Below, piece after piece: positions 1 to 64,000 of a stretch of DNA of 64,000 nucleotides. A model generated the notes under the pieces. The model saw only the letters and a list, made by a program, of their open reading frames with translations. It had not been told where the DNA came from and ran no database searches. Origin of the DNA: Planctomycetia bacterium (GTDB lineage Bacteria > Planctomycetota > Brocadiia > Brocadiales > Brocadiaceae); the NCBI GenBank assembly GCA_015075005.1, contig JABTVC010000004.1:1-64000 (forward strand), given 5' to 3'. Each line of letters starts with the position of its first letter. Within the stretch, counting starts at the first letter, position 1. The position numbers and the translations under genes are program-made.

Positions 1-678
1 GGTCATACGGAAGAGCTGGTTGGAAGGGCAATCGGTGGTTTTGATAGAAAAAGCCTGTTTATCACTTCGAAGGTTTCACCGGAGCATTTAGGCTACGATG
101 ATCTCCTTGCTTCTGCAAAAGGGAGTCTGCAAAGATTAAATACGGATTATATTGATTTATATCTGATTCATGCGCCTAATCCTGACATCCCAGTACAGGA
201 AACCATGAAGGCAATGGATTTTTTGGCTGAGCAGAAACTGATCAGATGTATGGGGGTAAGTAATTTTTCGGTTGAACAAATAAAAGAAGCCCAGAAATAT
301 ACCAAAAACAAAATAGTTGCTAATCAAATTGAATACAACCTGCTCGTAAGAGACAAAGGCAGAGTTACGGAGAATATGGAATCAAAAATAATTCCTTATT
401 GTCAGGAAAACAATATCCTCATTATCGCGTGGAGGCCACTTGCAAGGGGTAAGCTTGCAAAACCCGGTTTCAAAATCTTAGATGAATTAGCTGATAAATA
501 TCATAAGACACAGGCCCAAATTGCGATACATTGGTTAATTTCTAAAAAAGGGATTGTTGCCGTTTCGAAATCAACAAAAGTTGAACATCTTGAAAAAAAC
601 CTGGGTGCGCTTGGTTGGAAATTAAGGCAAGAAGATATTGATAGATTGAATAACGATTTTATTGATTCAAGGACGTAA
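1..678 (+). CDS. Aldo/keto reductase, 5'-truncated by window edge
   Basis: C-terminal three quarters of an NAD(P)H-dependent aldo/keto reductase, reducing small carbonyl compounds in the cytoplasm. The frame is open from base 1, so the start lies outside the window; 225 residues are visible, against about 270-280 for the family. Family features seen are SLFITSKVSPEHLGYDD, the strand-4 block TDYIDLYLIHAPNP with its conserved His, the GVSNFS motif after strand 5, NQIEYN, and the cofactor-binding end AVSKSTKVEHLEKNLGAL. The catalytic Tyr lies upstream and cannot be checked. The next gene follows after 49 bp on the same strand. The exact substrate cannot be told from sequence. Confidence 0.9.
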   Translation, partial: GHTEELVGRAIGGFDRKSLFITSKVSPEHLGYDDLLASAKGSLQRLNTDYIDLYLIHAPNPDIPVQETMKAMDFLAEQKLIRCMGVSNFSVEQIKEAQKYTKNKIVANQIEYNLLVRDKGRVTENMESKIIPYCQENNILIIAWRPLARGKLAKPGFKILDELADKYHKTQAQIAIHWLISKKGIVAVSKSTKVEHLEKNLGALGWKLRQEDIDRLNNDFIDSRT

Positions 679-727
679 ACAATTTTACAAATATGATTAT
701 TTTTCGAAATGAAGGTTTAAATTTGCC

Positions 728-1072
728 ATGTTTGAAATAAAACGGGTTTATGAAAAACCGGATGAAGGTGATGGAATAAGGGTGTTGATTGATCGTCTAT
801 GGCCGCGGGGTCTCAAAAAAGAAGAGGCTAAAATTGACCATTGGATGAAAGAGATCGGCCCCAGTGATACGCTTCGTAAATGGTTTGCTCATAAAGAGGA
901 ACACTGGCAGGAGTTTAAAAGTCGTTATATGAAAGAGTTGAAAGATAAAAACGAACTTCTGAAACAATTGATAGATTTAGGGAAAAACAAAAAAGTTACT
1001 CTATTATATGCTGCCAGAAATGAAGAAATAAATAATGCACAAGTGCTTTTGGAGTTATTAAAAAACAAATGA
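728..1072 (+). CDS. DUF488 family protein
   Basis: 114-residue cytoplasmic protein of the short DUF488 family (YeaO-like). Seen: the opening IKRVYEKPDEGDGIRVLIDRLWPRG and the helix around KWFAHKEEHWQEF, then LLYAARNEEINNA near the end, all typical of the family. Function is unestablished; members often sit beside stress and sulfur-transfer genes, as here. The stop codon overlaps the start of the next small gene by four bases (ATGA), which suggests translational coupling. A second, longer DUF488 protein is encoded at 2525-3010 and belongs to a different subgroup. Confidence 0.85.
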   Translation: MFEIKRVYEKPDEGDGIRVLIDRLWPRGLKKEEAKIDHWMKEIGPSDTLRKWFAHKEEHWQEFKSRYMKELKDKNELLKQLIDLGKNKKVTLLYAARNEEINNAQVLLELLKNK

Positions 1073-1299
1073 GTTGGACCTGTCCGTATCAGATAAATAA
1101 TGAATGTGTTAGGTTGAGAAAACCCTGTCAATCATTGCAGAAAGGTTGTGTGCTGGATGAGAAAGTTACATTTATTGATAATCAATTAGATAATGAATTT
1201 AAAATGAATTTAAAAAAGGAGGGTGAACAAGATGGTAAAGTTAGATCCCATTGCGGAATTCAGAGAAGACCACAGAAAGGTAAGAGACGGATTACTTGA
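1069..1299 (+). CDS. Small cysteine-rich protein (hypothetical)
   Basis: Short ORF whose ATG overlaps the preceding DUF488 stop (ATGA). The first 30 residues hold four cysteines in a spaced pattern: Cys5, Cys13, Cys20 and Cys27 in CPYQINNECVRLRKPCQ and KGCVLD. The pattern suggests a small metal-binding knuckle. The last 20 or so residues run into the hemerythrin gene in another frame and look random, so the natural end may have been lost by a frameshift near 1200. No function is claimed. Start coupling and cysteine spacing favour a real gene over a chance ORF. Confidence 0.5.
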   Translation: MSWTCPYQINNECVRLRKPCQSLQKGCVLDEKVTFIDNQLDNEFKMNLKKEGEQDGKVRSHCGIQRRPQKGKRRIT

Positions 1300-1714
1300 A
1301 TTAATGGAGGCCTTGCAATCAAAGGACATTGCTACGGCAAGAAAAATACTTGGCAAAATAAACGTGGTTGTCGGTCCACATTTTCGATATGAGGAAGAAA
1401 CTCTTTATCCTGCACTGCGGGTATTATTAGGTGAGTATGTAGACCAGTTACTCAAGGAGCATGATGGTGTAATAGCAACCGCTCGTTCTTGTGCCGATCT
1501 ATTAAAGAAGGATAGTCTAACAGATGGAGAGGCAAAGCAGGCTGCCACGGCAGCAAGGACGCTCTTAATCCATGTCTCAAATTGTGACGGTTTGTCCATA
1601 CTTTCCGAAAGATTGAGTAAAAAGGAAATTGATAATTTAAGCGAAAAACTTGCTGCCGCAAGAAAGGAAGGCGTACCTTTACTAGATTGGGCAGAAACCA
1701 TAAGAGGCAAATGA
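1232..1714 (+). CDS. Hemerythrin HHE domain protein
   Basis: 160-residue four-helix protein expected to bind a non-haem di-iron centre. Candidate ligands in order are the His of FREDHRKVR, the His of GPHFRYEEE with its glutamates, the Glu-His of LLKEHDGV, and the His of LIHVSNCDG. The block HVSNCDGLSILSERL is typical of a bacterial hemerythrin-like subgroup. The ATG at 1232 is preferred over an in-frame GTG at 1223 because AGGAGG at 1217-1222 lies nine bases before it. Likely roles are oxygen, NO or iron handling, reasonable in an oxygen-sensitive anaerobe; this is inference. It is followed eight bases later by the DsrE gene. Confidence 0.85.
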   Translation: MVKLDPIAEFREDHRKVRDGLLELMEALQSKDIATARKILGKINVVVGPHFRYEEETLYPALRVLLGEYVDQLLKEHDGVIATARSCADLLKKDSLTDGEAKQAATAARTLLIHVSNCDGLSILSERLSKKEIDNLSEKLAAARKEGVPLLDWAETIRGK

Positions 1715-1722
1715 AATAAACC

Positions 1723-2136
1723 ATGGAAACAGATAAGAAAGGTTTGTCGATCATATTTCATAGTGGCTCGTACGATCGCGTTTATCACGGTTTTTCCATT
1801 GTCCTTGTAGCCCTGGCATTAGGCAGAGAGACAAGGTGTTTTTTTACTTATTGGGCATTTCAATATCTGGTGAAAGGAAAGGCTGTGTTCCAACTGAATG
1901 AAGAGGGCCAAACTCACAGGAAACTGTTAGAAGAGCATATGAAAAAAGGCCACATACAAAATATATCAGAACTTCTAACGCAAGCCAAATCATTGGACGC
2001 AAAGTTTTATGTCTGCACCAATTCTATGGGCCTGTTAAATATATCCCGGGACGAACTCGTAAATGAGGTTGATAAGAGTATGGGGCTAACTACATTTCTT
2101 GCAGAAACTGGCCAGGATCAAATCCTGTTTATTTAA
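1723..2136 (+). CDS. DsrE/DsrF-like family protein
   Basis: 137-residue DsrE-like protein (DsrE/TusD fold), a family linked to sulfur-relay or peroxiredoxin-like functions. Seen are the opening strand GLSIIFHSGSYDRVYHGFSI, a middle helix region, and the late block FYVCTNSMGLLNISRDEL with one conserved cysteine at the usual position. It starts eight bases after the hemerythrin stop on the same strand, so the two are probably cotranscribed. The partner and substrate cannot be inferred further. Confidence 0.75.
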   Translation: METDKKGLSIIFHSGSYDRVYHGFSIVLVALALGRETRCFFTYWAFQYLVKGKAVFQLNEEGQTHRKLLEEHMKKGHIQNISELLTQAKSLDAKFYVCTNSMGLLNISRDELVNEVDKSMGLTTFLAETGQDQILFI

Positions 2137-2165
2137 TTAATGATAAAAGAAAAATAATCAGAATT

Positions 2166-2492
2166 AAAACCGGTCATCAACCGCACGAAATAAAATTTGA
2201 TATCCTGCGAAAAGTTGAAGAACGCCTTGGCCGCGTGCGTTCTGTCGATAAATTCGCACCACGAACTATCGACCTCGACCTCATTCTGTACGGAACATCA
2301 GTAATTAATGGGCCTGACCTTCGCCTGCCAGATCCGTCATTTTACACCTATTCGTTTGTGGCCGTTCCGTTTTTAGAGCTTGCACCTGACATTGTCATGC
2401 CGGATACCGGCAAACAACTTTCAACCGAACCTGTAACAAAACTTAAAATCGCCAAGTCGTTAGGCGTCCTTATGGAAGAATTGCTAAAGTAA
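2166..2492 (+). pseudogene. folK: folK remnant (HPPK, C-terminal part)
   Basis: C-terminal two thirds of 6-hydroxymethyl-7,8-dihydropterin pyrophosphokinase, a folate-synthesis enzyme. Recognisable are GHQPHEIKFDILRKVEER followed by LGRVRSVDKF and APRTIDLDLILYG, which holds both metal-binding aspartates, and the tail SFVAVPFLELAPDIVMP. The ATP/pterin-binding N-terminal portion is absent; no homologous stretch is visible between the DsrE stop and this point. Only a GTG at 2235 could start the surviving part, which would drop still more. Read as a decayed gene. An intact folK would be expected elsewhere in the genome. Confidence 0.65.
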
Positions 2493-2524
2493 CTTTATGG
2501 AAAATAAAGATACATAAATACACT

Positions 2525-3010
2525 ATGAAGAAACCTGTAATCTTTACCATCGGCCACTCTACTCATCCTATCGGTGAATTTGTGGAGCTGTTACAAGCGC
2601 ATGGTATTAAAGAGATTGTTGACGTAAGGTCAATACCAAAGTCGCGCCATAACCCTCAGTTCAATTCAGAGACGCTCAAAGAATCATTACAACGGGCGCA
2701 CATACGGTATAAGCATGTACAAAAACTCGGAGGGCTACGCCACACAACGAAAGATTCGTTAAATCTCGGTTGGCGCAACGCCTCATTTAGAGGATTCGCC
2801 GATTACATGGCAACGCCTGAATTCTCAGAAGGTTTGGAAGCCCTTATAAAGATCGCTAGTTTGAGAGAAACAACTATCATGTGCGCCGAAGCCGTGCCGT
2901 GGCGATGCCACCGCTCGCTCATTGCCGACGCGCTCACGAAAAGAGGGTGGGCAGTGAAGGACATCATGAGTCGCACCTCCGCCACAAAGCACCGCCTGAC
3001 GCCTTTTTGA
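2525..3010 (+). CDS. DUF488 domain-containing protein (long type)
   Basis: 161-residue DUF488 protein. Diagnostic blocks are IFTIGHSTHPIGEFVELL at the start, IVDVRSIPKSRHNPQFN, the middle YKHVQKLGGLRH, and MCAEAVPWRCHRSLIADAL near the end, where the Cys and Arg/His residues are strongly conserved in the family. The fold is thought to be nuclease- or phosphatase-like, but no activity is established. The gene appears intact although it is flanked on both sides by broken genes (folK remnant, glycosylase-like remnant). Confidence 0.85.
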   Translation: MKKPVIFTIGHSTHPIGEFVELLQAHGIKEIVDVRSIPKSRHNPQFNSETLKESLQRAHIRYKHVQKLGGLRHTTKDSLNLGWRNASFRGFADYMATPEFSEGLEALIKIASLRETTIMCAEAVPWRCHRSLIADALTKRGWAVKDIMSRTSATKHRLTPF

Positions 3011-3050
3011 AAGTAAAGAAAGGGCAACTCATATATCCCGGACCTAAAAC

Positions 3051-3560
3051 ATGATTCGCTATAGATACAAGAAACCGGGAATACTTTTCGTGGGTATTAA
3101 TCCTCATCCCGGATCGTTCAATCGTCGCGTGCCGTTTTCCAACAATAAGCTCTTTTGGGTGGCACTCCTCTCTCGGAAGCCGGTCTCATTAAGGAGAAAA
3201 GAGACGAATTGCGCGACGACAAGACACTGGAGCGTGTCTACAAAGAAAAATTTAATACGGTATATGAGCTTGGATTCGTGAACATTATTGATAGACCGAC
3301 GCGAGATATAACAGGGATTAAGAAGCACGAGGAGTTGCCAGCCGTAAAAGATTTCTCGTATTATAAAATCCGAGATGCCGAAGGTGGTCTGCTTCATCGG
3401 CAAAGTCACGTATGAAAAGTACGCCGGATCAAAGGATTTCTTTTGGCTGGCAAGAAAATATAGGCGAGTCAAAAGTCTTTGTCGCGCATTTCCCTTACGC
3501 GGCGAAGCCCTTATTAAGTCCGAGAATTGCAAGAGATTAAGCGAACTATCCAAAGTCTGA
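3051..3560 (+). pseudogene. Uracil/mismatch DNA glycosylase-like gene, two frameshifts
   Basis: Three ORF pieces form one protein of about 165 residues. Frame 1 gives PGILFVGINPHPGSFNRRVP up to about 3160. Frame 2 continues with SEAGLIKEKRDEL and VNIIDRPTRDIT up to about 3385. The original frame then resumes with PKVVCFIGKVTYEKYAGSKD. The block GINPHPGSF corresponds to motif 1 of the mismatch-specific uracil-DNA glycosylase superfamily, which excises U or T from mismatches. The two indels compensate each other, but the middle segment is out of frame, so no functional protein is expected unless the indels are sequencing errors. Confidence 0.6.
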
Positions 3561-3679
3561 TACTAATTGAAGGCATCGGGTTCATCGGAAAGAATCCGTT
3601 TTGATAGATGGAATTTTTGAAGCCGTAGCCACAAACTACGTTTACACAAAGACCGCTGAAGTGGTACAATGAAATACAT

Positions 3680-4150
3680 ATGAAACTAAACCTTATTCGT
3701 AGAAAACGGAGAGCTCCGGACATCGAGTCGTTTATCTTCAGTTCCACAGAACCTCTCACCTGGAAAGCCGGACAGTTTCTCCACTATGTCTTCATCGCGG
3801 GCGGTATCGGCATCACGCCATTCCACTCCATACTTAAAGAAACGGATCGCGCAGAGATAAAACAACACGCAACGTTATTGTATGCTAACCATGACCACAA
3901 CATCCCATATAAAGAGGAGTTGGAAAAATTCGCAAAAAATAATTCGAACCTTATCATGCATTATGTCATCGCTCCCGAGCGCATAGACGAAAACACATTT
4001 AAAAAATTGGTGCCGGATATGCAAACACTAGTCTTTTATGTTTCTGGTCCCGAGCCGATGGTGGAGAGCTTAGGTGGCATCTTAAAAAAAATGGGTATTG
4101 CGGTGAATCATATAAAGCAAGATTATTTCCCAGCGTCCCACACTCAATAA
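3680..4150 (+). CDS. Ferredoxin/flavin reductase-like protein lacking its FAD-binding part
   Basis: 156-residue relative of ferredoxin-NADP+ reductase type oxidoreductases. It begins like the family (NLIRRKRRAPDIESFIF, then WKAGQFLHYV) and then jumps straight to the NAD(P)-binding entry FIAGGIGITPFHSIL. Normally some 60-70 residues holding the flavin-binding Arg-x-Tyr-Ser/Thr motif and the rest of the barrel lie between. The NAD(P) domain afterwards is complete (LYANHDHNIPYKEEL, VFYVSGPEPMVESL). The reading frame is kept, so a protein could be made, but it should not bind flavin. The exact boundary suggests a deletion, not divergence. Confidence 0.7.
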   Translation: MKLNLIRRKRRAPDIESFIFSSTEPLTWKAGQFLHYVFIAGGIGITPFHSILKETDRAEIKQHATLLYANHDHNIPYKEELEKFAKNNSNLIMHYVIAPERIDENTFKKLVPDMQTLVFYVSGPEPMVESLGGILKKMGIAVNHIKQDYFPASHTQ

Positions 4151-4167
4151 TTTGCTAAATATTGGGA

Positions 4168-4368
4168 ATGAAATATCTGAGCATTCCTGTATTGATTAAA
4201 GAAGGGATTAAACCGGATCACGTTGATCGATTTTGTGAAGAAATAGAGCTTCTCGTCACCAGTTTTAGTACACTGCCATACGGAGAAGCGCGCTTGGGCG
4301 TTTACTATGATGTTGGAATATATCTGGATAAAAAAAAGGTTGTCTTTGAAACTATTTTCTCTCGGTAA
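4168..4368 (+). CDS. Hypothetical small protein upstream of ClC remnant
   Basis: 66-residue ORF beginning MKYLSIPVLIKEGIKPDHVD from the ATG at 4168 (an in-frame TTG lies at 4162). It has no membrane segment and no motif I recognise; composition is ordinary for a soluble protein. It overlaps the presumed start of the ClC channel remnant in another frame. It could be a real small gene or the truncated head of a longer one. No function is proposed. Confidence 0.35.
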   Translation: MKYLSIPVLIKEGIKPDHVDRFCEEIELLVTSFSTLPYGEARLGVYYDVGIYLDKKKVVFETIFSR

Positions 4369-6200
4369 GATCGTACTCTGGCTCAATCGCCAGCAATTCT
4401 CCGAATCAGTTGTTCTTGCTGTATTAGCGATACTCATTGGTCTCACGAGCGGTATAGGAGTATGGCTCTTCAAGCAACTGTATAACGTGATATTTCAATA
4501 CGCATTCGAGGGGATAGATACGCCTCTGGGTTTTTTGCATCACAAGAAAATTATCCTTCAAGTGATTAATGATCTGGTACATTGGGCCGAATTCGACAGG
4601 ATGGGTTCGATCTTGGGTCTTATAGGAAATTGGATGATATACCTTGTGCCTGTCATCGGTGGTCTCGTTGTCGGATTGATTTCTCACTTCTTCATCGGTA
4701 AAGAACGATATCAGGGCATAGCAGGTATAATGGAGTCCGTAGCGTTAGGGAATGGACGGCTGCCTTATAGAAAAATACCGGTCAAAACAGTTGCTTCTGC
4801 ATTATCCATCGGTTCCGGCGCTTCAGTTGGTCCTGCAGACCCCTCGTTGCAAATTGGCGCATATTTAGGATCGATGTTTGGGCAACTCTTGCGCCTTTCT
4901 GATGAGCAAATTCGTGCACTCGTTGCATCGGGTGTTGCGGGTGGAATTGCCGCTGCCTTCAATGCGCCTATTACCGGCATATTTTTCGCGTTGGAGATTA
5001 TTATAGGAGACCTGCGCGTAAACGCCTTTGGCATCGTTGCATTGGCAGCCGTGGCCGCGTCTGTGTTTACTCAGGCCGTATTGGTACATCCTGCGTTCCT
5101 GGCATCCCTGCCATATACATTTAACTCAGTATGGGAACTGCCGCTCTATTTTGGGTTAGGTGTGCTCTCCGGAGGGCTGCATTGCGTTCTATATTCGCCT
5201 GCATCATTTCACGCGGGATATCTTTGATACATGGGTAGATGCCCCGCTGGTTTAAACCAGTTGCTGCCGGTCTCGCCGTCAGCCTCGTTGGAATTTATCT
5301 ACCGCAGGTGCTTGGCACAGGTTATGCTACAATTGGAAATATCTTAGACGGCAAACCGCTTTCCAGTGACTCTCCTGCTTTCACTGGCATTATCCGAGGC
5401 TGGTGCTAACGCCGATTTGCATCAGTGGCGGTTTCCACGGCGGTGTGTTTGCGCCTGCCCTTTTTCCGGTGCTTCACTTGGGGGTGCTTATGGACTCGTT
5501 GCTAAACAGGTTTTCCTCTTCTCTCAACATTTCACCACCTGCCTTTGCGATGGTCAGGATGGCAGCCGTCCTTACGAGCACCCGCCATGCACCGATTACC
5601 TCGTTCATGCTGCTATTTGAAATGACTCATGACTATCGGATCATTCTGCCGCTGATAGCTGCGGTAAACGTCAACCTGTTCCTCTCATGGCATTTACAAC
5701 ACGATTCAGTGTATACCTTGGACTGGCGCGCAAGGGTATACGTCTGCAACAGGGACGTGATGTTGGCGTGCTGGAAACAATTACGGTTGACAAGGTCATG
5801 GAAACGGAGATCGACACTTTGCGAGAATCTGGTTCGTTGACAGTGGCAATCGATTTATATATGCAGAAACGGTATCACGGCTTACCAGTGCTCAATGACG
5901 ATGGTAGATTGACTGGTATTATCACCGTGCAAGATATTGATCGCATACAGGGTGACAGTAGTGATACCGGGATGCACACCGTTGGTGAAGTTTGTACACG
6001 CGAGTTGCTTTTGGCGTATCCCGATGGGACGATTCGGGCGGCGTTGCGGCGTATCAGGGTTGAGAAACGTGAGTCAATTGCCAGTCGTTGCCCGTGACAA
6101 TTCGCGTCGTTTAGTAGGTTTGCTGCGCAATACCGATATTGCACGCGCCTACGATCTGGCGGTGACCCGCCGTGCGGCAATTCAGCATCGTGCTTATTAA
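4340..6200 (+). pseudogene. ClC chloride channel with C-terminal CBS pair, multiply frameshifted
   Basis: About 600 codons' worth of a ClC-family anion channel/antiporter. The first 290 residues are intact and hold several membrane helices, GSGASVGPADPSLQIGA (the selectivity region, where GSGxSxGPEGP is usual) and AFNAPITGIFFALEI. The frame breaks near 5190. The rest is scattered over other frames: VLTPICISGGFHGGVFAPAL at about 5410, GASLGGAYGLVAKQVF at about 5490, HAPITSFMLLFEMTHDYRI at about 5590, then the CBS pair around 5770-6180 (YHGLPVLNDDGRLTGIITVQ; SQLPVVARDNSRRLVGLL). At least five indels are needed to join them. The substitution of Glu by Asp/Pro in the GPADP motif would also alter a key gating residue. 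Confidence 0.8.
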
Positions 6201-6306
6201 GTTGCAACTAAGGGCGCTTGACGATGCAAAATTTTTAACTCGAATCAATAATATACAATCGTCGTTTGATTACTTTACGCAGGAAACATAAGGAGGATGT
6301 AAAACA

Positions 6307-6472
6307 ATGGAAGATACAAATGTATAATTTGTGGATATATCTACGACCCGAAATTTGGTGACCTGACCATGGAATTAATCCCGCACGCAGCTTTCAGGAT
6401 TTACACCTGATGATTGGGTCTGTCCTCAGTTAATGACATGCGCTCCAAGGAACAGTTTGAACAAATTTGATA
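6307..6472 (+). pseudogene. Rubredoxin, frameshifted
   Basis: Remnant of a 50-55 residue rubredoxin, a one-iron electron carrier. A strong ribosome site (AAGGAGG at 6290-6296) precedes the ATG at 6307. In successive frames one reads CxICGYIYDPKFGDP, GINP.TAF, DDWVCPQ and CAPKEQFEQI, which together are the rubredoxin signature with its two Cys pairs. At least three indels interrupt it, including one just before the first Cys pair. The ribosome site and spacing survive, so decay looks recent or the indels are sequencing errors. Confidence 0.65.
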
Positions 6473-6574
6473 AATTTGATTGAATGAATAAAGGGACTTC
6501 CTTTGTTTTCTCAAAGCACGGTTTAGCGTATTTTGCAGTTACTATGATTAACGGATTCATAAGGAAACAGACGG

Positions 6575-6936
6575 ATGGATCAGAATAAGAAACATGCTCA
6601 TATCACAACACTTGGATCTCAACCTGCACGATTAATTGATTTGGTAAATTACCGGGATTGCTCAGTGGTGAGCCGAGATCATGAATAAAGACAGGAACTA
6701 TAGCGGTGTTTGCCTTTGATGAAGGGCAAGGGCTGAGTGAACATACAGCGCCATTCGATGCCTTAGTTTATCTTCTTGAGGGTGAAGTGGAAATTGATTA
6801 TATCAGGAAGTCCCTTCGCCTGAAAGAGGGAGAAGTTGTTATCATGCCAGTAAATAAACCACATGCGCTGAAAGCAATAAATAAATTCAAGGATGATGTT
6901 GACGATGATAAGGTCTTAATTCTTGCTTCCTGGTGA
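6575..6936 (+). pseudogene. Cupin-domain protein, frameshifted
   Basis: Single-domain cupin of about 115 residues. The start (MDQNKKHAHITTLGSQPARL) is in one frame and runs into a stop near 6682. After one indel the main body follows: TGTIAVFAFDEGQGLSEHTA, with the His of cupin motif 1, then LVYLLEGEVEI, EGEVVIMPVNKPHALKAI. A second indel near 6890 changes the end: removing one G restores KFKMMLTMIRS and a stop at 6917-6919, the ending I would expect. Two one-base changes thus explain all disruption. Cupins of this kind often accompany rubredoxin and ferritin-like stress proteins. Confidence 0.65.
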
Positions 6937-7023
6937 TATTGTGTAACAGGTATGGAAGATTAAGAGGCTGATAATAGGCCGAATCTGCCAGAATCGTTTT
7001 GATTTATCTGAAAGTATCAATCG

Positions 7024-7765
7024 ATGGAAGCCAAAAAGATATCGTTGTCATAGAGGCGGACTGCGGAGGATACGTCTGCATTGCGATTAGCAAGGTTGTT
7101 CCGTAAACACCCTGAATATCAAGATACATCTTATAGATGGAAATCCTTATCACGCGCTCAAGACACAATTACACGAGGGCAGCCGTCCGAAAGAAGAGGT
7201 ATCTGGCTTCTATCGATCGCATTATAAAAAGAAAAACATTATCTTTCACCTTGGAGAAGTAACGGGATTGATACGAGGAACATATCGTTCATAGAATTCG
7301 GGTCTTTAGCTTTTCATTACTTAGTGATTGCACTTGGAAGTCAGGTAATTTTATAATATCCCTGCAGAGAAAGTGGGATGAATACAGGACAATTAGGACG
7401 TATTATCGTCGATGAGTTTCTTAGAGCGGAGAATCATCCTTTTATTTGCGCCATTGGTGACAATGCCCTTGCAATAAATCCTCCACAAAGAACCTGTTCC
7501 CGCTGCATTTGCGGTTTGCATTGCAAGGACGATTGGTAGCATACAATGGGTCTACGGATATTTTAGGGTATGAAAACCGTATCATCCAAAAGTTCTAAGG
7601 TGAATCGGGCCAGCCCAGGAAGGCACTTTGCCGTTGGATGGTTGGCGCTCCTTCCTGAAGAAAATTACCTTTGTTGGTTTTTTTGGGAAGTCTTCTTGAA
7701 ACAGCCGTTCAGGAAAAACACATATTCCTCCTGAGAAAGAAAGTGGAAAGTGGATAACGTCATAA
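7024..7765 (+). pseudogene. Type II NADH dehydrogenase-like flavoprotein, middle missing
   Basis: Fragments of a membrane-associated NADH:quinone oxidoreductase (NDH-2-like). Read across frames: KKDIVVIGGGCGGY (FAD-binding glycine loop, with an indel), RKHPEY, LIDGNPYHALKTQLHE, KKKNIIFHLGEVTG, FHYLVIALGSQ, then VDEFLRAENHPFICAIGDNALAINP (second flavin motif) and KKITFVGFLGSLLKTAVQEKHI at the end. The central NADH-binding domain, expected between LGSQ and VDEFL, is absent. A matching central piece occurs at 15986-16275. Frameshifts and stops are spread throughout. Confidence 0.65.
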
Positions 7766-7888
7766 TAATTTTCTACGATGCAAAATTACGTGAAAGGTCA
7801 TCGAAAGTCAGGCGATGATCACGAACAATTGATATCCTGACACAAAACGTGTGTGACGGAAGTCTCCTGTTGCAGAAAAGGAGTTAGT

Positions 7889-8276
7889 ATGATGTTCAAG
7901 AGGGTCCTGACCATGTGGGAAATTGTACCGGGGAATGCGGAAAGACCATTGACTTCTATGTAGACGTTCTTGGCTTTAGAATTAGGAGTCGTAGAAATGA
8001 AAAATACCGCCCATGAAAGAGATTGTTTATATTGAACTTGGCGATACGGTACTTGAGAATCATCTCCGTGGACAGGCCCAAAGCGAAATCCAACAACCCG
8101 GACAGGTAGGATGCAGAGGCATTGCCCTTGAGGTGGACAATATGGCCACGGCAGTGAATTATCCTGATGTGACAGGGATAGCTATGGCCCAGGGCTACAT
8201 AGACACGGGCAATTCGTTCCGTGGAGATAAAGAGACCACGGATGGGCTTATTATAGAACTCCGGCAGTGGAAGTAG
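7889..8276 (+). pseudogene. VOC (glyoxalase/bleomycin-resistance) family protein, frameshifted
   Basis: Remnant of a roughly 130-residue vicinal-oxygen-chelate protein. A ribosome site AAGGAG at 7878-7883 precedes the ATG at 7889. Joined over frames it reads MMFKRVDHVGIVPGNAERTI, DFYVDVLGFRI, KEIVYIELGDTVLE, then QQPGQVGCRGIALEVDNMA and the end GLIIELRQWK. The His after the first strand and the Glu of VYIELGD/IIELRQW are candidate metal ligands of the family. Several indels lie before 8010 and around 8070 and 8170. Its 3' third is repeated at 10874-10975. Confidence 0.7.
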
Positions 8277-8404
8277 CAAAACTACGCCGCCGCAGAACGA
8301 CAAAGCCGGTTTCAGCGGACAGGATGCCGTTGTTTGGCAGGGAGCGTTGGGCGTAAGGGAAATCATGGTTGCGATACGATAACAGAAGTAGAAAGAGGTA
8401 ACGG

Positions 8405-8772
8405 ATGATCCCAGACAAAATGATGCAGGTTCTCAAATGCGAAGTGTCGTTGCGGTAGTGACCGCCAGGTGGCGACGTATCCGCATGTGGTTAACACTGG
8501 AACAACTATACACATCACCCAAGATGAACATCCTTTCAATCGGTTGGCGGCATGGTGCTACGCTTGGGAGGCAAATCTGAAGACAAACAACAACATTCTT
8601 TAACCCTTGGGAAGCCGGGGAGGTAGAGGGCCATGGCATTTTGTACGGGTTCCTGGTCAAGGCACGGCAACCTTCGTGAGAAAACCGGTGAGCGGTTTGA
8701 CATCGTAAAAGCGCTTTCCTTAGGCAGGCGGCAATGGAGATAACGATCCTCTCCGTTACGCAGACATTGTAA
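8405..8772 (+). pseudogene. Pyridoxamine 5'-phosphate oxidase-fold protein, frameshifted
   Basis: Remnant of a small flavin-binding protein of the PPOX-like split-barrel family. Pieces in different frames: MIPDKMMQVLKCE at the ATG 8405, VVTAGGD and HVVNTWNSYIHITQDE in the middle, GTGFLVKGTA and TGERFDIVK, then AVMEITILSVTQTL with a stop at 8770-8772. The final block is the usual C-terminal strand of this family. An AGAAAGAGG ribosome-site-like sequence precedes the start. The last 100 bp are repeated, diverged, at 11035-11150. Confidence 0.6.
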
Positions 8773-8792
8773 ACATAAGGGCAACAAATTAA

Positions 8793-10019
8793 ATGCAGCT
8801 CGAAAGCGTAGCTAAATTCCGCAACCGTAGGGCACTCCGCTCAGAGAATGGTGTTCCCAATTCTGATTGCCATCGGTTTTTCCCATTTGTTGAACGATAC
8901 GATTCAATCGTTGATTCCGGCCATTTACCCATCGTCAAGGAATCGTTTCGATTTGACTTTCGCGCAAGTCGGATTGATTACACTCACTTTTCAAATGACC
9001 GCTTCGTTGTTACAGCCCGTGGTCGGGTTTTACACAGATCGGAATCCGAAACCCTTCTCACTGGCGATAGGAATGTCATTCACGTTGTTTGGATTGATCT
9101 GCCTTGCGTTCGCCTCTAGTTTTCCACAGTTGCTCTTTTCAGTCGGACTGGTTGGTTTGGGTTCGTCGATCTTCCATCCAGATCTTCGCGCATCGCTTAC
9201 ATGGCATCAGGTGGCCGACACGGATTTGCCCAATCACTTTTTCAAGTCGGAGGAAATGCAAGGAAGTTCGATCGGCCCGTTATGCGCCGCATTGATTGTG
9301 TGCGGGACGGACGGCGTGCAAACATACTTTGGTTTTCACTCGCGGCAATCGTTGGAGTCAGCGGTCCTGTACAAAGTCGGACAATGGTATCAAACTCATC
9401 ATCACAGGATCGTCGGCGCAACAAAGCACTCGCTTCAAAATGCTTCCGTTGAGTTCAACGAAAGTCGTGACGTCTCTGTTTATCTTAATCGCTCTGATTT
9501 TTCAAAATATTTTATTTGACCAGCCTCACGAGGAGCTATTACACGTTTTATCTGATCCACATTTCATGTCTCAGTGGCCAGCGCGCAGGTTCATCTGTTC
9601 TTGTTTCTGTTTGCAGTCGCGGCGGGGACATTGATCGGCGGGCCCGTTGGGTGATCGGTTCGGGCGCAAATACGTGATCTGGTTTCCATTCTTGGCGTGC
9701 TCCGTTCACGATTGCCCTGCCTTACGCGAATCTGATGTGGACTTCAGTTCTCACCGTGCCAATCAGCGTCATTTTAGCGTCGGCGTTTTCTGCTATCTGG
9801 TTTATGCAATTTGCTGCCGGGAAAGTCGGAATGATTGCGGGACTGTTTTTCGGTCTGGCATTCGGCATGGCGGGCATCGGCTCAGCAGTTTGGGGAGTTG
9901 GCCGATTTAACCAGTATTTCTTACGTCTTTCACGTTTGTTCCTATTTACCGTTGATCGGTCTGTTGACCGGCCTTTGCCTAATATTGAGCTGAACGGTAA
10001 TATTTCACAGGAAGAATAA
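8793..10019 (+). pseudogene. fsr: MFS efflux transporter of the fosmidomycin-resistance type, about ten indels
   Basis: A full-length 12-helix major-facilitator pump (about 400 residues) broken into short pieces. In order: VFPILIAIGFSHLLNDTIQS, LIPAIYPILKESF across a shift, AQVGLITLTFQMTASLLQPV, GFYTDRNPKPFSLAIGMSFT, FSVGLVGLGSSIFHPD, MASGGRHGFAQSLFQVGGN, IGPLCAALIV, VTSLFILIALIFSKYFYLTS, AAGTLIGGPVGDRFGRKYVI, then the last helices near 9850-10010 ending LTGLLPNIE. The HLLNDTIQSLIPAIYP block is characteristic of the Fsr group. Order and spacing are conserved along the whole length; only the frame is lost. Confidence 0.75.
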
Positions 10020-10165
10020 TGATGACTATTTTAGCAAAGATTGATGCACGCAAGGGCGTTTGAGTTGTTGGCGGATCGGAAACACTGCTCGTTTGCGCTT
10101 ACGAAGGTGACGAAGAATTCCGGCAGCCACGGAGAGTGCGATCTCGCTGCACGATTTTGTTTCGA
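10019..10165 (+). pseudogene. Rhodanese-like N-terminal fragment
   Basis: Starts at ATG 10019 with MMTILAKIDARKGV, then across a shift LLVCAYEGDEEFRQ and ISLHDFVSK. This resembles the first half of a rhodanese-like domain (substrate-entry strand plus the HLEGAISL-type turn). The catalytic cysteine loop is missing because the sequence changes directly into an N-acetyltransferase-like piece at about 10165. Assigned with modest confidence from the short match. Confidence 0.4.
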
Positions 10166-10612
10166 AAAGGAGGCGGGCTGTACGGTTGCGATGTCTATGC
10201 CCCAACCGAAATCGATCTCGACGCTTATTTCGCCCGCATCCGTTACGCCGGACCGCGAAAGCCGACGCTCGCCTTGCGCTTCACGCCATCGTTGCCCATC
10301 ACGTCACCCGCGATCCGTTCGAGAACCTCGACGTGCTGCTGAGCCGGCCCATCCTGCTGGAACCTGCCTCGCTCAAAAAATTGATTCGCGACCGCCGCGG
10401 TGGATACTGCTTCGAACAAAACGGGCTTTTTCTGCTGGTGTTGGCGGCACTCGGCTTTCAGGTCCGCCGCTCTCCGCCCGCGCGCGCGGATACAGTGGCC
10501 TCGCGGTTTTACGCCTCCGCGCACGCACTTGTTCGCCCGCGTCAGGGATCGCCGGTGAGACGTGGCTTCGCGGACGACTGGGCGGACTGGGCGGACTGTC
10601 GCCGACCGCGGC
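10165..10612 (+). pseudogene. Arylamine N-acetyltransferase fragment, GC-rich
   Basis: N-terminal half of an arylamine N-acetyltransferase (acetyl-CoA dependent). Pieces: EIDLDAYFARIRYAGPRKPT, AHHVTRDPFENLDVLL, the catalytic-cysteine block IRDRRGGYCFEQNGLFLLVL (Cys is the nucleophile), and after shifts FARVR-like and WLADVGFGG-like remains around 10560. The His-Asp part of the triad is not recognisable. GC content here is visibly much higher than in flanking DNA, a sign of foreign origin. The fragment is joined to rhodanese sequence on the left and AhpD-like sequence on the right. Confidence 0.7.
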
Positions 10613-10835
10613 ACTCCGATTTCAGCGAACGCGAACGTGCCACATTGGCATGGACGGAAGCGGTCACGCGCATCGCCGACACTCACGTTCCCGATGACGT
10701 GTACAAGGTGCTCAACTGAAACAGTTCACCGAAAGGAACGGGTTAATACTCTCTCACCTTTGCCGTTTGTGGCGATCAACGGTTGGAATCGGTTGAACAT
10801 CGGCTTTCAAACGGGTTCCCGGTTCTTGACACCCC
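10612..10835 (+). pseudogene. Carboxymuconolactone decarboxylase (AhpD-like) fragment
   Basis: C-terminal half of an AhpD-like alkylhydroperoxidase-fold protein. Seen: DFSERERATLAWTEAVTRIA and DTHVPDDVYKVL, then after an indel FTERELVNL-like and VAINGWNRLNIGFQT. The latter is the usual ending of the family. The region holding the redox CxxC would lie upstream and is gone. It follows directly on the acetyltransferase fragment, so the two were joined by a rearrangement. Confidence 0.6.
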
Positions 10836-10873
10836 AAGACAGAAGAAGGCAGTACGATGTTCAGAGAAAGGAT

Positions 10874-10975
10874 GGCTATAGCCCAGGCGCCAACAGACAC
10901 GGGCAATTCGTTCCATGGAGAGACAAGAGACCCGGATGGGCTTATTATTAGAATTCCGGCAGTGGAAATAGCAGA
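10874..10975 (+). repeat. Second, diverged copy of the VOC gene 3' end
   Basis: About 100 bp closely matching 8181-8279, starting at the GCTATRGCCCAGG core and covering the stretches GACACGGGCAATTCGTTCC, GGATGGGCTTATTAT and CCGGCAGTGGAA. It encodes the same TGNSF-GE-RDPDGLII end of a VOC protein, with different indels from the first copy. The VOC 5' two thirds are absent here. A PPOX 3' fragment follows, as in the first copy, so the pair was duplicated as a block and then trimmed. Confidence 0.75.
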
Positions 10976-11034
10976 GATGGTGCTAACATGGGCGAACGAC
11001 CAATCAAAGCGGGCAGAATACCGTCCTTGAGCCG

Positions 11035-11150
11035 GAGCGTTAAACACAAGGAAACCGGTGAGCGATTTGACATCGTAAAGAAACGGTTTTCTTTGGACAA
11101 GGGCGACTATGGAGATAACAATCCTCTCTGTCATTATCAGCCATTGTAAT
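11035..11150 (+). repeat. Second, diverged copy of the PPOX gene 3' end
   Basis: Matches 8665-8772: the segments AAACCGGTGAGCGRTTTGAC and ATGGAGATAAC.ATCCTCTC are shared. It encodes TGERFDIVKK and ATMEITILSV. The upstream part of the PPOX gene is absent. It lies 60 bp after the VOC 3' copy, whereas about 380 bp separate the equivalents in the first copy. Confidence 0.7.
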
Positions 11151-11327
11151 GATAAACAGAGGTTTGACGTGGAGATAAAAAGGCACTATCTTTATTACTG
11201 AAATGATGCAAAATTCTCTTGAAGGCCTACCGATAAATTATGTCCCAATGAGTTGCGGGCTTTAAAGCAATACCCGTTAAGCCGTTAGCAAGACCTCACC
11301 TTTGTCAGGCCCTCGCGAGGAAAATTG
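11151..11327. other. Intergenic sequence between decayed genes
   Basis: No coding signal recognised. It contains a GATGCAAAATTCTCTTG element at 11205-11221 related to elements at 7777-7803 and 16617-16643. Confidence 0.4.
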
Positions 11328-14300
11328 TCAGTACACATGCCGACATAAGATCTTATTCCACTTTTGCCCGGTTTTCTGGATTCCGGATCTTCTGATCACG
11401 ATGTCAAATTACAGGGGTTAAAACGAGGCCGAAGAACGTGACCCCGAACATGCCGCTGGAATACGGGGGTTACCCAGCGCCTGACGCATCTCGGCGCCGC
11501 GCTTTTGGTGGCCAATCAAGAGGGGGATACGCCCAGTATGAAAGCGACGAGGTCATCAATATCGGCGGGCGGGCTGACGCGCGAGGCCCAGATCACGGCC
11601 TCACTCGCATCCCTTACCCGTATCCTGATAGTCCTTGGCGAATTCCACTATTAAATCGCATTCTTACGCAGGTCCCACAGGCACGACGGAACCCTATCTG
11701 CGTGGGGATGTTTGTTGTCCATGTCCCACAGCCCTATATGCCCAATATCGCCGAAAGGAGGCACATGGGCACGATCAGTATGATCGTCAGAGGGGAATGA
11801 CCAGCTCTCATGGCGGGCGAGACAATACGAGAATACTAACAACACACATACCGGAAATATATACAGCGACGTGTTTCCTTGGTGACCTCTTGATATGCAA
11901 GCTCCGTCCATTCGTAGCTCACGCCGCAGGGAGTATCCGGTCTGCTAACCTCTCCATCGCTTCAATCGCTCGGCCCGAGCTGAATCCGGCAGCGTTGCAC
12001 CACTCACCTCGATCGCGGGGAAGAGGTTGCCAGCGCACGACACGGTCAGGTCCCGTTTCGTTCATTATATCGACAAACGAACCAGGGGATGGAATCTCCG
12101 TTTTAGGCTCCGTGTCCTCAGCTTCGCGATGCCTTCGGCCTGCTGACGGAAGCCTCCTTCTGCCTGCGCCGTGACTCTGTAAACCCGCCCAAAGGGTTAA
12201 TGTCGTTCGTACATCGAGACCCAGATAAACCTGAAGTGTGTCGAAGATATTCGTCAGCGGACGTCTAACTTCTTTGCCTTTGTCCTGTCGACCTCGACGT
12301 ATATCTGCGAAGGGTCTTCGTGCTAAACGTGGTGTACACCCCAGTCAGGCCTGCCTCCTGATTCGCTGCCTCGATCAAGGCGTAGGCCGCCTTCGAGCTC
12401 CTTTATGCCCACCGGCGCGGTCTTCGACCATCATCTTGAGACCCGCCTGACGCCCAATCCTCTGACCGGCGGGGAGAAATAACCAGGGCCTGGCTTCCTG
12501 TATAACGGAGCCTCTTGCTCAGGTCGGCTATTATCTGATCAGGCGCAGGGTATTTCTGGCCCGTTCGTCGAATGGTGTGAGCAGGGGTGAATATGACGCC
12601 CGCGTCCGGGCTATTCGAATGTCGCCCCGAGAACCCGCAAGCCCAACAGCATAGACAATGCCCGGCGTACCAAGGATGATATTCGTCGCGCGGGCGATGA
12701 CTGCGTCAGTCCTCTCTCAGGCGCCGTCCGGAAGCGCAACGTCCACGATGAGATACCCCTCGGTCTTGAGCGGGTATGAACCCGTGGATGCACCTGGAGT
12801 GAATCCGATATACGTCAGTCCGATGAGTCCGCAATGAACGAATTACGGCAATGGTGCTGAAGCGTAAAATCCTGCTGATAGTGCCCTCGTAAGGGTTTGT
12901 CGCGCGGTTGAAGGAGGAACGGTTGAAAGCACCGAACACCTTCCTGAGAGCCAGATTGAGGTAAGGCCCGCGAACCATCCGGCGCTGCATCCTGCGGCGA
13001 GAAGCCCTGCGGATTGCCCAAAGGGCAACCAGTGCTATAAAGGTGATCGTGAACGTCCCGGCAATATTAACGCCTGGGATAGATGCGAGTGCCCGTCAGT
13101 AACGGGTAGGCGGTAAAACCGACAATTACGGCTATGCCCACACGTGGCAGCTCACGCCTTTCGGCCTCGCTATAGCGAGCGATTAGCTGTGCCCGCCCTC
13201 GCGGGTGCGAGTAAGCGCGTTTATGGCAGACGGGATAGTAGATACCGCGATAGTAAGCGCGAACTGCTTATAGAACTGGCCGCTTATCCCACGGGAGAAA
13301 CGCGTGGGTATAAACACCGAACTGAAGTACGAGGGGATCCTTTCACACGGGCAGTAATTTCTGCCATTGCTTTTAAAATGGCCTCCGGGAATCGAGTCCC
13401 TTCGACATCCACCGGGCTTTATGTTCTCAACAACGACGATAGGTCGTCCACCGATGCTATCGCGAGCACGAGGCCGAACAGCGTATAGGGTTGTTGAGCG
13501 AAAATCCGAAAGCTGACATGACGGCGAACGTGCCGATCGAGCGACACTACTGCATCTATCATGGGCAGCAGCGCAGACTTCCAGTCCTGAAGGAATATTA
13601 CGACGACTATAAAAACGAGAATAAATGCAACGAAGAGAGTGTGGTACACCTCGTTTATAGATTGCTGCACGAATTTCGTCGGGTTGTAGACAATCTGTGA
13701 TTCGGACCCTTGGGAAGTCCTTGCTGATCCGGGCCATGGTTTTCTCTACGGCCTCTGCCGTGGCCAGCGCGTTAGACAGGGAACTGGAATATGCCGATCC
13801 CCTGCGCAGACTTACCGTCGACGTAACTGTTGACGCCGTAATCCCTCGCTCTCGAGCTCTATTGCGCCGTCGATCCTTTAACCGCGTGGATACGCCCGTC
13901 TTCACCAGTCCTGATGATTACGTCACCGAACTGCTTTTCCTCGACCAGCCTTCCGGGTATGTTAACGGGAGCTGAAAGGCGTTACATCGGGCATGGGAGG
14001 CTGCCCAATGACGCCGACCGCGACCTCGACGTTCTGCTCGCGGACTGACTGCACTGCGTCACTTGCGGTCATGCCCATCGATAAGAGCTTTTCGGGATTG
14101 GTACATACCCTCGTGCCATGTTCCGCGCCCCGAACAAGGTCCACGTTGCCGGACACCCTCTATGCGGTGGGGACGTCGTAAACCCTGATCGACGCGTGGT
14201 TGCTTATGTAGAGCTGATCGTAGGTATTATCGGGCGAGAGGAGGTGAAATACCAACAGCAACATGTCTGAGAGCTTTTTCTCACCGTGATGCTATCCGCC

Positions 14301-14689
14301 TAACCTCCTCAGAGCGGCACGGCTCACGCCACGGCGATCCTGTTCTCAACCAGCTTTTGAGGCCTTACTTATCTATATCGGTGCGATCGCGAACGTTATC
14401 GTGAGCTGCATCATCGCCGTCCGCTCGTCGACTGTGAGGACACATAGGAAGCATGTCCTCGACACCGTTTATTTCCTGCTCGAGCGGCGTTGCGGACGGT
14501 GTCCAGCTATAACCTCAGTGTTTGCGCAAGGGAAGCTCGTGCGAACGACATGGTCGGCAGGATTGACAGCCAGGGGTACTGGCTTACGGGCAGCGTAAAA
14601 TACGCTATCAAACCTGCGATTACTATCAGGATCGAATCACTGTGGCGAATATCGGCCTGTCTACGAAAAACCTGGACACTATCTATCAC
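11328..14689 (-). pseudogene. RND multidrug efflux permease (AcrB/MexB type), many frameshifts
   Basis: A whole inner-membrane RND permease (about 1050 codons) on the minus strand, broken by a dozen or more indels. In order from 14689: SILIVIAGLIAYFTLPVSQY (first helix), VGNVDLVRGAEHG, SLGMTASD-like, VGVIGQPPMPDVTPF, GIFQFPGSNALAT-like, VQQSINEVYHTLFVAFILVF, IFLQDWKSALLPMIDAVVSL, LFGLVLAIA (helix 4 region with the proton-relay Asp-Asp lost to an indel), IVVVENI, GQFYKQFALTIAVST, PYLNLALRKVFGAFNRSS, TGFIPAQDRGY, then YESWSLP and the last helices near 11420-11700. GC content is higher than in adjoining genes. It follows its adaptor gene. Confidence 0.85.
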
Positions 14690-14737
14690 TCCTCAATTGC
14701 TATCGGCTCTCTTGTAAATCGCCCCTTTCCACCAGAG

Positions 14738-15950
14738 TCATTGCGTACCCGCATGAGGAAATTCTTTTCCCTGACGACTGGCCTTCACGTTCTTCGACAG
14801 GATCGACTTTGATCCCCGGGCTGGACTTCCTCTGCAGGCTCCTTTGACTATTACCCGGTCTTCAGCCACCGCTTCTCTTACGATCCTGGCCCCATTCATC
14901 CCAAGCCGAGCGGTGACCTGACGGTACTCAACTGTATTTGACAAATTGACTAATAAACACGAACTTCAGCGACTGGTCGCTTCCGACAGCTTCGTCGGGT
15001 ACGAGCATGGCCTTATACTGCCCGCTGCCCGCGATCTTCATCCGGGCGAATAGTCCCGGTGTGAGGGTGTTGTCCGGGTTGGGGAATACGCCCCTTCCTC
15101 TGATAGTCCCAGTATTCGGGTCCATCCTGTTATCGACGAAGTCGATGTAGCCCTTGTGCGGATAACCCGTTTCGTTCGAGAGTTCCATAAAAGCCGGGTT
15201 TTCTCCTTTCCCGGATCCAGGCATAATCCCCTCCCGCTCCAGACGGCTGTATCTGAGATAGGACTGCTCGTCTTCCTCTAAGTAGCAATAAATCGGGTCC
15301 GTTGAAACTATGGTAGTGAGGAGTGTACCACCGGTACCACCGTTAATGAGGTTCCCTTCGGTGACGTATTTTCTGCTGATCAAACCGTAGATGGGCGCCC
15401 TCACCTGCGTGAATTCTACGTTTAGTCTGGCGGCGTCAACGTCAGCCTGCGCCATCTCGACTGATGCACGAGCTACCTGCTCGTCGGAAACCCTGGTGTC
15501 GGCCTCTTCTTCCGAAATTACCAGCTCGCTCAGGAGGTGCTTCGCGCGACGGAGGTCTTTCTCCGCAAGAGAAAGGCGGGCTTTTGAGATTTTTAACTGG
15601 GCCAAAGCCCGGTCCAGCTCTGCCCGATAGGGTCTCGGGTCTATTACGAAGAGCAGGTCACCATTTTTCACCATCTGGCCGTCCTTAAAATGTATGGATT
15701 CCAGATAACCGCTTACGCGCGCCCTCACGTCTACCGTATCCACGGCTTCGAGCCGTCCCGTATACTCGTCCCACTCCACGACCTCCTCGACCACGGGCTT
15801 ACTCACTGTAACCTCAGGCGGCGGGGGTGCCTGGGTCTGCTGCCCTTCGCATCCGATTAGCAGAAATGCATGGGCTGCGAGAATGAGCAGGAGTAAAACA
15901 GTGGGTTCAATAGTGAATGGACGGAAGAGGGGAAATTGCTTTTTAGACAT
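14738..15950 (-). pseudogene. RND periplasmic adaptor (membrane fusion protein), C-terminal frameshifts
   Basis: AcrA-type adaptor linking the RND permease to an outer-membrane channel. The first 330 residues are intact. A lipoprotein signal (LILAAHAFLLIGC) has its lipidated Cys at about residue 34; then come EVTVSKPVVEEVVEWDEY, the lipoyl half GYLESIHFKDGQMVKNGD, a coiled coil at about 115-180, the second lipoyl half VRAPIYGLISRKYVTEGN and the beta-barrel. At 14940 the frame shifts. NTVEYRQVTARLG, AEDRVIVKGACR and RQGKEFPHAGTQ follow in another frame with further indels, and the stop is at 14738. The order adaptor then permease is that of an efflux operon, now non-functional unless the indels are errors. 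Confidence 0.85.
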
Positions 15951-15985
15951 TCAGTAAGGTTAGCAAAATTATTAACCAGATTCAA

Positions 15986-16275
15986 TTGAATTTTCATGAG
16001 GTAGAAATTACCATCATTGAGTCTGGTGACCGCATAGTGCCGAAAATGGAGGCATCCTTTGCGACACATATTCATAAAATACTCATTGAAAAAGGTGTAA
16101 TAATCATAACGAAAACAAAAATCATTAGCCGGACATCAGACACTGCAACCCCTTCATCGGGTGAAGTGGTGAAAACGAAAACGGTGATTTGGATGGGATG
16201 GCACTCGTATTCATGAACTCGTGGGAGAAACCTGAAGAAAATTACCTTTGTTGGTTTTTTGGGAAGTCTTCTTAA
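15986..16275 (+). pseudogene. NDH-2 middle and C-terminal fragment
   Basis: Reads HEVEITIIESGDRIVPKMEA, IHKILIEKGVIIITKTKI, SSGEVVKTKTVIW and, after a shift, IRIHELVGET: the central NADH-binding region of a type II NADH dehydrogenase. It then jumps to KKITFVGFLGSLLK, shared almost base for base with 7657-7703. The part between, present in the copy at 7024-7765, is missing here. The fragment is thus the complement of the other copy. Confidence 0.65.
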
Positions 16276-16560
16276 AACACGTGATGGAGAAGGGTGCCGA
16301 GGTCATCACCTCGGATGATGGAAAATCCTTTGAGGGAAATGGCGGCGGTGCCGTGACAAAAGTTATCATGGGCAAACGACAGCTACCGGCAGATATGGTT
16401 GTTCTTCCCCTTGTGAATTGCCTTAGGCTCTATGGCAGTCAACATGGGTCGTGTTGCTGCAATTTAATGCTACGGGTGGTGTAGATGCCTTTAAGGGTGC
16501 TTTAGGTACGCTGATCGTGAAGGCTTTTGATATGAACATCGGAAAGGTAGGTCGATGATA
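16275..16560 (+). pseudogene. CoA-disulfide/pyridine-nucleotide reductase-like fragment
   Basis: Directly after the NDH-2 tail: HVMEKGAEVITSDDGKSFEG, VTKVIMGKRQLPADMVVL, then short out-of-frame pieces resembling MGRVAAINATGG and GALGTLIVKAFDM. This is the substrate-side middle of a pyridine nucleotide-disulfide oxidoreductase, a different protein from NDH-2. The active-site Cys region and both FAD motifs are absent. At 16617-16643 lies the GATGCARAATTA element also found after the other NDH-2 remnant. Confidence 0.5.
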
Positions 16561-16831
16561 GGAAAACAAGTTGACATACCGGAGAATGGAAATAATATGT
16601 AAATTAATGTTGCGTTGATGCAGAATTAAGTGAAAGGCCATCGCAGGTTTACAGGTTGCATTTCTCTGTATCCGCTCATGCAATATCCACACCATTAGGA
16701 GACAGGATAAAGTCTTCATGAATGGACAATACATTGATTCCCATTATAAATCACGGTGCAAGGATGCATTTATCCTGGCTGTCAGCAATGGGAAAGGGAG
16801 TAATGCAAACAAATAAACATGAGTGCCTAAC

Positions 16832-17371
16832 TCATTCCTTTGTTTCTTCTGCTTTCTTTTTTTTCGATTCACCGCCTACCACAAATTTTGAAAATAATGT
16901 AATTGCCATAATAACGATAGCTATCGAACCACCAAAATAAAGGGTTTCTAAAGGTTTTTCCCACATTACAATGTGCTTTAAAAAAGTGATAACAATAACC
17001 ACAACAACTGCTGCAATCAATTTTTCTTTTAAATCAGTGAGATCATGTATTTTCAACCAGTACGGATAGGCAACAGTCTGATCTTTATCAACAAACAACT
17101 CAAAGAGTCCGATCCCCATTACAAACATTACTACAGAAACCATAAATAAATCTATGGCAGAAATAAAATGTACGGAGAGTTCTACACGATGTCCCTCATG
17201 GTTAAACAAAAAATCCAATATATTTGGAATGCCGTTAATAAACTCCCACACCCCTGCAAAGATTAATAAACCTGAAGCAAAAATGGTAATCATGGAGGCC
17301 AGTGCCACAAAATATCGACCTACATTGACAAAAGCTTTATTGATACGTGTTAAAAAATCCTGATTTTTCAT
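16832..17371 (-). CDS. UPF0114 (YqhA-like) membrane protein
   Basis: 179-residue integral membrane protein with four predicted helices (about residues 15-40, 65-90, 113-132, 145-165). The conserved core HFISAIDLFMVSVVMFVMGI and YPYWLKIHDLTDLKEKL identify the UPF0114/YqhA family, whose function is unknown. The C-terminus is lysine-rich and probably cytoplasmic. It lies 18 bp downstream of the dnaJ-like gene on the same strand and is likely cotranscribed with it. Confidence 0.85.
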   Translation of the reverse strand: MKNQDFLTRINKAFVNVGRYFVALASMITIFASGLLIFAGVWEFINGIPNILDFLFNHEGHRVELSVHFISAIDLFMVSVVMFVMGIGLFELFVDKDQTVAYPYWLKIHDLTDLKEKLIAAVVVVIVITFLKHIVMWEKPLETLYFGGSIAIVIMAITLFSKFVVGGESKKKKAEETKE

Positions 17372-17389
17372 ATATTTCCTTTTATATCC

Positions 17390-17986
17390 CTAACCTTTTT
17401 CCCTTTCAATCGTTTGAAATTCTTCCAGTAATTCCTTCTGCCTTTTTGTTAAGTTTTTGGGAATGCTGACAATTACCCGCACATATTGATCGCCGAAACC
17501 ATGTCCTTTTAGATGTGGCATACCGCTACCCCTCAGTCTGATCCCTCGATATGCTTGTTCTAGCGTAATTTCAACCTGCACACGCTTAACATATTCTTTG
17601 GGTTGAGCGAAACCCCGCCTGCGCGTGCCAAAAAAATCGCTAAAGATACTACCACGGCCAAAGAAATCTGAAAAAATATCATGCCCAAAAATATCTTCCA
17701 GATCACTAACGTGACTAAAATCACGCCAGGTAAATCCTTCTTTACTAAAGTCTGACGCAACCCCTGCATGCCCGTATTGATCATATCTGGTTTTTTTATC
17801 TTCATCAATGAGTACCTCATACGCCTCAGATATCTCCTTAAATTTTTCTTCAGCGAGTTTTGGATTATCCTTATTAAGGTCGGGATGGAATTTCTTTGCC
17901 AGGGCTCGATAGGCAGATTTGATCTCTTCTTTCGATGCAGTTCTGCTTACCCCCGATATCTCGTAATAGTCCCTTTTGTCAGACAT
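17390..17986 (-). CDS. J-domain protein, shortened (CbpA/DnaJ-like)
   Basis: 198-residue co-chaperone of DnaK. Residues 5-72 form a J domain with the HPD tripeptide ([11 protein letters not shown]) and YDQYGHAG; a Gly/Phe-rich linker with two FSDFFGRG/T repeats follows at about 95-125. The C-terminal substrate-binding part begins ([13 protein letters not shown]) but skips immediately to the second C-terminal subdomain ([37 protein letters not shown]). Roughly 80-100 residues of the first subdomain are missing and there is no zinc finger. J-domain function should be kept; client binding is doubtful. Confidence 0.85.
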
Positions 17987-18120
17987 AAAGATATCTTACG
18001 TTCATTTATGGCTTTATTCAATAAAAAATGATATCTGCTGTTAAGGGCTTTCTGGTTATTCCAAATCCTTTTCTGTATGGTTCTTTGGTTGCAAAGATGT
18101 CGGGATTGAGAATTGGCTGG

Positions 18121-19269
18121 TTATATCTTTTCGTTTGCAATTGTATCGAGTGCTGTTATGAGTTGGTCTATGTCGTTTTCTGTGTTAAAACATCCGGGAC
18201 TTATCCTTACGGTACCGTCTGGGAATGTCCCCATAATCTGGTGTGCAAAAGGGGCACAGTGAAGACCAGGGCGCACAGCGATATCAAAGGATTGATCGAG
18301 AATTGCACCAATCTCAGCGGGTTTAAAACCTTTTACAATCATCGATATAATACCTACCTTTTTGATTATATCTGTGGTTCCGTATAAGACAAACCGCTGA
18401 TCATGCCTGAACGCATGTATGAGTTTGTTAGTCAGATTTTGTTCATGCGTTCTGATGGTACTGACACCTTTTGATAAAATGTATCCGATACCCGCTCTCA
18501 GACCAGCAATCCCTACTGTATTGGGTGTGCCGCTTTCTAATTTGAAAGGCAATTCTTCTGGCTGGGACAGTGAGGCTGGCTCAAAACCCGTCCCCCCTTC
18601 CCTCCAGGGATCTAAAGTTAAACGTTCTCCTACATATAGGCCTCCTGTTCCCGTTGGTCCTAAAGGGCCTTTGTGTCCTGTAAATGCAAGCATGTCAATG
18701 AAGTATTCGTTAACATCGATTTCACACACCCCTGCCGTTTGAGCAGCGTCCACCATAAAAATACATTCTTTTTCTCTTGCAATCCTGCCGATCTCCTGGA
18801 TTGGCTGAATCGTACCAAGGACATTCGGGGCATGTGCCACAACAATCAAACGGGTTTTGGATGTGATGGCATTTTTGATATCGTCTGGATCAATAAAACC
18901 TTCTTGAGAATTTCTAACCTTGGTTACGGTAATCATCTTTCTCTTTTCAAGTCCATTGAGTGCACGCGACACGGCATTATGTTCGAGAAAGGTTGTGATG
19001 GCATGATCACCTGGTTTGAGCAGTCCTTTAATCCCCATGTTAATAGCGTCAGTGGCATTAAACGTAAGAACAAGCCTCCTGGAATCTTTGATACCAAACA
19101 ACTTTGCAACGATACTGCGGGTATCTTCAATTTCCTTTTCAGCAGCCACTGCCATCCGATGCCCTGAGCGACCGGGATTAGCCCCCAGTGTTCTGTGAAA
19201 GGTATCCATTGCTTTATATACATTTTCTGGTTTTGGAAATGTCGTTGCAGCGTTATCTAAATAGATCAT
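18121..19269 (-). CDS. Cysteine desulfurase family protein (class V aminotransferase)
   Basis: 382-residue PLP enzyme releasing sulfur from cysteine as a persulfide. It opens with MIYLDNAATTFPKPE. His97 (FLEHNA) should stack on PLP, Asp174 (FMVDAAQ) binds its pyridine nitrogen, Lys200 in AFTGHKGPLGPTGTGG is the Schiff-base lysine, and Cys338 in AVRPGLHCAPFAH is the persulfide cysteine, of the SufS-like short-loop type. Full length. It lies downstream of moeB and a rhodanese on the same strand, both sulfur-transfer proteins, but a strong palindrome (19332-19367) separates it from them. An IscS-like role cannot be excluded. Confidence 0.9.
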   Translation of the reverse strand: MIYLDNAATTFPKPENVYKAMDTFHRTLGANPGRSGHRMAVAAEKEIEDTRSIVAKLFGIKDSRRLVLTFNATDAINMGIKGLLKPGDHAITTFLEHNAVSRALNGLEKRKMITVTKVRNSQEGFIDPDDIKNAITSKTRLIVVAHAPNVLGTIQPIQEIGRIAREKECIFMVDAAQTAGVCEIDVNEYFIDMLAFTGHKGPLGPTGTGGLYVGERLTLDPWREGGTGFEPASLSQPEELPFKLESGTPNTVGIAGLRAGIGYILSKGVSTIRTHEQNLTNKLIHAFRHDQRFVLYGTTDIIKKVGIISMIVKGFKPAEIGAILDQSFDIAVRPGLHCAPFAHQIMGTFPDGTVRISPGCFNTENDIDQLITALDTIANEKI

Positions 19270-19331
19270 GTGAGATGGTAAAAGATAGGTGATAGAAAAT
19301 TTGTCTTTCCCCTGTGAGGAGGAATTAAAAC

Positions 19332-19367
19332 AAAAATGAAGAAAGATTGCAATCTTTCTTCATTTTT
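19332..19367 (-). terminator. 36-bp perfect palindrome, probable terminator
   Basis: AAAAATGAAGAAAGATTG followed at once by its exact reverse complement, giving an 18-bp stem flanked by A and T runs. It lies 58 bp past the rhodanese stop and 62 bp before the cysteine desulfurase start, so it probably ends the moeB-rhodanese transcript. Being symmetric it could act in both directions. Confidence 0.7.
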
Positions 19368-19424
19368 CAGCTAATCGGCACTTTTCATATGTCAGTCAGA
19401 AGTGGAAATAAAAACCGATGATTC

Positions 19425-19880
19425 CTACGGTTTTTCAACAGGGTACCCTTCTGATTTCCACTGATTAATACCCCCTTCCATATTATACAACTCTTTCAAA
19501 CCCTTATTTTTTAATAGCTCGCATGCCGTGGCACTACGTTTTCCCTTTGCGCAGTGAACAATTACCTTCTTATCTTTGGGAATCTTTGAGATGTTTTGTT
19601 CGAGTTCCTGGATAGGAATGAGGTTGGCCCCCTTCAGATGAAACTCGTTGTATTCCGCCTTTGTTCGCACGTCCAATATGAACACACCCTTCCCTTCTTC
19701 AATTAATTCTTTGGCCTGCCTGGCAGATATATTCTTCACCTCTATTTGTGTTTTTGCAATGCCTTCCCCTGCATAGAGTTCTTTTGAAACAAGGATACCT
19801 GGAAAACCGTTTAGGAACAGAATTGTAACTACAACCAATGCCACAATCCCTATATAGTGTAAATCACGTTTTATACGCAT
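19425..19880 (-). CDS. Membrane-anchored rhodanese-like protein
   Basis: 151 residues: an N-terminal signal anchor (about residues 9-32) and one rhodanese domain from about 45 to 148. The active-site loop is VIVHCAKGKRSATACELL with the catalytic Cys110, and the CH2A motif VFILDVRTKAEYNEFHLKGA is intact. The domain should face the periplasm or paryphoplasm and handle persulfide sulfur. moeB lies 56 bp upstream on the same strand, so the pair may work in sulfur transfer. The physiological donor is unknown. Confidence 0.85.
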   Translation of the reverse strand: MRIKRDLHYIGIVALVVVTILFLNGFPGILVSKELYAGEGIAKTQIEVKNISARQAKELIEEGKGVFILDVRTKAEYNEFHLKGANLIPIQELEQNISKIPKDKKVIVHCAKGKRSATACELLKNKGLKELYNMEGGINQWKSEGYPVEKP

Positions 19881-19936
19881 CTCGCTATTTCTTTCTTTTC
19901 AGAAAGCACCCCGAATAAAACTATTTTTTTCCATCT

Positions 19937-20749
19937 CTACCGATTGCGAACCTGACAAAATTCTTCATAATCAATAAGTTCCTTTATTGTAGCCTTATCA
20001 CTACACAAAGGGCAATTGGGATTTTTGTGTATCTTAACTTTTTTAAAGTCCATATTTAAGGAATCATATATGAGCAATTTTCCTTTTAATATCTCCCCTT
20101 TGCCCAAAATAACCTTCACCACCTCTGTGGCCTGAATAGAACCAATGACACCTGGCAAAACACCCAGTACCCCAGCTTCCTGACACGAAGGCACCAATCC
20201 TGGTGGGGGAGGTGTTTCGTATAAACAGCGGTAACAGGGCCCATCAAATGGTATAATGGTGGTAACTTGCCCTTCAAACCTAAAAATGGAACCATGAGAT
20301 AGTGGTTTTCTGAGAAATACACAGGCATCATTCACAAGATACCTCGTAGGAAAGTTATCAGCTCCATCAACGATCACATCATAATCTTTGATAATCTCTA
20401 TAATGTTTTTCGAACTGAGACGGTCCGTATAAGGAACCACCTCAACATCTGGATTTAAGGCCTCCAGTGTCTCCTTGGCAGAGATCGCTTTGGAGCGTCC
20501 TATATCGCTGGTAGCATGAAGAATTTGCCTTTGCAGATTCGAATGATCCACACAATCACTGTCGGCAATACCTATCTTCCCTATTCCTGCTGCGGCAAGA
20601 TACAATGCGGCAGGCGAGCCAAGACCACCTGCGCCTACCAAAAATATTTTTGCTTGTAAAAGCTTTTGCTGTCCCTTTCCGCCCACCTCAGGGAGAATAA
20701 TATGCCGTGAATAACGCTTTATCTGTTCTTCTGTAAATGGTAACGACAT
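19937..20749 (-). CDS. moeB: MoeB/ThiF-family adenylyltransferase
   Basis: 270-residue E1-like enzyme that adenylates the C-terminus of a ubiquitin-like sulfur carrier (MoaD or ThiS) for molybdopterin or thiamine synthesis. Seen: RYSRHIILPEVGGKGQQKL, the nucleotide loop LVGAGGLGSPAALYL (about 38-50), SNLQRQILH with its conserved Arg, the DGADNFPTRY block, zinc-binding cysteine pairs Cys172/175 (CYRC) and Cys246/249 (CPLC), and Cys189 in PSCQEAGVLG. Length is normal for MoeB (about 250). There is no fused rhodanese domain; the separate rhodanese next door may supply it. moeB and thiF cannot be separated by sequence alone. Confidence 0.88.
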   Translation of the reverse strand: MSLPFTEEQIKRYSRHIILPEVGGKGQQKLLQAKIFLVGAGGLGSPAALYLAAAGIGKIGIADSDCVDHSNLQRQILHATSDIGRSKAISAKETLEALNPDVEVVPYTDRLSSKNIIEIIKDYDVIVDGADNFPTRYLVNDACVFLRKPLSHGSIFRFEGQVTTIIPFDGPCYRCLYETPPPPGLVPSCQEAGVLGVLPGVIGSIQATEVVKVILGKGEILKGKLLIYDSLNMDFKKVKIHKNPNCPLCSDKATIKELIDYEEFCQVRNR

Positions 20750-21197
20750 CTTGTTTCCTTAATTAAACACTTTTAAGATATTTAAAGAACTGTATCGCTT
20801 ATGCATGAATCAAATTAATTTAGAAGGTCCGTCTGTACCCAACCCTCATGTAGCAGCAGTGGAGATGTATTTTGGTTCCCGATTTGCCTGTTTTAACGAC
20901 GGAAGTTTCATTTCTTTCCGTTTTCCTTCTTAATAGTAGAAATAAATAAACGAAATGTCAATACTGTTATTTGGAAAATTTATAGTGCTCTTCAACAAAA
21001 CAGCCGTGCAATTTTAAATACGCACTTGCAATACCTTATATCTTTTGCTTTAATTAAGCATGTTTCATGGTGAGAGGGACAAATTTTGTTTGTCCGTGTT
21101 CATACATATTACAATCCACCTGTTATCACACTTCTGGCGTATTATTTTTTTAAACTTATTTAAGAAAAAGTTTAACCCTTATCATATTTTTTTGATA
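20750..21197. other. Divergent intergenic region
   Basis: Separates moeB (minus) from the cupin-SHOCT gene (plus). It is AT-rich. It holds one copy of a dispersed hairpin (21077-21095) and an upstream in-frame extension of the lipoprotein gene that I do not regard as coding. Confidence 0.4.
21077..21095. repeat. Dispersed hairpin GGACAAA-N5-TTTGTCC, copy 1
   Basis: Inverted repeat within GGGACAAATTTTGTTTGTCC, followed by GTG. A near-identical element followed by the same GTG is at 43240-43258. Its location at the head of a gene suggests an RNA hairpin or a repeated protein-binding site. Confidence 0.5.
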
Positions 21198-22682
21198 ATG
21201 AGCACTATAAAAACCTTTTGCGGAATTCCACTTTTATATTTAATCCTCATCCTTACTGGTTGTACAACCGTAAGATATTATCCTGTTAATTTTGTAGAAT
21301 CTCTCCAACACCCCACCAAATTCCCTCAGGTCTTTTCATCTAACGTACAAAACATTGAAGAGCTTGCAGATAAAAATCCTCTTGGTGAAGATGAAGATAT
21401 AAAGATAACAGATGTGGGTGAAAATAAAAATTCAAGTATGCACCTTATTCAAATCCGGGAAAATGGAGAGCTGCATCCACATTACCACAAGCGGCATGAT
21501 GAGGTTATCTATGTTAAAAAAGGGGGTGGTATTGCTACACTCGACGGAACGCGATATCTAATAAAACCCGGTTCTATTTTACAAATTCCTAGTAAGACTG
21601 TACACAAATTTCTTAATACGGGCGGCGAACCATTTATTGCCGTCTCTATCTTTTCTCCCCCTTTTGACGGAAGAGATGAAAAAATAATCAAGGAAAAAAA
21701 GAAACCTGATCGTGGCGTGAAAGATGAAAAAAGGCTTGCAGCGAAAAAATCTGAAAAAACTACCGAAGGAAATCAAACCTCAACAGAAAAAGAATTTACG
21801 GATGAAAAAATCCAACCTTCTGCGGACAAAACTAAAACAGTTGAAGAACAGAAGTTAAATAAATCTGTTCAAGGGGGGTGGAACTCCAGCACAGAGGGAA
21901 AATCTATCTCCCCTAAAAAGGTTTCCTTAACAGAAAATAACAAGAAATCAAGTGGTTTAATACATGATAGTGAACCCGCAATAAATATCGAGGATTTACA
22001 CGAAAAACTTATGAAATTGTCAGAACTGAAAGAGGAAGGGATTATCTCCGCCGAAGAATATGAGGGGAAAAAGGATGCCCTTGTGGCAGGTAAGGACATC
22101 GGTGAACTTCCGGAATTAAAAGGTCTTGCTAAAAAGAAAATCATTTTAGAAGATGAACCTGTTTTACAGCAAACGGAAAAAGATAGATATACGGACAAAG
22201 ATATTGCAGATGAAGGCCGAGACACAATGCTAAGTACTCCTGGTACATCTGATAAAAAAGAATCAACCGTGCGCGAAATCGCATCAGAGGAAAAGGAACC
22301 TTCATCTGATAACAAGCTCAGAATATTGGAAGAGATGAAGCAGGAAGGCTTAATTACTGAAGAAGATTACGAAAACAAGAAAAAAGAACTTGACGTCGCA
22401 ACTGGAGAAGAATCAATACCAGTGCTGTCGGAAGAAATCATCGGAGATGAACGAGTAGCAGATCTTAAAGAGCTCTATGATCAGAAACTCATCACAGAAG
22501 ACGATTATCAATATAAACTGAAGGAGCTTATCGGTGCAGAAGCAAAGAGTCACTCCCCGGACATTTCTACAGAAAAAACCACCGAAAACGAGAAGTTGTT
22601 AGAACTCAATGAATTAAAGGAAGAAGGACTTATCACCGAAGAAGACTACGAGTCCAAAAGATCACAACTTCAGGGCCATTAA
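21198..22682 (+). CDS. Cupin lipoprotein with four SHOCT-like repeats
   Basis: 494 residues from the ATG at 21198; an in-frame ATG at 21060 would add 46 residues that bury the signal peptide, so the later start is preferred. Lipoprotein signal LLYLILILTGC has its lipidated Cys22. A cupin domain at about 75-155 carries HPHYHKRHDEVIYVKKG (metal-type His cluster) and PSKTVHKFLN. A charged Lys/Glu/Ser-rich linker of about 110 residues follows. Then come four 25-30 residue SHOCT-like repeats (KLMKLSELKEEGIISAEEY, KLRILEEMKQEGLITEEDY, VADLKELYDQKLITEDDY, KLLELNELKEEGLITEEDY). SHOCT modules are short oligomerisation helices. A membrane-tethered sensor or scaffold is inferred; no enzyme activity is evident. 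Confidence 0.75.
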   Translation: MSTIKTFCGIPLLYLILILTGCTTVRYYPVNFVESLQHPTKFPQVFSSNVQNIEELADKNPLGEDEDIKITDVGENKNSSMHLIQIRENGELHPHYHKRHDEVIYVKKGGGIATLDGTRYLIKPGSILQIPSKTVHKFLNTGGEPFIAVSIFSPPFDGRDEKIIKEKKKPDRGVKDEKRLAAKKSEKTTEGNQTSTEKEFTDEKIQPSADKTKTVEEQKLNKSVQGGWNSSTEGKSISPKKVSLTENNKKSSGLIHDSEPAINIEDLHEKLMKLSELKEEGIISAEEYEGKKDALVAGKDIGELPELKGLAKKKIILEDEPVLQQTEKDRYTDKDIADEGRDTMLSTPGTSDKKESTVREIASEEKEPSSDNKLRILEEMKQEGLITEEDYENKKKELDVATGEESIPVLSEEIIGDERVADLKELYDQKLITEDDYQYKLKELIGAEAKSHSPDISTEKTTENEKLLELNELKEEGLITEEDYESKRSQLQGH

Positions 22683-23053
22683 ACAACACACCTCAGGCAC
22701 ATTTCCACCAAGTGTTATTCTGATTTACCCAATACCCCTTATCCATTAAAAGTTATGGTAGCAGTATTTTCATCAGATTAATTCTGGCACGTATTTCGTC
22801 ACTTTATGTAGCAAATAAATTACCGTGGCATATAATTTTCACTTGATATTTCCAATTAAATGCACTATATATATCCTCAAAAATATCAAGTACGAGGCCT
22901 GTAAGGTTAATTTTCAAAAAGGAGCCCATCATTCAAGAATAAATATATGATTTAATTTTTCAACTTGCATCTGTGTTTTATCGGTCAGAGGCTTTGCCTC
23001 GCTAGTATATTTCATGTTTCCTACACCATTATAAGGAAAAGGAGGGCGATCAA
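22683..23053. other. Leader of the Rh channel gene
   Basis: 370 bp with no ORF. Contains a perfect 11-bp inverted repeat (22841-22891) and ends in a strong ribosome site, AAAAGGAGG at 23036-23044, ten bases before the Rh start codon. A long untranslated leader is likely. Confidence 0.5.
22841..22891 (+). promoter_or_regulatory. Long-loop inverted repeat upstream of Rh channel
   Basis: Perfect arms ACTTGATATTT (22841-22851) and AAATATCAAGT (22881-22891), separated by 29 AT-rich bases, 163 bp before the start codon. There is no T-run after it, so it is not an obvious terminator. It could be two half-sites for a regulator or an RNA stem. Inference only. Confidence 0.4.
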
Positions 23054-24448
23054 ATGTCAGCGAAAAAGTATTTGAAGTTGTACGTAATTATGAGCATTGT
23101 TCTTTTGATCCCACTGATTGGGGTTGCGCGATCCAGTTATGGGACAGAGGTGTTAAAGGGTCAACCGGAGAACTTTACATTGCTCGCAATTCACGAGAAT
23201 CAAAACGATTGGAATGAATGGGCATCAGAAGATACCTCGTTCAGCGTGAATTCTGAAAACCATAAAATTCTCCTTGCCGGCAACAATGTGGAATCCCATA
23301 CACAAGGTAAAGCAATACCTGCTTCTGGAAAATCTGAGGCGTCTGGTGGAATTACCTCTCCTATGGAGGATTTTCTTGAATTAGCCAAATACGGCAAGGC
23401 CATTCATGTTATGGCTATGTTGATGGTAGGTTTCGGATTCTTAATGGTCTTTGTTAAACGATATGGTTATGGCGCTGTTACTGCTACGTATATTGCGGTA
23501 AGTATTGTCATTCCATACTATATGTTTCTTAAAAAAATGAATGTTTTTGGAGAACCGGCTGAATTAACTATGGACCGGTTAATTCTTGCAGAATTTTGCG
23601 CAGCAAGTATACTGATTGCAACAGGGGCTTTCCTGGGCAGACTAAAGATGTCTCAATATATTATCCTGGCTTTGATATTCGTCCCGTCCTATATGTTAAA
23701 CGAATGGATTATGCTAGACAATGGTATGGGCCTTATCCCAAAGGGACAATTGATTGATACGGGTGGCTCTATTGTTATTCACCAATTTGGTGCCTACTTC
23801 GGATTAGGTGTTATTGTCAGAATGACCACAAGCGAGGATTTTAACAAAAAAATTGAATCAGATAAGATCAGTAATCAATTCTCCATGCTGGGGAGTATGA
23901 TGCTGTGGATATTCTGGCCGTCATTCTGTGCTGCACCGGCAGAAATATCAAAGATGCCCCTGGCTGCAGTAAATACAATTCTTTCGCTCTGCGGAGCAAC
24001 AGTTGCTACCTACATCGCCAGCACGATGATTCGGAAGAAGATCGCCATCGAGGATATGGCAAATGCAGCCCTCGCCGGTGGTGTGGCAATTGGTTCTTCT
24101 TGTGCTCATACAACTCCAAAAGCGTCCCTGGCTTTGGGGTTCGTTGCTGGCATTTTAAGTGTTGTTGGTTTTGCTATCATTCAACCGCGTGTTCAAAAAG
24201 CTTTAAAAGGAATTGATACCTGTGGTGTCCATAATCTTCATGGAATGCCCGGCATGCTCGGTGGTCTTGCGGCTATCTTTATTGCTCAGAATGTTGTCCC
24301 GGGATTACAAATCAAAGGGGTGTTTGTTACCTTTATTATTGCATGGATTACTGGACTTGCTGCGGGAGCAATCGTATCCCTTTTCGGCTATAGAAAACAG
24401 TCCTACGAGGATGCAGTAGAATTTATTGTTGAAGAGGAGCATCACTAA
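23054..24448 (+). CDS. Rh-type ammonium channel with long N-terminal extension
   Basis: 464 residues of the Amt/Rh superfamily, moving NH3/NH4+ across the membrane. Rh rather than Amt features are seen: IHQFGAYFGLGV with pore His243 and DTCGVHNLHGMPGMLGGL with His393/His396, the Rh form of the twin-His motif. About eleven helices span residues 115-445. The first 110 residues are unusual: a signal-peptide-like segment (about 12-28) and then some 80 hydrophilic residues before the first core helix, so the mature N-terminus would be extracytoplasmic. Ammonium is the energy substrate of anammox bacteria, so such channels are expected. Monocistronic by its own leader and terminator. Confidence 0.9.
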   Translation: MSAKKYLKLYVIMSIVLLIPLIGVARSSYGTEVLKGQPENFTLLAIHENQNDWNEWASEDTSFSVNSENHKILLAGNNVESHTQGKAIPASGKSEASGGITSPMEDFLELAKYGKAIHVMAMLMVGFGFLMVFVKRYGYGAVTATYIAVSIVIPYYMFLKKMNVFGEPAELTMDRLILAEFCAASILIATGAFLGRLKMSQYIILALIFVPSYMLNEWIMLDNGMGLIPKGQLIDTGGSIVIHQFGAYFGLGVIVRMTTSEDFNKKIESDKISNQFSMLGSMMLWIFWPSFCAAPAEISKMPLAAVNTILSLCGATVATYIASTMIRKKIAIEDMANAALAGGVAIGSSCAHTTPKASLALGFVAGILSVVGFAIIQPRVQKALKGIDTCGVHNLHGMPGMLGGLAAIFIAQNVVPGLQIKGVFVTFIIAWITGLAAGAIVSLFGYRKQSYEDAVEFIVEEEHH

Positions 24449-24480
24449 GATTCCTTTCTAAAAGGATTCTTTACACAAAA

Positions 24481-24521
24481 ACCTCCTGCATTTTTAAAAA
24501 TGCAGGAGGTTTTTTATTTTT
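24481..24521 (+). terminator. Rho-independent terminator of the Rh gene
   Basis: Stem ACCTCCTGCATTTTT/AAAAATGCAGGAGGT, 15 bp perfect, followed by TTTTTTATTTTT, 32 bp after the stop codon. Textbook intrinsic terminator. Confidence 0.9.
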
Positions 24522-24628
24522 AATAATCCTCCCGTTTTGGGTTGACACTCTGGCAATATTCTGATAAATATGGACACCTTCATTTTGATGATTGAATTAC
24601 GCGACGTCTTTAATCATGGAATATAGAA

Positions 24629-25190
24629 ATGGTAAGTTTTTTATGGTCTTTTTTCTTTATTGCTATTGCAGAGATGGGTGATAAAACCCAATTAGTGGCT
24701 CTTTCTTTCGCCACAAAGTATAAACCGACAAAGGTATTGCTCGGTATTTTTATTGGAACGCTTGTAATTCATTTTTTGTCAGTAATGATCGGGGAGAAAT
24801 TGAGTACGTTCATTCCTCTGCAATATTTAAAGATTTTGATCGGAGTTTCCTTTGTTGGCTTTGGCATCTGGACTTTAAAAAGGTGACACTTGTAATGAGA
24901 AAGAAAAAAATGGTTACAAATTAGGCCCGATAGCAACGGTCGCTATTGCCTTTTTTCTTGCGGAACTTGGCGACAAAACCCAATTAGCGACAATCTCACT
25001 TGCCGCTCAATACCGCTCATTCATGGGAGTATGGCTTGGTTCGACGTTTGGCATGGTTGCGGCAGATGGGGTTGCGATAATCGTTGGTGTTATTGCCGGG
25101 AAAAAACTTCCTGAAAAAGTAATACAGTACGTCTCCGCAAGTATATTCATTCTTTTTGGGGCAGCAATTATTCTAGAGGCTATGAGATAA
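24629..25190 (+). pseudogene. GDT1/UPF0016 (TMEM165-like) cation exporter with one frameshift
   Basis: Membrane exporter family for Mn2+/Ca2+, built of two homologous halves. The first half (24629-24886) has FFIAIAEMGDKTQLVALSFA and ends at TGA in TTAAAAAGGTGA. The second half, open from 24883 in the +1 frame to the TAA at 25188, has FFLAELGDKTQLATISLA. Both E-x-G-D-K-T motifs of the family are intact. The second half has no in-frame ATG, GTG or TTG before its motif, so it is not a separate gene. Skipping one A in the run at 24877-24881 joins the halves. Mutation, sequencing error or +1 recoding are all possible. Confidence 0.8.
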
Positions 25191-25628
25191 ATGGGCAAAA
25201 ACCGTTCGATAAATCATGCACAACGTGTCGGAAAGGTGGCTAACCTGGTAATCTTTCTGGGTATATTAGGTATCATCCTGAGCATCCTGGCGATGACCAC
25301 TAGTCAAGGCCTTGCTCATCGTGGCTATGGATTTACCTATCTTACCATAGGATTATTCATGATAGGGCTTGGATACGGCATTCGCTACCGCTATAAATAC
25401 TGTTTATATGCTGCTATAGCATTGTTTGTAATCTTTTCATGTAATTTCCTTTTCAAATTCTTTATACATCACTCCATATATCTAACCCTGCGGTTAGCCT
25501 TATGCAGTTGGGTATCCTTTCGACTCATCCAGTCTGTTTCTTTTATGCAAACGCTCATTGCTACAAATACCTTCCCTGACAAGAGCAATCGCTTTATGGA
25601 ACTTTTACTGAAACAAAAACGATTATGA
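25191..25628 (+). CDS. Hypothetical membrane protein
   Basis: 145 residues with three predicted helices (about 17-38, 46-66, 71-95) and a basic C-terminal half, starting immediately after the GDT1-type stop (TAA then ATG). Its last codons overlap trpC by four bases (ATGA). I recognise no family. Position suggests cotranscription of the exporter, this protein and trpC. Confidence 0.65.
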   Translation: MGKNRSINHAQRVGKVANLVIFLGILGIILSILAMTTSQGLAHRGYGFTYLTIGLFMIGLGYGIRYRYKYCLYAAIALFVIFSCNFLFKFFIHHSIYLTLRLALCSWVSFRLIQSVSFMQTLIATNTFPDKSNRFMELLLKQKRL

Positions 25629-26407
25629 CAATCCTGGACAAAATTCACCGGCACAAATTATTTGAGATTGCTGAAAACAAAAAACGTATTCCTCTTGAGG
25701 TATTGAAAAAGGCTATTCCAAAAGGGCACGAAACAAAAACTTTTAGCCGTGCGCTCACCTGTGATACGAATATCAGCATTATCGCTGAAATTAAGAAGGC
25801 TTCCCCATCCCAGGGGGTCATCAAGGAAGATTTTAATCCGATTGAAATTGCCCGACTTTACGAGGCAGGAGGTGCTGCAGCTATCTCCGTCCTTACCGAT
25901 GAAAAATTCTTTCAGGGTAATTTAAAGTACCTGATGGATGTCAAAAAGTCTGTAACCTTGCCTGTTCTGAGAAAGGACTTCATCGTAGACGCTTACCAGA
26001 TTTACGAGGCACGATTTGCCGGAGCTGATGCAATACTGCTTATTGCAGCACTTCTTTCCAAAGAGGAAATCCAGTTTTTTTTAGACCTGGCACAGGAAAT
26101 GTGCATGGATTGTTTGGTAGAAGTACATGCGGAAGCGGAACTGCAAAAGGTTTTACAAACAAGTGCCACTATTATTGGCATAAACAATCGTGATCTTGCA
26201 ACATTTAAAATCGATCTGGAAACCACAGACCGACTGATGTCCATGATTCCTGATGAAAAAATTATTGTAAGTGAAAGTGGTATAAAATCACGCACAGAAA
26301 TAGTAAAATTATTCAAAATGGGAATAAATGCTATTCTGGTCGGTGAAACCCTAATGAAAAGTCATGACATACCCGCTAAGCTCCATGAACTCTTAGGAAT
26401 ACCGTAA
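25625..26407 (+). CDS. trpC: Indole-3-glycerol phosphate synthase
   Basis: 260-residue TIM-barrel enzyme of tryptophan synthesis, converting CdRP to indole-3-glycerol phosphate. The signature IIAEIKKASPSQGVIKEDFN holds the catalytic Lys, with VLRKDFIVDAYQIYEARFAG, INNRDLATFKIDLETT, VSESGIKSR and ILVGETLMKS for the remaining active-site and phosphate loops. Full length. Other trp genes are not adjacent. It converges on the thioredoxin gene with no space between stop codons. Confidence 0.95.
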   Translation: MTILDKIHRHKLFEIAENKKRIPLEVLKKAIPKGHETKTFSRALTCDTNISIIAEIKKASPSQGVIKEDFNPIEIARLYEAGGAAAISVLTDEKFFQGNLKYLMDVKKSVTLPVLRKDFIVDAYQIYEARFAGADAILLIAALLSKEEIQFFLDLAQEMCMDCLVEVHAEAELQKVLQTSATIIGINNRDLATFKIDLETTDRLMSMIPDEKIIVSESGIKSRTEIVKLFKMGINAILVGETLMKSHDIPAKLHELLGIP

Positions 26408-26737
26408 TTATTTTAGCTGGGCATCTATTGCAGCCTTTAAATCCTTTTTCGATTTTGCTCCCACCATCTTATTCACGGCTTGCCCTTTATTAAACAGGAT
26501 AATTGTGGGTATTGCAGCAATCCCAAACTTAGCCGGGGTGCTATTATGTTCTTCAGTATCGAGCTTTCCCACCTTGATCTTGTCTTTGTATTCCTTTGCC
26601 AATTCGTCTATCACAGGGGCAAGCTGTTTGCAGGGGCCACACCATGCTGCCCAAAAATCTACTAACACAGGGATGTTTGATTTTAACACCTCTTCTTCAA
26701 AATTTACATCGGTAATTACGACGACGTCTTCAGACAT
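26408..26737 (-). CDS. trxA: Thioredoxin
   Basis: 109-residue disulfide reductant with the classic WAAWCGPCKQLAP site (Cys33, Cys36) and the cis-Pro loop FGIAAIPTIILF. The ATG at 26737 is chosen because AAGGAGG lies just before it; longer in-frame starts add nothing conserved. The ferredoxin-thioredoxin reductase gene lies immediately upstream and overlaps by a few bases, so the two are cotranscribed and this thioredoxin is the likely reductase partner. Confidence 0.93.
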   Translation of the reverse strand: MSEDVVVITDVNFEEEVLKSNIPVLVDFWAAWCGPCKQLAPVIDELAKEYKDKIKVGKLDTEEHNSTPAKFGIAAIPTIILFNKGQAVNKMVGAKSKKDLKAAIDAQLK

Positions 26738-27050
26738 TATCATCCTCCTTATTCCTGTTTGTTTGATAATTAACACTCACAAAGAGATTACAGTGACATT
26801 CTCCGTCACGTTTAATCTCTTCACCGTGATAAACACATGGACAAATAATATTCTTGTCTCGTTCCTTATCTCCGGTAACCAAACGACATGGGCAGTATGC
26901 GTACCCAAATTTAACCTTACGCATCACCAGCCCCTTAACTACCCTATCTATAATTTTAGTATCGGGATTTAGCTTGTAGGAGCTGTGGGCTACATATTCA
27001 TTAAACATTTTACGGATTTTTATTTCTTCTTGTTCTTTGCTATCATCCAT
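26730..27050 (-). CDS. ftrB: Ferredoxin-thioredoxin reductase, catalytic subunit
   Basis: 106-residue iron-sulfur protein. It carries the three pairs CPC (53, 55), CPC (70, 72) and CHC (85, 87), with YCPCRLVTGD, IICPCVYHGEEI and GECHCNLFVS: ligands of the 4Fe-4S cluster plus the redox-active disulfide. It takes electrons from ferredoxin to reduce thioredoxin, whose gene follows directly. No variable subunit is encoded nearby, as is usual outside cyanobacteria and plastids. It implies ferredoxin-driven thiol control in this anaerobe. Confidence 0.92.
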   Translation of the reverse strand: MDDSKEQEEIKIRKMFNEYVAHSSYKLNPDTKIIDRVVKGLVMRKVKFGYAYCPCRLVTGDKERDKNIICPCVYHGEEIKRDGECHCNLFVSVNYQTNRNKEDDNV

Positions 27051-27215
27051 AGGTGTCCGTTAAAATATCAAATTTTTTGAATTTCCACACCAAACTACAA
27101 CAACATGTACAATAATTTCTTTAATGATGTATTTATACACTATTTTACTACCTTGTGCAATTTATTTATACCCAGTTCGTAAACAGTTAATAACCGATAG
27201 GAAATATTTTACAGT

Positions 27216-27244
27216 TTGACAATACTTACTAACTTTTATATTAT
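27216..27244 (+). promoter_or_regulatory. Sigma-70-type promoter
   Basis: TTGACA (27216-27221), a 17-base spacer, then TATTAT (27239-27244): a perfect -35 and a five-of-six -10. Transcription would start near 27251, about 48 bases before the small ORF at 27299. Confidence 0.6.
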
Positions 27245-27298
27245 CAATCATTATAAGGTTCTTCTCCAAATTAGTTTGCAAAAGCTTGTATAATTTTA

Positions 27299-27436
27299 AT
27301 GAAAGTACCGTTCGTCATGAAATCCATAAGCTTTTCTTTGATAACCTTGATCTTATTAACCCTTCGGTTTACTCGTATGAATTTTATAGTCACAGTGATT
27401 CAAGATTCCATAGCTATGTTTCATAAGCATGTTTAA
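27299..27436 (+). CDS. 45-residue ORF, possible stump of a gene cut by the IS remnant
   Basis: ATG 27299 to TAA 27434-27436. The peptide has a hydrophobic stretch (SISFSLITLILLTLRF) like a signal peptide or single membrane helix. A strong promoter-like sequence lies 55 bases upstream. The ORF ends exactly at the edge of the transposase remnant, so it may be the 5' stump of a secreted-protein gene interrupted by the insertion. No recognised family. Confidence 0.3.
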   Translation: MKVPFVMKSISFSLITLILLTLRFTRMNFIVTVIQDSIAMFHKHV

Positions 27437-27437
27437 A

Positions 27438-28453
27438 CTATGCACAAAGATGGTTTATCGTTTTCGCTAAAGCCCATTCGTCAATGGCTTTTCTCGCCAC
27501 GTCCGTGAGGTATAAGTCAAATATGTTTGAGTTTGTCTTAAGAATCAGAACGGTATTTATTGTTTCATTGGTGACAAGAGCTGTTTGAGATGTTCCGTGT
27601 TTTTCTGCGAATATTTCGTTTGTTTTAACAAGATATTTTGAACCTTGAAGACGCCCTTGTCCCTTTCGACGCTTTTGGTATTCAGCATTTCGTACCTTGT
27701 CAATAACTTTACAAAACCTGATACTACATGAACAGGTCAAGACTATCTTGACATGCGGCACATGCTTTTTACCAAGAATATATGGGTCCCACATATCCAT
27801 GGCAATGGCCTCAAGAGACTGTCTTCCTCTGTCATACCGGCAAAGAGGTTTCAGGGTTTCTTTTGTTCTTCCATTACCCACCAGACACCCGACCACTCAG
27901 ATAGTCAGAACAACGGTCAAATAGCGCTGTCCTTCTAACGAGATTTCGTCTACTGCCAGTATGCGAAGATGCTGATAGTCAGTCTGCGCGTATTGTCGTT
28001 CCAGAAAAACTTATCGATTGCTTTTACTGTTTTCCAGTTCATTCCAAAATGTTTTAACTTCGGTAATGGTTAACATTTTACACAGTTCGTGAATATACGC
28101 TGCTAAACGATGCGTAACACGACTGTAAGGTTGAAAAACCTAAGTCTTCAACTACGATTCGATTGCATGACTCACAGGCTATCTTGATACGAACAATTTA
28201 TCCATACGCGAACGGAACCAAGATTCATATCCCGCAAAGCTCGTTTGTCGTGACGATAAATGCGCTGTGCTTTGCTGCCACACATGACATATTGGGTGAA
28301 ATCGTTCATCGGGCACTGCAGTAAGCTGGATATCTCAGCATCAGAAAACAGTTTGCTTTGTAATTTTACCCGCTGAAAGAAATATGGTAATATACTTAAC
28401 GTGACATGCTGGCCTCCTAAATAAGTTATATATCGGTATATAGGAAACACCAA
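27438..28453 (-). mobile_element. ISL3-family transposase remnant, frameshifted and 3'-truncated
   Basis: Read from 28453 downward: a zinc-finger-type head (SSLLQCPMNDF, CGSKAQRIYRHDKRALRDMN, LGSVRVWI), then after shifts VVEDLGFSTLQ, LCKMLTITEV, AVDEISLEGQRY near 27950, GRTKETLKP, SLEAIAMDMWDPYI (DDE-type acidic residue) and FCKVIDKVRNAEYQK. The end, ARKAIDEWALAKTINHLCA, is followed by a stop where the family normally continues for about 90 residues. At least four indels are present. Terminal inverted repeats could not be identified with confidence. Inactive. Confidence 0.8.
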
Positions 28454-28611
28454 ATGTCCTCTTTCAATGATTTAAAAATTCTCCTCAATTTCTATTGACT
28501 AATTTGGAAGAACCCATTATAATAATATCTGTGCAAATAAAATTTTCATTTGCAGAAAACTGCAAGAATAGCTGTGATGATCTACATTTTCTTAGCGAGA
28601 CTTTATCTAAT

Positions 28612-30039
28612 ATGAATAATTATACAAAGACAAAGATCGTTTGTACTATTGGACCTGCATGCAATTCTCCCGCAATCATTGAAGAGCTGATAGATGCGGG
28701 AATGAATGTAGCCAGATTAAACTTTTCCCACGGTACACTGTCGGAACATGAGGATAATATCAGAAATATACGTCAAATCTCTTCCCGATTAGAAAAACCA
28801 GTCGCAATTATACAGGACCTGTCGGGTCCAAAAATCAGAATAGGCACATTAAAAAAAGAATCCATTACTTTAAAGGCTGGCGACCAATTTACGCTCACAA
28901 ATAAGGTTTTGGAAGGGAATGAACAGATAGTGTCTGTTACCTATCCACTTTTACCCGATTATGTTTTTGCTGAAGACGCTATTTTACTTTGTGATGGAGA
29001 GATTGAATTAAAGGTTATTCAAAAGAATAGCACCGATATTGTCTGCGAGGTCATTGTTGGTGGCGTATTGAGTGCCAGAAAGGGAATCAACATTCCAACA
29101 AGAAGTCTGCCAATTCCTTCCCTTACAGAAAAAGATAAAGGAGATCTCGAATTCGGGATTGAGCACGATGTGGATTACATTGCACTGTCTTTTGTGACAA
29201 ACGAAAATGATATTTTACAGCTCAGAGAGATTATACAACAGAAAAACAAAGATATACCTATTATTGCCAAGATTGAAAAACATGAAGCACTGAATCGTAT
29301 TGAGGAAATTATAAATACTGCAGACGCGATTATGGTTGCCAGGGGTGATTTAGGAATAGAAATACCTTTAGAAAAGATACCCCTGGTTCAAAAGAAGATC
29401 ATTCGTATTGCTAACAGTCATTGCAAGCCGGTTATCACTGCCACACAAATGCTACAATCCATGGTCAATAATTATAGACCTACCCGTGCTGAAGTTACTG
29501 ACGTCGCAAATGCAATCTTTGACGGAAGTGATGCAGTCATGCTCTCAGAAGAAACTGCTAAAGGTCGCTATCCCGTAGAATCTGTTCGAATGTTATCTAA
29601 AATTGCAAGAGAGGTTGAACTTGGACTGGCCAAAAAGGGTAATAATGAATCGCCCTACTCAACGGGCATCAAAGTTACCATACCTGATGCCATAAGCAGT
29701 GCGACATGTCAGGTTGCTGATGACCTTAGCATAAAAGCCATTATTACCTGCACTCAAACGGGAAGTACCGCGCGGTTTGTTTCCAAACATCGGCCCAAAC
29801 AACTCGTTCTTGCAGTTACCCCATCACTCAATACGTACAGAAGACTTGCTCTGGTCTGGGGTGTTGTCCCAATGCTCACTGAGCCTTTACAGAATACCGA
29901 TGACATGATGAAAAAAAGCGTCGAAGCAGCTACAAAGGCAGGCTACATCAGTGAAGGTGAAACACTGGCAATTACCGGAGGTGTCCCTGTATGGAAGCCA
30001 GGGTCTACCAATCTCTTGCGGGTTTATCAAAATGGTTAA
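28612..30039 (+). CDS. pyk: Pyruvate kinase
   Basis: 475-residue glycolytic enzyme making pyruvate and ATP from PEP. The start MNNYTKTKIVCTIGPACN at ATG 28612 fits family length; an in-frame TTG at 28495 adds 39 unrelated residues. Seen: MNVARLNFSHG, QDLSGPKIRIG, the active-site block IIAKIEKHEAL with its catalytic Lys, VARGDLGIEIP, TATQMLQSM and the C-terminal allosteric domain (TGSTARFVSKHRPK). The NAD(P)HX epimerase gene overlaps its end by eight bases. With the PDH operon downstream it supplies pyruvate and acetyl-CoA. Confidence 0.95.
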   Translation: MNNYTKTKIVCTIGPACNSPAIIEELIDAGMNVARLNFSHGTLSEHEDNIRNIRQISSRLEKPVAIIQDLSGPKIRIGTLKKESITLKAGDQFTLTNKVLEGNEQIVSVTYPLLPDYVFAEDAILLCDGEIELKVIQKNSTDIVCEVIVGGVLSARKGINIPTRSLPIPSLTEKDKGDLEFGIEHDVDYIALSFVTNENDILQLREIIQQKNKDIPIIAKIEKHEALNRIEEIINTADAIMVARGDLGIEIPLEKIPLVQKKIIRIANSHCKPVITATQMLQSMVNNYRPTRAEVTDVANAIFDGSDAVMLSEETAKGRYPVESVRMLSKIAREVELGLAKKGNNESPYSTGIKVTIPDAISSATCQVADDLSIKAIITCTQTGSTARFVSKHRPKQLVLAVTPSLNTYRRLALVWGVVPMLTEPLQNTDDMMKKSVEAATKAGYISEGETLAITGGVPVWKPGSTNLLRVYQNG

Positions 30040-30706
30040 GACGGTAACACGCGAAGAAATGAGAGAATTAGACAGGAAGGCAATTGGAATATATGAAATT
30101 CCTGGAATTATTCTTATGGAAAATGCCGGGAGAAATGTGGCAGAAGAAGTTCTTAAAATGACAAACACTATGAGTAAGACAAAAGTGGCCGTTTTGTGTG
30201 GAAAGGGAAATAACGGAGGTGACGGGTTTGTTGCTGCCCGGCATCTTCACAACTGTGATATTCCCGTGAGTATCTTTCTCGTAGCAAAGATTTCTGATAT
30301 TTTAAAGGATGAGGATACAGGCACAAATCTGAAAATACTTTTACATATGAAGGTACCTGTTCAGGAGATACTTCTTACTACTGAAGTGAACAGCATCTTA
30401 ATGGAATTATGCAAGTATGATATCATAATCGATGCATTGTTTGGGACAGGGCTTTCGGGGGATGTTCGTGAACCGTTCAAAATGCTCATTGATGGCGTTA
30501 ATCATCTCAACAGACCCGTTGTATCTGTAGATATACCATCGGGTCTCGATTGTAACAATGGCAACATTTTAGGCACTGCTATAAAGGCGACAAAGACTGT
30601 TACATTTGCTGTAAGTAAAAGAGGTTTTTATCTGGGAGACGGTCTGTTGCACACGGGAGAGATTATAGTAACTGATATTTGTATCCCTAAGGAATTACTA
30701 TCTTAA
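30032..30706 (+). CDS. nnrE: NAD(P)H-hydrate epimerase (YjeF N-terminal type)
   Basis: 224-residue metabolite-repair enzyme interconverting the R and S forms of hydrated NAD(P)H. The start at ATG 30032 overlaps the pyruvate kinase stop. Seen: TREEMRELDRKAIGIYEIPG, ILMENAGRNVAEEVL, GKGNNGGDGFVAARHL, the acidic DIIIDALFGTGLSGDV with the conserved Asp, and VDIPSGLDCNNG. The ADP/ATP-dependent dehydratase half found in fused bacterial Nnr proteins is not present, so that activity must be encoded elsewhere. Confidence 0.9.
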   Translation: MVKTVTREEMRELDRKAIGIYEIPGIILMENAGRNVAEEVLKMTNTMSKTKVAVLCGKGNNGGDGFVAARHLHNCDIPVSIFLVAKISDILKDEDTGTNLKILLHMKVPVQEILLTTEVNSILMELCKYDIIIDALFGTGLSGDVREPFKMLIDGVNHLNRPVVSVDIPSGLDCNNGNILGTAIKATKTVTFAVSKRGFYLGDGLLHTGEIIVTDICIPKELLS

Positions 30707-30732
30707 TATCCAAGGGGGTTGCAATATCTTCA

Positions 30733-31641
30733 TCATGCGTCCGATTTTATTGATACACAATTCTTACCGGCAATCTTACAATGTTCCATGAATTGCATTA
30801 TTCTTTTTAATAAACTATCCATGGTATCATTGGGCCGTACAACTGTACCAGAAACGGATGCAGTAACACGAATAGTATCGGCCCCCACGGAAATACTTGA
30901 TTGTTCAATAAGAACGCGAATTTTATTTGCGATGGCATACAGATGATCTTCGCAAACATTCATCGCAATAACCATAAACTTTTCACCACCCCAACGGCCT
31001 ACCGTATCTGATGCCCTCAAACTATTTAACAATGTCTTTGTCACCATCTTTAATACAGTATCCCCAATATCACGGCCATATCCATCATTTATTCTTTTAA
31101 ATCCATCGATATCCACTAGAAAAATCCCATATGACCAACCAAATCTGTGTATCACACCAAACACAGACCGTAAATTCATCTCCAACCCCCGTCTCTTCAT
31201 TAATCCTGTGAGGGGATCAAGTAAGGCACACTTTTCAAGTTCTTCAATTTTGTGAACAAATTCAACCTTCGAAGAATTATCGCATAGTTCCTCAACTGCA
31301 CCAGTAACCTGTCCGTCTAAATTTTTAATGAGCGATACGCGCACGAGAACAGGAATCCGATAACCATCCCTATGACGGGCATAGACCTCCATGCTATGGG
31401 GGCGCCCATCAGCAATTGATTCTGCAACAATACATGTATTCGTGCAGACGTCCCTACCCTGTGCATCCACATACATTAAAATACTACCATCACAACATTT
31501 CCCTACTGTGTCGCAGTTTGCATATCCCGTAAGAATCTCTGCGCCTTTATTCCAGTATGTAATAACCCTATCTTGATTAACTGCACATATTCCTCCCGAT
31601 AAACTATCCAACATACTTTGATGTAAATTACCATCGATCAT
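30733..31641 (-). CDS. PAS-GGDEF protein with altered GGEKF active site
   Basis: 302 residues from the ATG at 31641, which has GGGGAG eight bases before it. An N-terminal PAS domain (about 5-120) begins MLDSLSGGICAVNQDRVITY and contains a cysteine-rich loop (GKCCDGSIL, DVCTNTCIVAES). A GGDEF domain spans about 140-300, with LLDPLTGLMKRRGLEMNLR, FLVDIDGFKRINDGYGRD (metal Asp) and the signature RWGGEKFMVIA, where active enzymes read GGDEF or GGEEF. The Lys in place of the fourth-position Glu suggests loss of diguanylate cyclase activity, or a c-di-GMP/GTP-binding role. No inhibitory RxxD site is obvious. Confidence 0.85.
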   Translation of the reverse strand: MIDGNLHQSMLDSLSGGICAVNQDRVITYWNKGAEILTGYANCDTVGKCCDGSILMYVDAQGRDVCTNTCIVAESIADGRPHSMEVYARHRDGYRIPVLVRVSLIKNLDGQVTGAVEELCDNSSKVEFVHKIEELEKCALLDPLTGLMKRRGLEMNLRSVFGVIHRFGWSYGIFLVDIDGFKRINDGYGRDIGDTVLKMVTKTLLNSLRASDTVGRWGGEKFMVIAMNVCEDHLYAIANKIRVLIEQSSISVGADTIRVTASVSGTVVRPNDTMDSLLKRIMQFMEHCKIAGKNCVSIKSDA

Positions 31642-31762
31642 TACCGGTACTCCCCAAAAAGGTCGAGCAACCAAAAAAACAATTATTCAACACGTTATCT
31701 CAATAGTATCGGCCAAAGGCAAAAACAGTTAATGTCAAAAAACAGCCGTTCCACAGACAGAT

Positions 31763-32617
31763 TTACTTTATGACAAAAATGTCTTCAGATTGCATCTTCG
31801 CATGATAAGAACTCCGCACAAGTGGCCCGGATTCTATGTGATTAAACCCTATATTCTCCCCTGCCCTCCTTAACATGTCAAACTCCTCTGGTGTATAATA
31901 ACGTCGTATCGGTAAGGCATTTCTTCCGGGACTCAGATACTGTCCTATTGTAAGCATATTACAACCTGCATCCCTTAAATCCTTCATAACATTGATTATT
32001 TCATCCCATGATTCACCCAGTCCTAACATAACTCCTGATTTTGTTATCAAAGAAGAATCTATCTCTCGTGCATTTTTTAGTAATTGTAAGGAAAGTTTAT
32101 AGTTGGCCAAAGGTCTTACTTGTGAATAAAGGCTGGGTACGGTTTCTATGTTGTGATTTACTATATCCGGCCTGGCGTTAATTACTGTTTTAGCGCAACT
32201 GAAGCTCCATAAATCGGGTATCAAAACTTCCACTCTACAATTTTTGCTGTGTTCTCGAATACAGGTAATTGTCTTTGCATAAATTAATGCGCCGCCATCA
32301 CTCAGGTCATCTCTTGTTACGGAGGTTATTACTACATATTTTAATACCATTAATTTAACGGCTTCAGCGACTCGACGGGGCTCATCCTCATCTGTCCCAA
32401 AGGGGCTTCCCTTCTTCACAGCACAATATCCACACCGCCTGGTACATATGTCACCCAGAATTAAAAATGTTGCAGAACGCTGCTCGAAACAGTTGCCAAC
32501 ATTAGGACACATTGCCTCTTCGCATACGGTATGAAGTCCCTTCTCCCGTAAAATACTCTTTATCTCGTTATAATTTTTACCGGTAGGTAATTTTGTCCTT
32601 AGCCAGCGCGGGTGCAT
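31763..32617 (-). CDS. lipA: Lipoyl synthase
   Basis: 284-residue radical SAM enzyme inserting two sulfurs into protein-bound octanoyl groups. Auxiliary cluster cysteines are Cys32, Cys37 and Cys43 (VCEEAMCPNVGNC); the radical SAM triad is Cys58, Cys62 and Cys65 (CTRRCGYC). The C-terminal RSSYHA supplies the serine ligand of the auxiliary cluster. GDICTRRC, VVITSVTRDDLSDGGA and MLGLGE are all as in the family. Last gene of the minus-strand run that encodes LipB and pyruvate dehydrogenase, whose E2 is its substrate. Confidence 0.95.
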   Translation of the reverse strand: MHPRWLRTKLPTGKNYNEIKSILREKGLHTVCEEAMCPNVGNCFEQRSATFLILGDICTRRCGYCAVKKGSPFGTDEDEPRRVAEAVKLMVLKYVVITSVTRDDLSDGGALIYAKTITCIREHSKNCRVEVLIPDLWSFSCAKTVINARPDIVNHNIETVPSLYSQVRPLANYKLSLQLLKNAREIDSSLITKSGVMLGLGESWDEIINVMKDLRDAGCNMLTIGQYLSPGRNALPIRRYYTPEEFDMLRRAGENIGFNHIESGPLVRSSYHAKMQSEDIFVIK

Positions 32618-32729
32618 AAATATCTCTTTTACAGGGGCGTGTACGAAAACTAATACTAAATATCACCAGGAGACGAGAAGAACATACTGATAACTTCGTG
32701 TAATTCCGTGATGAATGGTTCTGTTTTTT

Positions 32730-33554
32730 TTAAATGCAGTCCACTTCTCTTTTCAGCCCATTTCTCCATTCTAAATATTTTCTGGGAAATGGTTTGTCTT
32801 TTTTCAACATGTTATATAAATAATTAATTCTGGACTCCACCATTACTTTAGCAAGTTCTGTATTATCATGTATGTATCTGTCTAGTAATTTTAATATCTT
32901 ATCTTTGTTTTCATAAAACCTTACTATTAAATCCACGATATGCGGCATATCCTGGACGACATTTCTACTAAAAAAATATATTATCGAACTCGCAAATGAC
33001 AAAATGTCTTCGTCTTTATTAATAATAAGACATGCATTGTTATCTATCGCATGTAATTTATCGTCACCGGTAAACAATACATTTCCCAGATGCCTGTCGC
33101 TATTTCCAATTACGAAATCAAAGACCCTGAGCCGTTCAAAATCATTCCTCTCCTTGTCCGTAAATTTATCTATCTGATAGCCATCTTTAGCGTTTTTAAT
33201 CCACACCTGTACCGAACCATCATATCGGATGTTGCCGATCACATCGTCTATTACCATCGTTTTGGGCACCAATCCAAGTCCTACGATCTTGTCGATTTGA
33301 TAAACAATCGCCTCCCGGATTGCCGTGTCTGGGTTGTCAGCCATCCAGTAATGCCGGATGTCACACTTAAACATTACGGCACTTCCATCTTTAAATATTA
33401 TCTTTTCTGGTCCGCGAGGTCCTCCCATCCATCGATCATAAACAACATGGTCTATCTCCTTGTCTTTTATACTACCAAAGATACCTTCTTTTATTCCTTC
33501 ATCAAGGATATTGCTTTGATTATTCTTTGAATTTGTAATTTCTTCTTTTGCCAT
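32730..33554 (-). CDS. PI3/PI4-kinase-like (HipA-fold-related) protein
   Basis: 274 residues with a phosphatidylinositol-3/4-kinase-like catalytic core. The catalytic loop is LRVFDFVIGNSDRHLGNVLF (Asp-Arg-His-x-x-Asn) and the metal motif is LHAIDNNACL (Ile-Asp-Asn, DFG-equivalent). A nucleotide-binding start is suggested by GPEKIIFKDGSAVMFKCDI with a candidate Lys. There is no helix-turn-helix partner or HipB-like gene beside it, and no membrane segment. It lies between lipB and lipA in the PDH/lipoylation run, about 40 bp downstream of lipB. Bacterial members may phosphorylate proteins; the substrate is unknown, and regulation of PDH or lipoylation is only a guess from position. Confidence 0.65.
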   Translation of the reverse strand: MAKEEITNSKNNQSNILDEGIKEGIFGSIKDKEIDHVVYDRWMGGPRGPEKIIFKDGSAVMFKCDIRHYWMADNPDTAIREAIVYQIDKIVGLGLVPKTMVIDDVIGNIRYDGSVQVWIKNAKDGYQIDKFTDKERNDFERLRVFDFVIGNSDRHLGNVLFTGDDKLHAIDNNACLIINKDEDILSFASSIIYFFSRNVVQDMPHIVDLIVRFYENKDKILKLLDRYIHDNTELAKVMVESRINYLYNMLKKDKPFPRKYLEWRNGLKREVDCI

Positions 33555-33593
33555 AAAATAAAGAAAAGAAAAGCCCCCAAAATTAATACTTAT

Positions 33594-34301
33594 TTATATC
33601 TTCAGATACCTTTTCTCAGTACCCATCCTCTGGATCATTACATGCATTTCAACCGGTATCATCTGCACTTGAAATATATCCGCATAGTGACTTGCAAGTG
33701 TATTATAGACCTCGTTAATGTTTATGCTTTTGTTTACCAGTTCCTGAATAGAAGTGACTCTCATCCCTTGAATTCCACACGGAGTAATATAATTGAAAGG
33801 CAATAAATCATTGTTTACATTGAGAGAAAACCCATGCATGGTATAGCCCAATGCAACACGGATACCAATGAACCCGATCTTTGCCTTATTTACCCAAACC
33901 CCTGTATTTCCCTCATTTCGTTCGGCTGCAATACTAAAGTCAGCCAACACCCTTATCATAACTTCTTCCAACATACGCAGATATTGGTAGTAATCTCTTG
34001 TGTAGTTACTCATTTTTAAGATGGGATAACCAATTATCTGACCTGGGCCATGATATGTTGCCAATCCTCCCCGATCGGTTTTATACACGGCAAAACCAAT
34101 ATTCTCGTAATATTCCTTATTCAATATCAAGTTCGATTCTTTATATCTACGCCCAAAGGTAAAGGTAGGGGGATGTTGTAGCAATACGAGACAATCTTCT
34201 GTTTTATGAGAAATTCTCGCCTCAAGCAGGGACTTTTGAAGCTCCCAAGCCTTACCATACTCCACCGTATCAAATTGGAGGAGAAGACCTCTTCGCCACA
34301 T
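33594..34301 (-). CDS. lipB: Octanoyl-[acyl-carrier] protein transferase
   Basis: 235-residue transferase moving octanoate from acyl-carrier protein to lipoyl domains. Signature RGGLATYHGPGQIIGYPIL, Cys175 in YITPCGIQGMRVTSI and Lys141 (KAKIGFIGIRV) form the catalytic Cys/Lys pair. LLQHPPTFTFGRR is also typical. Its start codon lies 32 bp inside the end of the E2 gene, so translation is probably coupled. Cooperates with LipA two genes downstream. Confidence 0.93.
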   Translation of the reverse strand: MWRRGLLLQFDTVEYGKAWELQKSLLEARISHKTEDCLVLLQHPPTFTFGRRYKESNLILNKEYYENIGFAVYKTDRGGLATYHGPGQIIGYPILKMSNYTRDYYQYLRMLEEVMIRVLADFSIAAERNEGNTGVWVNKAKIGFIGIRVALGYTMHGFSLNVNNDLLPFNYITPCGIQGMRVTSIQELVNKSININEVYNTLASHYADIFQVQMIPVEMHVMIQRMGTEKRYLKI

Positions 34302-35511
34302 ACGTTAAAACCTCCCATCCTTCCAGAATATCTTTTACTTTACGAAGAAACACATCTGCATGAGCACCATCCATAACCCGATGATCAAATGAAAGGCTAA
34401 GATACATCATGGACCGAATTGCAATTGCATCGTTTATTACAACCGGCCTTTTAACGACTGCCCCTACACCCAATATTGCCACCTGCGGCAACAATATAAC
34501 CGGTGTTCCAAGTAAGCTGCCATTAAGACCGTAATTTGTAATGGTGAACGTCCCCTCCTGGACATCTTCTGGTTTCAATCTTTTTTTACGCGCACGTACG
34601 GCAATATCCTGAATATCGTGAGCTAATTGTATCAGGTCTTTTTTATCAGCATCTTTTACCACAGGGACGACTAACCCATCCTCAAGAGACACTGCAATCC
34701 CGATATTAATATAGTTTTTCTGAACAACTCCTTCATCCGTCCATGATGCGTTTAAAATAGGATACTCTTTAAGGGCACGAACTGTTGCAAGGGTTATAAA
34801 CGGAAGATAGGTAAGATGGATACCCTCTTTCTTCATACTGTCCTGATTTAACTCGCGATACATTGCAATCTTTGTCATGTCAATCTCAAATACAGTTGTC
34901 ACATGAGCGGCAGTCCTCTTGCTCTGCACCATCCTCTCAGCGGTAATCTTTCGTTTCGGACTCAAGGGAAGGAGTATTTCTTTCTCTAAAACCTTCTTTT
35001 CAGTCTCCGCAGGAGGAACAGTAATAAAACCAGACCGGGAAGCTACGTAATTCATTATATCATTTTTCGTAACCCTCCCTCCTTCTCCCGCACCCTTTAC
35101 CTCATCTAAGTTAACACCATATTCTTTAGCCAATCTTCTCACTAACGGAGAATATCTTTTTTCTCCTTCTTCTTTCTCCTCATACTTCTCAGCTGGCTTT
35201 ATAACCTCTACAGTTTGTTTTTCCTTTGTAACTTCAGATTTTTTTTCTGATACGATGATACCTTCTCTTGCTTCAATAGTTTCAATGTGAGCAATCACTG
35301 CCTGAACGGGCAGGGTCTTTCCTTCGGGATAGAGAATCTTTTTCAAAATACCCGTAACCGGCGACGGCACCTCTGTGTCGATCTTGTCTGTACTGATCTC
35401 CACAATGGGTTGTTCCTTTTCAATCCGATCCCCTTCGTGCACAAGCCACCTGGTAATGGTCCCTTCCGCTACACTTTCGCCCATCTGTGGCATAATTACA
35501 TTAACAGGCAT
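34270..35511 (-). CDS. pdhC: Dihydrolipoamide acyltransferase (E2)
   Basis: 413-residue core of a 2-oxoacid dehydrogenase complex. One lipoyl domain (1-78) has Lys43 in EISTDKIDTEVPSPV as lipoylation site; a Glu/Lys-rich linker follows, then a peripheral-subunit-binding domain (about 120-155, SPLVRRLAKEYGVNLDEVKG) and the acyltransferase domain with His377 and Asp381 in LSFDHRVMDGAHAD. Order on the strand is E1-alpha, E1-beta, E2, so pyruvate (or a branched-chain acid) is the substrate. No E3 (dihydrolipoamide dehydrogenase) gene is in the run. Confidence 0.93.
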   Translation of the reverse strand: MPVNVIMPQMGESVAEGTITRWLVHEGDRIEKEQPIVEISTDKIDTEVPSPVTGILKKILYPEGKTLPVQAVIAHIETIEAREGIIVSEKKSEVTKEKQTVEVIKPAEKYEEKEEGEKRYSPLVRRLAKEYGVNLDEVKGAGEGGRVTKNDIMNYVASRSGFITVPPAETEKKVLEKEILLPLSPKRKITAERMVQSKRTAAHVTTVFEIDMTKIAMYRELNQDSMKKEGIHLTYLPFITLATVRALKEYPILNASWTDEGVVQKNYINIGIAVSLEDGLVVPVVKDADKKDLIQLAHDIQDIAVRARKKRLKPEDVQEGTFTITNYGLNGSLLGTPVILLPQVAILGVGAVVKRPVVINDAIAIRSMMYLSLSFDHRVMDGAHADVFLRKVKDILEGWEVLTYVAKRSSPPI

Positions 35512-35605
35512 ATCTCAAAACCTCCCAACCTTAACAGACGAGAACAAACCGATTTCATAATTTTAATCCTGAATCACCAATGACAAATTCCAGGCACATG
35601 CCGAA

Positions 35606-36580
35606 TCAATAACGATTTAATTTCTCTACTGCAGAAATGACGTCCTTTGGCTGCGGAATAAAGGCTTCTTCCATCTGTGCACTATACGGTACTGGAGTAT
35701 CAGGAGCAGCAACACGCACAATAGGTCCATCCAGATACTCAAAACAATATTCACTAATTATGGCGGAGACCTCGGCACCAACACCACCCGTTTTCGTTTG
35801 TTCATGTAATACAACAACCTTGTTTGTCTTTTTTACCGTATTAAGAATCGATTTTTTGTCCAATGGCAGGATTGTTCTCAGGTCAATAATTTCACAAGAA
35901 ACTCCACGTTCTTTAAGCTCCCGTGCCGCCTCAAGTGCGGTATGAACCATTGCCCCGTATGTAATAATCGATACGTCATTGCCTTCAACGGCAATTCGTG
36001 CCTTCCCTATAGGCACAATATAATCTTCTTCAGGAACGGAATCCTTAATACGCCGGTAAAGATATTTATGTTCACAATAAATAACAGGGTCATTATCACG
36101 AATAGCCGCCTTCAAGAGACCTTTTGCGTCATATGCAGTTGAAGGGGCAACGATTTTTAATCCGGGTACATTAAAAAAAAATCCCTCAATAGACTGTGAA
36201 TGATATGGCCCACCGTGTATATTACCTCCGTAAGGTGCCCGTACAACGATGGGAGTGGATGCCCCCCATCGGTAATGATTTTTTGCAGCCACGTTTACCA
36301 ATTGGTCGAAAGCACACGAGATAAAATCAGCAAACTGCATCTCCACTATGGGACGCATACCAACCAGTGCCGAGCCAATGGCAGCACCGGTAAAGCCGGA
36401 TTCGGATAACGGTGTATCCAAGACGCGCCACTCTCCGTATTTTTCGATAAATCCTTCAGTGGCACGAAATGCACCACCATAAACACCAACGTCCTCACCG
36501 AGGATAAAGACGCTGGAGTCTCGTGTCATTTCTTCATCCATCGCCTCTTTAATCGCCTCGAGATAGGTAATCTCTTTCAT
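35606..36580 (-). CDS. pdhB: Pyruvate dehydrogenase E1 beta subunit
   Basis: 324 residues from the ATG at 36580 (MKEITYLEAIKEAMDEEM). A longer in-frame start at 36787 would lie inside the E1-alpha gene and adds nothing conserved. Transketolase-like: VFILGEDVGVYGGAFRATEG holds the thiamine-pyrophosphate-contacting Glu, RVLDTPLSESGFTGAAIG follows, and the C-terminal domain has SIITYGAMVHTALEAA and VVLHEQTKTGG. It starts five bases after the alpha-subunit stop, so the subunits are translated together. Confidence 0.94.
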   Translation of the reverse strand: MKEITYLEAIKEAMDEEMTRDSSVFILGEDVGVYGGAFRATEGFIEKYGEWRVLDTPLSESGFTGAAIGSALVGMRPIVEMQFADFISCAFDQLVNVAAKNHYRWGASTPIVVRAPYGGNIHGGPYHSQSIEGFFFNVPGLKIVAPSTAYDAKGLLKAAIRDNDPVIYCEHKYLYRRIKDSVPEEDYIVPIGKARIAVEGNDVSIITYGAMVHTALEAARELKERGVSCEIIDLRTILPLDKKSILNTVKKTNKVVVLHEQTKTGGVGAEVSAIISEYCFEYLDGPIVRVAAPDTPVPYSAQMEEAFIPQPKDVISAVEKLNRY

Positions 36581-36585
36581 ATCCT

Positions 36586-37563
36586 CTACTCCTCTTCTAC
36601 AGGTGTTGCATAAAGGCCTTTCAGCCCATCTTCTGGACTTGGATACGGACTTTCTTCTGCAAATGACTCGGCCTCTTCGATTTCTTTTTTTACCCGCAAA
36701 TCGATACCGTCCAATTCTTCTTTCCTGGCAATAGTATTTTCCATCAAATGTTTTTCCATATGTAAAATAGGGTCCTTTTTCTTCCATTCTTCCAGGAGTT
36801 CCCGGGGGACATATTTGGCGCTATCATGCTCTGAATGACCGTGCATCCTCATGGTCTTGCATTCTATAAAGGTAGGCCCTCCCCCATTTCTTGCGATCTC
36901 ATAGGCCTCCCTTGCTGCCATATATACAGCCACTACGTTGTTTCCATCAACAATCTTGCTGGGTATGCCATAAGCCAGGGCACGTTCAGCAATATCCTTA
37001 ATGGCCATTTGCAATTTTAATGGGGTTGTGTAAGCATACTGATTGTTATTGCAGATAAAGACAATGGGCAATTTTCTTACAGCAGCGAAATTCATTCCTT
37101 CGTGGAAATCACCGCGACTCGTTCCTCCGTCCCCAGTGCATGCAGCTACAATCCGCTTTTCACCCCGCATTTTAAAAGCAAGGGCTGCACCTGCCCCCAC
37201 CGGATAATTATCTGACAGATGACTAGGAAAGCCCAACACACCAAAATTCAAATCTCCAACGTGGACATTTCCTTCTTTACCACCGGTAACACCCGTCTTT
37301 TTTCCCAAATACTGTGCGATAATACGCTTTGCCGAAATCCCTCTGATTAGGAAAACACCCATATCCCTAAAATAAGGGGCTGCAATATCATTCTTTTCAA
37401 GGGCATAACCATACCCCACAGAAACAGCCTCAGTACCATTGCTTGTCCATGCACCACCCAATATCCTTCCTTGATGATAGAGCGATGTCACACGGTCTTC
37501 CAGTCTTCGTGTTAATTTAAGATAGTAATATAATTGCAGTAAATCTTCCCGCTTAATATCCAT
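36586..37563 (-). CDS. pdhA: Pyruvate dehydrogenase E1 alpha subunit
   Basis: 325 residues from ATG 37563 (MDIKREDLLQLYYYLKLTRR). The thiamine-pyrophosphate motif is ACTGDGGTSRGDFHEGMNFA...NNNQYAY, beginning GDG and ending NN. Phosphorylation-loop-like MRMHGHSEHDSAKYV and GGKEGNVHV are typical of E1-alpha. First gene of the run pdhA-pdhB-pdhC-lipB-kinase-lipA. The tandem 9-bp repeat lies 49-138 bp upstream of its start. Confidence 0.94.
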   Translation of the reverse strand: MDIKREDLLQLYYYLKLTRRLEDRVTSLYHQGRILGGAWTSNGTEAVSVGYGYALEKNDIAAPYFRDMGVFLIRGISAKRIIAQYLGKKTGVTGGKEGNVHVGDLNFGVLGFPSHLSDNYPVGAGAALAFKMRGEKRIVAACTGDGGTSRGDFHEGMNFAAVRKLPIVFICNNNQYAYTTPLKLQMAIKDIAERALAYGIPSKIVDGNNVVAVYMAAREAYEIARNGGGPTFIECKTMRMHGHSEHDSAKYVPRELLEEWKKKDPILHMEKHLMENTIARKEELDGIDLRVKKEIEEAESFAEESPYPSPEDGLKGLYATPVEEE

Positions 37564-37611
37564 TGTTTTTCTCCGACTCTTTAATAACAACCATGGATTA
37601 AACCCATTAGA

Positions 37612-37701
37612 CTGTTCAAACGGTTTAATCGGCTTAATCGGTTTAAACAGCTTAAACGGTTTAAACGGCTTGAACGGTTTAAACGGCTTGAACGGTTTGA
37701 A
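37612..37701. repeat. Ten tandem 9-bp units, consensus CGGYTTRAA, before pdhA
   Basis: From 37621: CGGTTTAAT, CGGCTTAAT, CGGTTTAAA, CAGCTTAAA, CGGTTTAAA, CGGCTTGAA, CGGTTTAAA, CGGCTTGAA, CGGTTTGAA, preceded by a related unit CTGTTCAAA at 37612. TTT and CTT forms alternate, giving an 18-bp super-period, and many units contain the palindrome GTTTAAAC. Nine bp is a little less than one DNA turn. It is non-coding and lies in the pdhA leader or promoter. Confidence 0.85.
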
Positions 37702-37760
37702 CGATCTGTTTTACCTGTGTTTTCCGTTGGTCTCAGGCAACTTTCACTGAAATAGAGTGT

Positions 37761-38006
37761 TTACAGACCACCCGTAATGGCCCGGTCGATCTCCATTTGA
37801 GCCTTCAGTTCCATCACATGATTGGTTATCTCGTTTATGTGACCTTTTTCCCACTCTGCCAGGCTTAGTAACATCTTGCGTGTCGCAGGCCTTGCCGCTT
37901 GCAAAGCTGCCCGATAGTAATAATCATATGACTCCTGTTCCCTCTTAATTGCCTCCATGAGCACTTCCATTAGGGTGACAGGTTCCGGTGTGCAACCCAT
38001 GTTCAT
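37761..38006 (-). CDS. Small ferritin-like (half-rubrerythrin) protein
   Basis: 81 residues forming two helices with REQESYDYYYRAALQA and LLSLAEWEKGHINEITNHV. The Glu of the first and the Glu-x-x-x-His of the second helix match one ligand pair of a rubrerythrin-type di-iron site, so two chains could build one site as a dimer. There is no rubredoxin domain. It stands alone between the repeat and a methyltransferase gene; peroxide or iron handling is likely but not shown. Confidence 0.7.
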   Translation of the reverse strand: MNMGCTPEPVTLMEVLMEAIKREQESYDYYYRAALQAARPATRKMLLSLAEWEKGHINEITNHVMELKAQMEIDRAITGGL

Positions 38007-38142
38007 ACATCCCCCTTCCCAAAAATAGTGTAAAAGATTGTCCGCAGAGAGAAAAAAAATTATTATTTTACTCTCATAATTATTTAAAAATCCTTTTGTC
38101 TTTCACTGTATCCTCAATGGTTCATCTACTTCTTTAAATAAA

Positions 38143-39294
38143 TTATACTGTTACTAAATGTAATGGTCTTAAACCCGTTAACTGGGGATTTACTATATTT
38201 TTATGCTGAATTAATACCTTGAAGACATCTCCCATCCCCTCAGGATGATTGAGATTTTTCTCTTTTAATATCGTCTCAATATCATTATTTTCATTATGTA
38301 ATCTTTCCAGAACACCCAAAGCAATCAAATAATGGGATTGCCTTGTAAAACCGGTAACCTCTAATCCCAACGACCTTCCTGTATTCATCAGGTTCGTAAA
38401 ATCCACATGGGCAGTAATGTCCTGCGCACCCAGACGTTCGTAGTAATCCCGATTGACGTTATGCTTGTAATAACATCTTACTGTACATTCAGTATCGTTT
38501 CTACAATAAATTCCATCTATTGTATCACCGTAATCAACGGTTATAATAAATCCTTTGTTTAACTTCTCTGAAACGTGTCTTAGCCACTTTGCAGCACCCA
38601 AATTTACCTCACATGCTTGACCCTCTTTTAGATATATCTTGTTGGTTTCAAGATAATCTTTTAACGCCGGCTCAGATACCTCATCGTCTATTTCGCAAAA
38701 ATTTGGGGCATTATAACCCACATATACCTCTTTTAAAATCTTATTTTTTATCTTTAAACGATGTACCGGCAACGCATCAACAAATTCATTCGATAAAAAA
38801 CATCCCTGAATCTTGTCAAAAGAAAATCCACCTTCTGAGTAAGTACGCCACGACACCTTTCTATCCAAATGATTCATGGGAGTTTCTTCCGTCAAATTAA
38901 TAGCATTTAAGAGCGACCTCTGTTTTTCTCTTGCATAGAGATTTCTTTCAACAATGATATAATGAAAATTATCATAAAATCTCGGATACTCCTTCTTTAT
39001 ACATTGAATAACGTCATAACACAACCACCCCCTGTTCGCACCCATCTCCACAACCGTGAACGCACCTTCTCCCATAATCCTCCATATCTCTTCCAGTTGT
39101 TTTGCAATGAGTTCACCAAACATTCTGTGCACAGTCGGACTAGTATAATAATCTCCAAATTCCCCTATTCGTTCCTTATCTGAGTTGTAATAACCGTACT
39201 GCGGATGATACAATACCGTTCGCATAAACTCTGCAAAGGTAATTTTTCCTTTCTTATTTATGCTTTCTATGATTAAATTTCTCAGTAATTGCAT
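38143..39294 (-). CDS. SAM-dependent methyltransferase, MidA/NDUFAF7 family
   Basis: 383 residues from ATG 39294 (MQLLRNLIIESINKKGKITF) with AAGGTG before it; a longer start at 39381 is unlikely. MidA signatures: FAEFMRTVLYHPQYGYYNSD, GEFGDYYTSPTVHRMFGEL, the SAM loop FTVVEMGANRGWLCYDV, FLSNEFVDALPVHRLKI and FIITVDYGDT. The family methylates an arginine of complex I subunits in mitochondria; bacterial targets are unknown. The SAM loop here has Gly-Ala-Asn-Arg-Gly where Gly-x-Gly-x-Gly is usual. Confidence 0.85.
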   Translation of the reverse strand: MQLLRNLIIESINKKGKITFAEFMRTVLYHPQYGYYNSDKERIGEFGDYYTSPTVHRMFGELIAKQLEEIWRIMGEGAFTVVEMGANRGWLCYDVIQCIKKEYPRFYDNFHYIIVERNLYAREKQRSLLNAINLTEETPMNHLDRKVSWRTYSEGGFSFDKIQGCFLSNEFVDALPVHRLKIKNKILKEVYVGYNAPNFCEIDDEVSEPALKDYLETNKIYLKEGQACEVNLGAAKWLRHVSEKLNKGFIITVDYGDTIDGIYCRNDTECTVRCYYKHNVNRDYYERLGAQDITAHVDFTNLMNTGRSLGLEVTGFTRQSHYLIALGVLERLHNENNDIETILKEKNLNHPEGMGDVFKVLIQHKNIVNPQLTGLRPLHLVTV

Positions 39295-39432
39295 ATTCAC
39301 CTTAACATTGCCTTGCCGCATTATAGATAATAGGTTCAAACATGGGGATATGCAAACCGACCTCGACATAATTATATCCAATATCTATAGGGGTGCTATC
39401 TCAAATAAAAAGGAGAAGAAAAATAGCAAATC

Positions 39433-40332
39433 TTAAATCCGATTAATCAATTCCTGGATATATCGTTTCAACCCCCCCATGCCAGCATAACGTACACCTA
39501 ATGCCTTAGATTGGGTGTTGTCAATCATATGGATGGATTGCTTGGGGATGCCGCTGATGATGGATATGGAATCACATAGTTCTCTTGCTAGACCTGCAAC
39601 GGTCATATTATCTACATAAAAGTCTACCAGGTTATAAATCTTTCCGGATGCCTCTTTATTGCCAATAGCCAAATCTATGGCCTGAGCGACATCTTCCACA
39701 TGCACCACCTTCCCGCCTCCTGAAACCTCAACATTTATTCCCTGTTTAATGTCCTTCATGATATTATACCAGGCAGAATGGGCAAGATGTGGGTTTATCC
39801 CATAGATGCCAACGGGCCGGAAGATGGTGGTATCAAACGACTTTGACATAAAATATGCATGACAAAACGCCTCAACCGATGCCTTATAGGCGCCATAATT
39901 TGAATCGGCTATGAGGGGGTGTTGTTCGTCCAGTTTAATATGGGAGAAGATATGCCCGTATACCGCACAGGAACTAATAAAGATGAATTGTTTGATACCT
40001 GCTTGTTTTGCGGCATCTAATAGCTCTATGCTCCCTAAGAGATTTGCCTCTACGAATCTTTTGATGTCTTTATTGGCCGCTTCATGGAAAGAAGCCCCGT
40101 TTCTTTCATAGGCCATATGGATAACCACATCGGCACCTTGTACAAATTTCTTCAATGTTTCTTTGTCGGTCATGTCACCCTGGATAAAGGTAATCTTTTT
40201 CTGATAATCTTGAAGGTGTAAGGTATTGCTGGTATTCCGTACAAGGGCCTGGATGTAAACAGCCCTCTCAACGAGTCTTTTTGTTATATAATGACCCAAA
40301 AAACCAGTAAGACCTGTTATGGCAATTTTCAC
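39433..40332 (-). CDS. NAD-dependent epimerase/dehydratase (extended SDR)
   Basis: 299-residue nucleotide-sugar epimerase-like protein. N-terminal NAD loop ITGLTGFLGHYI, then GDMTDKETLKKFVQGADVVI, and the catalytic Tyr-x-x-x-Lys in SNYGAYKASVEAFCHA with the upstream serine in FISSCAVYG. It uses a GTG start with GGAAGG nine bases earlier. Substrate not predictable; cell-surface sugar or hopanoid/lipid modification are options. Confidence 0.88.
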   Translation of the reverse strand: MKIAITGLTGFLGHYITKRLVERAVYIQALVRNTSNTLHLQDYQKKITFIQGDMTDKETLKKFVQGADVVIHMAYERNGASFHEAANKDIKRFVEANLLGSIELLDAAKQAGIKQFIFISSCAVYGHIFSHIKLDEQHPLIADSNYGAYKASVEAFCHAYFMSKSFDTTIFRPVGIYGINPHLAHSAWYNIMKDIKQGINVEVSGGGKVVHVEDVAQAIDLAIGNKEASGKIYNLVDFYVDNMTVAGLARELCDSISIISGIPKQSIHMIDNTQSKALGVRYAGMGGLKRYIQELINRI

Positions 40333-40443
40333 AATATACCTTCCTCAGATTAAAAAAGCCACGAAGACACAAAGGTGTAAAAAGATAAAAATAGACGGCG
40401 GAAGCAGTAAACAGTGACCTTTCTAATACGTTATATGATAGTC

Positions 40444-40866
40444 TTAATTTATACTGATACGCAAGTGAATTGCAACGCTTTTTTGAAGAAAAATTTTGGG
40501 TATCTCTTCCAGAAACCCTTTCAGAAATCGTACATTATCAAAACCCAGGTTCTTTGCTATAATCTCTTTTGATGCATTGGCATTTATCAGCATTTCATCG
40601 GTCATATCAATCCCGACAACCCGTCCACGTTTGCCGGTCATCTTTGCTGCAATAAAACAATCAATCCCACCTCCCGGGCCTAGATCCCGTACGCTTTCAC
40701 CAGGTACGATGTTGGTAAGCGCCACAGGACTACCGCATCCATACGAAATATTCAGGACTTCCGCTGGAATATGCGACAGGTCTGCTGGATTATACTTGGT
40801 TGGACACTGGTCACAGAGTGTCTTTTTAGGTTGAATAGCGGCAGCCGCATAAGATTCATCCCACAA
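40444..40866 (-). pseudogene. Arsenite methyltransferase (ArsM-like) fragment
   Basis: About 140 residues of a SAM-dependent methyltransferase of the ArsM group. ISYGCGSPVALTNIVPGESV leads into the SAM loop RDLGPGGGIDCFIAAKMTGK, and GRVVGIDMTDEMLINANASK follows. Both ends are missing: ArsM proteins continue for over 100 residues past FLKGFLEEIPK with the catalytic cysteines, and the head is cut at 40866 where a toxin-antitoxin remnant in opposite orientation begins. CDQCPTKYNPADLSHIPAEV before the core is typical of the group. Non-functional. Confidence 0.7.
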
Positions 40867-41098
40867 ATTGAAAAATTAAGTGTAGCAGAAAAGATTCTTC
40901 TGGTCGAGGATATAGGGGATAGTATATCTTCTGAAGAATTTGCCATTCCTGTCCCCCAGAGTCATATGAAAGAGCAGGACTTTCGGCTTTGTCTGCTCAG
41001 GCAATTTCCATACGCTATCTATTTTACGATAGAAAACGAGCAGGTTATTGTATTCGGGCTCTTTCATTGCGCGCACAACCCACAAGCGATAAATGCAG
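40864..41098 (+). pseudogene. Toxin-antitoxin pair collapsed into one ORF (antitoxin head, ParE-like tail)
   Basis: One frame reads EKLSVAEKILLVEDIGDSIS and SEEFAIPVPQSHMKE, the N-terminal part of an addiction-module antitoxin of the short helical type. It is followed at once by LCLLRQFPYAIYFTIENEQV and IVFGLFHCAHNP, the end of a RelE/ParE toxin. The antitoxin C-terminus and toxin N-terminus, roughly 90-100 residues, are missing. The fusion keeps frame but cannot work as either. It is followed by an attC-like site. Confidence 0.6.
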
Positions 41099-41253
41099 AA
41101 CTCCAAAACGGTCGAAAGATTAAGACGATTAGCAGTTCTATGCGTGCCGGGACACGTGGGCAGCCTGTTTCAGTATTCAAACCAGACCTGAAGACACCTA
41201 ATAAGAAAATCCAATTGACGAATCCGTCTTATTCGTATGGCAATAAGTAAAGG

Positions 41254-41317
41254 GCATAACAAGTAGTTCCAGCGGACGGCACACACGGCGCGCCGCCGCC
41301 GAACTCGTTCGTTAGGC
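41254..41317 (+). repeat. attC-like (integron cassette recombination) site
   Basis: 64 bp beginning GCATAACAAGTAGTTC and ending GAACTCGTTCGTTAGGC, with a GC-rich hairpin core GCGGACGG/CGCCGCCG between. The ends are imperfectly complementary with an unpaired base, as in attC sites, and the final GTTAGGC matches the GTTRRRY cleavage consensus. The left core GCATAAC departs by one base from RYYYAAC. It lies downstream of a toxin-antitoxin remnant, a common cassette cargo. No integrase or second attC is seen in the window. Confidence 0.5.
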
Positions 41318-41464
41318 TAATAAAAATCCGAGTCGCCCGGTTAAGTAATTGCATATGAATGCCAATCTTGTTCTTTGAAATTATGGATACCGGTCTGACC
41401 AGGTAAAAGTATCTGGCTGACAAAGGTATGTTCATTAGCTTCATCTTCAGTGAAAAATATTTTT

Positions 41465-41502
41465 GATGGTATAAAAAAGAAGCCGCTCTTTTTTATACCA
41501 TC
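41465..41502 (-). terminator. Hairpin terminator after zwf
   Basis: Perfect 16-bp arms GATGGTATAAAAAAGA and TCTTTTTTATACCATC around the loop AGCCGC, 88 bp beyond the zwf stop. The A and T runs are inside the stem, so it may act in both directions. Confidence 0.6.
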
Positions 41503-41589
41503 GGGTGACGCTATCACTTCACGAGCAAAGTCATCTTCTTTAAGACGGAGTCTCTTAAAATGTACCGGCGGCGTCTCTCTCCAAAATCA

Positions 41590-43122
41590 TTATTGACATT
41601 TCTTCCACTCTCGTCCATCCTTTGCCATGAGGTCGTCTGCCTCATGTGGACCCCACGTACCCGCAGCATAGTTAGGGAACTTCCGATGCGGCAGCGCTTT
41701 CCACACATCCTGAATAGGGGACACGACACTCCACCCGGTTTCAATCATATCGTTGCGCTGGAACAAGGTTGCATCCCCCAGCATGCAATCATACAGCAAC
41801 CTCTCGTAGCCTGTACTGGGTATGCTGCCAAAATAATCCTTGTACCTAAATTCCATATCAACCGTTCCCAGGCGCACAAGAGGGCCTGGTACTTTTGCGC
41901 CGAAATTTAACGAGATGCCTTCATCGGGCTGAATATGGAGCACCAGTAAGTTTGGTTTCAGCTGTTCAATATTGGTTTTTCTAAACAACACAAAAGGGGC
42001 ACGCTGAATTGAATAGCGACCTCGGTAACGACAGGGAAGTCGTTTGCCGGTCCGCAGGTAAAACGGCACGTTTGCCCACCGCCAGTTATCAATGTACAGT
42101 TTCATCGCCACAAATGTTTCAGTGATAGAATCCGGAGGAACATTTGATTCTGAACGATATGCAGGCACTCGCTTACCGCCAATTATGCCCTCTCCATACT
42201 GACCCCTCACGGTATATTGAAGTACTTCTTCAGGAGACAGAGTCTGAATGGCGCGTAAAATCTTGACCTGTTCATCACGCACGGCATCTGCCTCAAATGA
42301 AATAGGTGGTTCCATTGCCGTCAAGGTTACTAACTGAAACATATGGTTCGGCACCATATCACGAAGCGCTCCCGCTTTGTCATAAAAGCCGCCACGTTGC
42401 CCAACACCAAGGTCTTCTGCAACCGTTATTTGCACATGATCAATGTAACGCCGGTTCCATATGGGTTCAAAAATACCGTTTGCGAACCGGAAGACCATGA
42501 TGTTTTGAACCGTTTCCTTACCGAGGTAATGGTCAATACGATAAATCTGACTTTCTTTCAACACTTCCTTGATTTCACGATTGAGGGCACGGGCAGACTC
42601 GATGTCGTGACCAAAGGGTTTCTCGATGATAACCCTGCGCCAGCAATTATTCTCTTCACGGGTAAGTCCAGCGCTACTGAGTTGTTGAATAATCTGGGAG
42701 AAGAAATCAGGCTCCGTCGCGAGATAGTATAGGTAGTTACCATGCGTGCCTCGCTCTTTGTCCACCTCCACTAACAGGCTCTGAAGCTTCTGATAAGCAT
42801 TCGCATCCTGAACATCCCCTGGCAGATAATAGAGCCTCTGGACGAACCAATTCCACAGGTCAGGATCAACCGGACTCGTCGCAAACTCTTTGATGTCATG
42901 GCTGATCTTCTCACGGAACGCTTCGTGGCTCATTCCACGTCGGGCAAATCCGACTACGGCAAACTCTTTGGGCATTAATTGTTCTCTTGCCAGGTTATAG
43001 AGCGCAGGAATGAGTTTACGCTTGGCCAAGTCTCCGGAAGCGCCGAAAACGACCATAATGCAAGGGTTACCCGCATGACCTTGTGGTTCACTAACTGCAC
43101 TCTTTTGGTTTCTTCTTTCCAT
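41590..43122 (-). CDS. zwf: Glucose-6-phosphate 1-dehydrogenase
   Basis: 510-residue first enzyme of the oxidative pentose phosphate pathway. Cofactor loop [18 protein letters not shown], active-site signature [20 protein letters not shown] with catalytic His, and [20 protein letters not shown]-like [12 protein letters not shown]. The last part has SSRSAD-like [13 protein letters not shown]. Full length. It appears monocistronic, with a hairpin downstream and about 490 bp of non-coding DNA upstream. Confidence 0.95.
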
Positions 43123-43619
43123 TCTTATTCTCCTTTACCACATGGATAATTTATAATTAAATCACGTTTGGAACAGGCTCTGAACCCGCCGGAGGCTCAC
43201 AATTTGTAATTTACAGACAATGTCGTACAAGTTCAACAGGGACAAACAAAGTTTGTCCGTGCCACCCTATTATCAATTTAATATTTACATTTTATGTGCA
43301 TCCTGAGTATATAATAACATCAACTCCATTGCGATACTTTAATCCTGTTTATTGTTTTACTTCAATGCCCGGTTAACCGCCGATAGCTGTTTATCCAGGC
43401 TGGCCTGTATGTGGGGATTCATTTTTTGGCTCCGGATTTATTCGATGCTGCCTGTAACGGTTCTCCATGACCTGTATCTTTTCTAACTTGTACCAATGTC
43501 GCTCCTCACCGTTAAATGTGGTATAAGAAATCCTGGAGATTATCATAATTGTAATTGCAAAGGACTTGATTCTTTTGGATCCCTTTCATAATTAGGTCTG
43601 GAAGAGAACTATACGCAGG
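43123..43619. other. Non-coding stretch between zwf and the stress-protein remnant
   Basis: Contains the second copy of the GGACAAAC hairpin (43240-43258). On the minus strand near 43360-43425 there is a 21-codon ORF, MNPHIQASLDKQLSAVNRAL then stop, which may be the end of a lost gene. Nothing else recognised. Confidence 0.35.
43240..43258. repeat. Dispersed hairpin GGACAAAC-AAA-GTTTGTCC, copy 2
   Basis: Perfect 8-bp arms with a 3-base loop; it shares GGGACAAA and TTTGTCCGTG with the copy at 21077-21095. Confidence 0.5.
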
Positions 43620-44222
43620 TTATCTCAGCAACAGGAGAGGGATGTTGCTCGTACACAGTAAACAGGTTGTATTGCTTCCGACCAGAAACTGCCTGACACG
43701 TGAGTGTCCATAAGCCCCCATTACCATCAGTTCAATTTGATTTTGTTTCTGATAGGTATCAAGCGCAGCCTGCACCTTGCCTTCGAGCATTTTTTGAATC
43801 ACATCAAAACCTGCCGAGACCAGCTCATCAAATGCTGCCGGGAGTTGCGCTTTCTGCTCATCCGAACCATTACACATCACCAGGTGACAGGGCAGACCTT
43901 TTAGCAGTGGGTTTCCCACTACCATAGCAAGCGCTTTTTGTGCGGTTGGGCTGCCATCAAAGGCTATCATGAAGGAGTTTGGAGGAGAGAATTCTGCCAG
44001 CACTATCAGAATAGGCTTGTGTATCGTGCGTATCACACTCTCAAGATGACTGCCCATCGCGTGCGCAGCAGTGTCACGTCCTGCTCCCCGGCATCCCACA
44101 ACCAGGAGCCTTGTCTCTTTCTCAATATCCATTAAGGTTTCTACAAGATCACCGTGCCAATGAAGTGTGGAGATATCTTCTGCGCCATATTCTCTGACAC
44201 GGCGCACAGCGGTTTCTAACAT
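43620..44222 (-). CDS. Universal stress protein, tandem-domain, N-terminally truncated
   Basis: 200 residues: the last two thirds of a first UspA domain (TLMDIEKETRLLVVGCRGAG with the ATP-type Gly-x2-Gly, HLESVIRTIHKPILIV) and a complete second one (MIAFDGSPTAQKALAMV, ELMVMGAYGHSRVRQFLVGS). About 60 N-terminal residues of the first domain are missing. The ORF begins inside the disrupted end of the SulP gene, so the two genes were joined by a deletion near 44225. An ATG and open frame remain, so a shortened protein could be made. Confidence 0.75.
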   Translation of the reverse strand: MLETAVRRVREYGAEDISTLHWHGDLVETLMDIEKETRLLVVGCRGAGRDTAAHAMGSHLESVIRTIHKPILIVLAEFSPPNSFMIAFDGSPTAQKALAMVVGNPLLKGLPCHLVMCNGSDEQKAQLPAAFDELVSAGFDVIQKMLEGKVQAALDTYQKQNQIELMVMGAYGHSRVRQFLVGSNTTCLLCTSNIPLLLLR

Positions 44223-45207
44223 AGATTACAACTTTATCCAGCGCGGCCATGGGGATTTGCTTTACCCATGTTCCAGCAAAGACAACCATACTTAATAAAA
44301 ACACCCCCGCTGCAAAAGATACGAGACGTCCGCGTCCGCCAGATTTTGTAGCGATAATAGACTGGCCAATCATAGCGCAACCAGCCATTCCTCCCATCAA
44401 CCCGGCTCCGATATTGGCAATACCCTGTCCCTTACACTCCCGGTTTTTATCACTGTGTGAATCGGTTAAATCATCAACAATGGTGGCCGTCATCAGAGAT
44501 TCCAGCAAACCCACAACCATGAGCGCTAAGGAGTAGGGGAAAATAATGGTCAGTGTCTCAAACGTCATCGGGACTTCCGGCAACAAAAATATGAGGAGCG
44601 TATCAGGCAATTTTCCCACATCGCCAATAGTTCTGATATCCAGTCCCATGCCGATAGATACAGCAGTCACCGCTACAATACAAATAAGGGGGGAAGGCAG
44701 CACTTTACCCAAAACCGGTATATAAGGGAACAGATAGATAATACCCAAGCCGCCAGCCGTCAATGAATATACATACCAATTAACCTGCATAAGTTCAGGC
44801 AACTGTGCCATGAAAATCAGAATAGCAAGGGCATTAACAAAACCATTCACGACAGAACTTGACACAAAACGCATCAGGCTCCCTAATTTAAGGAATCCTG
44901 CGAGGATTTGGAGGGCACCCGTCAATAGTGTTGCTGCGAGGAGGTATTCAAGACCATGTTCTTTAACCAGAGTGACCATGAGCAGGGCCATCACACCCGT
45001 AGCCCCCGAGATCATACCGGGACGACCCCCGGCAAAGGCCACGATCACAGAAATACAGAATGCGGCGTACAAACCAACCTTTGTGTCAACTCCCGCAATG
45101 ATTGAGAATGCAACTGCCTCAGGAATAAGAGCCAGAGCAACAACAATACCGGCCAGCAGGTCGCCCCGCACGTTAGAAAACCAGTCTCTTTTCCATGTTT
45201 CCAGCAT
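44149..45207 (-). CDS. SulP-family anion transporter, C-terminally truncated
   Basis: 352 residues; about 320 match SulP transporters (sulfate, bicarbonate or related anions). GDLLAGIVVALALIPEAVAF, GLYAAFCISVIVAFAGGRPG and GATGVMALLM form the substrate site, and LMGGMAGCAMIGQSIIATKS lies near the end. Roughly ten helices are visible. After MAALDKVVI the sequence turns into out-of-frame stress-protein DNA. The last helices and the cytoplasmic STAS domain are lost, so transport is doubtful. A ribosome site GGAG precedes ATG 45207. Confidence 0.8.
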   Translation of the reverse strand: MLETWKRDWFSNVRGDLLAGIVVALALIPEAVAFSIIAGVDTKVGLYAAFCISVIVAFAGGRPGMISGATGVMALLMVTLVKEHGLEYLLAATLLTGALQILAGFLKLGSLMRFVSSSVVNGFVNALAILIFMAQLPELMQVNWYVYSLTAGGLGIIYLFPYIPVLGKVLPSPLICIVAVTAVSIGMGLDIRTIGDVGKLPDTLLIFLLPEVPMTFETLTIIFPYSLALMVVGLLESLMTATIVDDLTDSHSDKNRECKGQGIANIGAGLMGGMAGCAMIGQSIIATKSGGRGRLVSFAAGVFLLSMVVFAGTWVKQIPMAALDKVVIYVRNRCAPCQRIWRRRYLHTSLAR

Positions 45208-45892
45208 TGAGAGTTATTTCTCCAGGTAAATAAATACACGCACAACACCAACCGCTTCAATATGAACAAGCAGGGTGCGACACGAATATTTTTCGTTAAT
45301 CAGGCAAATTTATGTTTTAATCAAAAAACACGGCGTGCAGCCTTTAGCGGGCAAAAACAGACATGAATGGTGGAATAGATTAAGGCGGCGCAACTTTCAA
45401 CTTTCAAAGTATAAATCTCCATAAAATCACAAAAGATAACAAGCAAAAACTAGCAAAATAGAAGCGAATAGCCTCAGATCATTCTGACTCTTTGCACAAC
45501 CCTGCTATGTGTGCAAACTACGGTTTTTCTGTCTTTGTATCATCGTAACCATTTCTTCACTCCGTGACCCATGTCCCAATATTTTCATTTCCACTTATTC
45601 ATGACAAACAATGACCAAGAATTATTCCCATAAAACAAGCAAAATTCAACAGGCAAAGTAGTTTGACACCTATAGCATATTATGATAACATTGTTTCTTC
45701 AAATTATACCGCTCATAGAGTAAACACAGTAAATGCGTTTACCTGCACGTGTCATTGCAGGAACGCGATATCCAGATTCAATCTCTGCGGTCTGGATTGC
45801 TTTGGTCTGTCCACAACGACAGTTTTCTTATTGTATTCACAATAGATTTATAATTACTTTAATAATTCATCAAAAATTGGAGAGAATCAGCA
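45208..45892. other. Divergent intergenic region between SulP and hemC
   Basis: Nearly 700 bp, AT-rich, no ORF accepted. It includes a TTTGCACA...TGTGCAAA inverted repeat (45491-45518). Promoters for both flanking genes are expected here but no clear -35/-10 pair could be chosen. Confidence 0.35.
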
Positions 45893-46849
45893 TTGGTTAA
45901 GGAAAAACAAGTTGTCGTAGGTTCCAGGGGTAGTAAGCTTGCATTAATCCAGACAAACTGGGTTATCTCTGAACTTAAAAGATTAAATCCTGGGTTTGCA
46001 TTTAGCATCGAAAAAATATCAACTAAGGGTGATAAAATCACTGATGCACCATTGTCACGTTTAGGAGGAGTTGGTTTATTTACCAAGGAACTGGAAGTGT
46101 CTCTCATCAAGGAAAAGATTGACATTGCTGTTCATAGCGCCAAAGATGTGCCGACTGAATTACACGATGGGCTAATTATCGGTGCTACACCCATGCGTGA
46201 GGACCCTCATGATGCCCTTATCGGCACCAATAATTCCAATTTAGAAAAATTACCTGATAATGCACGTATTGGCACAAGTAGTCTTCGAAGAAGGGCACAA
46301 TTGCTTACCTTCCGGCCAGATTTTAAAATCTTAGACCTGCGTGGCAATTTGGATACACGACTTAAAAAACTCGAAACGGACGATCTTGATGCCATTGTTG
46401 TAGCCTATGCCGGATTACGACGACTCGGTTATACAGGTCCGATCAGCCAGATCATACCGTTTGACGTTATGCTTCCGGCTGTGGGACAAGGTTCACTCTG
46501 CATTGAAATTCGTAAAGACGACGACCGAATTCACAAAATCGTTTCACGTATGAATGATACACAGACCAGAACTGCTGTCGAAGCAGAACGAGCTCTTTTG
46601 GCAAGACTTCAGGGCGGATGCCAGGTACCCATTGGGGCATATGCAGAGATACAGGGAAAAGAACTACATCTTGAAGCGATTATTTGCACCATGGATGGCG
46701 ATCATACTATACGGGACAACCACAAAGGCCCGATCAATCAAGCTGCAAAGATAGGGGATGAACTTGCACAAAGAATGCTGGAAAACGGCGGCAAGAAAAT
46801 TCTCCACGAGATTCGCCAGGAATTTCAAGGACGCGTTGACCATATATAA
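45893..46849 (+). CDS. hemC: Porphobilinogen deaminase (hydroxymethylbilane synthase)
   Basis: 318-residue enzyme polymerising four porphobilinogens, on the route to haem, heavily used in a cell rich in c-type cytochromes. VVVGSRGSKLALIQTNWVI, HSAKDVPTELHDGLIIGATP, GTSSLRRRAQLLTFRPDFKI (substrate-binding arginines) and the cofactor cysteine in LLARLQGGCQVPIGAYAE are all present. It starts at TTG 45893 with GGAG before it; no in-frame ATG precedes the conserved region. A hairpin terminator follows. No other hem genes are adjacent. Confidence 0.94.
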   Translation: MVKEKQVVVGSRGSKLALIQTNWVISELKRLNPGFAFSIEKISTKGDKITDAPLSRLGGVGLFTKELEVSLIKEKIDIAVHSAKDVPTELHDGLIIGATPMREDPHDALIGTNNSNLEKLPDNARIGTSSLRRRAQLLTFRPDFKILDLRGNLDTRLKKLETDDLDAIVVAYAGLRRLGYTGPISQIIPFDVMLPAVGQGSLCIEIRKDDDRIHKIVSRMNDTQTRTAVEAERALLARLQGGCQVPIGAYAEIQGKELHLEAIICTMDGDHTIRDNHKGPINQAAKIGDELAQRMLENGGKKILHEIRQEFQGRVDHI

Positions 46850-46960
46850 TATAACAGTTCCTGTTATTGCCGAAAAGGAATTCCACAATCAGTTAAAGTA
46901 TTTTACTATTATTGATCTACTGATATTCTTTCATTGAAGCTAGTAAATTCCTCTCTCTTA

Positions 46961-46997
46961 AAAAAAAGCCCATGATGAATATCATCATGGGCTTTTC
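46961..46997. terminator. Bidirectional terminator between hemC and the octaheme gene
   Basis: Stem GCCCATGATGA/TCATCATGGGC (46968-46992, loop ATA) with eight A before it and TTTTCT after it. It lies between converging genes and can end both transcripts. Confidence 0.85.
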
Positions 46998-47039
46998 TAT
47001 TGTAAATTCAGATTGTCAATTCTAAGAGATTAAAATCTA

Positions 47040-48650
47040 CTACTTCGTAAGGATAGCTTTCTCTAAACGTCCTTCCCTGCGCAATCTGGCTGCCTCTGAC
47101 TGGATTTTGGTAAATTCCATCATCATAGGCGCTTGACCCCACCACCAGGAGACGTCTGGCTGTGCATGCGCAGTTCCTTTATAACCTTGCAGTTTGTACC
47201 AGAACCACAATCTGTTATACATATTCTCGATATTCGATGGATTGTCCTGCTGCTGCAGGAACATACCATAAACACCAAGAATTGGCCCTACCACAGGGAA
47301 CTTGCCCTTCAAAGTCTTAAAGGCATTATAAATCGGTTCACCGAGGAATGCCGGGCTAAGCTGCTTTTCGATCCCATCGCTCAAAGGATAAGGGTCCCTA
47401 TCGGCAGCACTGGGATAAAGATATCCATCTGCAATCAAATCCTCAACGATCTTCTGTGCCTTATCTGCAAGGGTATGTGCCTGAAACATAAATTCATCCA
47501 ATGACTTCAAATACGTATCGGCAAATCGATCGCTATGGCACTTAGCGCATACTTCCAGCCAATAAGACCTTTTGGCAACATTTTCTTCTGAGTAGATATC
47601 AATTTTATCAGAAATAATCTTAATTCCGTACGGATAATCCTTCAGAGAAGAAGTATATTCAAGGTTCTTTGGTGGGACGGTACCCATACGCCAGATACCT
47701 TTCATCACGGGGTTATGGATAAAACGGCCGTGCTTTTCATACATGTGGCAGTACTGGCATGTGGGAGTACGGTAGTCCTTCCCTGGCCTTACTTCTGATA
47801 ATGGCCTGTTAAAATCAAAATGCTCTTCTTCCTGATGATAGATTACACCATGTTTAGATTCGCCATAAGATTCCGAATCGGGATGGTCAGGTCCCATGTG
47901 ACAGGTTATGCAGGCTTCTGGCTGCCTTCCCTCTGCAGCGCTAAACTTATGACGGGTATGGCACACATCACATTTTTCAGCGCCAGAATGACAATGGTCA
48001 CATCCATGTTGTCCATAGAGATAACCCCTTCGTGCGGCCTCAGCATACCAGGGAACAATAGTATTCGCCTCCCACGATTGAATATGGTTTGGACGGCCGA
48101 CCTCACGTTCCCTTAAGAAATCATCAAATTGCGGTCTATGACATTCACCACACACCTCTCCGGTTGGCATCCTGATCTGGTTTTTCTTGGTATCAGCATG
48201 ACAGTCAAAACAGTGGACTTCATTCAATACCCTGTTTGTACGTTTTTCGATTTCAGCAGTTCTGGCGGATAGATATGGGGTGCTCTTTGGATTTTTATGC
48301 CCTGAACTTCTCCAATCCCTTACAACACCAGGTGTTGCTTCTTCATGACATGTTACACACAAGTCCCTTCTTTCTTTTTCAATAAAGAGGGAATGATCCA
48401 GGTTTTTCATGGGTTCATAGTGCCTGTTCGGCTGCCAGTACATATCCAGCATCTGCGGCTTAAAATAATCCTTAAACGGCCCTGAACCCTCACGAAGTCC
48501 AACATTATCTTTATACACTGCCCGATACCAATCGGGCGTCCCCTCATACAAGTCGGGTGGTGTCTCCTTCTTGAGTGGTTGCTCAGCGGCCCACGCCACA
48601 GAAGTAAACAGCATCGCAGACAAACACAAACCTATTCCAACTTTTTTCAT
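47040..48650 (-). CDS. Octaheme hydroxylamine oxidoreductase-like protein
   Basis: 536 residues from ATG 48650, preceded by GGAGGTGA; an ATG five codons earlier overlaps that site. A signal peptide runs to about residue 22 (TSVAWAAE). Eight CxxCH haem sites: 98, 147, 167, 217, 227, 247, 298 and 368. The fourth (CDHCH, 217-221) is at the position of the catalytic P460 haem of HAO. The C-terminal helix region QGYKGTAHAQPD-VSWWWG resembles the part of HAO that carries the cross-linking tyrosine, but here it reads Trp-Trp-Trp-Gly, so the P460 crosslink may be absent, favouring a reductive role (nitrite or NO). Downstream of a diheme cytochrome c and likely complexed with it. Confidence 0.93.
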   Translation of the reverse strand: MKKVGIGLCLSAMLFTSVAWAAEQPLKKETPPDLYEGTPDWYRAVYKDNVGLREGSGPFKDYFKPQMLDMYWQPNRHYEPMKNLDHSLFIEKERRDLCVTCHEEATPGVVRDWRSSGHKNPKSTPYLSARTAEIEKRTNRVLNEVHCFDCHADTKKNQIRMPTGEVCGECHRPQFDDFLREREVGRPNHIQSWEANTIVPWYAEAARRGYLYGQHGCDHCHSGAEKCDVCHTRHKFSAAEGRQPEACITCHMGPDHPDSESYGESKHGVIYHQEEEHFDFNRPLSEVRPGKDYRTPTCQYCHMYEKHGRFIHNPVMKGIWRMGTVPPKNLEYTSSLKDYPYGIKIISDKIDIYSEENVAKRSYWLEVCAKCHSDRFADTYLKSLDEFMFQAHTLADKAQKIVEDLIADGYLYPSAADRDPYPLSDGIEKQLSPAFLGEPIYNAFKTLKGKFPVVGPILGVYGMFLQQQDNPSNIENMYNRLWFWYKLQGYKGTAHAQPDVSWWWGQAPMMMEFTKIQSEAARLRREGRLEKAILTK

Positions 48651-48689
48651 TTCTTTCACCTCCATTGGTATTTAAAGCATACTTAAATG

Positions 48690-49475
48690 CTATTTATTTT
48701 GGGTTTCTTCTGGTTTAATGAGCGACAATACGTAATGGGTTAAGTACCATCTTTGTTCATCACTAAGTTCCTTTGCAAAAGACGGCATGGGCGTACCATT
48801 CAGTCCTGTAGTAAACCGGAGGTATACATCCGTGGGTGAATTTCCACCCTTAAATTTTCCTGTGGTAAAATCAAAAGGTTTTATGGGGAACCCAAAATCA
48901 TCTTCCTGCTCAGACGCGCTGGGCCCGTCTCCGCGCCCTTCAACCCCATGGCATTTCCAGCATTCTAGCTTTTCTTCGTAAATCTTCTTTCCTTCTGCAA
49001 TGGTTCTTTCTGTTGGCCTGATTTCCAATCCGACATTAACCGATGCATCCGGTTTTCTGACTTCAAATGCCTCGGAAAAACTCTTCAGGACGGGAATCAC
49101 CGATAAGCGTTGTTCCTCTGTCAAAATGTCCCATGGGATCATGGTAGAATTTGGCACTCCATAGAAAATCGTCCTGTAAATGTCCTCATCCGTGGGAAGA
49201 GAGCCACTTGGAGTTGTTCTAAATTTATAGGCTCCTCGTGAAAAATCACGTGGTTTAGGCAGCAACGACCTTGCAAGAGGCCCATCTCCCTTACCTTCCT
49301 CGCCATGACAGGGGCTACAATATTTTTTATAGGTATCCTTACCCACCTCCGTAACCTCCGTTGGTACATTAATTGCGCTGGCAGTCATTGGCATTACACT
49401 CAACATCAAAGCTGCGCTTGCTACTGTTGTAGCACTCCATAAGCCAATCTTATCCAATAATACCTTAGGTTTCAT
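48690..49475 (-). CDS. Diheme cytochrome c
   Basis: 261 residues: a signal peptide of about 34 residues (MPMTASA), then two class I cytochrome domains. Haem sites are CSPCH (53-57) and CWKCH (172-176), with axial methionine candidates in NSTMIPW and NGTPMPSF. GEEGKGDGPLARSLLPKPRD and GVEGRGDGPSASEQ show the two domains are homologous. The octaheme gene begins 39 bp downstream on the same strand, and such octaheme/diheme pairs are known in anammox genomes. Likely electron partner of the octaheme protein. Confidence 0.93.
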   Translation of the reverse strand: MKPKVLLDKIGLWSATTVASAALMLSVMPMTASAINVPTEVTEVGKDTYKKYCSPCHGEEGKGDGPLARSLLPKPRDFSRGAYKFRTTPSGSLPTDEDIYRTIFYGVPNSTMIPWDILTEEQRLSVIPVLKSFSEAFEVRKPDASVNVGLEIRPTERTIAEGKKIYEEKLECWKCHGVEGRGDGPSASEQEDDFGFPIKPFDFTTGKFKGGNSPTDVYLRFTTGLNGTPMPSFAKELSDEQRWYLTHYVLSLIKPEETQNK

Positions 49476-49554
49476 ATCAGCCTATCCTCCTTTCCTCTTG
49501 CGATGTTATAAACTCAACCATTTTTTTTAACAAATACATTTTTTTGCTCCTTTT

Positions 49555-50322
49555 CTAATTCTGTGGATAAACACACTCTATTGATGTCGTTTCTTTTGGG
49601 TGGACAGTTACCTCCTTTTCTAAATTTCCTAGCTCTTCATGCCAAACCTGGAATCTATATGTCCCTGGCGGGATGTCACAAATTTCAAAATATCCATTTC
49701 TATCCGTCACATCAAAATATGGATTATCGAGAACGACAATCCATGCGCACGCATATTTGTGCAGGTCACACGACAACTTTATAATTTCCGGGTAATCAAA
49801 TTTTTTTGATATTCTCTGTTTGTAGGTCGTACCTAGATTAAAAGGCTGATTCTTAATTGAGCGGGTATGGATATTATGCATTCCCTCGTCGCCATGTAAG
49901 ATGTCTATAGTAGTGCCTGTTAAAATTGCAATTACGTGAGGAATGTAAATATTATTTTGCTGGTCTATAATGGGATGAATCGTTGGTATCCTCTTTTTTT
50001 TACCTTTTGTAATATCTTTAATAGAAACCGTGGCGTTTTTGAGGCCATTATTGATCTTACTAAAAATTAGTTTCTCGGAAGGGGTTTTAGAAGTATCAGA
50101 TAATTCCCAGTCGCGATAGAGATCGAGTCCCACGGCAGCTAAATCACCCACGTATTTAACGTTACCAATAACATTGCCGCCATCAATAACTTCTATCTCG
50201 GTATACTGCTGCTGTGCCGATATATTTTTTAAAGAAATTGCACACCAACCTAAAAATCCAAATAAGAAACTAAAAAAAATAATCTTTCTCATCACCTGAC
50301 ATTCAGACAAACAAATTTTCAC
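49555..50322 (-). CDS. Periplasmic cupredoxin-like protein with C-terminal beta domain
   Basis: 255 residues with a signal peptide. A plastocyanin-like segment (about 120-195) has HGDEGMHNIHTRS and IIKLSCDLHKYACAWIVV: the His and the Cys-x2-His arrangement fit a type 1 copper site, though the methionine is uncertain. The C-terminal 60 residues (TDRNGYFEICDIPPGTYRFQ, WHEELGNLEKEVTV) are a carboxypeptidase-regulatory-like fold. Proteins with this pairing are often called methylamine-utilisation-like. The GTG start at 50322 has AAGGA before it; an ATG at 50292 is possible. It is the first gene of the run leading to the cytochromes, so it may take part in electron transfer. Confidence 0.75.
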   Translation of the reverse strand: MKICLSECQVMRKIIFFSFLFGFLGWCAISLKNISAQQQYTEIEVIDGGNVIGNVKYVGDLAAVGLDLYRDWELSDTSKTPSEKLIFSKINNGLKNATVSIKDITKGKKKRIPTIHPIIDQQNNIYIPHVIAILTGTTIDILHGDEGMHNIHTRSIKNQPFNLGTTYKQRISKKFDYPEIIKLSCDLHKYACAWIVVLDNPYFDVTDRNGYFEICDIPPGTYRFQVWHEELGNLEKEVTVHPKETTSIECVYPQN

Positions 50323-50611
50323 TTAACATCCTTTACCCTATAAAACGCCTAACCATAAATAGCGATATTGCTTTGCCAGCAATTTATCGTGGTACATACA
50401 ACCCAATTATAATGACCACACTACACTGACAAAAATCATTCCTACACGTAGCAAAAACATAAAATACTGAAAATAGCTTCTAAGTAGTAAATTTAAGTGA
50501 TACTTAAATCTTCATATGGTTCTACTCCTCTGATATAGATTGGCATATGCACAATTTCAAGAATGAAATGATATTTTCATAAATATAATTCCATCTTAAA
50601 AATAGATAGCC
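50323..50611. other. Intergenic region
   Basis: 290 AT-rich bases between the M1 peptidase and the cupredoxin gene. Nothing recognised; the promoter of the cytochrome run should lie here. Confidence 0.35.
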
Positions 50612-52744
50612 TTATTTCGTAAGGGATCGTTGCATCGGGCTGTCCGTCACTGAGAATGTCCCCTTATCAATATTCTTTCCATCGGCAAAGACAAGGTAAC
50701 TATACTTTCCATAGTGAGGTATCTTGAATCCTACGCTTTTTATCGCGTCCGGGCTGAGACCCGCAAACAAGACAACTCCTTTTTTCATATTCTTTCCATT
50801 TTTAGCCGTCACGAGAAAGGCATTACCTTTCTTGTCAAATGTTACCTTATTTACCACAAAGAATCCCTCTTCAAATGAGAAATCCTTTGGTAAATTTCCG
50901 ACAAACATTTTCGTAAGTTTATTCTCCGTTGGTCCCCCCAGGATAAACAGACTTTTTTGAGATAACTCTGTTTCCGTCACTGACGTATCTGCCTTCACCA
51001 CATTCTTGCCACCCGCTAATAATTCAGCAAGATTCTTGTAGGTCTCCTGCAAGGCATCTCCTCCTCCCGCCGGATACACAATAACCTTATCATCATCCCC
51101 CATTACCAAATCTATCGTAGGTGGAATTTCTTCCCTATGGAGACGTCGAAATACATCACATTGAGGGTCTATAGCAATATACCTAGGCTGAGATTTTGTC
51201 TGGATGGATATAGAGTTAGATAGTTCATGTACCTCCGCAATAGTATAAATAGTTTCATCATCCAATTCAAGTTGAATAGGCAAGGAGAGACGGTATGGTT
51301 TACCCTGCTGAACAATTTCCACCCTTGTCAACCAACCATCTTTGACCTTTTCCATCCTTGTTGCTCCCAATTCAATAAAGGGCGCACCCTCGCGATTAAC
51401 CCATTGTTCAAAAAACCAGGATAAGTCCATCTTGCTGGTATCTTCAAAAATATACCTGATGTCTTTCCAGCCTGCTTCTTGCCAAATATAATCTTTGTAA
51501 AACCTTCTCAGTGATTGATAAAATAAATCATCTCCAACCATCCGCCTTACCATGTGGAATACCATTGCGGTCTTTCCATAGCCAATGGCCTGGGTTGCGT
51601 GATCTCTTCTGCCGATAAATTTTTTTAAGGGTAAATCGTTCTCTTCAGTTACGTAATTAGTGTATTTTCTGCAAATATCCCTGCGATAATCCCCGGCAGA
51701 GGCACTGTCCTTGAGCTCTTTATAATAATAGTCCGCCATATAGGCTGTCAGGCCCTCACACCAGTTCCCCTGAGACTCATCCACAAATACCGAGTTGCCC
51801 CACCAATTATGTAAAATCTCATGCCCCAGAGAAGTGTCTACAATAAATGGCATTTTTACGACGGTATTTCCGAGTAGGGTAAACGAAGGCATACCGTAAC
51901 CCGTTTGAAAGAAATTTTCCACAATGGCAAATTTTCTGTACGGATAGTCCCCCAGGAGTTTTTGGTACATGTCCAAATAGCGTGTGGTGGCATTCATGTA
52001 GGTTTCTGCCAAACCTTGATCTTCAGGGAAAAAGTAGGCATAAATATCAATATCATGATGTTTGGCACTGGTCACCGTATACCTTCCGGCTACAAGATGA
52101 CATTCCTCGGAGACATTTCTTTCTTCCCATGTGGTATACGTCTTACCGTTAACTGTTTTTTTACTGATAAGTGAACCCTGTGTAACGGCCTCATATCCTT
52201 CCGGCGTAATCACAGTTATCATAAAAGTTGCCAGGGAACCTGGAATATCAGGATACCATGAGCATGCCGGACTCAGGTAAACCCCTGCTTCATCAATAAT
52301 ACCAGTCGTTTCACCAACGTCCTCCAACTCTAACGAGGCAGGCTTTTCCAAGAGGCATCCTTCGTATGTAATATCCAAGACCACCCCATCAGATTGTCTC
52401 AATTCCGGTGGTATTTTAATCTCCAGACACTTTACATTCCCCCAAACACCTTTTTCCAAAACACTATCTCGGACCTTAAAATCTAATTTCCTATCCGAAG
52501 AATAAACAGAAAGGATTTGGAATGCCCCGTTAATAAAACACGAAAAGTTTTCCGCATGCTTACCGTGCACACGCATATGATCAACTGCCTTTAACTTGTG
52601 TTCCTTCAAATAGAGTTCGATCTCCAGATTGTGGCCCAGAATCTTATTTTCATGAACCTCCTTGGCAAATATGTCAGACACTATAGCAAATAATAAAACA
52701 GATGCAAAAGGCAACACATACCTGTATGATTTTGTAGTTATCAT
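50612..52744 (-). CDS. Secreted M1-family aminopeptidase
   Basis: 710 residues with a signal peptide (about 1-27). Zinc site His308-Glu309-x-x-His312 in SLGHEILHNWWGNSVFVD with Glu330 in GNWCEGLTAYMADYY. The exopeptidase motif corresponding to GAMEN reads GYGMPSFTLL, as in a divergent subgroup. The N-terminal saddle domain, a long catalytic domain and a C-terminal part with VMGDDDKVIVYPAGGG are present. Expected to act outside the cytoplasm on peptides. A strong ribosome site AAAAGGAG precedes the ATG. No operon partner. Confidence 0.87.
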   Translation of the reverse strand: MITTKSYRYVLPFASVLLFAIVSDIFAKEVHENKILGHNLEIELYLKEHKLKAVDHMRVHGKHAENFSCFINGAFQILSVYSSDRKLDFKVRDSVLEKGVWGNVKCLEIKIPPELRQSDGVVLDITYEGCLLEKPASLELEDVGETTGIIDEAGVYLSPACSWYPDIPGSLATFMITVITPEGYEAVTQGSLISKKTVNGKTYTTWEERNVSEECHLVAGRYTVTSAKHHDIDIYAYFFPEDQGLAETYMNATTRYLDMYQKLLGDYPYRKFAIVENFFQTGYGMPSFTLLGNTVVKMPFIVDTSLGHEILHNWWGNSVFVDESQGNWCEGLTAYMADYYYKELKDSASAGDYRRDICRKYTNYVTEENDLPLKKFIGRRDHATQAIGYGKTAMVFHMVRRMVGDDLFYQSLRRFYKDYIWQEAGWKDIRYIFEDTSKMDLSWFFEQWVNREGAPFIELGATRMEKVKDGWLTRVEIVQQGKPYRLSLPIQLELDDETIYTIAEVHELSNSISIQTKSQPRYIAIDPQCDVFRRLHREEIPPTIDLVMGDDDKVIVYPAGGGDALQETYKNLAELLAGGKNVVKADTSVTETELSQKSLFILGGPTENKLTKMFVGNLPKDFSFEEGFFVVNKVTFDKKGNAFLVTAKNGKNMKKGVVLFAGLSPDAIKSVGFKIPHYGKYSYLVFADGKNIDKGTFSVTDSPMQRSLTK

Positions 52745-52978
52745 ATCACAACTCCTTTTAAACCAACTATAAAAAAGCCTCTTAAACCTTCAGAATCATA
52801 AGAAACTCGAAAGTGTGACGGCTGGATTATCTTACAATGCTTTTACTATTTCAAGGATTTTATTTGTTGACAATCCTATCGATTTTAACTTTGACAACTG
52901 ATATCACATAATATACTATGCTAACATTTTGTAGAATAAATACCTATACAATTTAGCAGATTTTTAGGTGTAACTATC

Positions 52979-54392
52979 ATGAAATTAGCTGAAAATCTTG
53001 TAACCTTTCGTTTAAGACTTAAAAATATTCCTGGCACCTTGGGAAAGGCACTTACTATCATTGGCAAGTGTGGTGGAAGTATGGGAAATGTCCGGATCAT
53101 TAAGGCGGATAAGGAATTCAAAATTAGAGATGTGGCTGTTTATATTAGTACGGACAAACAGGTCAAGGAAATTATGGATGCCCTTGCTGATCTCGGAAAA
53201 GATATTGTTGATGTCCTCAGCGTTAAAGATAAGGTCTTTGAACTCCATGAAAAAGGAAAGATTTTTTTAAGTAATCGCATTAGTATCACTACCTTTGAAG
53301 ACCTTGCACGGGTATATACACCCGGCGTTGCAAAGGTCTGCATTGCTATTAAGGGACAACCAGAACTGGCCAGGGAATACACCATTATCAAAAACACAGT
53401 CGCTGTTGTTACAGACGGCACAGCCATTCTGGGATTAGGTGATATAGGTCCTGTAGCAGGCATGCCCGTTATGGAAGGCAAGGCAATGCTATTCAAGGCA
53501 TTTGGAAATATTGATGCATTCCCCATCTTGCTTAATACCAGGGACGTAGACAAAATCCTTACGACGATCATTACCATTGCCCCCACTTTTGGCGGTATTA
53601 ATCTCGAAGACATCTCAGCCCCCCGCTGTTTTGAGATTGAGAAAAGATTAAAAGCCGCCCTAAACATTCCCGTCTTTCACGATGACCAGCATGGTACCGC
53701 GATAGTCTGCCTTGCCGGTCTCATGAATGCGTTAAAGGTAGTAAGGAAGAAGATAGAAAATATTTCTATCGTAATCAGTGGCGCAGGCGCCGCCGGAATA
53801 TCAATTGCCAAAATACTCCTCGACGCCGGGGCAAAGAATATTATGGTTTGTGATACTTCAGGGGATTATTTACAAAGACAGAAAGACCAATATGAATCCT
53901 GCCAAGGATGCCTTAGCGCAAATCACCAATCCAAATAACGAAAAGGGGACGATTGCCGATGCAATGAGGGGAAAAAATGTCTTTATCGGTGTCTCCGCTC
54001 CAAATATCATTACGAAGGACATGGTAAAAACCATGCATAATGACCCTATCATATTTGCCATGGCAAATCCCTACCCGGAGATCGAGCCAAATTTGATTGA
54101 GGGTGTCGCAAGAATTATCGCTACCGGCCGGTCTGATTTTCATAATCAGATTAATAATGTGCTTTGTTTCCCTGGTCTTTTCCGTGGGGCATTGGATGTT
54201 GGGGCAACAGCGATCAATGATGAGATGAATATGGCAGCGGCTTATGCCATTGCAAATACCATTGAGGAAGAACATCTATCTGAGGATTACATCATACCAA
54301 GTGTGTTCAATGAAACCGTACATAAAAATGTGGCCAAAGCGGTAGCGGACGCTGCTGTTAAAAGTGGCGTGGCTACCCGACACATGCTTTAA
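52979..54392 (+). pseudogene. Malic enzyme with N-terminal ACT domain, one frameshift
   Basis: NAD(P)-dependent decarboxylation of malate to pyruvate. Residues 1-80 are an ACT domain (FRLRLKNIPGTLGKALTIIG), a likely regulatory site. The catalytic part has VYTPGVAKVC, NTVAVVTDGTAILGLGDIGP (Tyr/Lys and Gly loop), EDISAPRCFEIEKRL, PVFHDDQHGTAIV and the NAD loop VISGAGAAGISIAKILLDAG. At GGGG (53861-53864) one base too many shifts the frame. Removing it restores DTSGIIYKDRKTNMNPAK and the rest to the stop at 54392. The total would be about 470 residues, normal for the family. Mutation or sequencing error cannot be told apart. Confidence 0.88.
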
Positions 54393-55576
54393 CGAATACA
54401 TTCTATCTCTGTACAAACACTGTGAGAACTAGAATCTATTTCAATAGGATTAATCTTTTTTTTCTTATCATCATAGATAAGTCTTACTTTTGGCTTAGAT
54501 AACTCATGGATATTTAATGAGGATACAACTCCTGTGAAATCTTTGTACATACCATTCTTAATTTTTATTTCACAACCGACCGGATACTTAGGCACTACAC
54601 TTAAAAAACAATCAACCAATTCCTTGTTAAATTGTGATCCAGCCCCACTTTTTATAATTTCGTAGACAAAATCAGGAAGTAGTCCCGGACGATATGGTCT
54701 GTCAGAACTGCAGGCATCATAAACATCTGCAAGTGCAGCGATTTCTGCGATCATGATCATCTTTTCCTGCTCAGTGTAAGCAACACCGTTTTTGTCAAGC
54801 TTATTAGTGCCTTTCAAGCCTCGGGGATACCCTGCTCCATCCTGTCTTTCGTGATGTTGATAGGGAATATGTGCGGAGGTTGTCCCAATTCTTTGAATGT
54901 CTTTCAGTAATTCATATCCATAGGTAGGATGTTGTTTTACCATATCAAATTCTTCTGCGGTTAATTTTCCAGGTTTATTAATTATCCTTTCGCTAATGAA
55001 GATCTTTCCAATATCATGAAGAAACTCACCGATCGTCATCTGTACCATCTTGTCTTTCTCAAGAAAAAGCCTTTTTCCAATAAGTAAGGATATTACCGCT
55101 GTATCAACCGAATGTTCGTAAGTATAATTATCAAAGCTCTTTATCGAATTTAATCCTGACAAAATATCCTGATTCATGATTTCATCAACAAAATAGTTAA
55201 TATCGTTACAAAGTTGTTTAAAGGCGTGGCTTTCCTGAAATGACTTTTTGACCTTTGGCGTGTTAATGCATTTTATAATAGATTCGGCAGTATCTGCCTC
55301 TATGTTTGCGATGGAAGACCTGGTTACTTGATATGTTTTAAAAATATCTTTTGTAGACATAATACGGATTTTCTCAGATACCGGATCTTCCAGGATGATG
55401 TCCGCGGTTTCTTCATCATCGACATAAATTCTTACAAATCCTCTGTTTTTCAACAGGTTGATATATGCATTTGTCAGCGCCACTCCTTTGTTTAACAGCA
55501 CTTCGTAATTATATCCATAAATTGTTTTACCAAGAATCATACCTGGCTCTGTATTATTCATATGTATTCTTCTCAT
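54389..55576 (-). CDS. HD-GYP domain protein
   Basis: 395 residues: an N-terminal region of about 140 residues of the kind found in HD-GYP proteins (EPGMILGKTIYGYNYEVLLN), then the phosphodiesterase domain with YEHSVDTAVIS, GEFLHDIGKIFI (HD pair), MVKQHPTYGYELL, HHERQDGAGYPRGL (the GYP motif) and EIAALADVYDACSSDRPYR. All metal ligands seem present, so hydrolysis of c-di-GMP is likely. A C-terminal tail of about 70 residues could bind a ligand (PilZ-like guess, unproven). It overlaps the malic enzyme end tail-to-tail by four bases. Confidence 0.9.
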   Translation of the reverse strand: MRRIHMNNTEPGMILGKTIYGYNYEVLLNKGVALTNAYINLLKNRGFVRIYVDDEETADIILEDPVSEKIRIMSTKDIFKTYQVTRSSIANIEADTAESIIKCINTPKVKKSFQESHAFKQLCNDINYFVDEIMNQDILSGLNSIKSFDNYTYEHSVDTAVISLLIGKRLFLEKDKMVQMTIGEFLHDIGKIFISERIINKPGKLTAEEFDMVKQHPTYGYELLKDIQRIGTTSAHIPYQHHERQDGAGYPRGLKGTNKLDKNGVAYTEQEKMIMIAEIAALADVYDACSSDRPYRPGLLPDFVYEIIKSGAGSQFNKELVDCFLSVVPKYPVGCEIKIKNGMYKDFTGVVSSLNIHELSKPKVRLIYDDKKKKINPIEIDSSSHSVCTEIECIR

Positions 55577-55750
55577 ATATATTCTGTATCCAAACCCACG
55601 TTGTTAGTTACTCATTACAATAGGAATTTAATCGATGATTTATAGAAGTATTCTAAATTTTTATTCTGCTATTATCGGACGATCTTTTGTCTTATTTAGA
55701 ACAGAATTGTTTTTCAATCAATCACTTTTATTAAAACAGGATAGTAAGGT

Positions 55751-57967
<2,217 letters not shown>

Positions 57968-58035
57968 TAATTATGCGCTACCAATCAGAGTTCATTTATA
58001 TTACAGGCGCTTATTAAAATTTGAACCTCTATCCT

Positions 58036-58362
58036 TTATCCTTTTTTATTTTGTATAATATCGTCTGCCCAGCTTAATGCAGCAACAACGTTCGGAAATC
58101 CAATGGTGCTGGTGAGGAGAATCATTGCATGATATATCTCCTTTGGTGTTACCCCTGCCACAAGTGCCCTTCTTACATGACTGTGAACAGCACCCTCGGA
58201 GTGTTCAGTTGCTGCAGCTGCAAGTTGAATGAGTTGTGCAGTCTTTTCGTCCAGGGGACCCTCCTGTTTAACAACCTTGCCAAGCTCCTCAACTGCATCG
58301 AAATATTTTTCATGTCGTTTTTTCAATTGAAGAAACTGTTTAGGTAATTTTTCCTTTGCCAT
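58036..58362 (-). CDS. AhpD/carboxymuconolactone decarboxylase-like protein without redox cysteines
   Basis: 108 residues from ATG 58362 with AAGGAG before it. Typical fold: LDEKTAQLIQLAAAATEHSE, GAVHSHVRRALVAGVTPKEI and IGFPNVVAALSWADDI. Peroxidase members carry Cys-x-x-Cys in the first helix; here that place reads EHSEGAVHSH, so a thiol peroxidase mechanism is excluded. Family members of this sort are common and of unknown function. Apparently monocistronic. Confidence 0.85.
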   Translation of the reverse strand: MAKEKLPKQFLQLKKRHEKYFDAVEELGKVVKQEGPLDEKTAQLIQLAAAATEHSEGAVHSHVRRALVAGVTPKEIYHAMILLTSTIGFPNVVAALSWADDIIQNKKG

Positions 58363-58545
58363 ACCACACTCCTTTTCAATAAGCAATTATACTGATTATA
58401 ATTTACGACAGGTAAGTGCTTTATTATACCATACTGTTGTTAAAAAATGGATGATAAATACTATTGAGTGATGTTGTTATTGAGTTTTATAAGGAGAAAT
58501 CCAGTTAAACACTTACGTTGATGAGACAAATCAATAAATGCCTGT

Positions 58546-59772
58546 CTATTTTTCTAGTCTCATACTTTTTTGTCTCACATCAAAAATAGTTTGTGGCCCC
58601 TGCGGATACTTCCCCTGGCTGACCATCCCCATCATATTGTGATCATGGGCAATACTGATACCCGGTCCATAATTGCACGATGAGCACCCGCGTTTGGAAG
58701 AAAAATCCGGGATCTTATACAAAATATCATATCTCTCACCCGACCCAATCAGTAAGGTATCTTTTTCGTATGGATAGCTTAATTTTCTTCCATCCGTACC
58801 AATTACCAATCCATGATATCCATGGGGATGCCATGCGTAAATATGGTTATATCCTACGGCCATTAATCTGACCAAAACCGTCTCGCCTTCGTAAGCAACG
58901 ATCCTTGTCTTGGGATCGTTAATCGTTGACAACGGGTTCGTTAAATTATTCGTAAATATTCTACCGTTCAGCATAAAATAATTCGACTTCCAGTCCAGTC
59001 CCCGTCTTATATTTCCTTCCGCCCTGAGCATCTCCATATATTCGCTGTCAACTTCACTCATAAAAAGGGTATATTCTCTGTCAAAAGTATACCCATAGAT
59101 TTCGTTAGGGGTTTTTTCAACAATCAAAGGGAAATACATGCCTGCCATGAGATGGTTCGTTGTGTCAACGTGGCAATGCCCCATATATGACCCTTCAAGG
59201 TCTTCTGGTATGGTTAAAAAATATCTGAATATTTCTCCTGGGAAAACAGGGGTATACGGCAAGTCGGGCACGCCATCAACAGCAGGTATGAGGTCCAACC
59301 CATGGAAATGAATGGTGTGGGCAACGTGATTAATACCCGAATGTTTCTCCGTTTCATACCATCCTGCATTGTGCAAAACAACAACATAATTCTTCCCTGA
59401 AGTAAGACGAATCGCGTCACCGGGCACTTTTATTGGGAGTAATTTTTTATCTCTTTCTTCTTTTGTTTTTATTTCTCCGACGTCAGAAAATTCCTTTGCA
59501 TGAGTAAACCCCCAGAAATAAATCAATTCTCCATCGGCCATTTCCTGATAACCATCCGTCACGTAAATATGAAATTCCTTTTCTACCTTGTTTTTATTCC
59601 GTAATCCAGAGAATTCCTCTTCTAGCTTTTTGTCACCGGGTATTACTATTTCTTCAGGATAAACCGCACCCGTAAAAGTAAACAGAAGTGTACTGAGGAA
59701 AAATAATGGATATTTTTGTTGTAGAAACATTGCAATAAATCTGGAAAAATTGTTTTTGATAGAAATCATCAT
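58546..59772 (-). CDS. Periplasmic multicopper oxidase
   Basis: 408 residues with a signal peptide (about 15-37, LLFTFTGAVYPE). Copper motifs: HFHG (155-157) in AHTIHFHGLDLIP, GHCHVDTTNHLMAGM with Cys200, His207 and Met212 suggesting a type 1 site in the first domain, AWHPHGYHGLVIGTDG (315-320) and AHDHNMMGM (376-378). It is shorter than three-domain laccases (about 500), consistent with a two-domain oxidase or nitrite-reductase-like protein. The substrate cannot be read from sequence; metal oxidation, detoxification or nitrogen-oxide chemistry are all open. No neighbour points to one. Confidence 0.85.
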   Translation of the reverse strand: MMISIKNNFSRFIAMFLQQKYPLFFLSTLLFTFTGAVYPEEIVIPGDKKLEEEFSGLRNKNKVEKEFHIYVTDGYQEMADGELIYFWGFTHAKEFSDVGEIKTKEERDKKLLPIKVPGDAIRLTSGKNYVVVLHNAGWYETEKHSGINHVAHTIHFHGLDLIPAVDGVPDLPYTPVFPGEIFRYFLTIPEDLEGSYMGHCHVDTTNHLMAGMYFPLIVEKTPNEIYGYTFDREYTLFMSEVDSEYMEMLRAEGNIRRGLDWKSNYFMLNGRIFTNNLTNPLSTINDPKTRIVAYEGETVLVRLMAVGYNHIYAWHPHGYHGLVIGTDGRKLSYPYEKDTLLIGSGERYDILYKIPDFSSKRGCSSCNYGPGISIAHDHNMMGMVSQGKYPQGPQTIFDVRQKSMRLEK

Positions 59773-59922
59773 CTTTTAATCCTCAATGAACAAACTAAAC
59801 CAAATAAACAGAGTTCTTCTGTGGCTATTTTTGTACTTTTTTATAACCTTGTGGCTTTGTGTCTGTTACTATTGTAATAATCTATCATGTAATAAGTTAC
59901 AACACAAGTTTAATTCTTGTAA

Positions 59923-60057
59923 TTCCGTTTCATTCCGAATGTACAAGAACTGATAAACATCCAGGATGTTAAAGGACAAGCAAAACCATATCAGGTAAAA
60001 CACCTGTTACGAATAATTGAACGATATAATCTGAAAATGGAGGATAAAGCGGAATGA
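59923..60057 (+). pseudogene. hicA: HicA toxin C-terminal stump
   Basis: After a stop at 59920-59922 one frame reads NVQELINIQDVKGQAKPYQV and KHLLRIIERYNLKMED, the last half of a HicA mRNA-interferase. Its TGA (60055-60057) overlaps the HicB ATG, the usual hicAB arrangement. The N-terminal part with the catalytic His (GSHH motif) is missing, so no toxin is made. Confidence 0.7.
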
Positions 60058-60272
60058 AAGATTATCATATCAATATATTTTATAGTGAAGAAGACGAAGA
60101 ATACATTGCGGATATACCCGATTTAAAACATTGCTCTGCTTTTGGCGAAACACAGGAAGAAGCCTTACAAGAAGTACTAAAAGCAAAAGAGGCATGGCTT
60201 GAAGCGGCGCGTACCACAGGCAAACCAATACCAAAACCTCGCTATCACCCGCTTATTTATCAGGATGCATAA
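60054..60272 (+). CDS. hicB: HicB-family antitoxin
   Basis: 72 residues: the HicB RNase-H-like fold NIFYSEEDEEYIADIPDLKH, SAFGETQEEALQEVLKAKEA, then KPIPKPRYHPLIY. No separate DNA-binding tail is present, as in the short HicB form. Intact, although its toxin gene upstream is truncated, so it may persist as an orphan. Confidence 0.85.
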   Translation: MKDYHINIFYSEEDEEYIADIPDLKHCSAFGETQEEALQEVLKAKEAWLEAARTTGKPIPKPRYHPLIYQDA

Positions 60273-60328
60273 ACTCAAGGTTATAAAACAACATTACTGG
60301 GCTAATATCTTGTTTATTTCGCCTTCGT

Positions 60329-62930
60329 TCATTCAATTGGAGCATCTCTTAAAATCTTATTAAGATCATTTGGATCAAATGAAACAGCCCAACTCCATTT
60401 CCCGAAACCGCCATGCTGATTAACAGCTTTACACCACTCGTCTAAGAATGCCCTTTTAGTTTTGTTCTGTTCGCTATCCTGTCCTTTGGTTTCAAGAACG
60501 AGATGTTCTCCCTTCTTCAATTTGACAATAAAGTCTGGGAAATACCTTCTAATAACTCCCTGGTAGTTGTAAAGAATGGCGTAACCTAAGTGGTCGTTCT
60601 TTACGAATGATTCAACCACACTGCTTTCGTTGATGGTTCTTGCCTCAAGAAATTCCCATGTGCTGTCAACAACGGTAAAATTGACATGTGTTTTTGTAAA
60701 GGCCTCACACGGCTTGCTTGTCCACCACGTGCGCACGTCAGCAGTTGAACGGATGGGGTGTTCCTTGTCAAAAACAGGGGTGAGTTGTGTCGTATTCTCT
60801 GCCCGTATTTCATTCCAGATATGCTGAATGACCTTGTTCATATTAAGCATAATCAGGATTCTCTTTCTTACTTCATCCTCATTGAACAATGGATTTTTTA
60901 TCCTGATTCTGTTATAGATTCATAAGGATCTAGTTCCAGTGGTTTGACTTTTTCCAGGTTAATAGATAGCTGTGGCTTGTAAATGTGGTCAATCCTCAGA
61001 ATGTTAGGGAATGAAATTTTGTGTTCCGCTTTTTGTTTAACAGGCTCAATCCTGGTTTTGGGTGTAGGCGGTAACGGCGGTGGCCCATCGCTTCCACTTT
61101 CATGAGGCAGGAACGTAAACGGAACGCCGAAGATGTTAACATACTCCGGTTCGAACAAACCGTCCTTTCCCACATCGTAAGAAGTTCTCCGCAACCCGCG
61201 ACCAACGACCTGTTCGCATAATAACTGGCTGCTAAACGCCCGTAACCCCATAATGTGAGTAACCGTTTTGGCGTCCCAACCTTCGCTGAGCATACCCACG
61301 GAAATCACATTATTTATATACTCTCCAGGTTCTCCACTCTTTCCAACAGTATCAACGGTACGTCTTAATAATTCTGCTTGCTGTTTTTTTGTCAGCTTTT
61401 TCTCTTTTGGCCGGGCATCTCCATCTTCCTCCTCTGTTTCTTCAAATGTAATGTCAATTTCCTCTGTTTCCGCTTCTGCTTTGTCTAAAATACTGCTGTC
61501 TATCTGCAATGTCTTCTGTGGATCGCATAAATCACCCAATCCGGCAAAGGATAGTAAAAAGGCATCGTGGTCAAAGGCATATTTGATGCGGGCTGAAGTG
61601 TACGTGGTGTTTGCGACGGTTATCATCACCGGCGGAATTTTGTGTCCCACCTTTTCCCAGTCGTCGTTCGTGGCCTTCCAGTCCTTACCTAAAAGCAGGT
61701 AGGCATTTTTGATGAGGTCGGGAAGCGGTTCGCCTTCTTCTGCCTTGCGGTTGATGTCATCCTTCACGGTGGCATCCATGTAAATGTGATACAGTCGTGA
61801 ACGCAGGTTAGCATCAACGTTAGCATCATCACGAATTACCCTTGGCGTTTTACCAGCCCTGACTCAATTGCGTCATTCAAGCCGAAATCGCTGACAATCC
61901 AGGAAACAATGCCTCTTCCGTTGCTTTGCCTGATGGGGCAAATGGCGTGGCCGATAAGTCAAAACATCAGATGATTCCTTGCCCGGTGAATCCTGTCAAT
62001 CCACCTATCAAACGGTGCTTTCTTCAATGTCTTCTTTCTTTACTCCTTTATTTTGCTTTCTGCCGGAATACGCCATGCATGATGGGCTTCATCGTTGATA
62101 ATGACAAGTTTGTTGCATTTGCCATATCGCCTAACACTTCCTGCACATATAGCATCACTTTTGGCGCCCCGTTTGTCAACGGTCCTCTTCTTTGCCAGTC
62201 TTTCTTCGCTGTCCCAGGCGAGGGTGTGCCAGTTGATGATTTTTACCTTGCCTTGCCGCAAGATTCCATCAAACCCGATGGAACGATGTTAAATTCTTCA
62301 AAGTAGTTTTCCTTGCCGAAGGGATTCAATACCGATAAGCGGTTGCGAACCGTCAAACCAGGGGCAACAACCAAAATATTTTTGGAAAACCGTGTGTCTT
62401 TACTATTGGTTACTTTATTCAGGACTTGCCATGCAATGAGCATACCCATGACAATGGTTTTGCCAGAGCCCGTGGCCATCTTGGTGCACCATCGTGAAAA
62501 GTCCCCACCATCGCTTTGGATGTCAATACCTGTGCGATCGGCCTCCGGCGCTTCGGTAAGCCATATCAGGGTTTCGATGGCCTCTAACTGGCAGAAGAAA
62601 AATCTGCGGTCTTTGCGTTCTTCGGGGTCTTGCCAGTGTTGCAGTAATCTCTTAGTAATACCGGTAACGCCCGGATAGCCCTGCTCTCGCCATTTCTTTA
62701 TTCTTGGACGGATTTTATTGACCAAATCAATTTCAATGAAAAGACCCGGATCATCAAATCCTTGTGCTTGTGGTGTGGCAACAACATATCCTGCCGGCCT
62801 GCGGCCTTCCTGTAAGACAAATTCCGCGTATCCGTATATATTCCCAATACTGTGTGTTCTTCGTAAGGGAATTGATGATGAGCTTGTCTATATTTTCATG
62901 GTTCTTGTTCAGTTGTCCCCGCTGGCGAGA
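60329..62930 (-). pseudogene. Type III-restriction-like helicase/nuclease gene, several frameshifts
   Basis: One long gene of about 860 codons in pieces, read downward from 62930: GRRPAGYVVATPQAQGFDDP across a shift, then KKWREQGYPGVTGITKRL; motif I MATGSGKTIVMGMLIAW (Walker A); NILVVAPGLTVRNRL; after a shift LVIINDEAHHAWR (DEAH motif II); VIRDDANVDANLRSRLYHIY; SVGMLSEGWDAKTVTHIMGL and CEQVVGRGLRRTSYD (motifs V and VI); finally a nuclease-like end RRYFPDFIVKLKKGEHLVLE (PD-(D/E)xK). Indels lie near 60895, 61850-61930, 62040, 62255 and 62730. A defence enzyme, now broken. Confidence 0.8.
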
Positions 62931-62933
62931 GGA

Positions 62934-63336
62934 TCAAGAGGTGGATTGCTCTATCTCCTGAATAGCTAAAGCAATGCCTTCTCTCACCTTCAATGCGCCT
63001 TTATACTTCTTCATCTGTAAATCGTAACACCTTAAATCCTGCTTCTATCAGATCTTTTTCCTTCTTTAAATCTTTTGCAACCGTTTCTTCTTAATGATGT
63101 GTTGATCCATCTACTTCAATTACCACTTTCAATTCTTTGCACATAAAATCAGCGATGTAGTTTAAAACGGGTCTTTGTCTTCTGAATTGATACCCGTTCA
63201 TTTACATTGCTCTTAATACATATTTCCACAAACATGCCTCAGCCTTTGTCATTTCTTTATGTAATCTGCTTGCGAAAGGCTGTAGGTATTTATTGTATAC
63301 GCAATTGTTAGTTTCATCAAACTGCACATTTACCAT
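62934..63336 (-). pseudogene. DUF559 endonuclease-domain protein, interrupted
   Basis: From ATG 63336: NKYLQPFASRLHKEMTKAEA and CLWKYVLRAM, then an in-frame TAA (63202-63204), then MNGYQFRRQRPVLNYIADFM, ELKVVIEVDGSTHH and, past a further stop and shift, GFKVLRFTDEEVYKG. This is the Vsr-like DUF559 fold with its Glu/Asp nuclease residues (IEVDGS). Such proteins often sit next to restriction genes, as here. Two lesions make it non-functional. Confidence 0.7.
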
Positions 63337-63420
63337 CTCCGTTATTTCGTGACACCTCCGCTAGCGGAGGACATCATAGGCGAATGAATTTCTTAGTAAT
63401 AATCTTCAAATTAAATCTCG

Positions 63421-64000
63421 TCAAGGGCTATACACCGGTTTAAAATCAATTACAGATTTTACCGTCTTTTTTAAGCTCATCGAATTATTCATCGCCGCCT
63501 TAATGTCCCAAAATTCATTTACAAAACTGATTAAAGCCCCATTGTAGTCAGGTCCTTGCCTTGCATCACTCTTAGAACTCGGCACAATTGCTTCACGTAA
63601 ACACCTGTTTTTTGATTCTTGGGCCAATTCTATCAGCCTACGCTTTGGATCTTTAATAGCCTCAATATCCAAAGAAATACCTTCTATTGCAATACCAAGA
63701 TACCTAACAAAACCATTACAATCAGCCAAAAGCCATGCCTCTACTTCACGCACTGCAATTCTAAAAAGAAGATTAGGGTGTTTAGGGTGTGGCAACCACT
63801 CTTTTATAAGAGTGGGAGGGCATTCGGAAGTATCAAGATCAGTAAGCACTAAAAATGGAATTCCTTTCGCCGCATTGTTAAAACCGGAGATGTTCTTTTT
63901 AAGATAACCAAAACCCCCTCGGCTATAGCAGGTTGATACCAAGAAGCGGTCTTCAGCAATGCTAAGTATTTTCTTTAAGACTGCTTCGCTAAGCTGATCT
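63421..64000 (-). CDS. DUF4276-like protein, 5' end beyond window
   Basis: 193 visible residues, open to base 64000 in this frame (DQLSEAVLKKILSIAEDRF upstream of the first possible start, TTG 63942). Features: GIPFLVLTDLDTSECPPTLI with an Asp-x-Asp of TOPRIM type, RIAVREVEAWLLADCNGFVR and IVPSSKSDARQGPDYNGALI. The combination is typical of DUF4276-like TOPRIM proteins that accompany AAA ATPases in defence loci. The partner ATPase gene would lie outside the window. Assignment is moderate. Confidence 0.55.
   Translation of the reverse strand, partial: DQLSEAVLKKILSIAEDRFLVSTCYSRGGFGYLKKNISGFNNAAKGIPFLVLTDLDTSECPPTLIKEWLPHPKHPNLLFRIAVREVEAWLLADCNGFVRYLGIAIEGISLDIEAIKDPKRRLIELAQESKNRCLREAIVPSSKSDARQGPDYNGALISFVNEFWDIKAAMNNSMSLKKTVKSVIDFKPVYSP

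What the first reader, a model, noticed from the sequence alone, without database searches (positions are those of the whole stretch)
47040..50322. Cupredoxin, diheme and octaheme genes in one run
The octaheme protein has all eight haem sites, but the segment that aligns with the P460-tyrosine region appears to read WWWG. If the tyrosine is absent, the enzyme should reduce nitrogen oxides and be one of the candidate nitrite reductases of anammox. A cupredoxin-like protein as third member is of interest as electron carrier.
Basis: partly seen in the sequence, partly recalled or inferred. Interest (0 to 1): 0.6.

Follow-up and report, generated by a model that had tools for sequence, protein, structure and literature searches.

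The report
Anammox HAOr nitrite-reductase operon with cupredoxin
These three genes encode a known anammox enzyme thought to turn nitrite into nitric oxide (HAOr), its two-haem partner and a small copper protein; the enzyme is already characterised in a relative, but the copper protein has lost one of its usual copper ligands throughout this bacterial family, which seems not to have been remarked on and is easy to test.

Summary
Observation confirmed. On the minus strand, 50322-47040, lie a cupredoxin-like gene, a dihaem cytochrome c and an octahaem HAO-type gene, in that order. The dihaem and octahaem proteins are 86% identical to PDB 6h5l, the Kuenenia Kustc0457/0458 complex (HAOr), published as a nitrite-reducing octahaem protein without the tyrosine cross-link. 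Tyr467 of Nitrosomonas HAO aligns with a Trp of WWWG, which is kept in all 34 distinct orthologues read. The genome has no recognisable NirS or NirK. HAOr's physiological role is disputed in two 2025 papers.

One point seems new. The gene order is conserved in 27 genomes. In the family's HAOr-linked cupredoxins the axial Met of the copper loop is gone (27 of 27 full-length sequences), while 47 of 47 paralogues and outgroups keep C-x2-H-x2-M. The Met-less proteins form one clade on a long stem; its Met-bearing sister is HAOr-linked as well. His, Cys and His ligands are invariant, so the copper site is predicted to be trigonal, perhaps open, like the solved purple cupredoxin of an ammonia-oxidising archaeon that oxidises NO. 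Copper binding and function are untested.

The parts
49555..50322 (-). Cupredoxin-like protein, orthologue of Kuenenia kustc0456: N-terminal hydrophobic (signal-like) segment, cupredoxin-like domain at about residues 110-200, then a carboxypeptidase-regulatory-like domain. Probable start ATG 50292 (residue 11) rather than GTG 50322.
49876..49878 (-). His149, predicted copper ligand 1 (in MHNIH)
   Evidence: invariant in orthologues and paralogues; aligned with the HN of PDB 5fc9
49759..49770 (-). Cys185 and His188, predicted copper ligands 2 and 3 (CDLH)
49750..49752 (-). Ala191, at the place of the axial Met of the C-x2-H-x2-M loop; Met absent in all HAOr-linked copies of the family, present in 47 of 47 paralogues and outgroups
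48690..49475 (-). Dihaem cytochrome c, orthologue of Kustc0457, partner subunit of HAOr
   Evidence: E=1.2e-135 to 6h5l_B; 86% identity; AAAGGAGG before ATG
47040..48665 (-). Octahaem HAO-like protein HAOr, orthologue of Kustc0458; probable start ATG 48650 (GGAGG just upstream)
   Evidence: E=0 to 6h5l_A; 86% identity
47139..47147 (-). WWW (residues 507-509) in place of the P460 cross-linking tyrosine
48651..48689 (-). 39-nt gap between dihaem stop and octahaem ATG; no terminator-like site on this strand
49476..49554 (-). 79-nt gap between cupredoxin stop and dihaem ATG; no terminator-like site on this strand
50612..52744 (-). M1-peptidase-like gene on the same strand, 289 nt upstream of the ORF; conserved upstream neighbour in most relatives read; relation to the trio unknown

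Best explanation
The run is the HAOr operon of a Brocadia-like anammox bacterium, orthologous to Kuenenia kustc0456-0457-0458. The octahaem protein binds nitrite at its catalytic haem; without the tyrosine bond that makes this haem an oxidising P460, it reduces nitrite by one electron to NO, which feeds hydrazine synthase. Electrons enter through the dihaem subunit. The cupredoxin is most likely a soluble redox partner made together with the complex; its copper site keeps His149, Cys185 and His188 but has lost the axial Met, so it should be trigonal and of raised potential. Shown here: orthology, eight haem sites, absence of the tyrosine, conserved active-site Asp and His, conserved gene order, loss of the axial Met. 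From papers on the Kuenenia orthologue: the complex, its structure and its NO-forming activity. Inferred: co-transcription, copper binding, partner role and direction of electron flow.
For: Matches to 6h5l A and B with E=0 and 1.2e-135, 86.4% and 85.7% identity. Trp at the Tyr467 column, Asp267 and His268 of NeHAO kept. WWW in 34 of 34 distinct HAOr sequences. Cupredoxin and octahaem in the same order on one contig with 880-984 nt between them in the 27 arrays of the family, plus one array in f5. Own genome: no NirK at E 1e-3 and only weak partial D1 hits (true NirS hits in relatives exceed 420 bits). kustc0458/0457 transcripts fall 28/39-fold when cells are fed NO instead of nitrite (PMC6423088). 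HAOr abundance follows NO formation, r=0.99 (PMC12485887). kustc0456 is described as a type-1 blue copper cupredoxin linked to 0457-0458, and 0456 and 0457 go down together under hydrazine (PMC12053348).
Against: Purified HAOr is slow (0.52 nmol/min/mg), and PMC11897245 found no activity in its fractions. One complete genome of the Kuenenia-like genus lacks the trio (G031), and Scalindua-like genomes have dihaem and octahaem without an adjacent cupredoxin, so neither is indispensable everywhere. No solved complex contains the cupredoxin; its structure model is of low confidence.
Confidence: 0.8

Rival explanations
1. HAOr has mainly another role (for example turnover of hydroxylamine or NO); nitrite reduction is a side activity and another enzyme such as HOX makes the NO.
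For: Low rate of purified HAOr, no activity in HAOr fractions of strain CSTR1, and faster nitrite reduction by HOX with methyl viologen (PMC11897245).
Against: Nitrite-linked regulation, r=0.99 correlation of abundance with activity, strict absence of the tyrosine.
Confidence: 0.25
2. The cupredoxin is an ordinary electron carrier whose axial ligand comes from elsewhere in the protein, so that the lost Met has no functional meaning.
For: Some cupredoxins use other axial ligands (established knowledge); two His and the Cys are invariant.
Against: The position varies freely (Ala, Ser, Thr or deleted) in the HAOr-linked clade and is Met in 47 of 47 others, and the change falls on one long stem branch. 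No other invariant Met, Gln or Cys was found in the clade (one search list).
Confidence: 0.3
3. The cupredoxin-like protein no longer carries redox copper and serves in assembly or binding through its carboxypeptidase-regulatory-like domain.
For: One ligand lost; long stem branch of 1.19 changes per column; Pfam recognises only the C-terminal domain in the window protein.
Against: His149, Cys185 and His188 are invariant in the Met-less clade.
Confidence: 0.2
4. The octahaem protein is a hydroxylamine- or hydrazine-oxidising HAO whose cross-linking tyrosine has merely moved.
For: Same fold family; Y490 and Y495 lie near.
Against: Trp at the position by two alignments; the 86% identical protein of solved structure is published as lacking the cross-link.
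Confidence: 0.02

Closest known systems
Kuenenia stuttgartiensis HAOr complex Kustc0458/Kustc0457 (PDB 6h5l) with kustc0456
   Same: Orthologous octahaem and dihaem subunits, 86% identity each; same WWWG segment; same three-gene arrangement.
   Different: Another species of the family; this genome has no recognisable NirS, which K. stuttgartiensis is reported to have.
Kuste4574-type HAO (Rieske/cytochrome b-linked); paralogue at G000:C1:702756-704228
   Same: 51% identity; Trp at the tyrosine column.
   Different: Reads WWYG; neighbour is a hexahaem protein; no adjacent cupredoxin.
Nitrosomonas HAO, Kuenenia HOX and HDH (tyrosine-bearing, P460)
   Same: Haem sites in the same order; Asp267 and His268 kept.
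   Different: They have the cross-linking tyrosine; this one has Trp.
Amicyanin-type cupredoxins, and the Met-bearing paralogue G000:C12:53775-54476
   Same: His, Cys, His ligands and the loop length.
   Different: They keep C-x2-H-x2-M; the HAOr-linked protein has Ala, Ser or Thr there, or one residue fewer.
Nmar1307 purple cupredoxin of Nitrosopumilus maritimus (taken to be PDB 5fc9)
   Same: Best cupredoxin match of the family profile (E=1.2e-6); 5fc9 too has no Met at the axial position (CSFHPWR); Nmar_1307 is reported to oxidise NO to nitrite and to have an open binding site (PMC6790972 and the title it cites).
   Different: Distant sequence, no HAOr operon, no C-terminal regulatory-like domain; the anammox site is untested. 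That 5fc9 is Nmar1307 rests on memory.

Membership tests
HAOr (Kustc0458/0457) complex | Orthology to Kustc0458 and Kustc0457 | tested here: met
   86.4% and 85.7% identity to 6h5l A and B; the nearest other paralogue of the genome is at 51%
HAOr (Kustc0458/0457) complex | Eight haem-binding sites | tested here: met
   eight CxxCH
HAOr (Kustc0458/0457) complex | No tyrosine for the haem cross-link | tested here: met
   Trp at the Tyr467 column
HAOr (Kustc0458/0457) complex | Adjacent dihaem partner gene | tested here: met
   48690-49475
HAOr (Kustc0458/0457) complex | Nitrite-to-NO activity and 60-haem assembly | not testable with these tools
   known only for the Kuenenia orthologue
Tyrosine cross-linked HAO/HDH (P460) | Cross-linking tyrosine | tested here: not met
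Type-1 copper cupredoxin | His, Cys, His ligands in the expected order | tested here: met
   H149, C185, H188 invariant and aligned with solved cupredoxins
Type-1 copper cupredoxin | Axial Met of the classical blue site | tested here: not met
   absent in all HAOr-linked copies of the family; not all type-1 sites have it
Type-1 copper cupredoxin | Cupredoxin fold | tested here: inconclusive
   family profile matches 5fc9 (E=1.2e-6) and the cupredoxin domain of Cu nitrite reductases; model of the window protein has pLDDT 42.8
Type-1 copper cupredoxin | Bound redox-active copper | not testable with these tools
   needs the purified protein

The most novel reading that the evidence does not exclude
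In the Brocadiaceae the HAOr-linked cupredoxin has become a three-ligand, open-site type-1 copper protein that meets NO or nitrite directly beside the NO-forming enzyme (binding, sensing or reversibly oxidising NO) instead of being a plain electron carrier.
Probability: 0.15. Interest if true: 0.65.

Novelty: already known. Interest (0 to 1): 0.35.

Why it matters
Which enzyme makes NO in anammox is still argued over, above all in Brocadia, where most genomes read here lack NirS and NirK; this locus is the standing candidate. Published activity assays used artificial donors, while the operon carries its own copper protein, whose site is predicted to differ from that of a blue copper carrier. 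That gives a direct test of what the third gene does and of HAOr's true rate.

Tried and rejected
Structure prediction of the cupredoxin from the six sequences that could be submitted gave pLDDT 42.8 and pTM 0.29; no fold search was run on it. Pfam and NCBIfam do not recognise the cupredoxin domain in the window protein itself; only the family profile did. The weak D1 hits in the own genome (23.9 bits, 112 of 368 positions, in 383- and 386-aa frames) were taken as other beta-propeller proteins (probably HzsB), not NirS, since NirS hits in relatives exceed 420 bits. That G031 lacks the trio because of masking was checked and not borne out: the place beside hemC holds no N and shows transposase-like frames. 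Promoter-like sites are no more frequent than in shuffled sequence (10 against 11.9), so no transcription start is claimed. Ferousi et al. 2021 is not held in the library; it, Dietl et al. 2019 and Kartal et al. 2013 are cited through other papers. One of the 30 Met-less rows counted is a frame that does not cover the copper loop (CLSHR); the number used is therefore the 27 full-length rows of the tree, whose loops were read.

Full report
What is there. Three genes lie head to tail on the minus strand: a cupredoxin-like protein (49555-50322), a dihaem cytochrome c (48690-49475) and an octahaem protein (47040-48665). The gaps are 79 nt and 39 nt (taking ATG 48650 as the octahaem start), with good ribosome sites before the dihaem and octahaem ATGs and no terminator-like site on this strand in either gap. 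A single transcript is likely but not shown. The genome is that of an anammox bacterium of the genus Brocadia or very near it: the complete Candidatus Brocadia pituitae genome (AP021856, 4,075,302 bases) has the length of G015:C1, which is classed in the same genus.

The octahaem and dihaem proteins. Both match PDB 6h5l over its whole length with 86.4% and 85.7% identity. This is the Kuenenia Kustc0458/Kustc0457 complex, described as a 60-haem reductase complex in which the haem chain of Kustc0458 is extended from haem 1 by the haems of Kustc0457 (Dietl et al. [quoted passage not shown] 2021, cited in PMC12485887 and PMC11897245).

The tyrosine. NeHAO Tyr467, located by counting along the 4fas chain, aligns with Trp508 by MAFFT and with Trp507 by phmmer. 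The tyrosine is found where it should be in paralogues L001, L003, L005 and L006 of the same genome. Y495 is shared with paralogues that have the normal tyrosine, and Y490 is present in 6h5l as well. NeHAO Asp267 and His268 are kept. In 34 distinct HAOr sequences from the family of the window (f1), a second family that includes NirS-bearing, Scalindua-like genomes (f4) and f5, the motif is WWW without exception; five kuste4574-type sequences read WWY, again with Trp at the tyrosine column.

Is it the nitrite reductase? The own genome has no NirK at E 1e-3 and no NirS-strength hit. Across 62 genomes of the order 16 have strong D1 hits and 11 have NirK-like hits, none of the latter above the NCBI cut-off. 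HAOr and the kuste4574-type paralogue are thus the named candidates left here, besides HOX. Published evidence is divided: HAOr abundance follows NO formation with r=0.99 in strain MBR1, while in strain CSTR1 its fractions showed no activity. In cells fed NO, kustc0458 and kustc0457 transcripts fall 28- and 39-fold.

The cupredoxin. [quoted passage not shown] 2013). That is the only paper of the library found to name the gene. Cupredoxin and octahaem lie on one contig and strand, with room for the dihaem between, in 28 arrays of 27 genomes: 27 arrays in the family of the window (880-984 nt apart) and one in f5. The eight f1 arrays read in full hold the dihaem there, and seven of them the M1 peptidase upstream. 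The seven f4 loci read have the dihaem-octahaem pair without an adjacent cupredoxin. The f5 genome has cupredoxin-dihaem-octahaem-cupredoxin. In the three f3 loci read the octahaem is of the WWY type with a hexahaem neighbour.

A change in the copper site. His149, Cys185 and His188 are invariant, and the family profile aligns them with the copper ligands of solved cupredoxins. In 47 of 47 paralogues and outgroups the loop is C-x2-H-x2-M (one has an extra residue before the His). In the HAOr-linked f1 sequences the Met is absent: Ala, Ser or Thr stands there, or one residue is deleted. A maximum-likelihood tree puts the 27 full-length Met-less rows in one clade (100/100) on a stem of 1.19 changes per column; the sister is the f5 cupredoxin directly upstream of its dihaem-HAOr pair, which keeps the Met (100/98). 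The simplest order of events is association with HAOr first, then one loss of Met.

What it may mean. A non-coordinating residue in the axial place raises the potential of type-1 copper: in a laccase the change Leu to Met lowered it by 140 mV (PMC4220974, abstract). The closest solved cupredoxin in the profile search, 5fc9, also lacks the Met (CSFHPWR). From memory it is Nmar1307 of Nitrosopumilus; Nmar_1307 is reported to oxidise NO to nitrite and to have an open binding site (PMC6790972). A raised potential would make the protein a weaker reductant for nitrite than a low-potential blue copper carrier, so it might accept electrons or meet NO directly. These are inferences; no copper has been shown in this protein.

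Verdict. The finding is real and its reading correct, but the system is a known one. The loss of the axial Met in the third gene's product is the part worth following.

Noticed in passing
G031:C1 (4,406,153 bases, same genus g6 as the Kuenenia-like G029 and G030); L147: A single-contig genome lacks the HAOr trio and its M1 peptidase neighbour and shows no NirS- or NirK-strength hit. The place beside hemC holds no N and carries transposase-like frames. It keeps a WWY octahaem. Either a real loss or a peculiarity of that assembly.
   Followed up: partly
L081 (G061, family f5), 1-15634: HAOr with a cupredoxin on either side, a third cupredoxin, and two large proteins (702 and 765 aa) with dihaem-like parts nearby; the cupredoxins keep the axial Met.
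   Followed up: partly
L006 (G000:C1:208578-212264), residue 170 of the protein: A tyrosine-bearing octahaem paralogue has seven CxxCH and one CGTSECH (C-x4-CH) motif, probably its eighth haem site.
   Followed up: no
L090 (G000:C12:46000-62000), cupredoxin at 7767-8516: The Met-bearing cupredoxin paralogue lies near several c-type cytochromes, one fused to an ethylbenzene-dehydrogenase-like haem domain, which may be the nitrite oxidoreductase cluster.
   Followed up: partly
G025:C99 and G025:C133: One relative carries two cupredoxin-HAOr arrays on separate contigs.
   Followed up: no
window 50612-52744: The M1-peptidase-like gene upstream of the trio is conserved there in most relatives read; its relation to HAOr is unknown.
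   Followed up: partly
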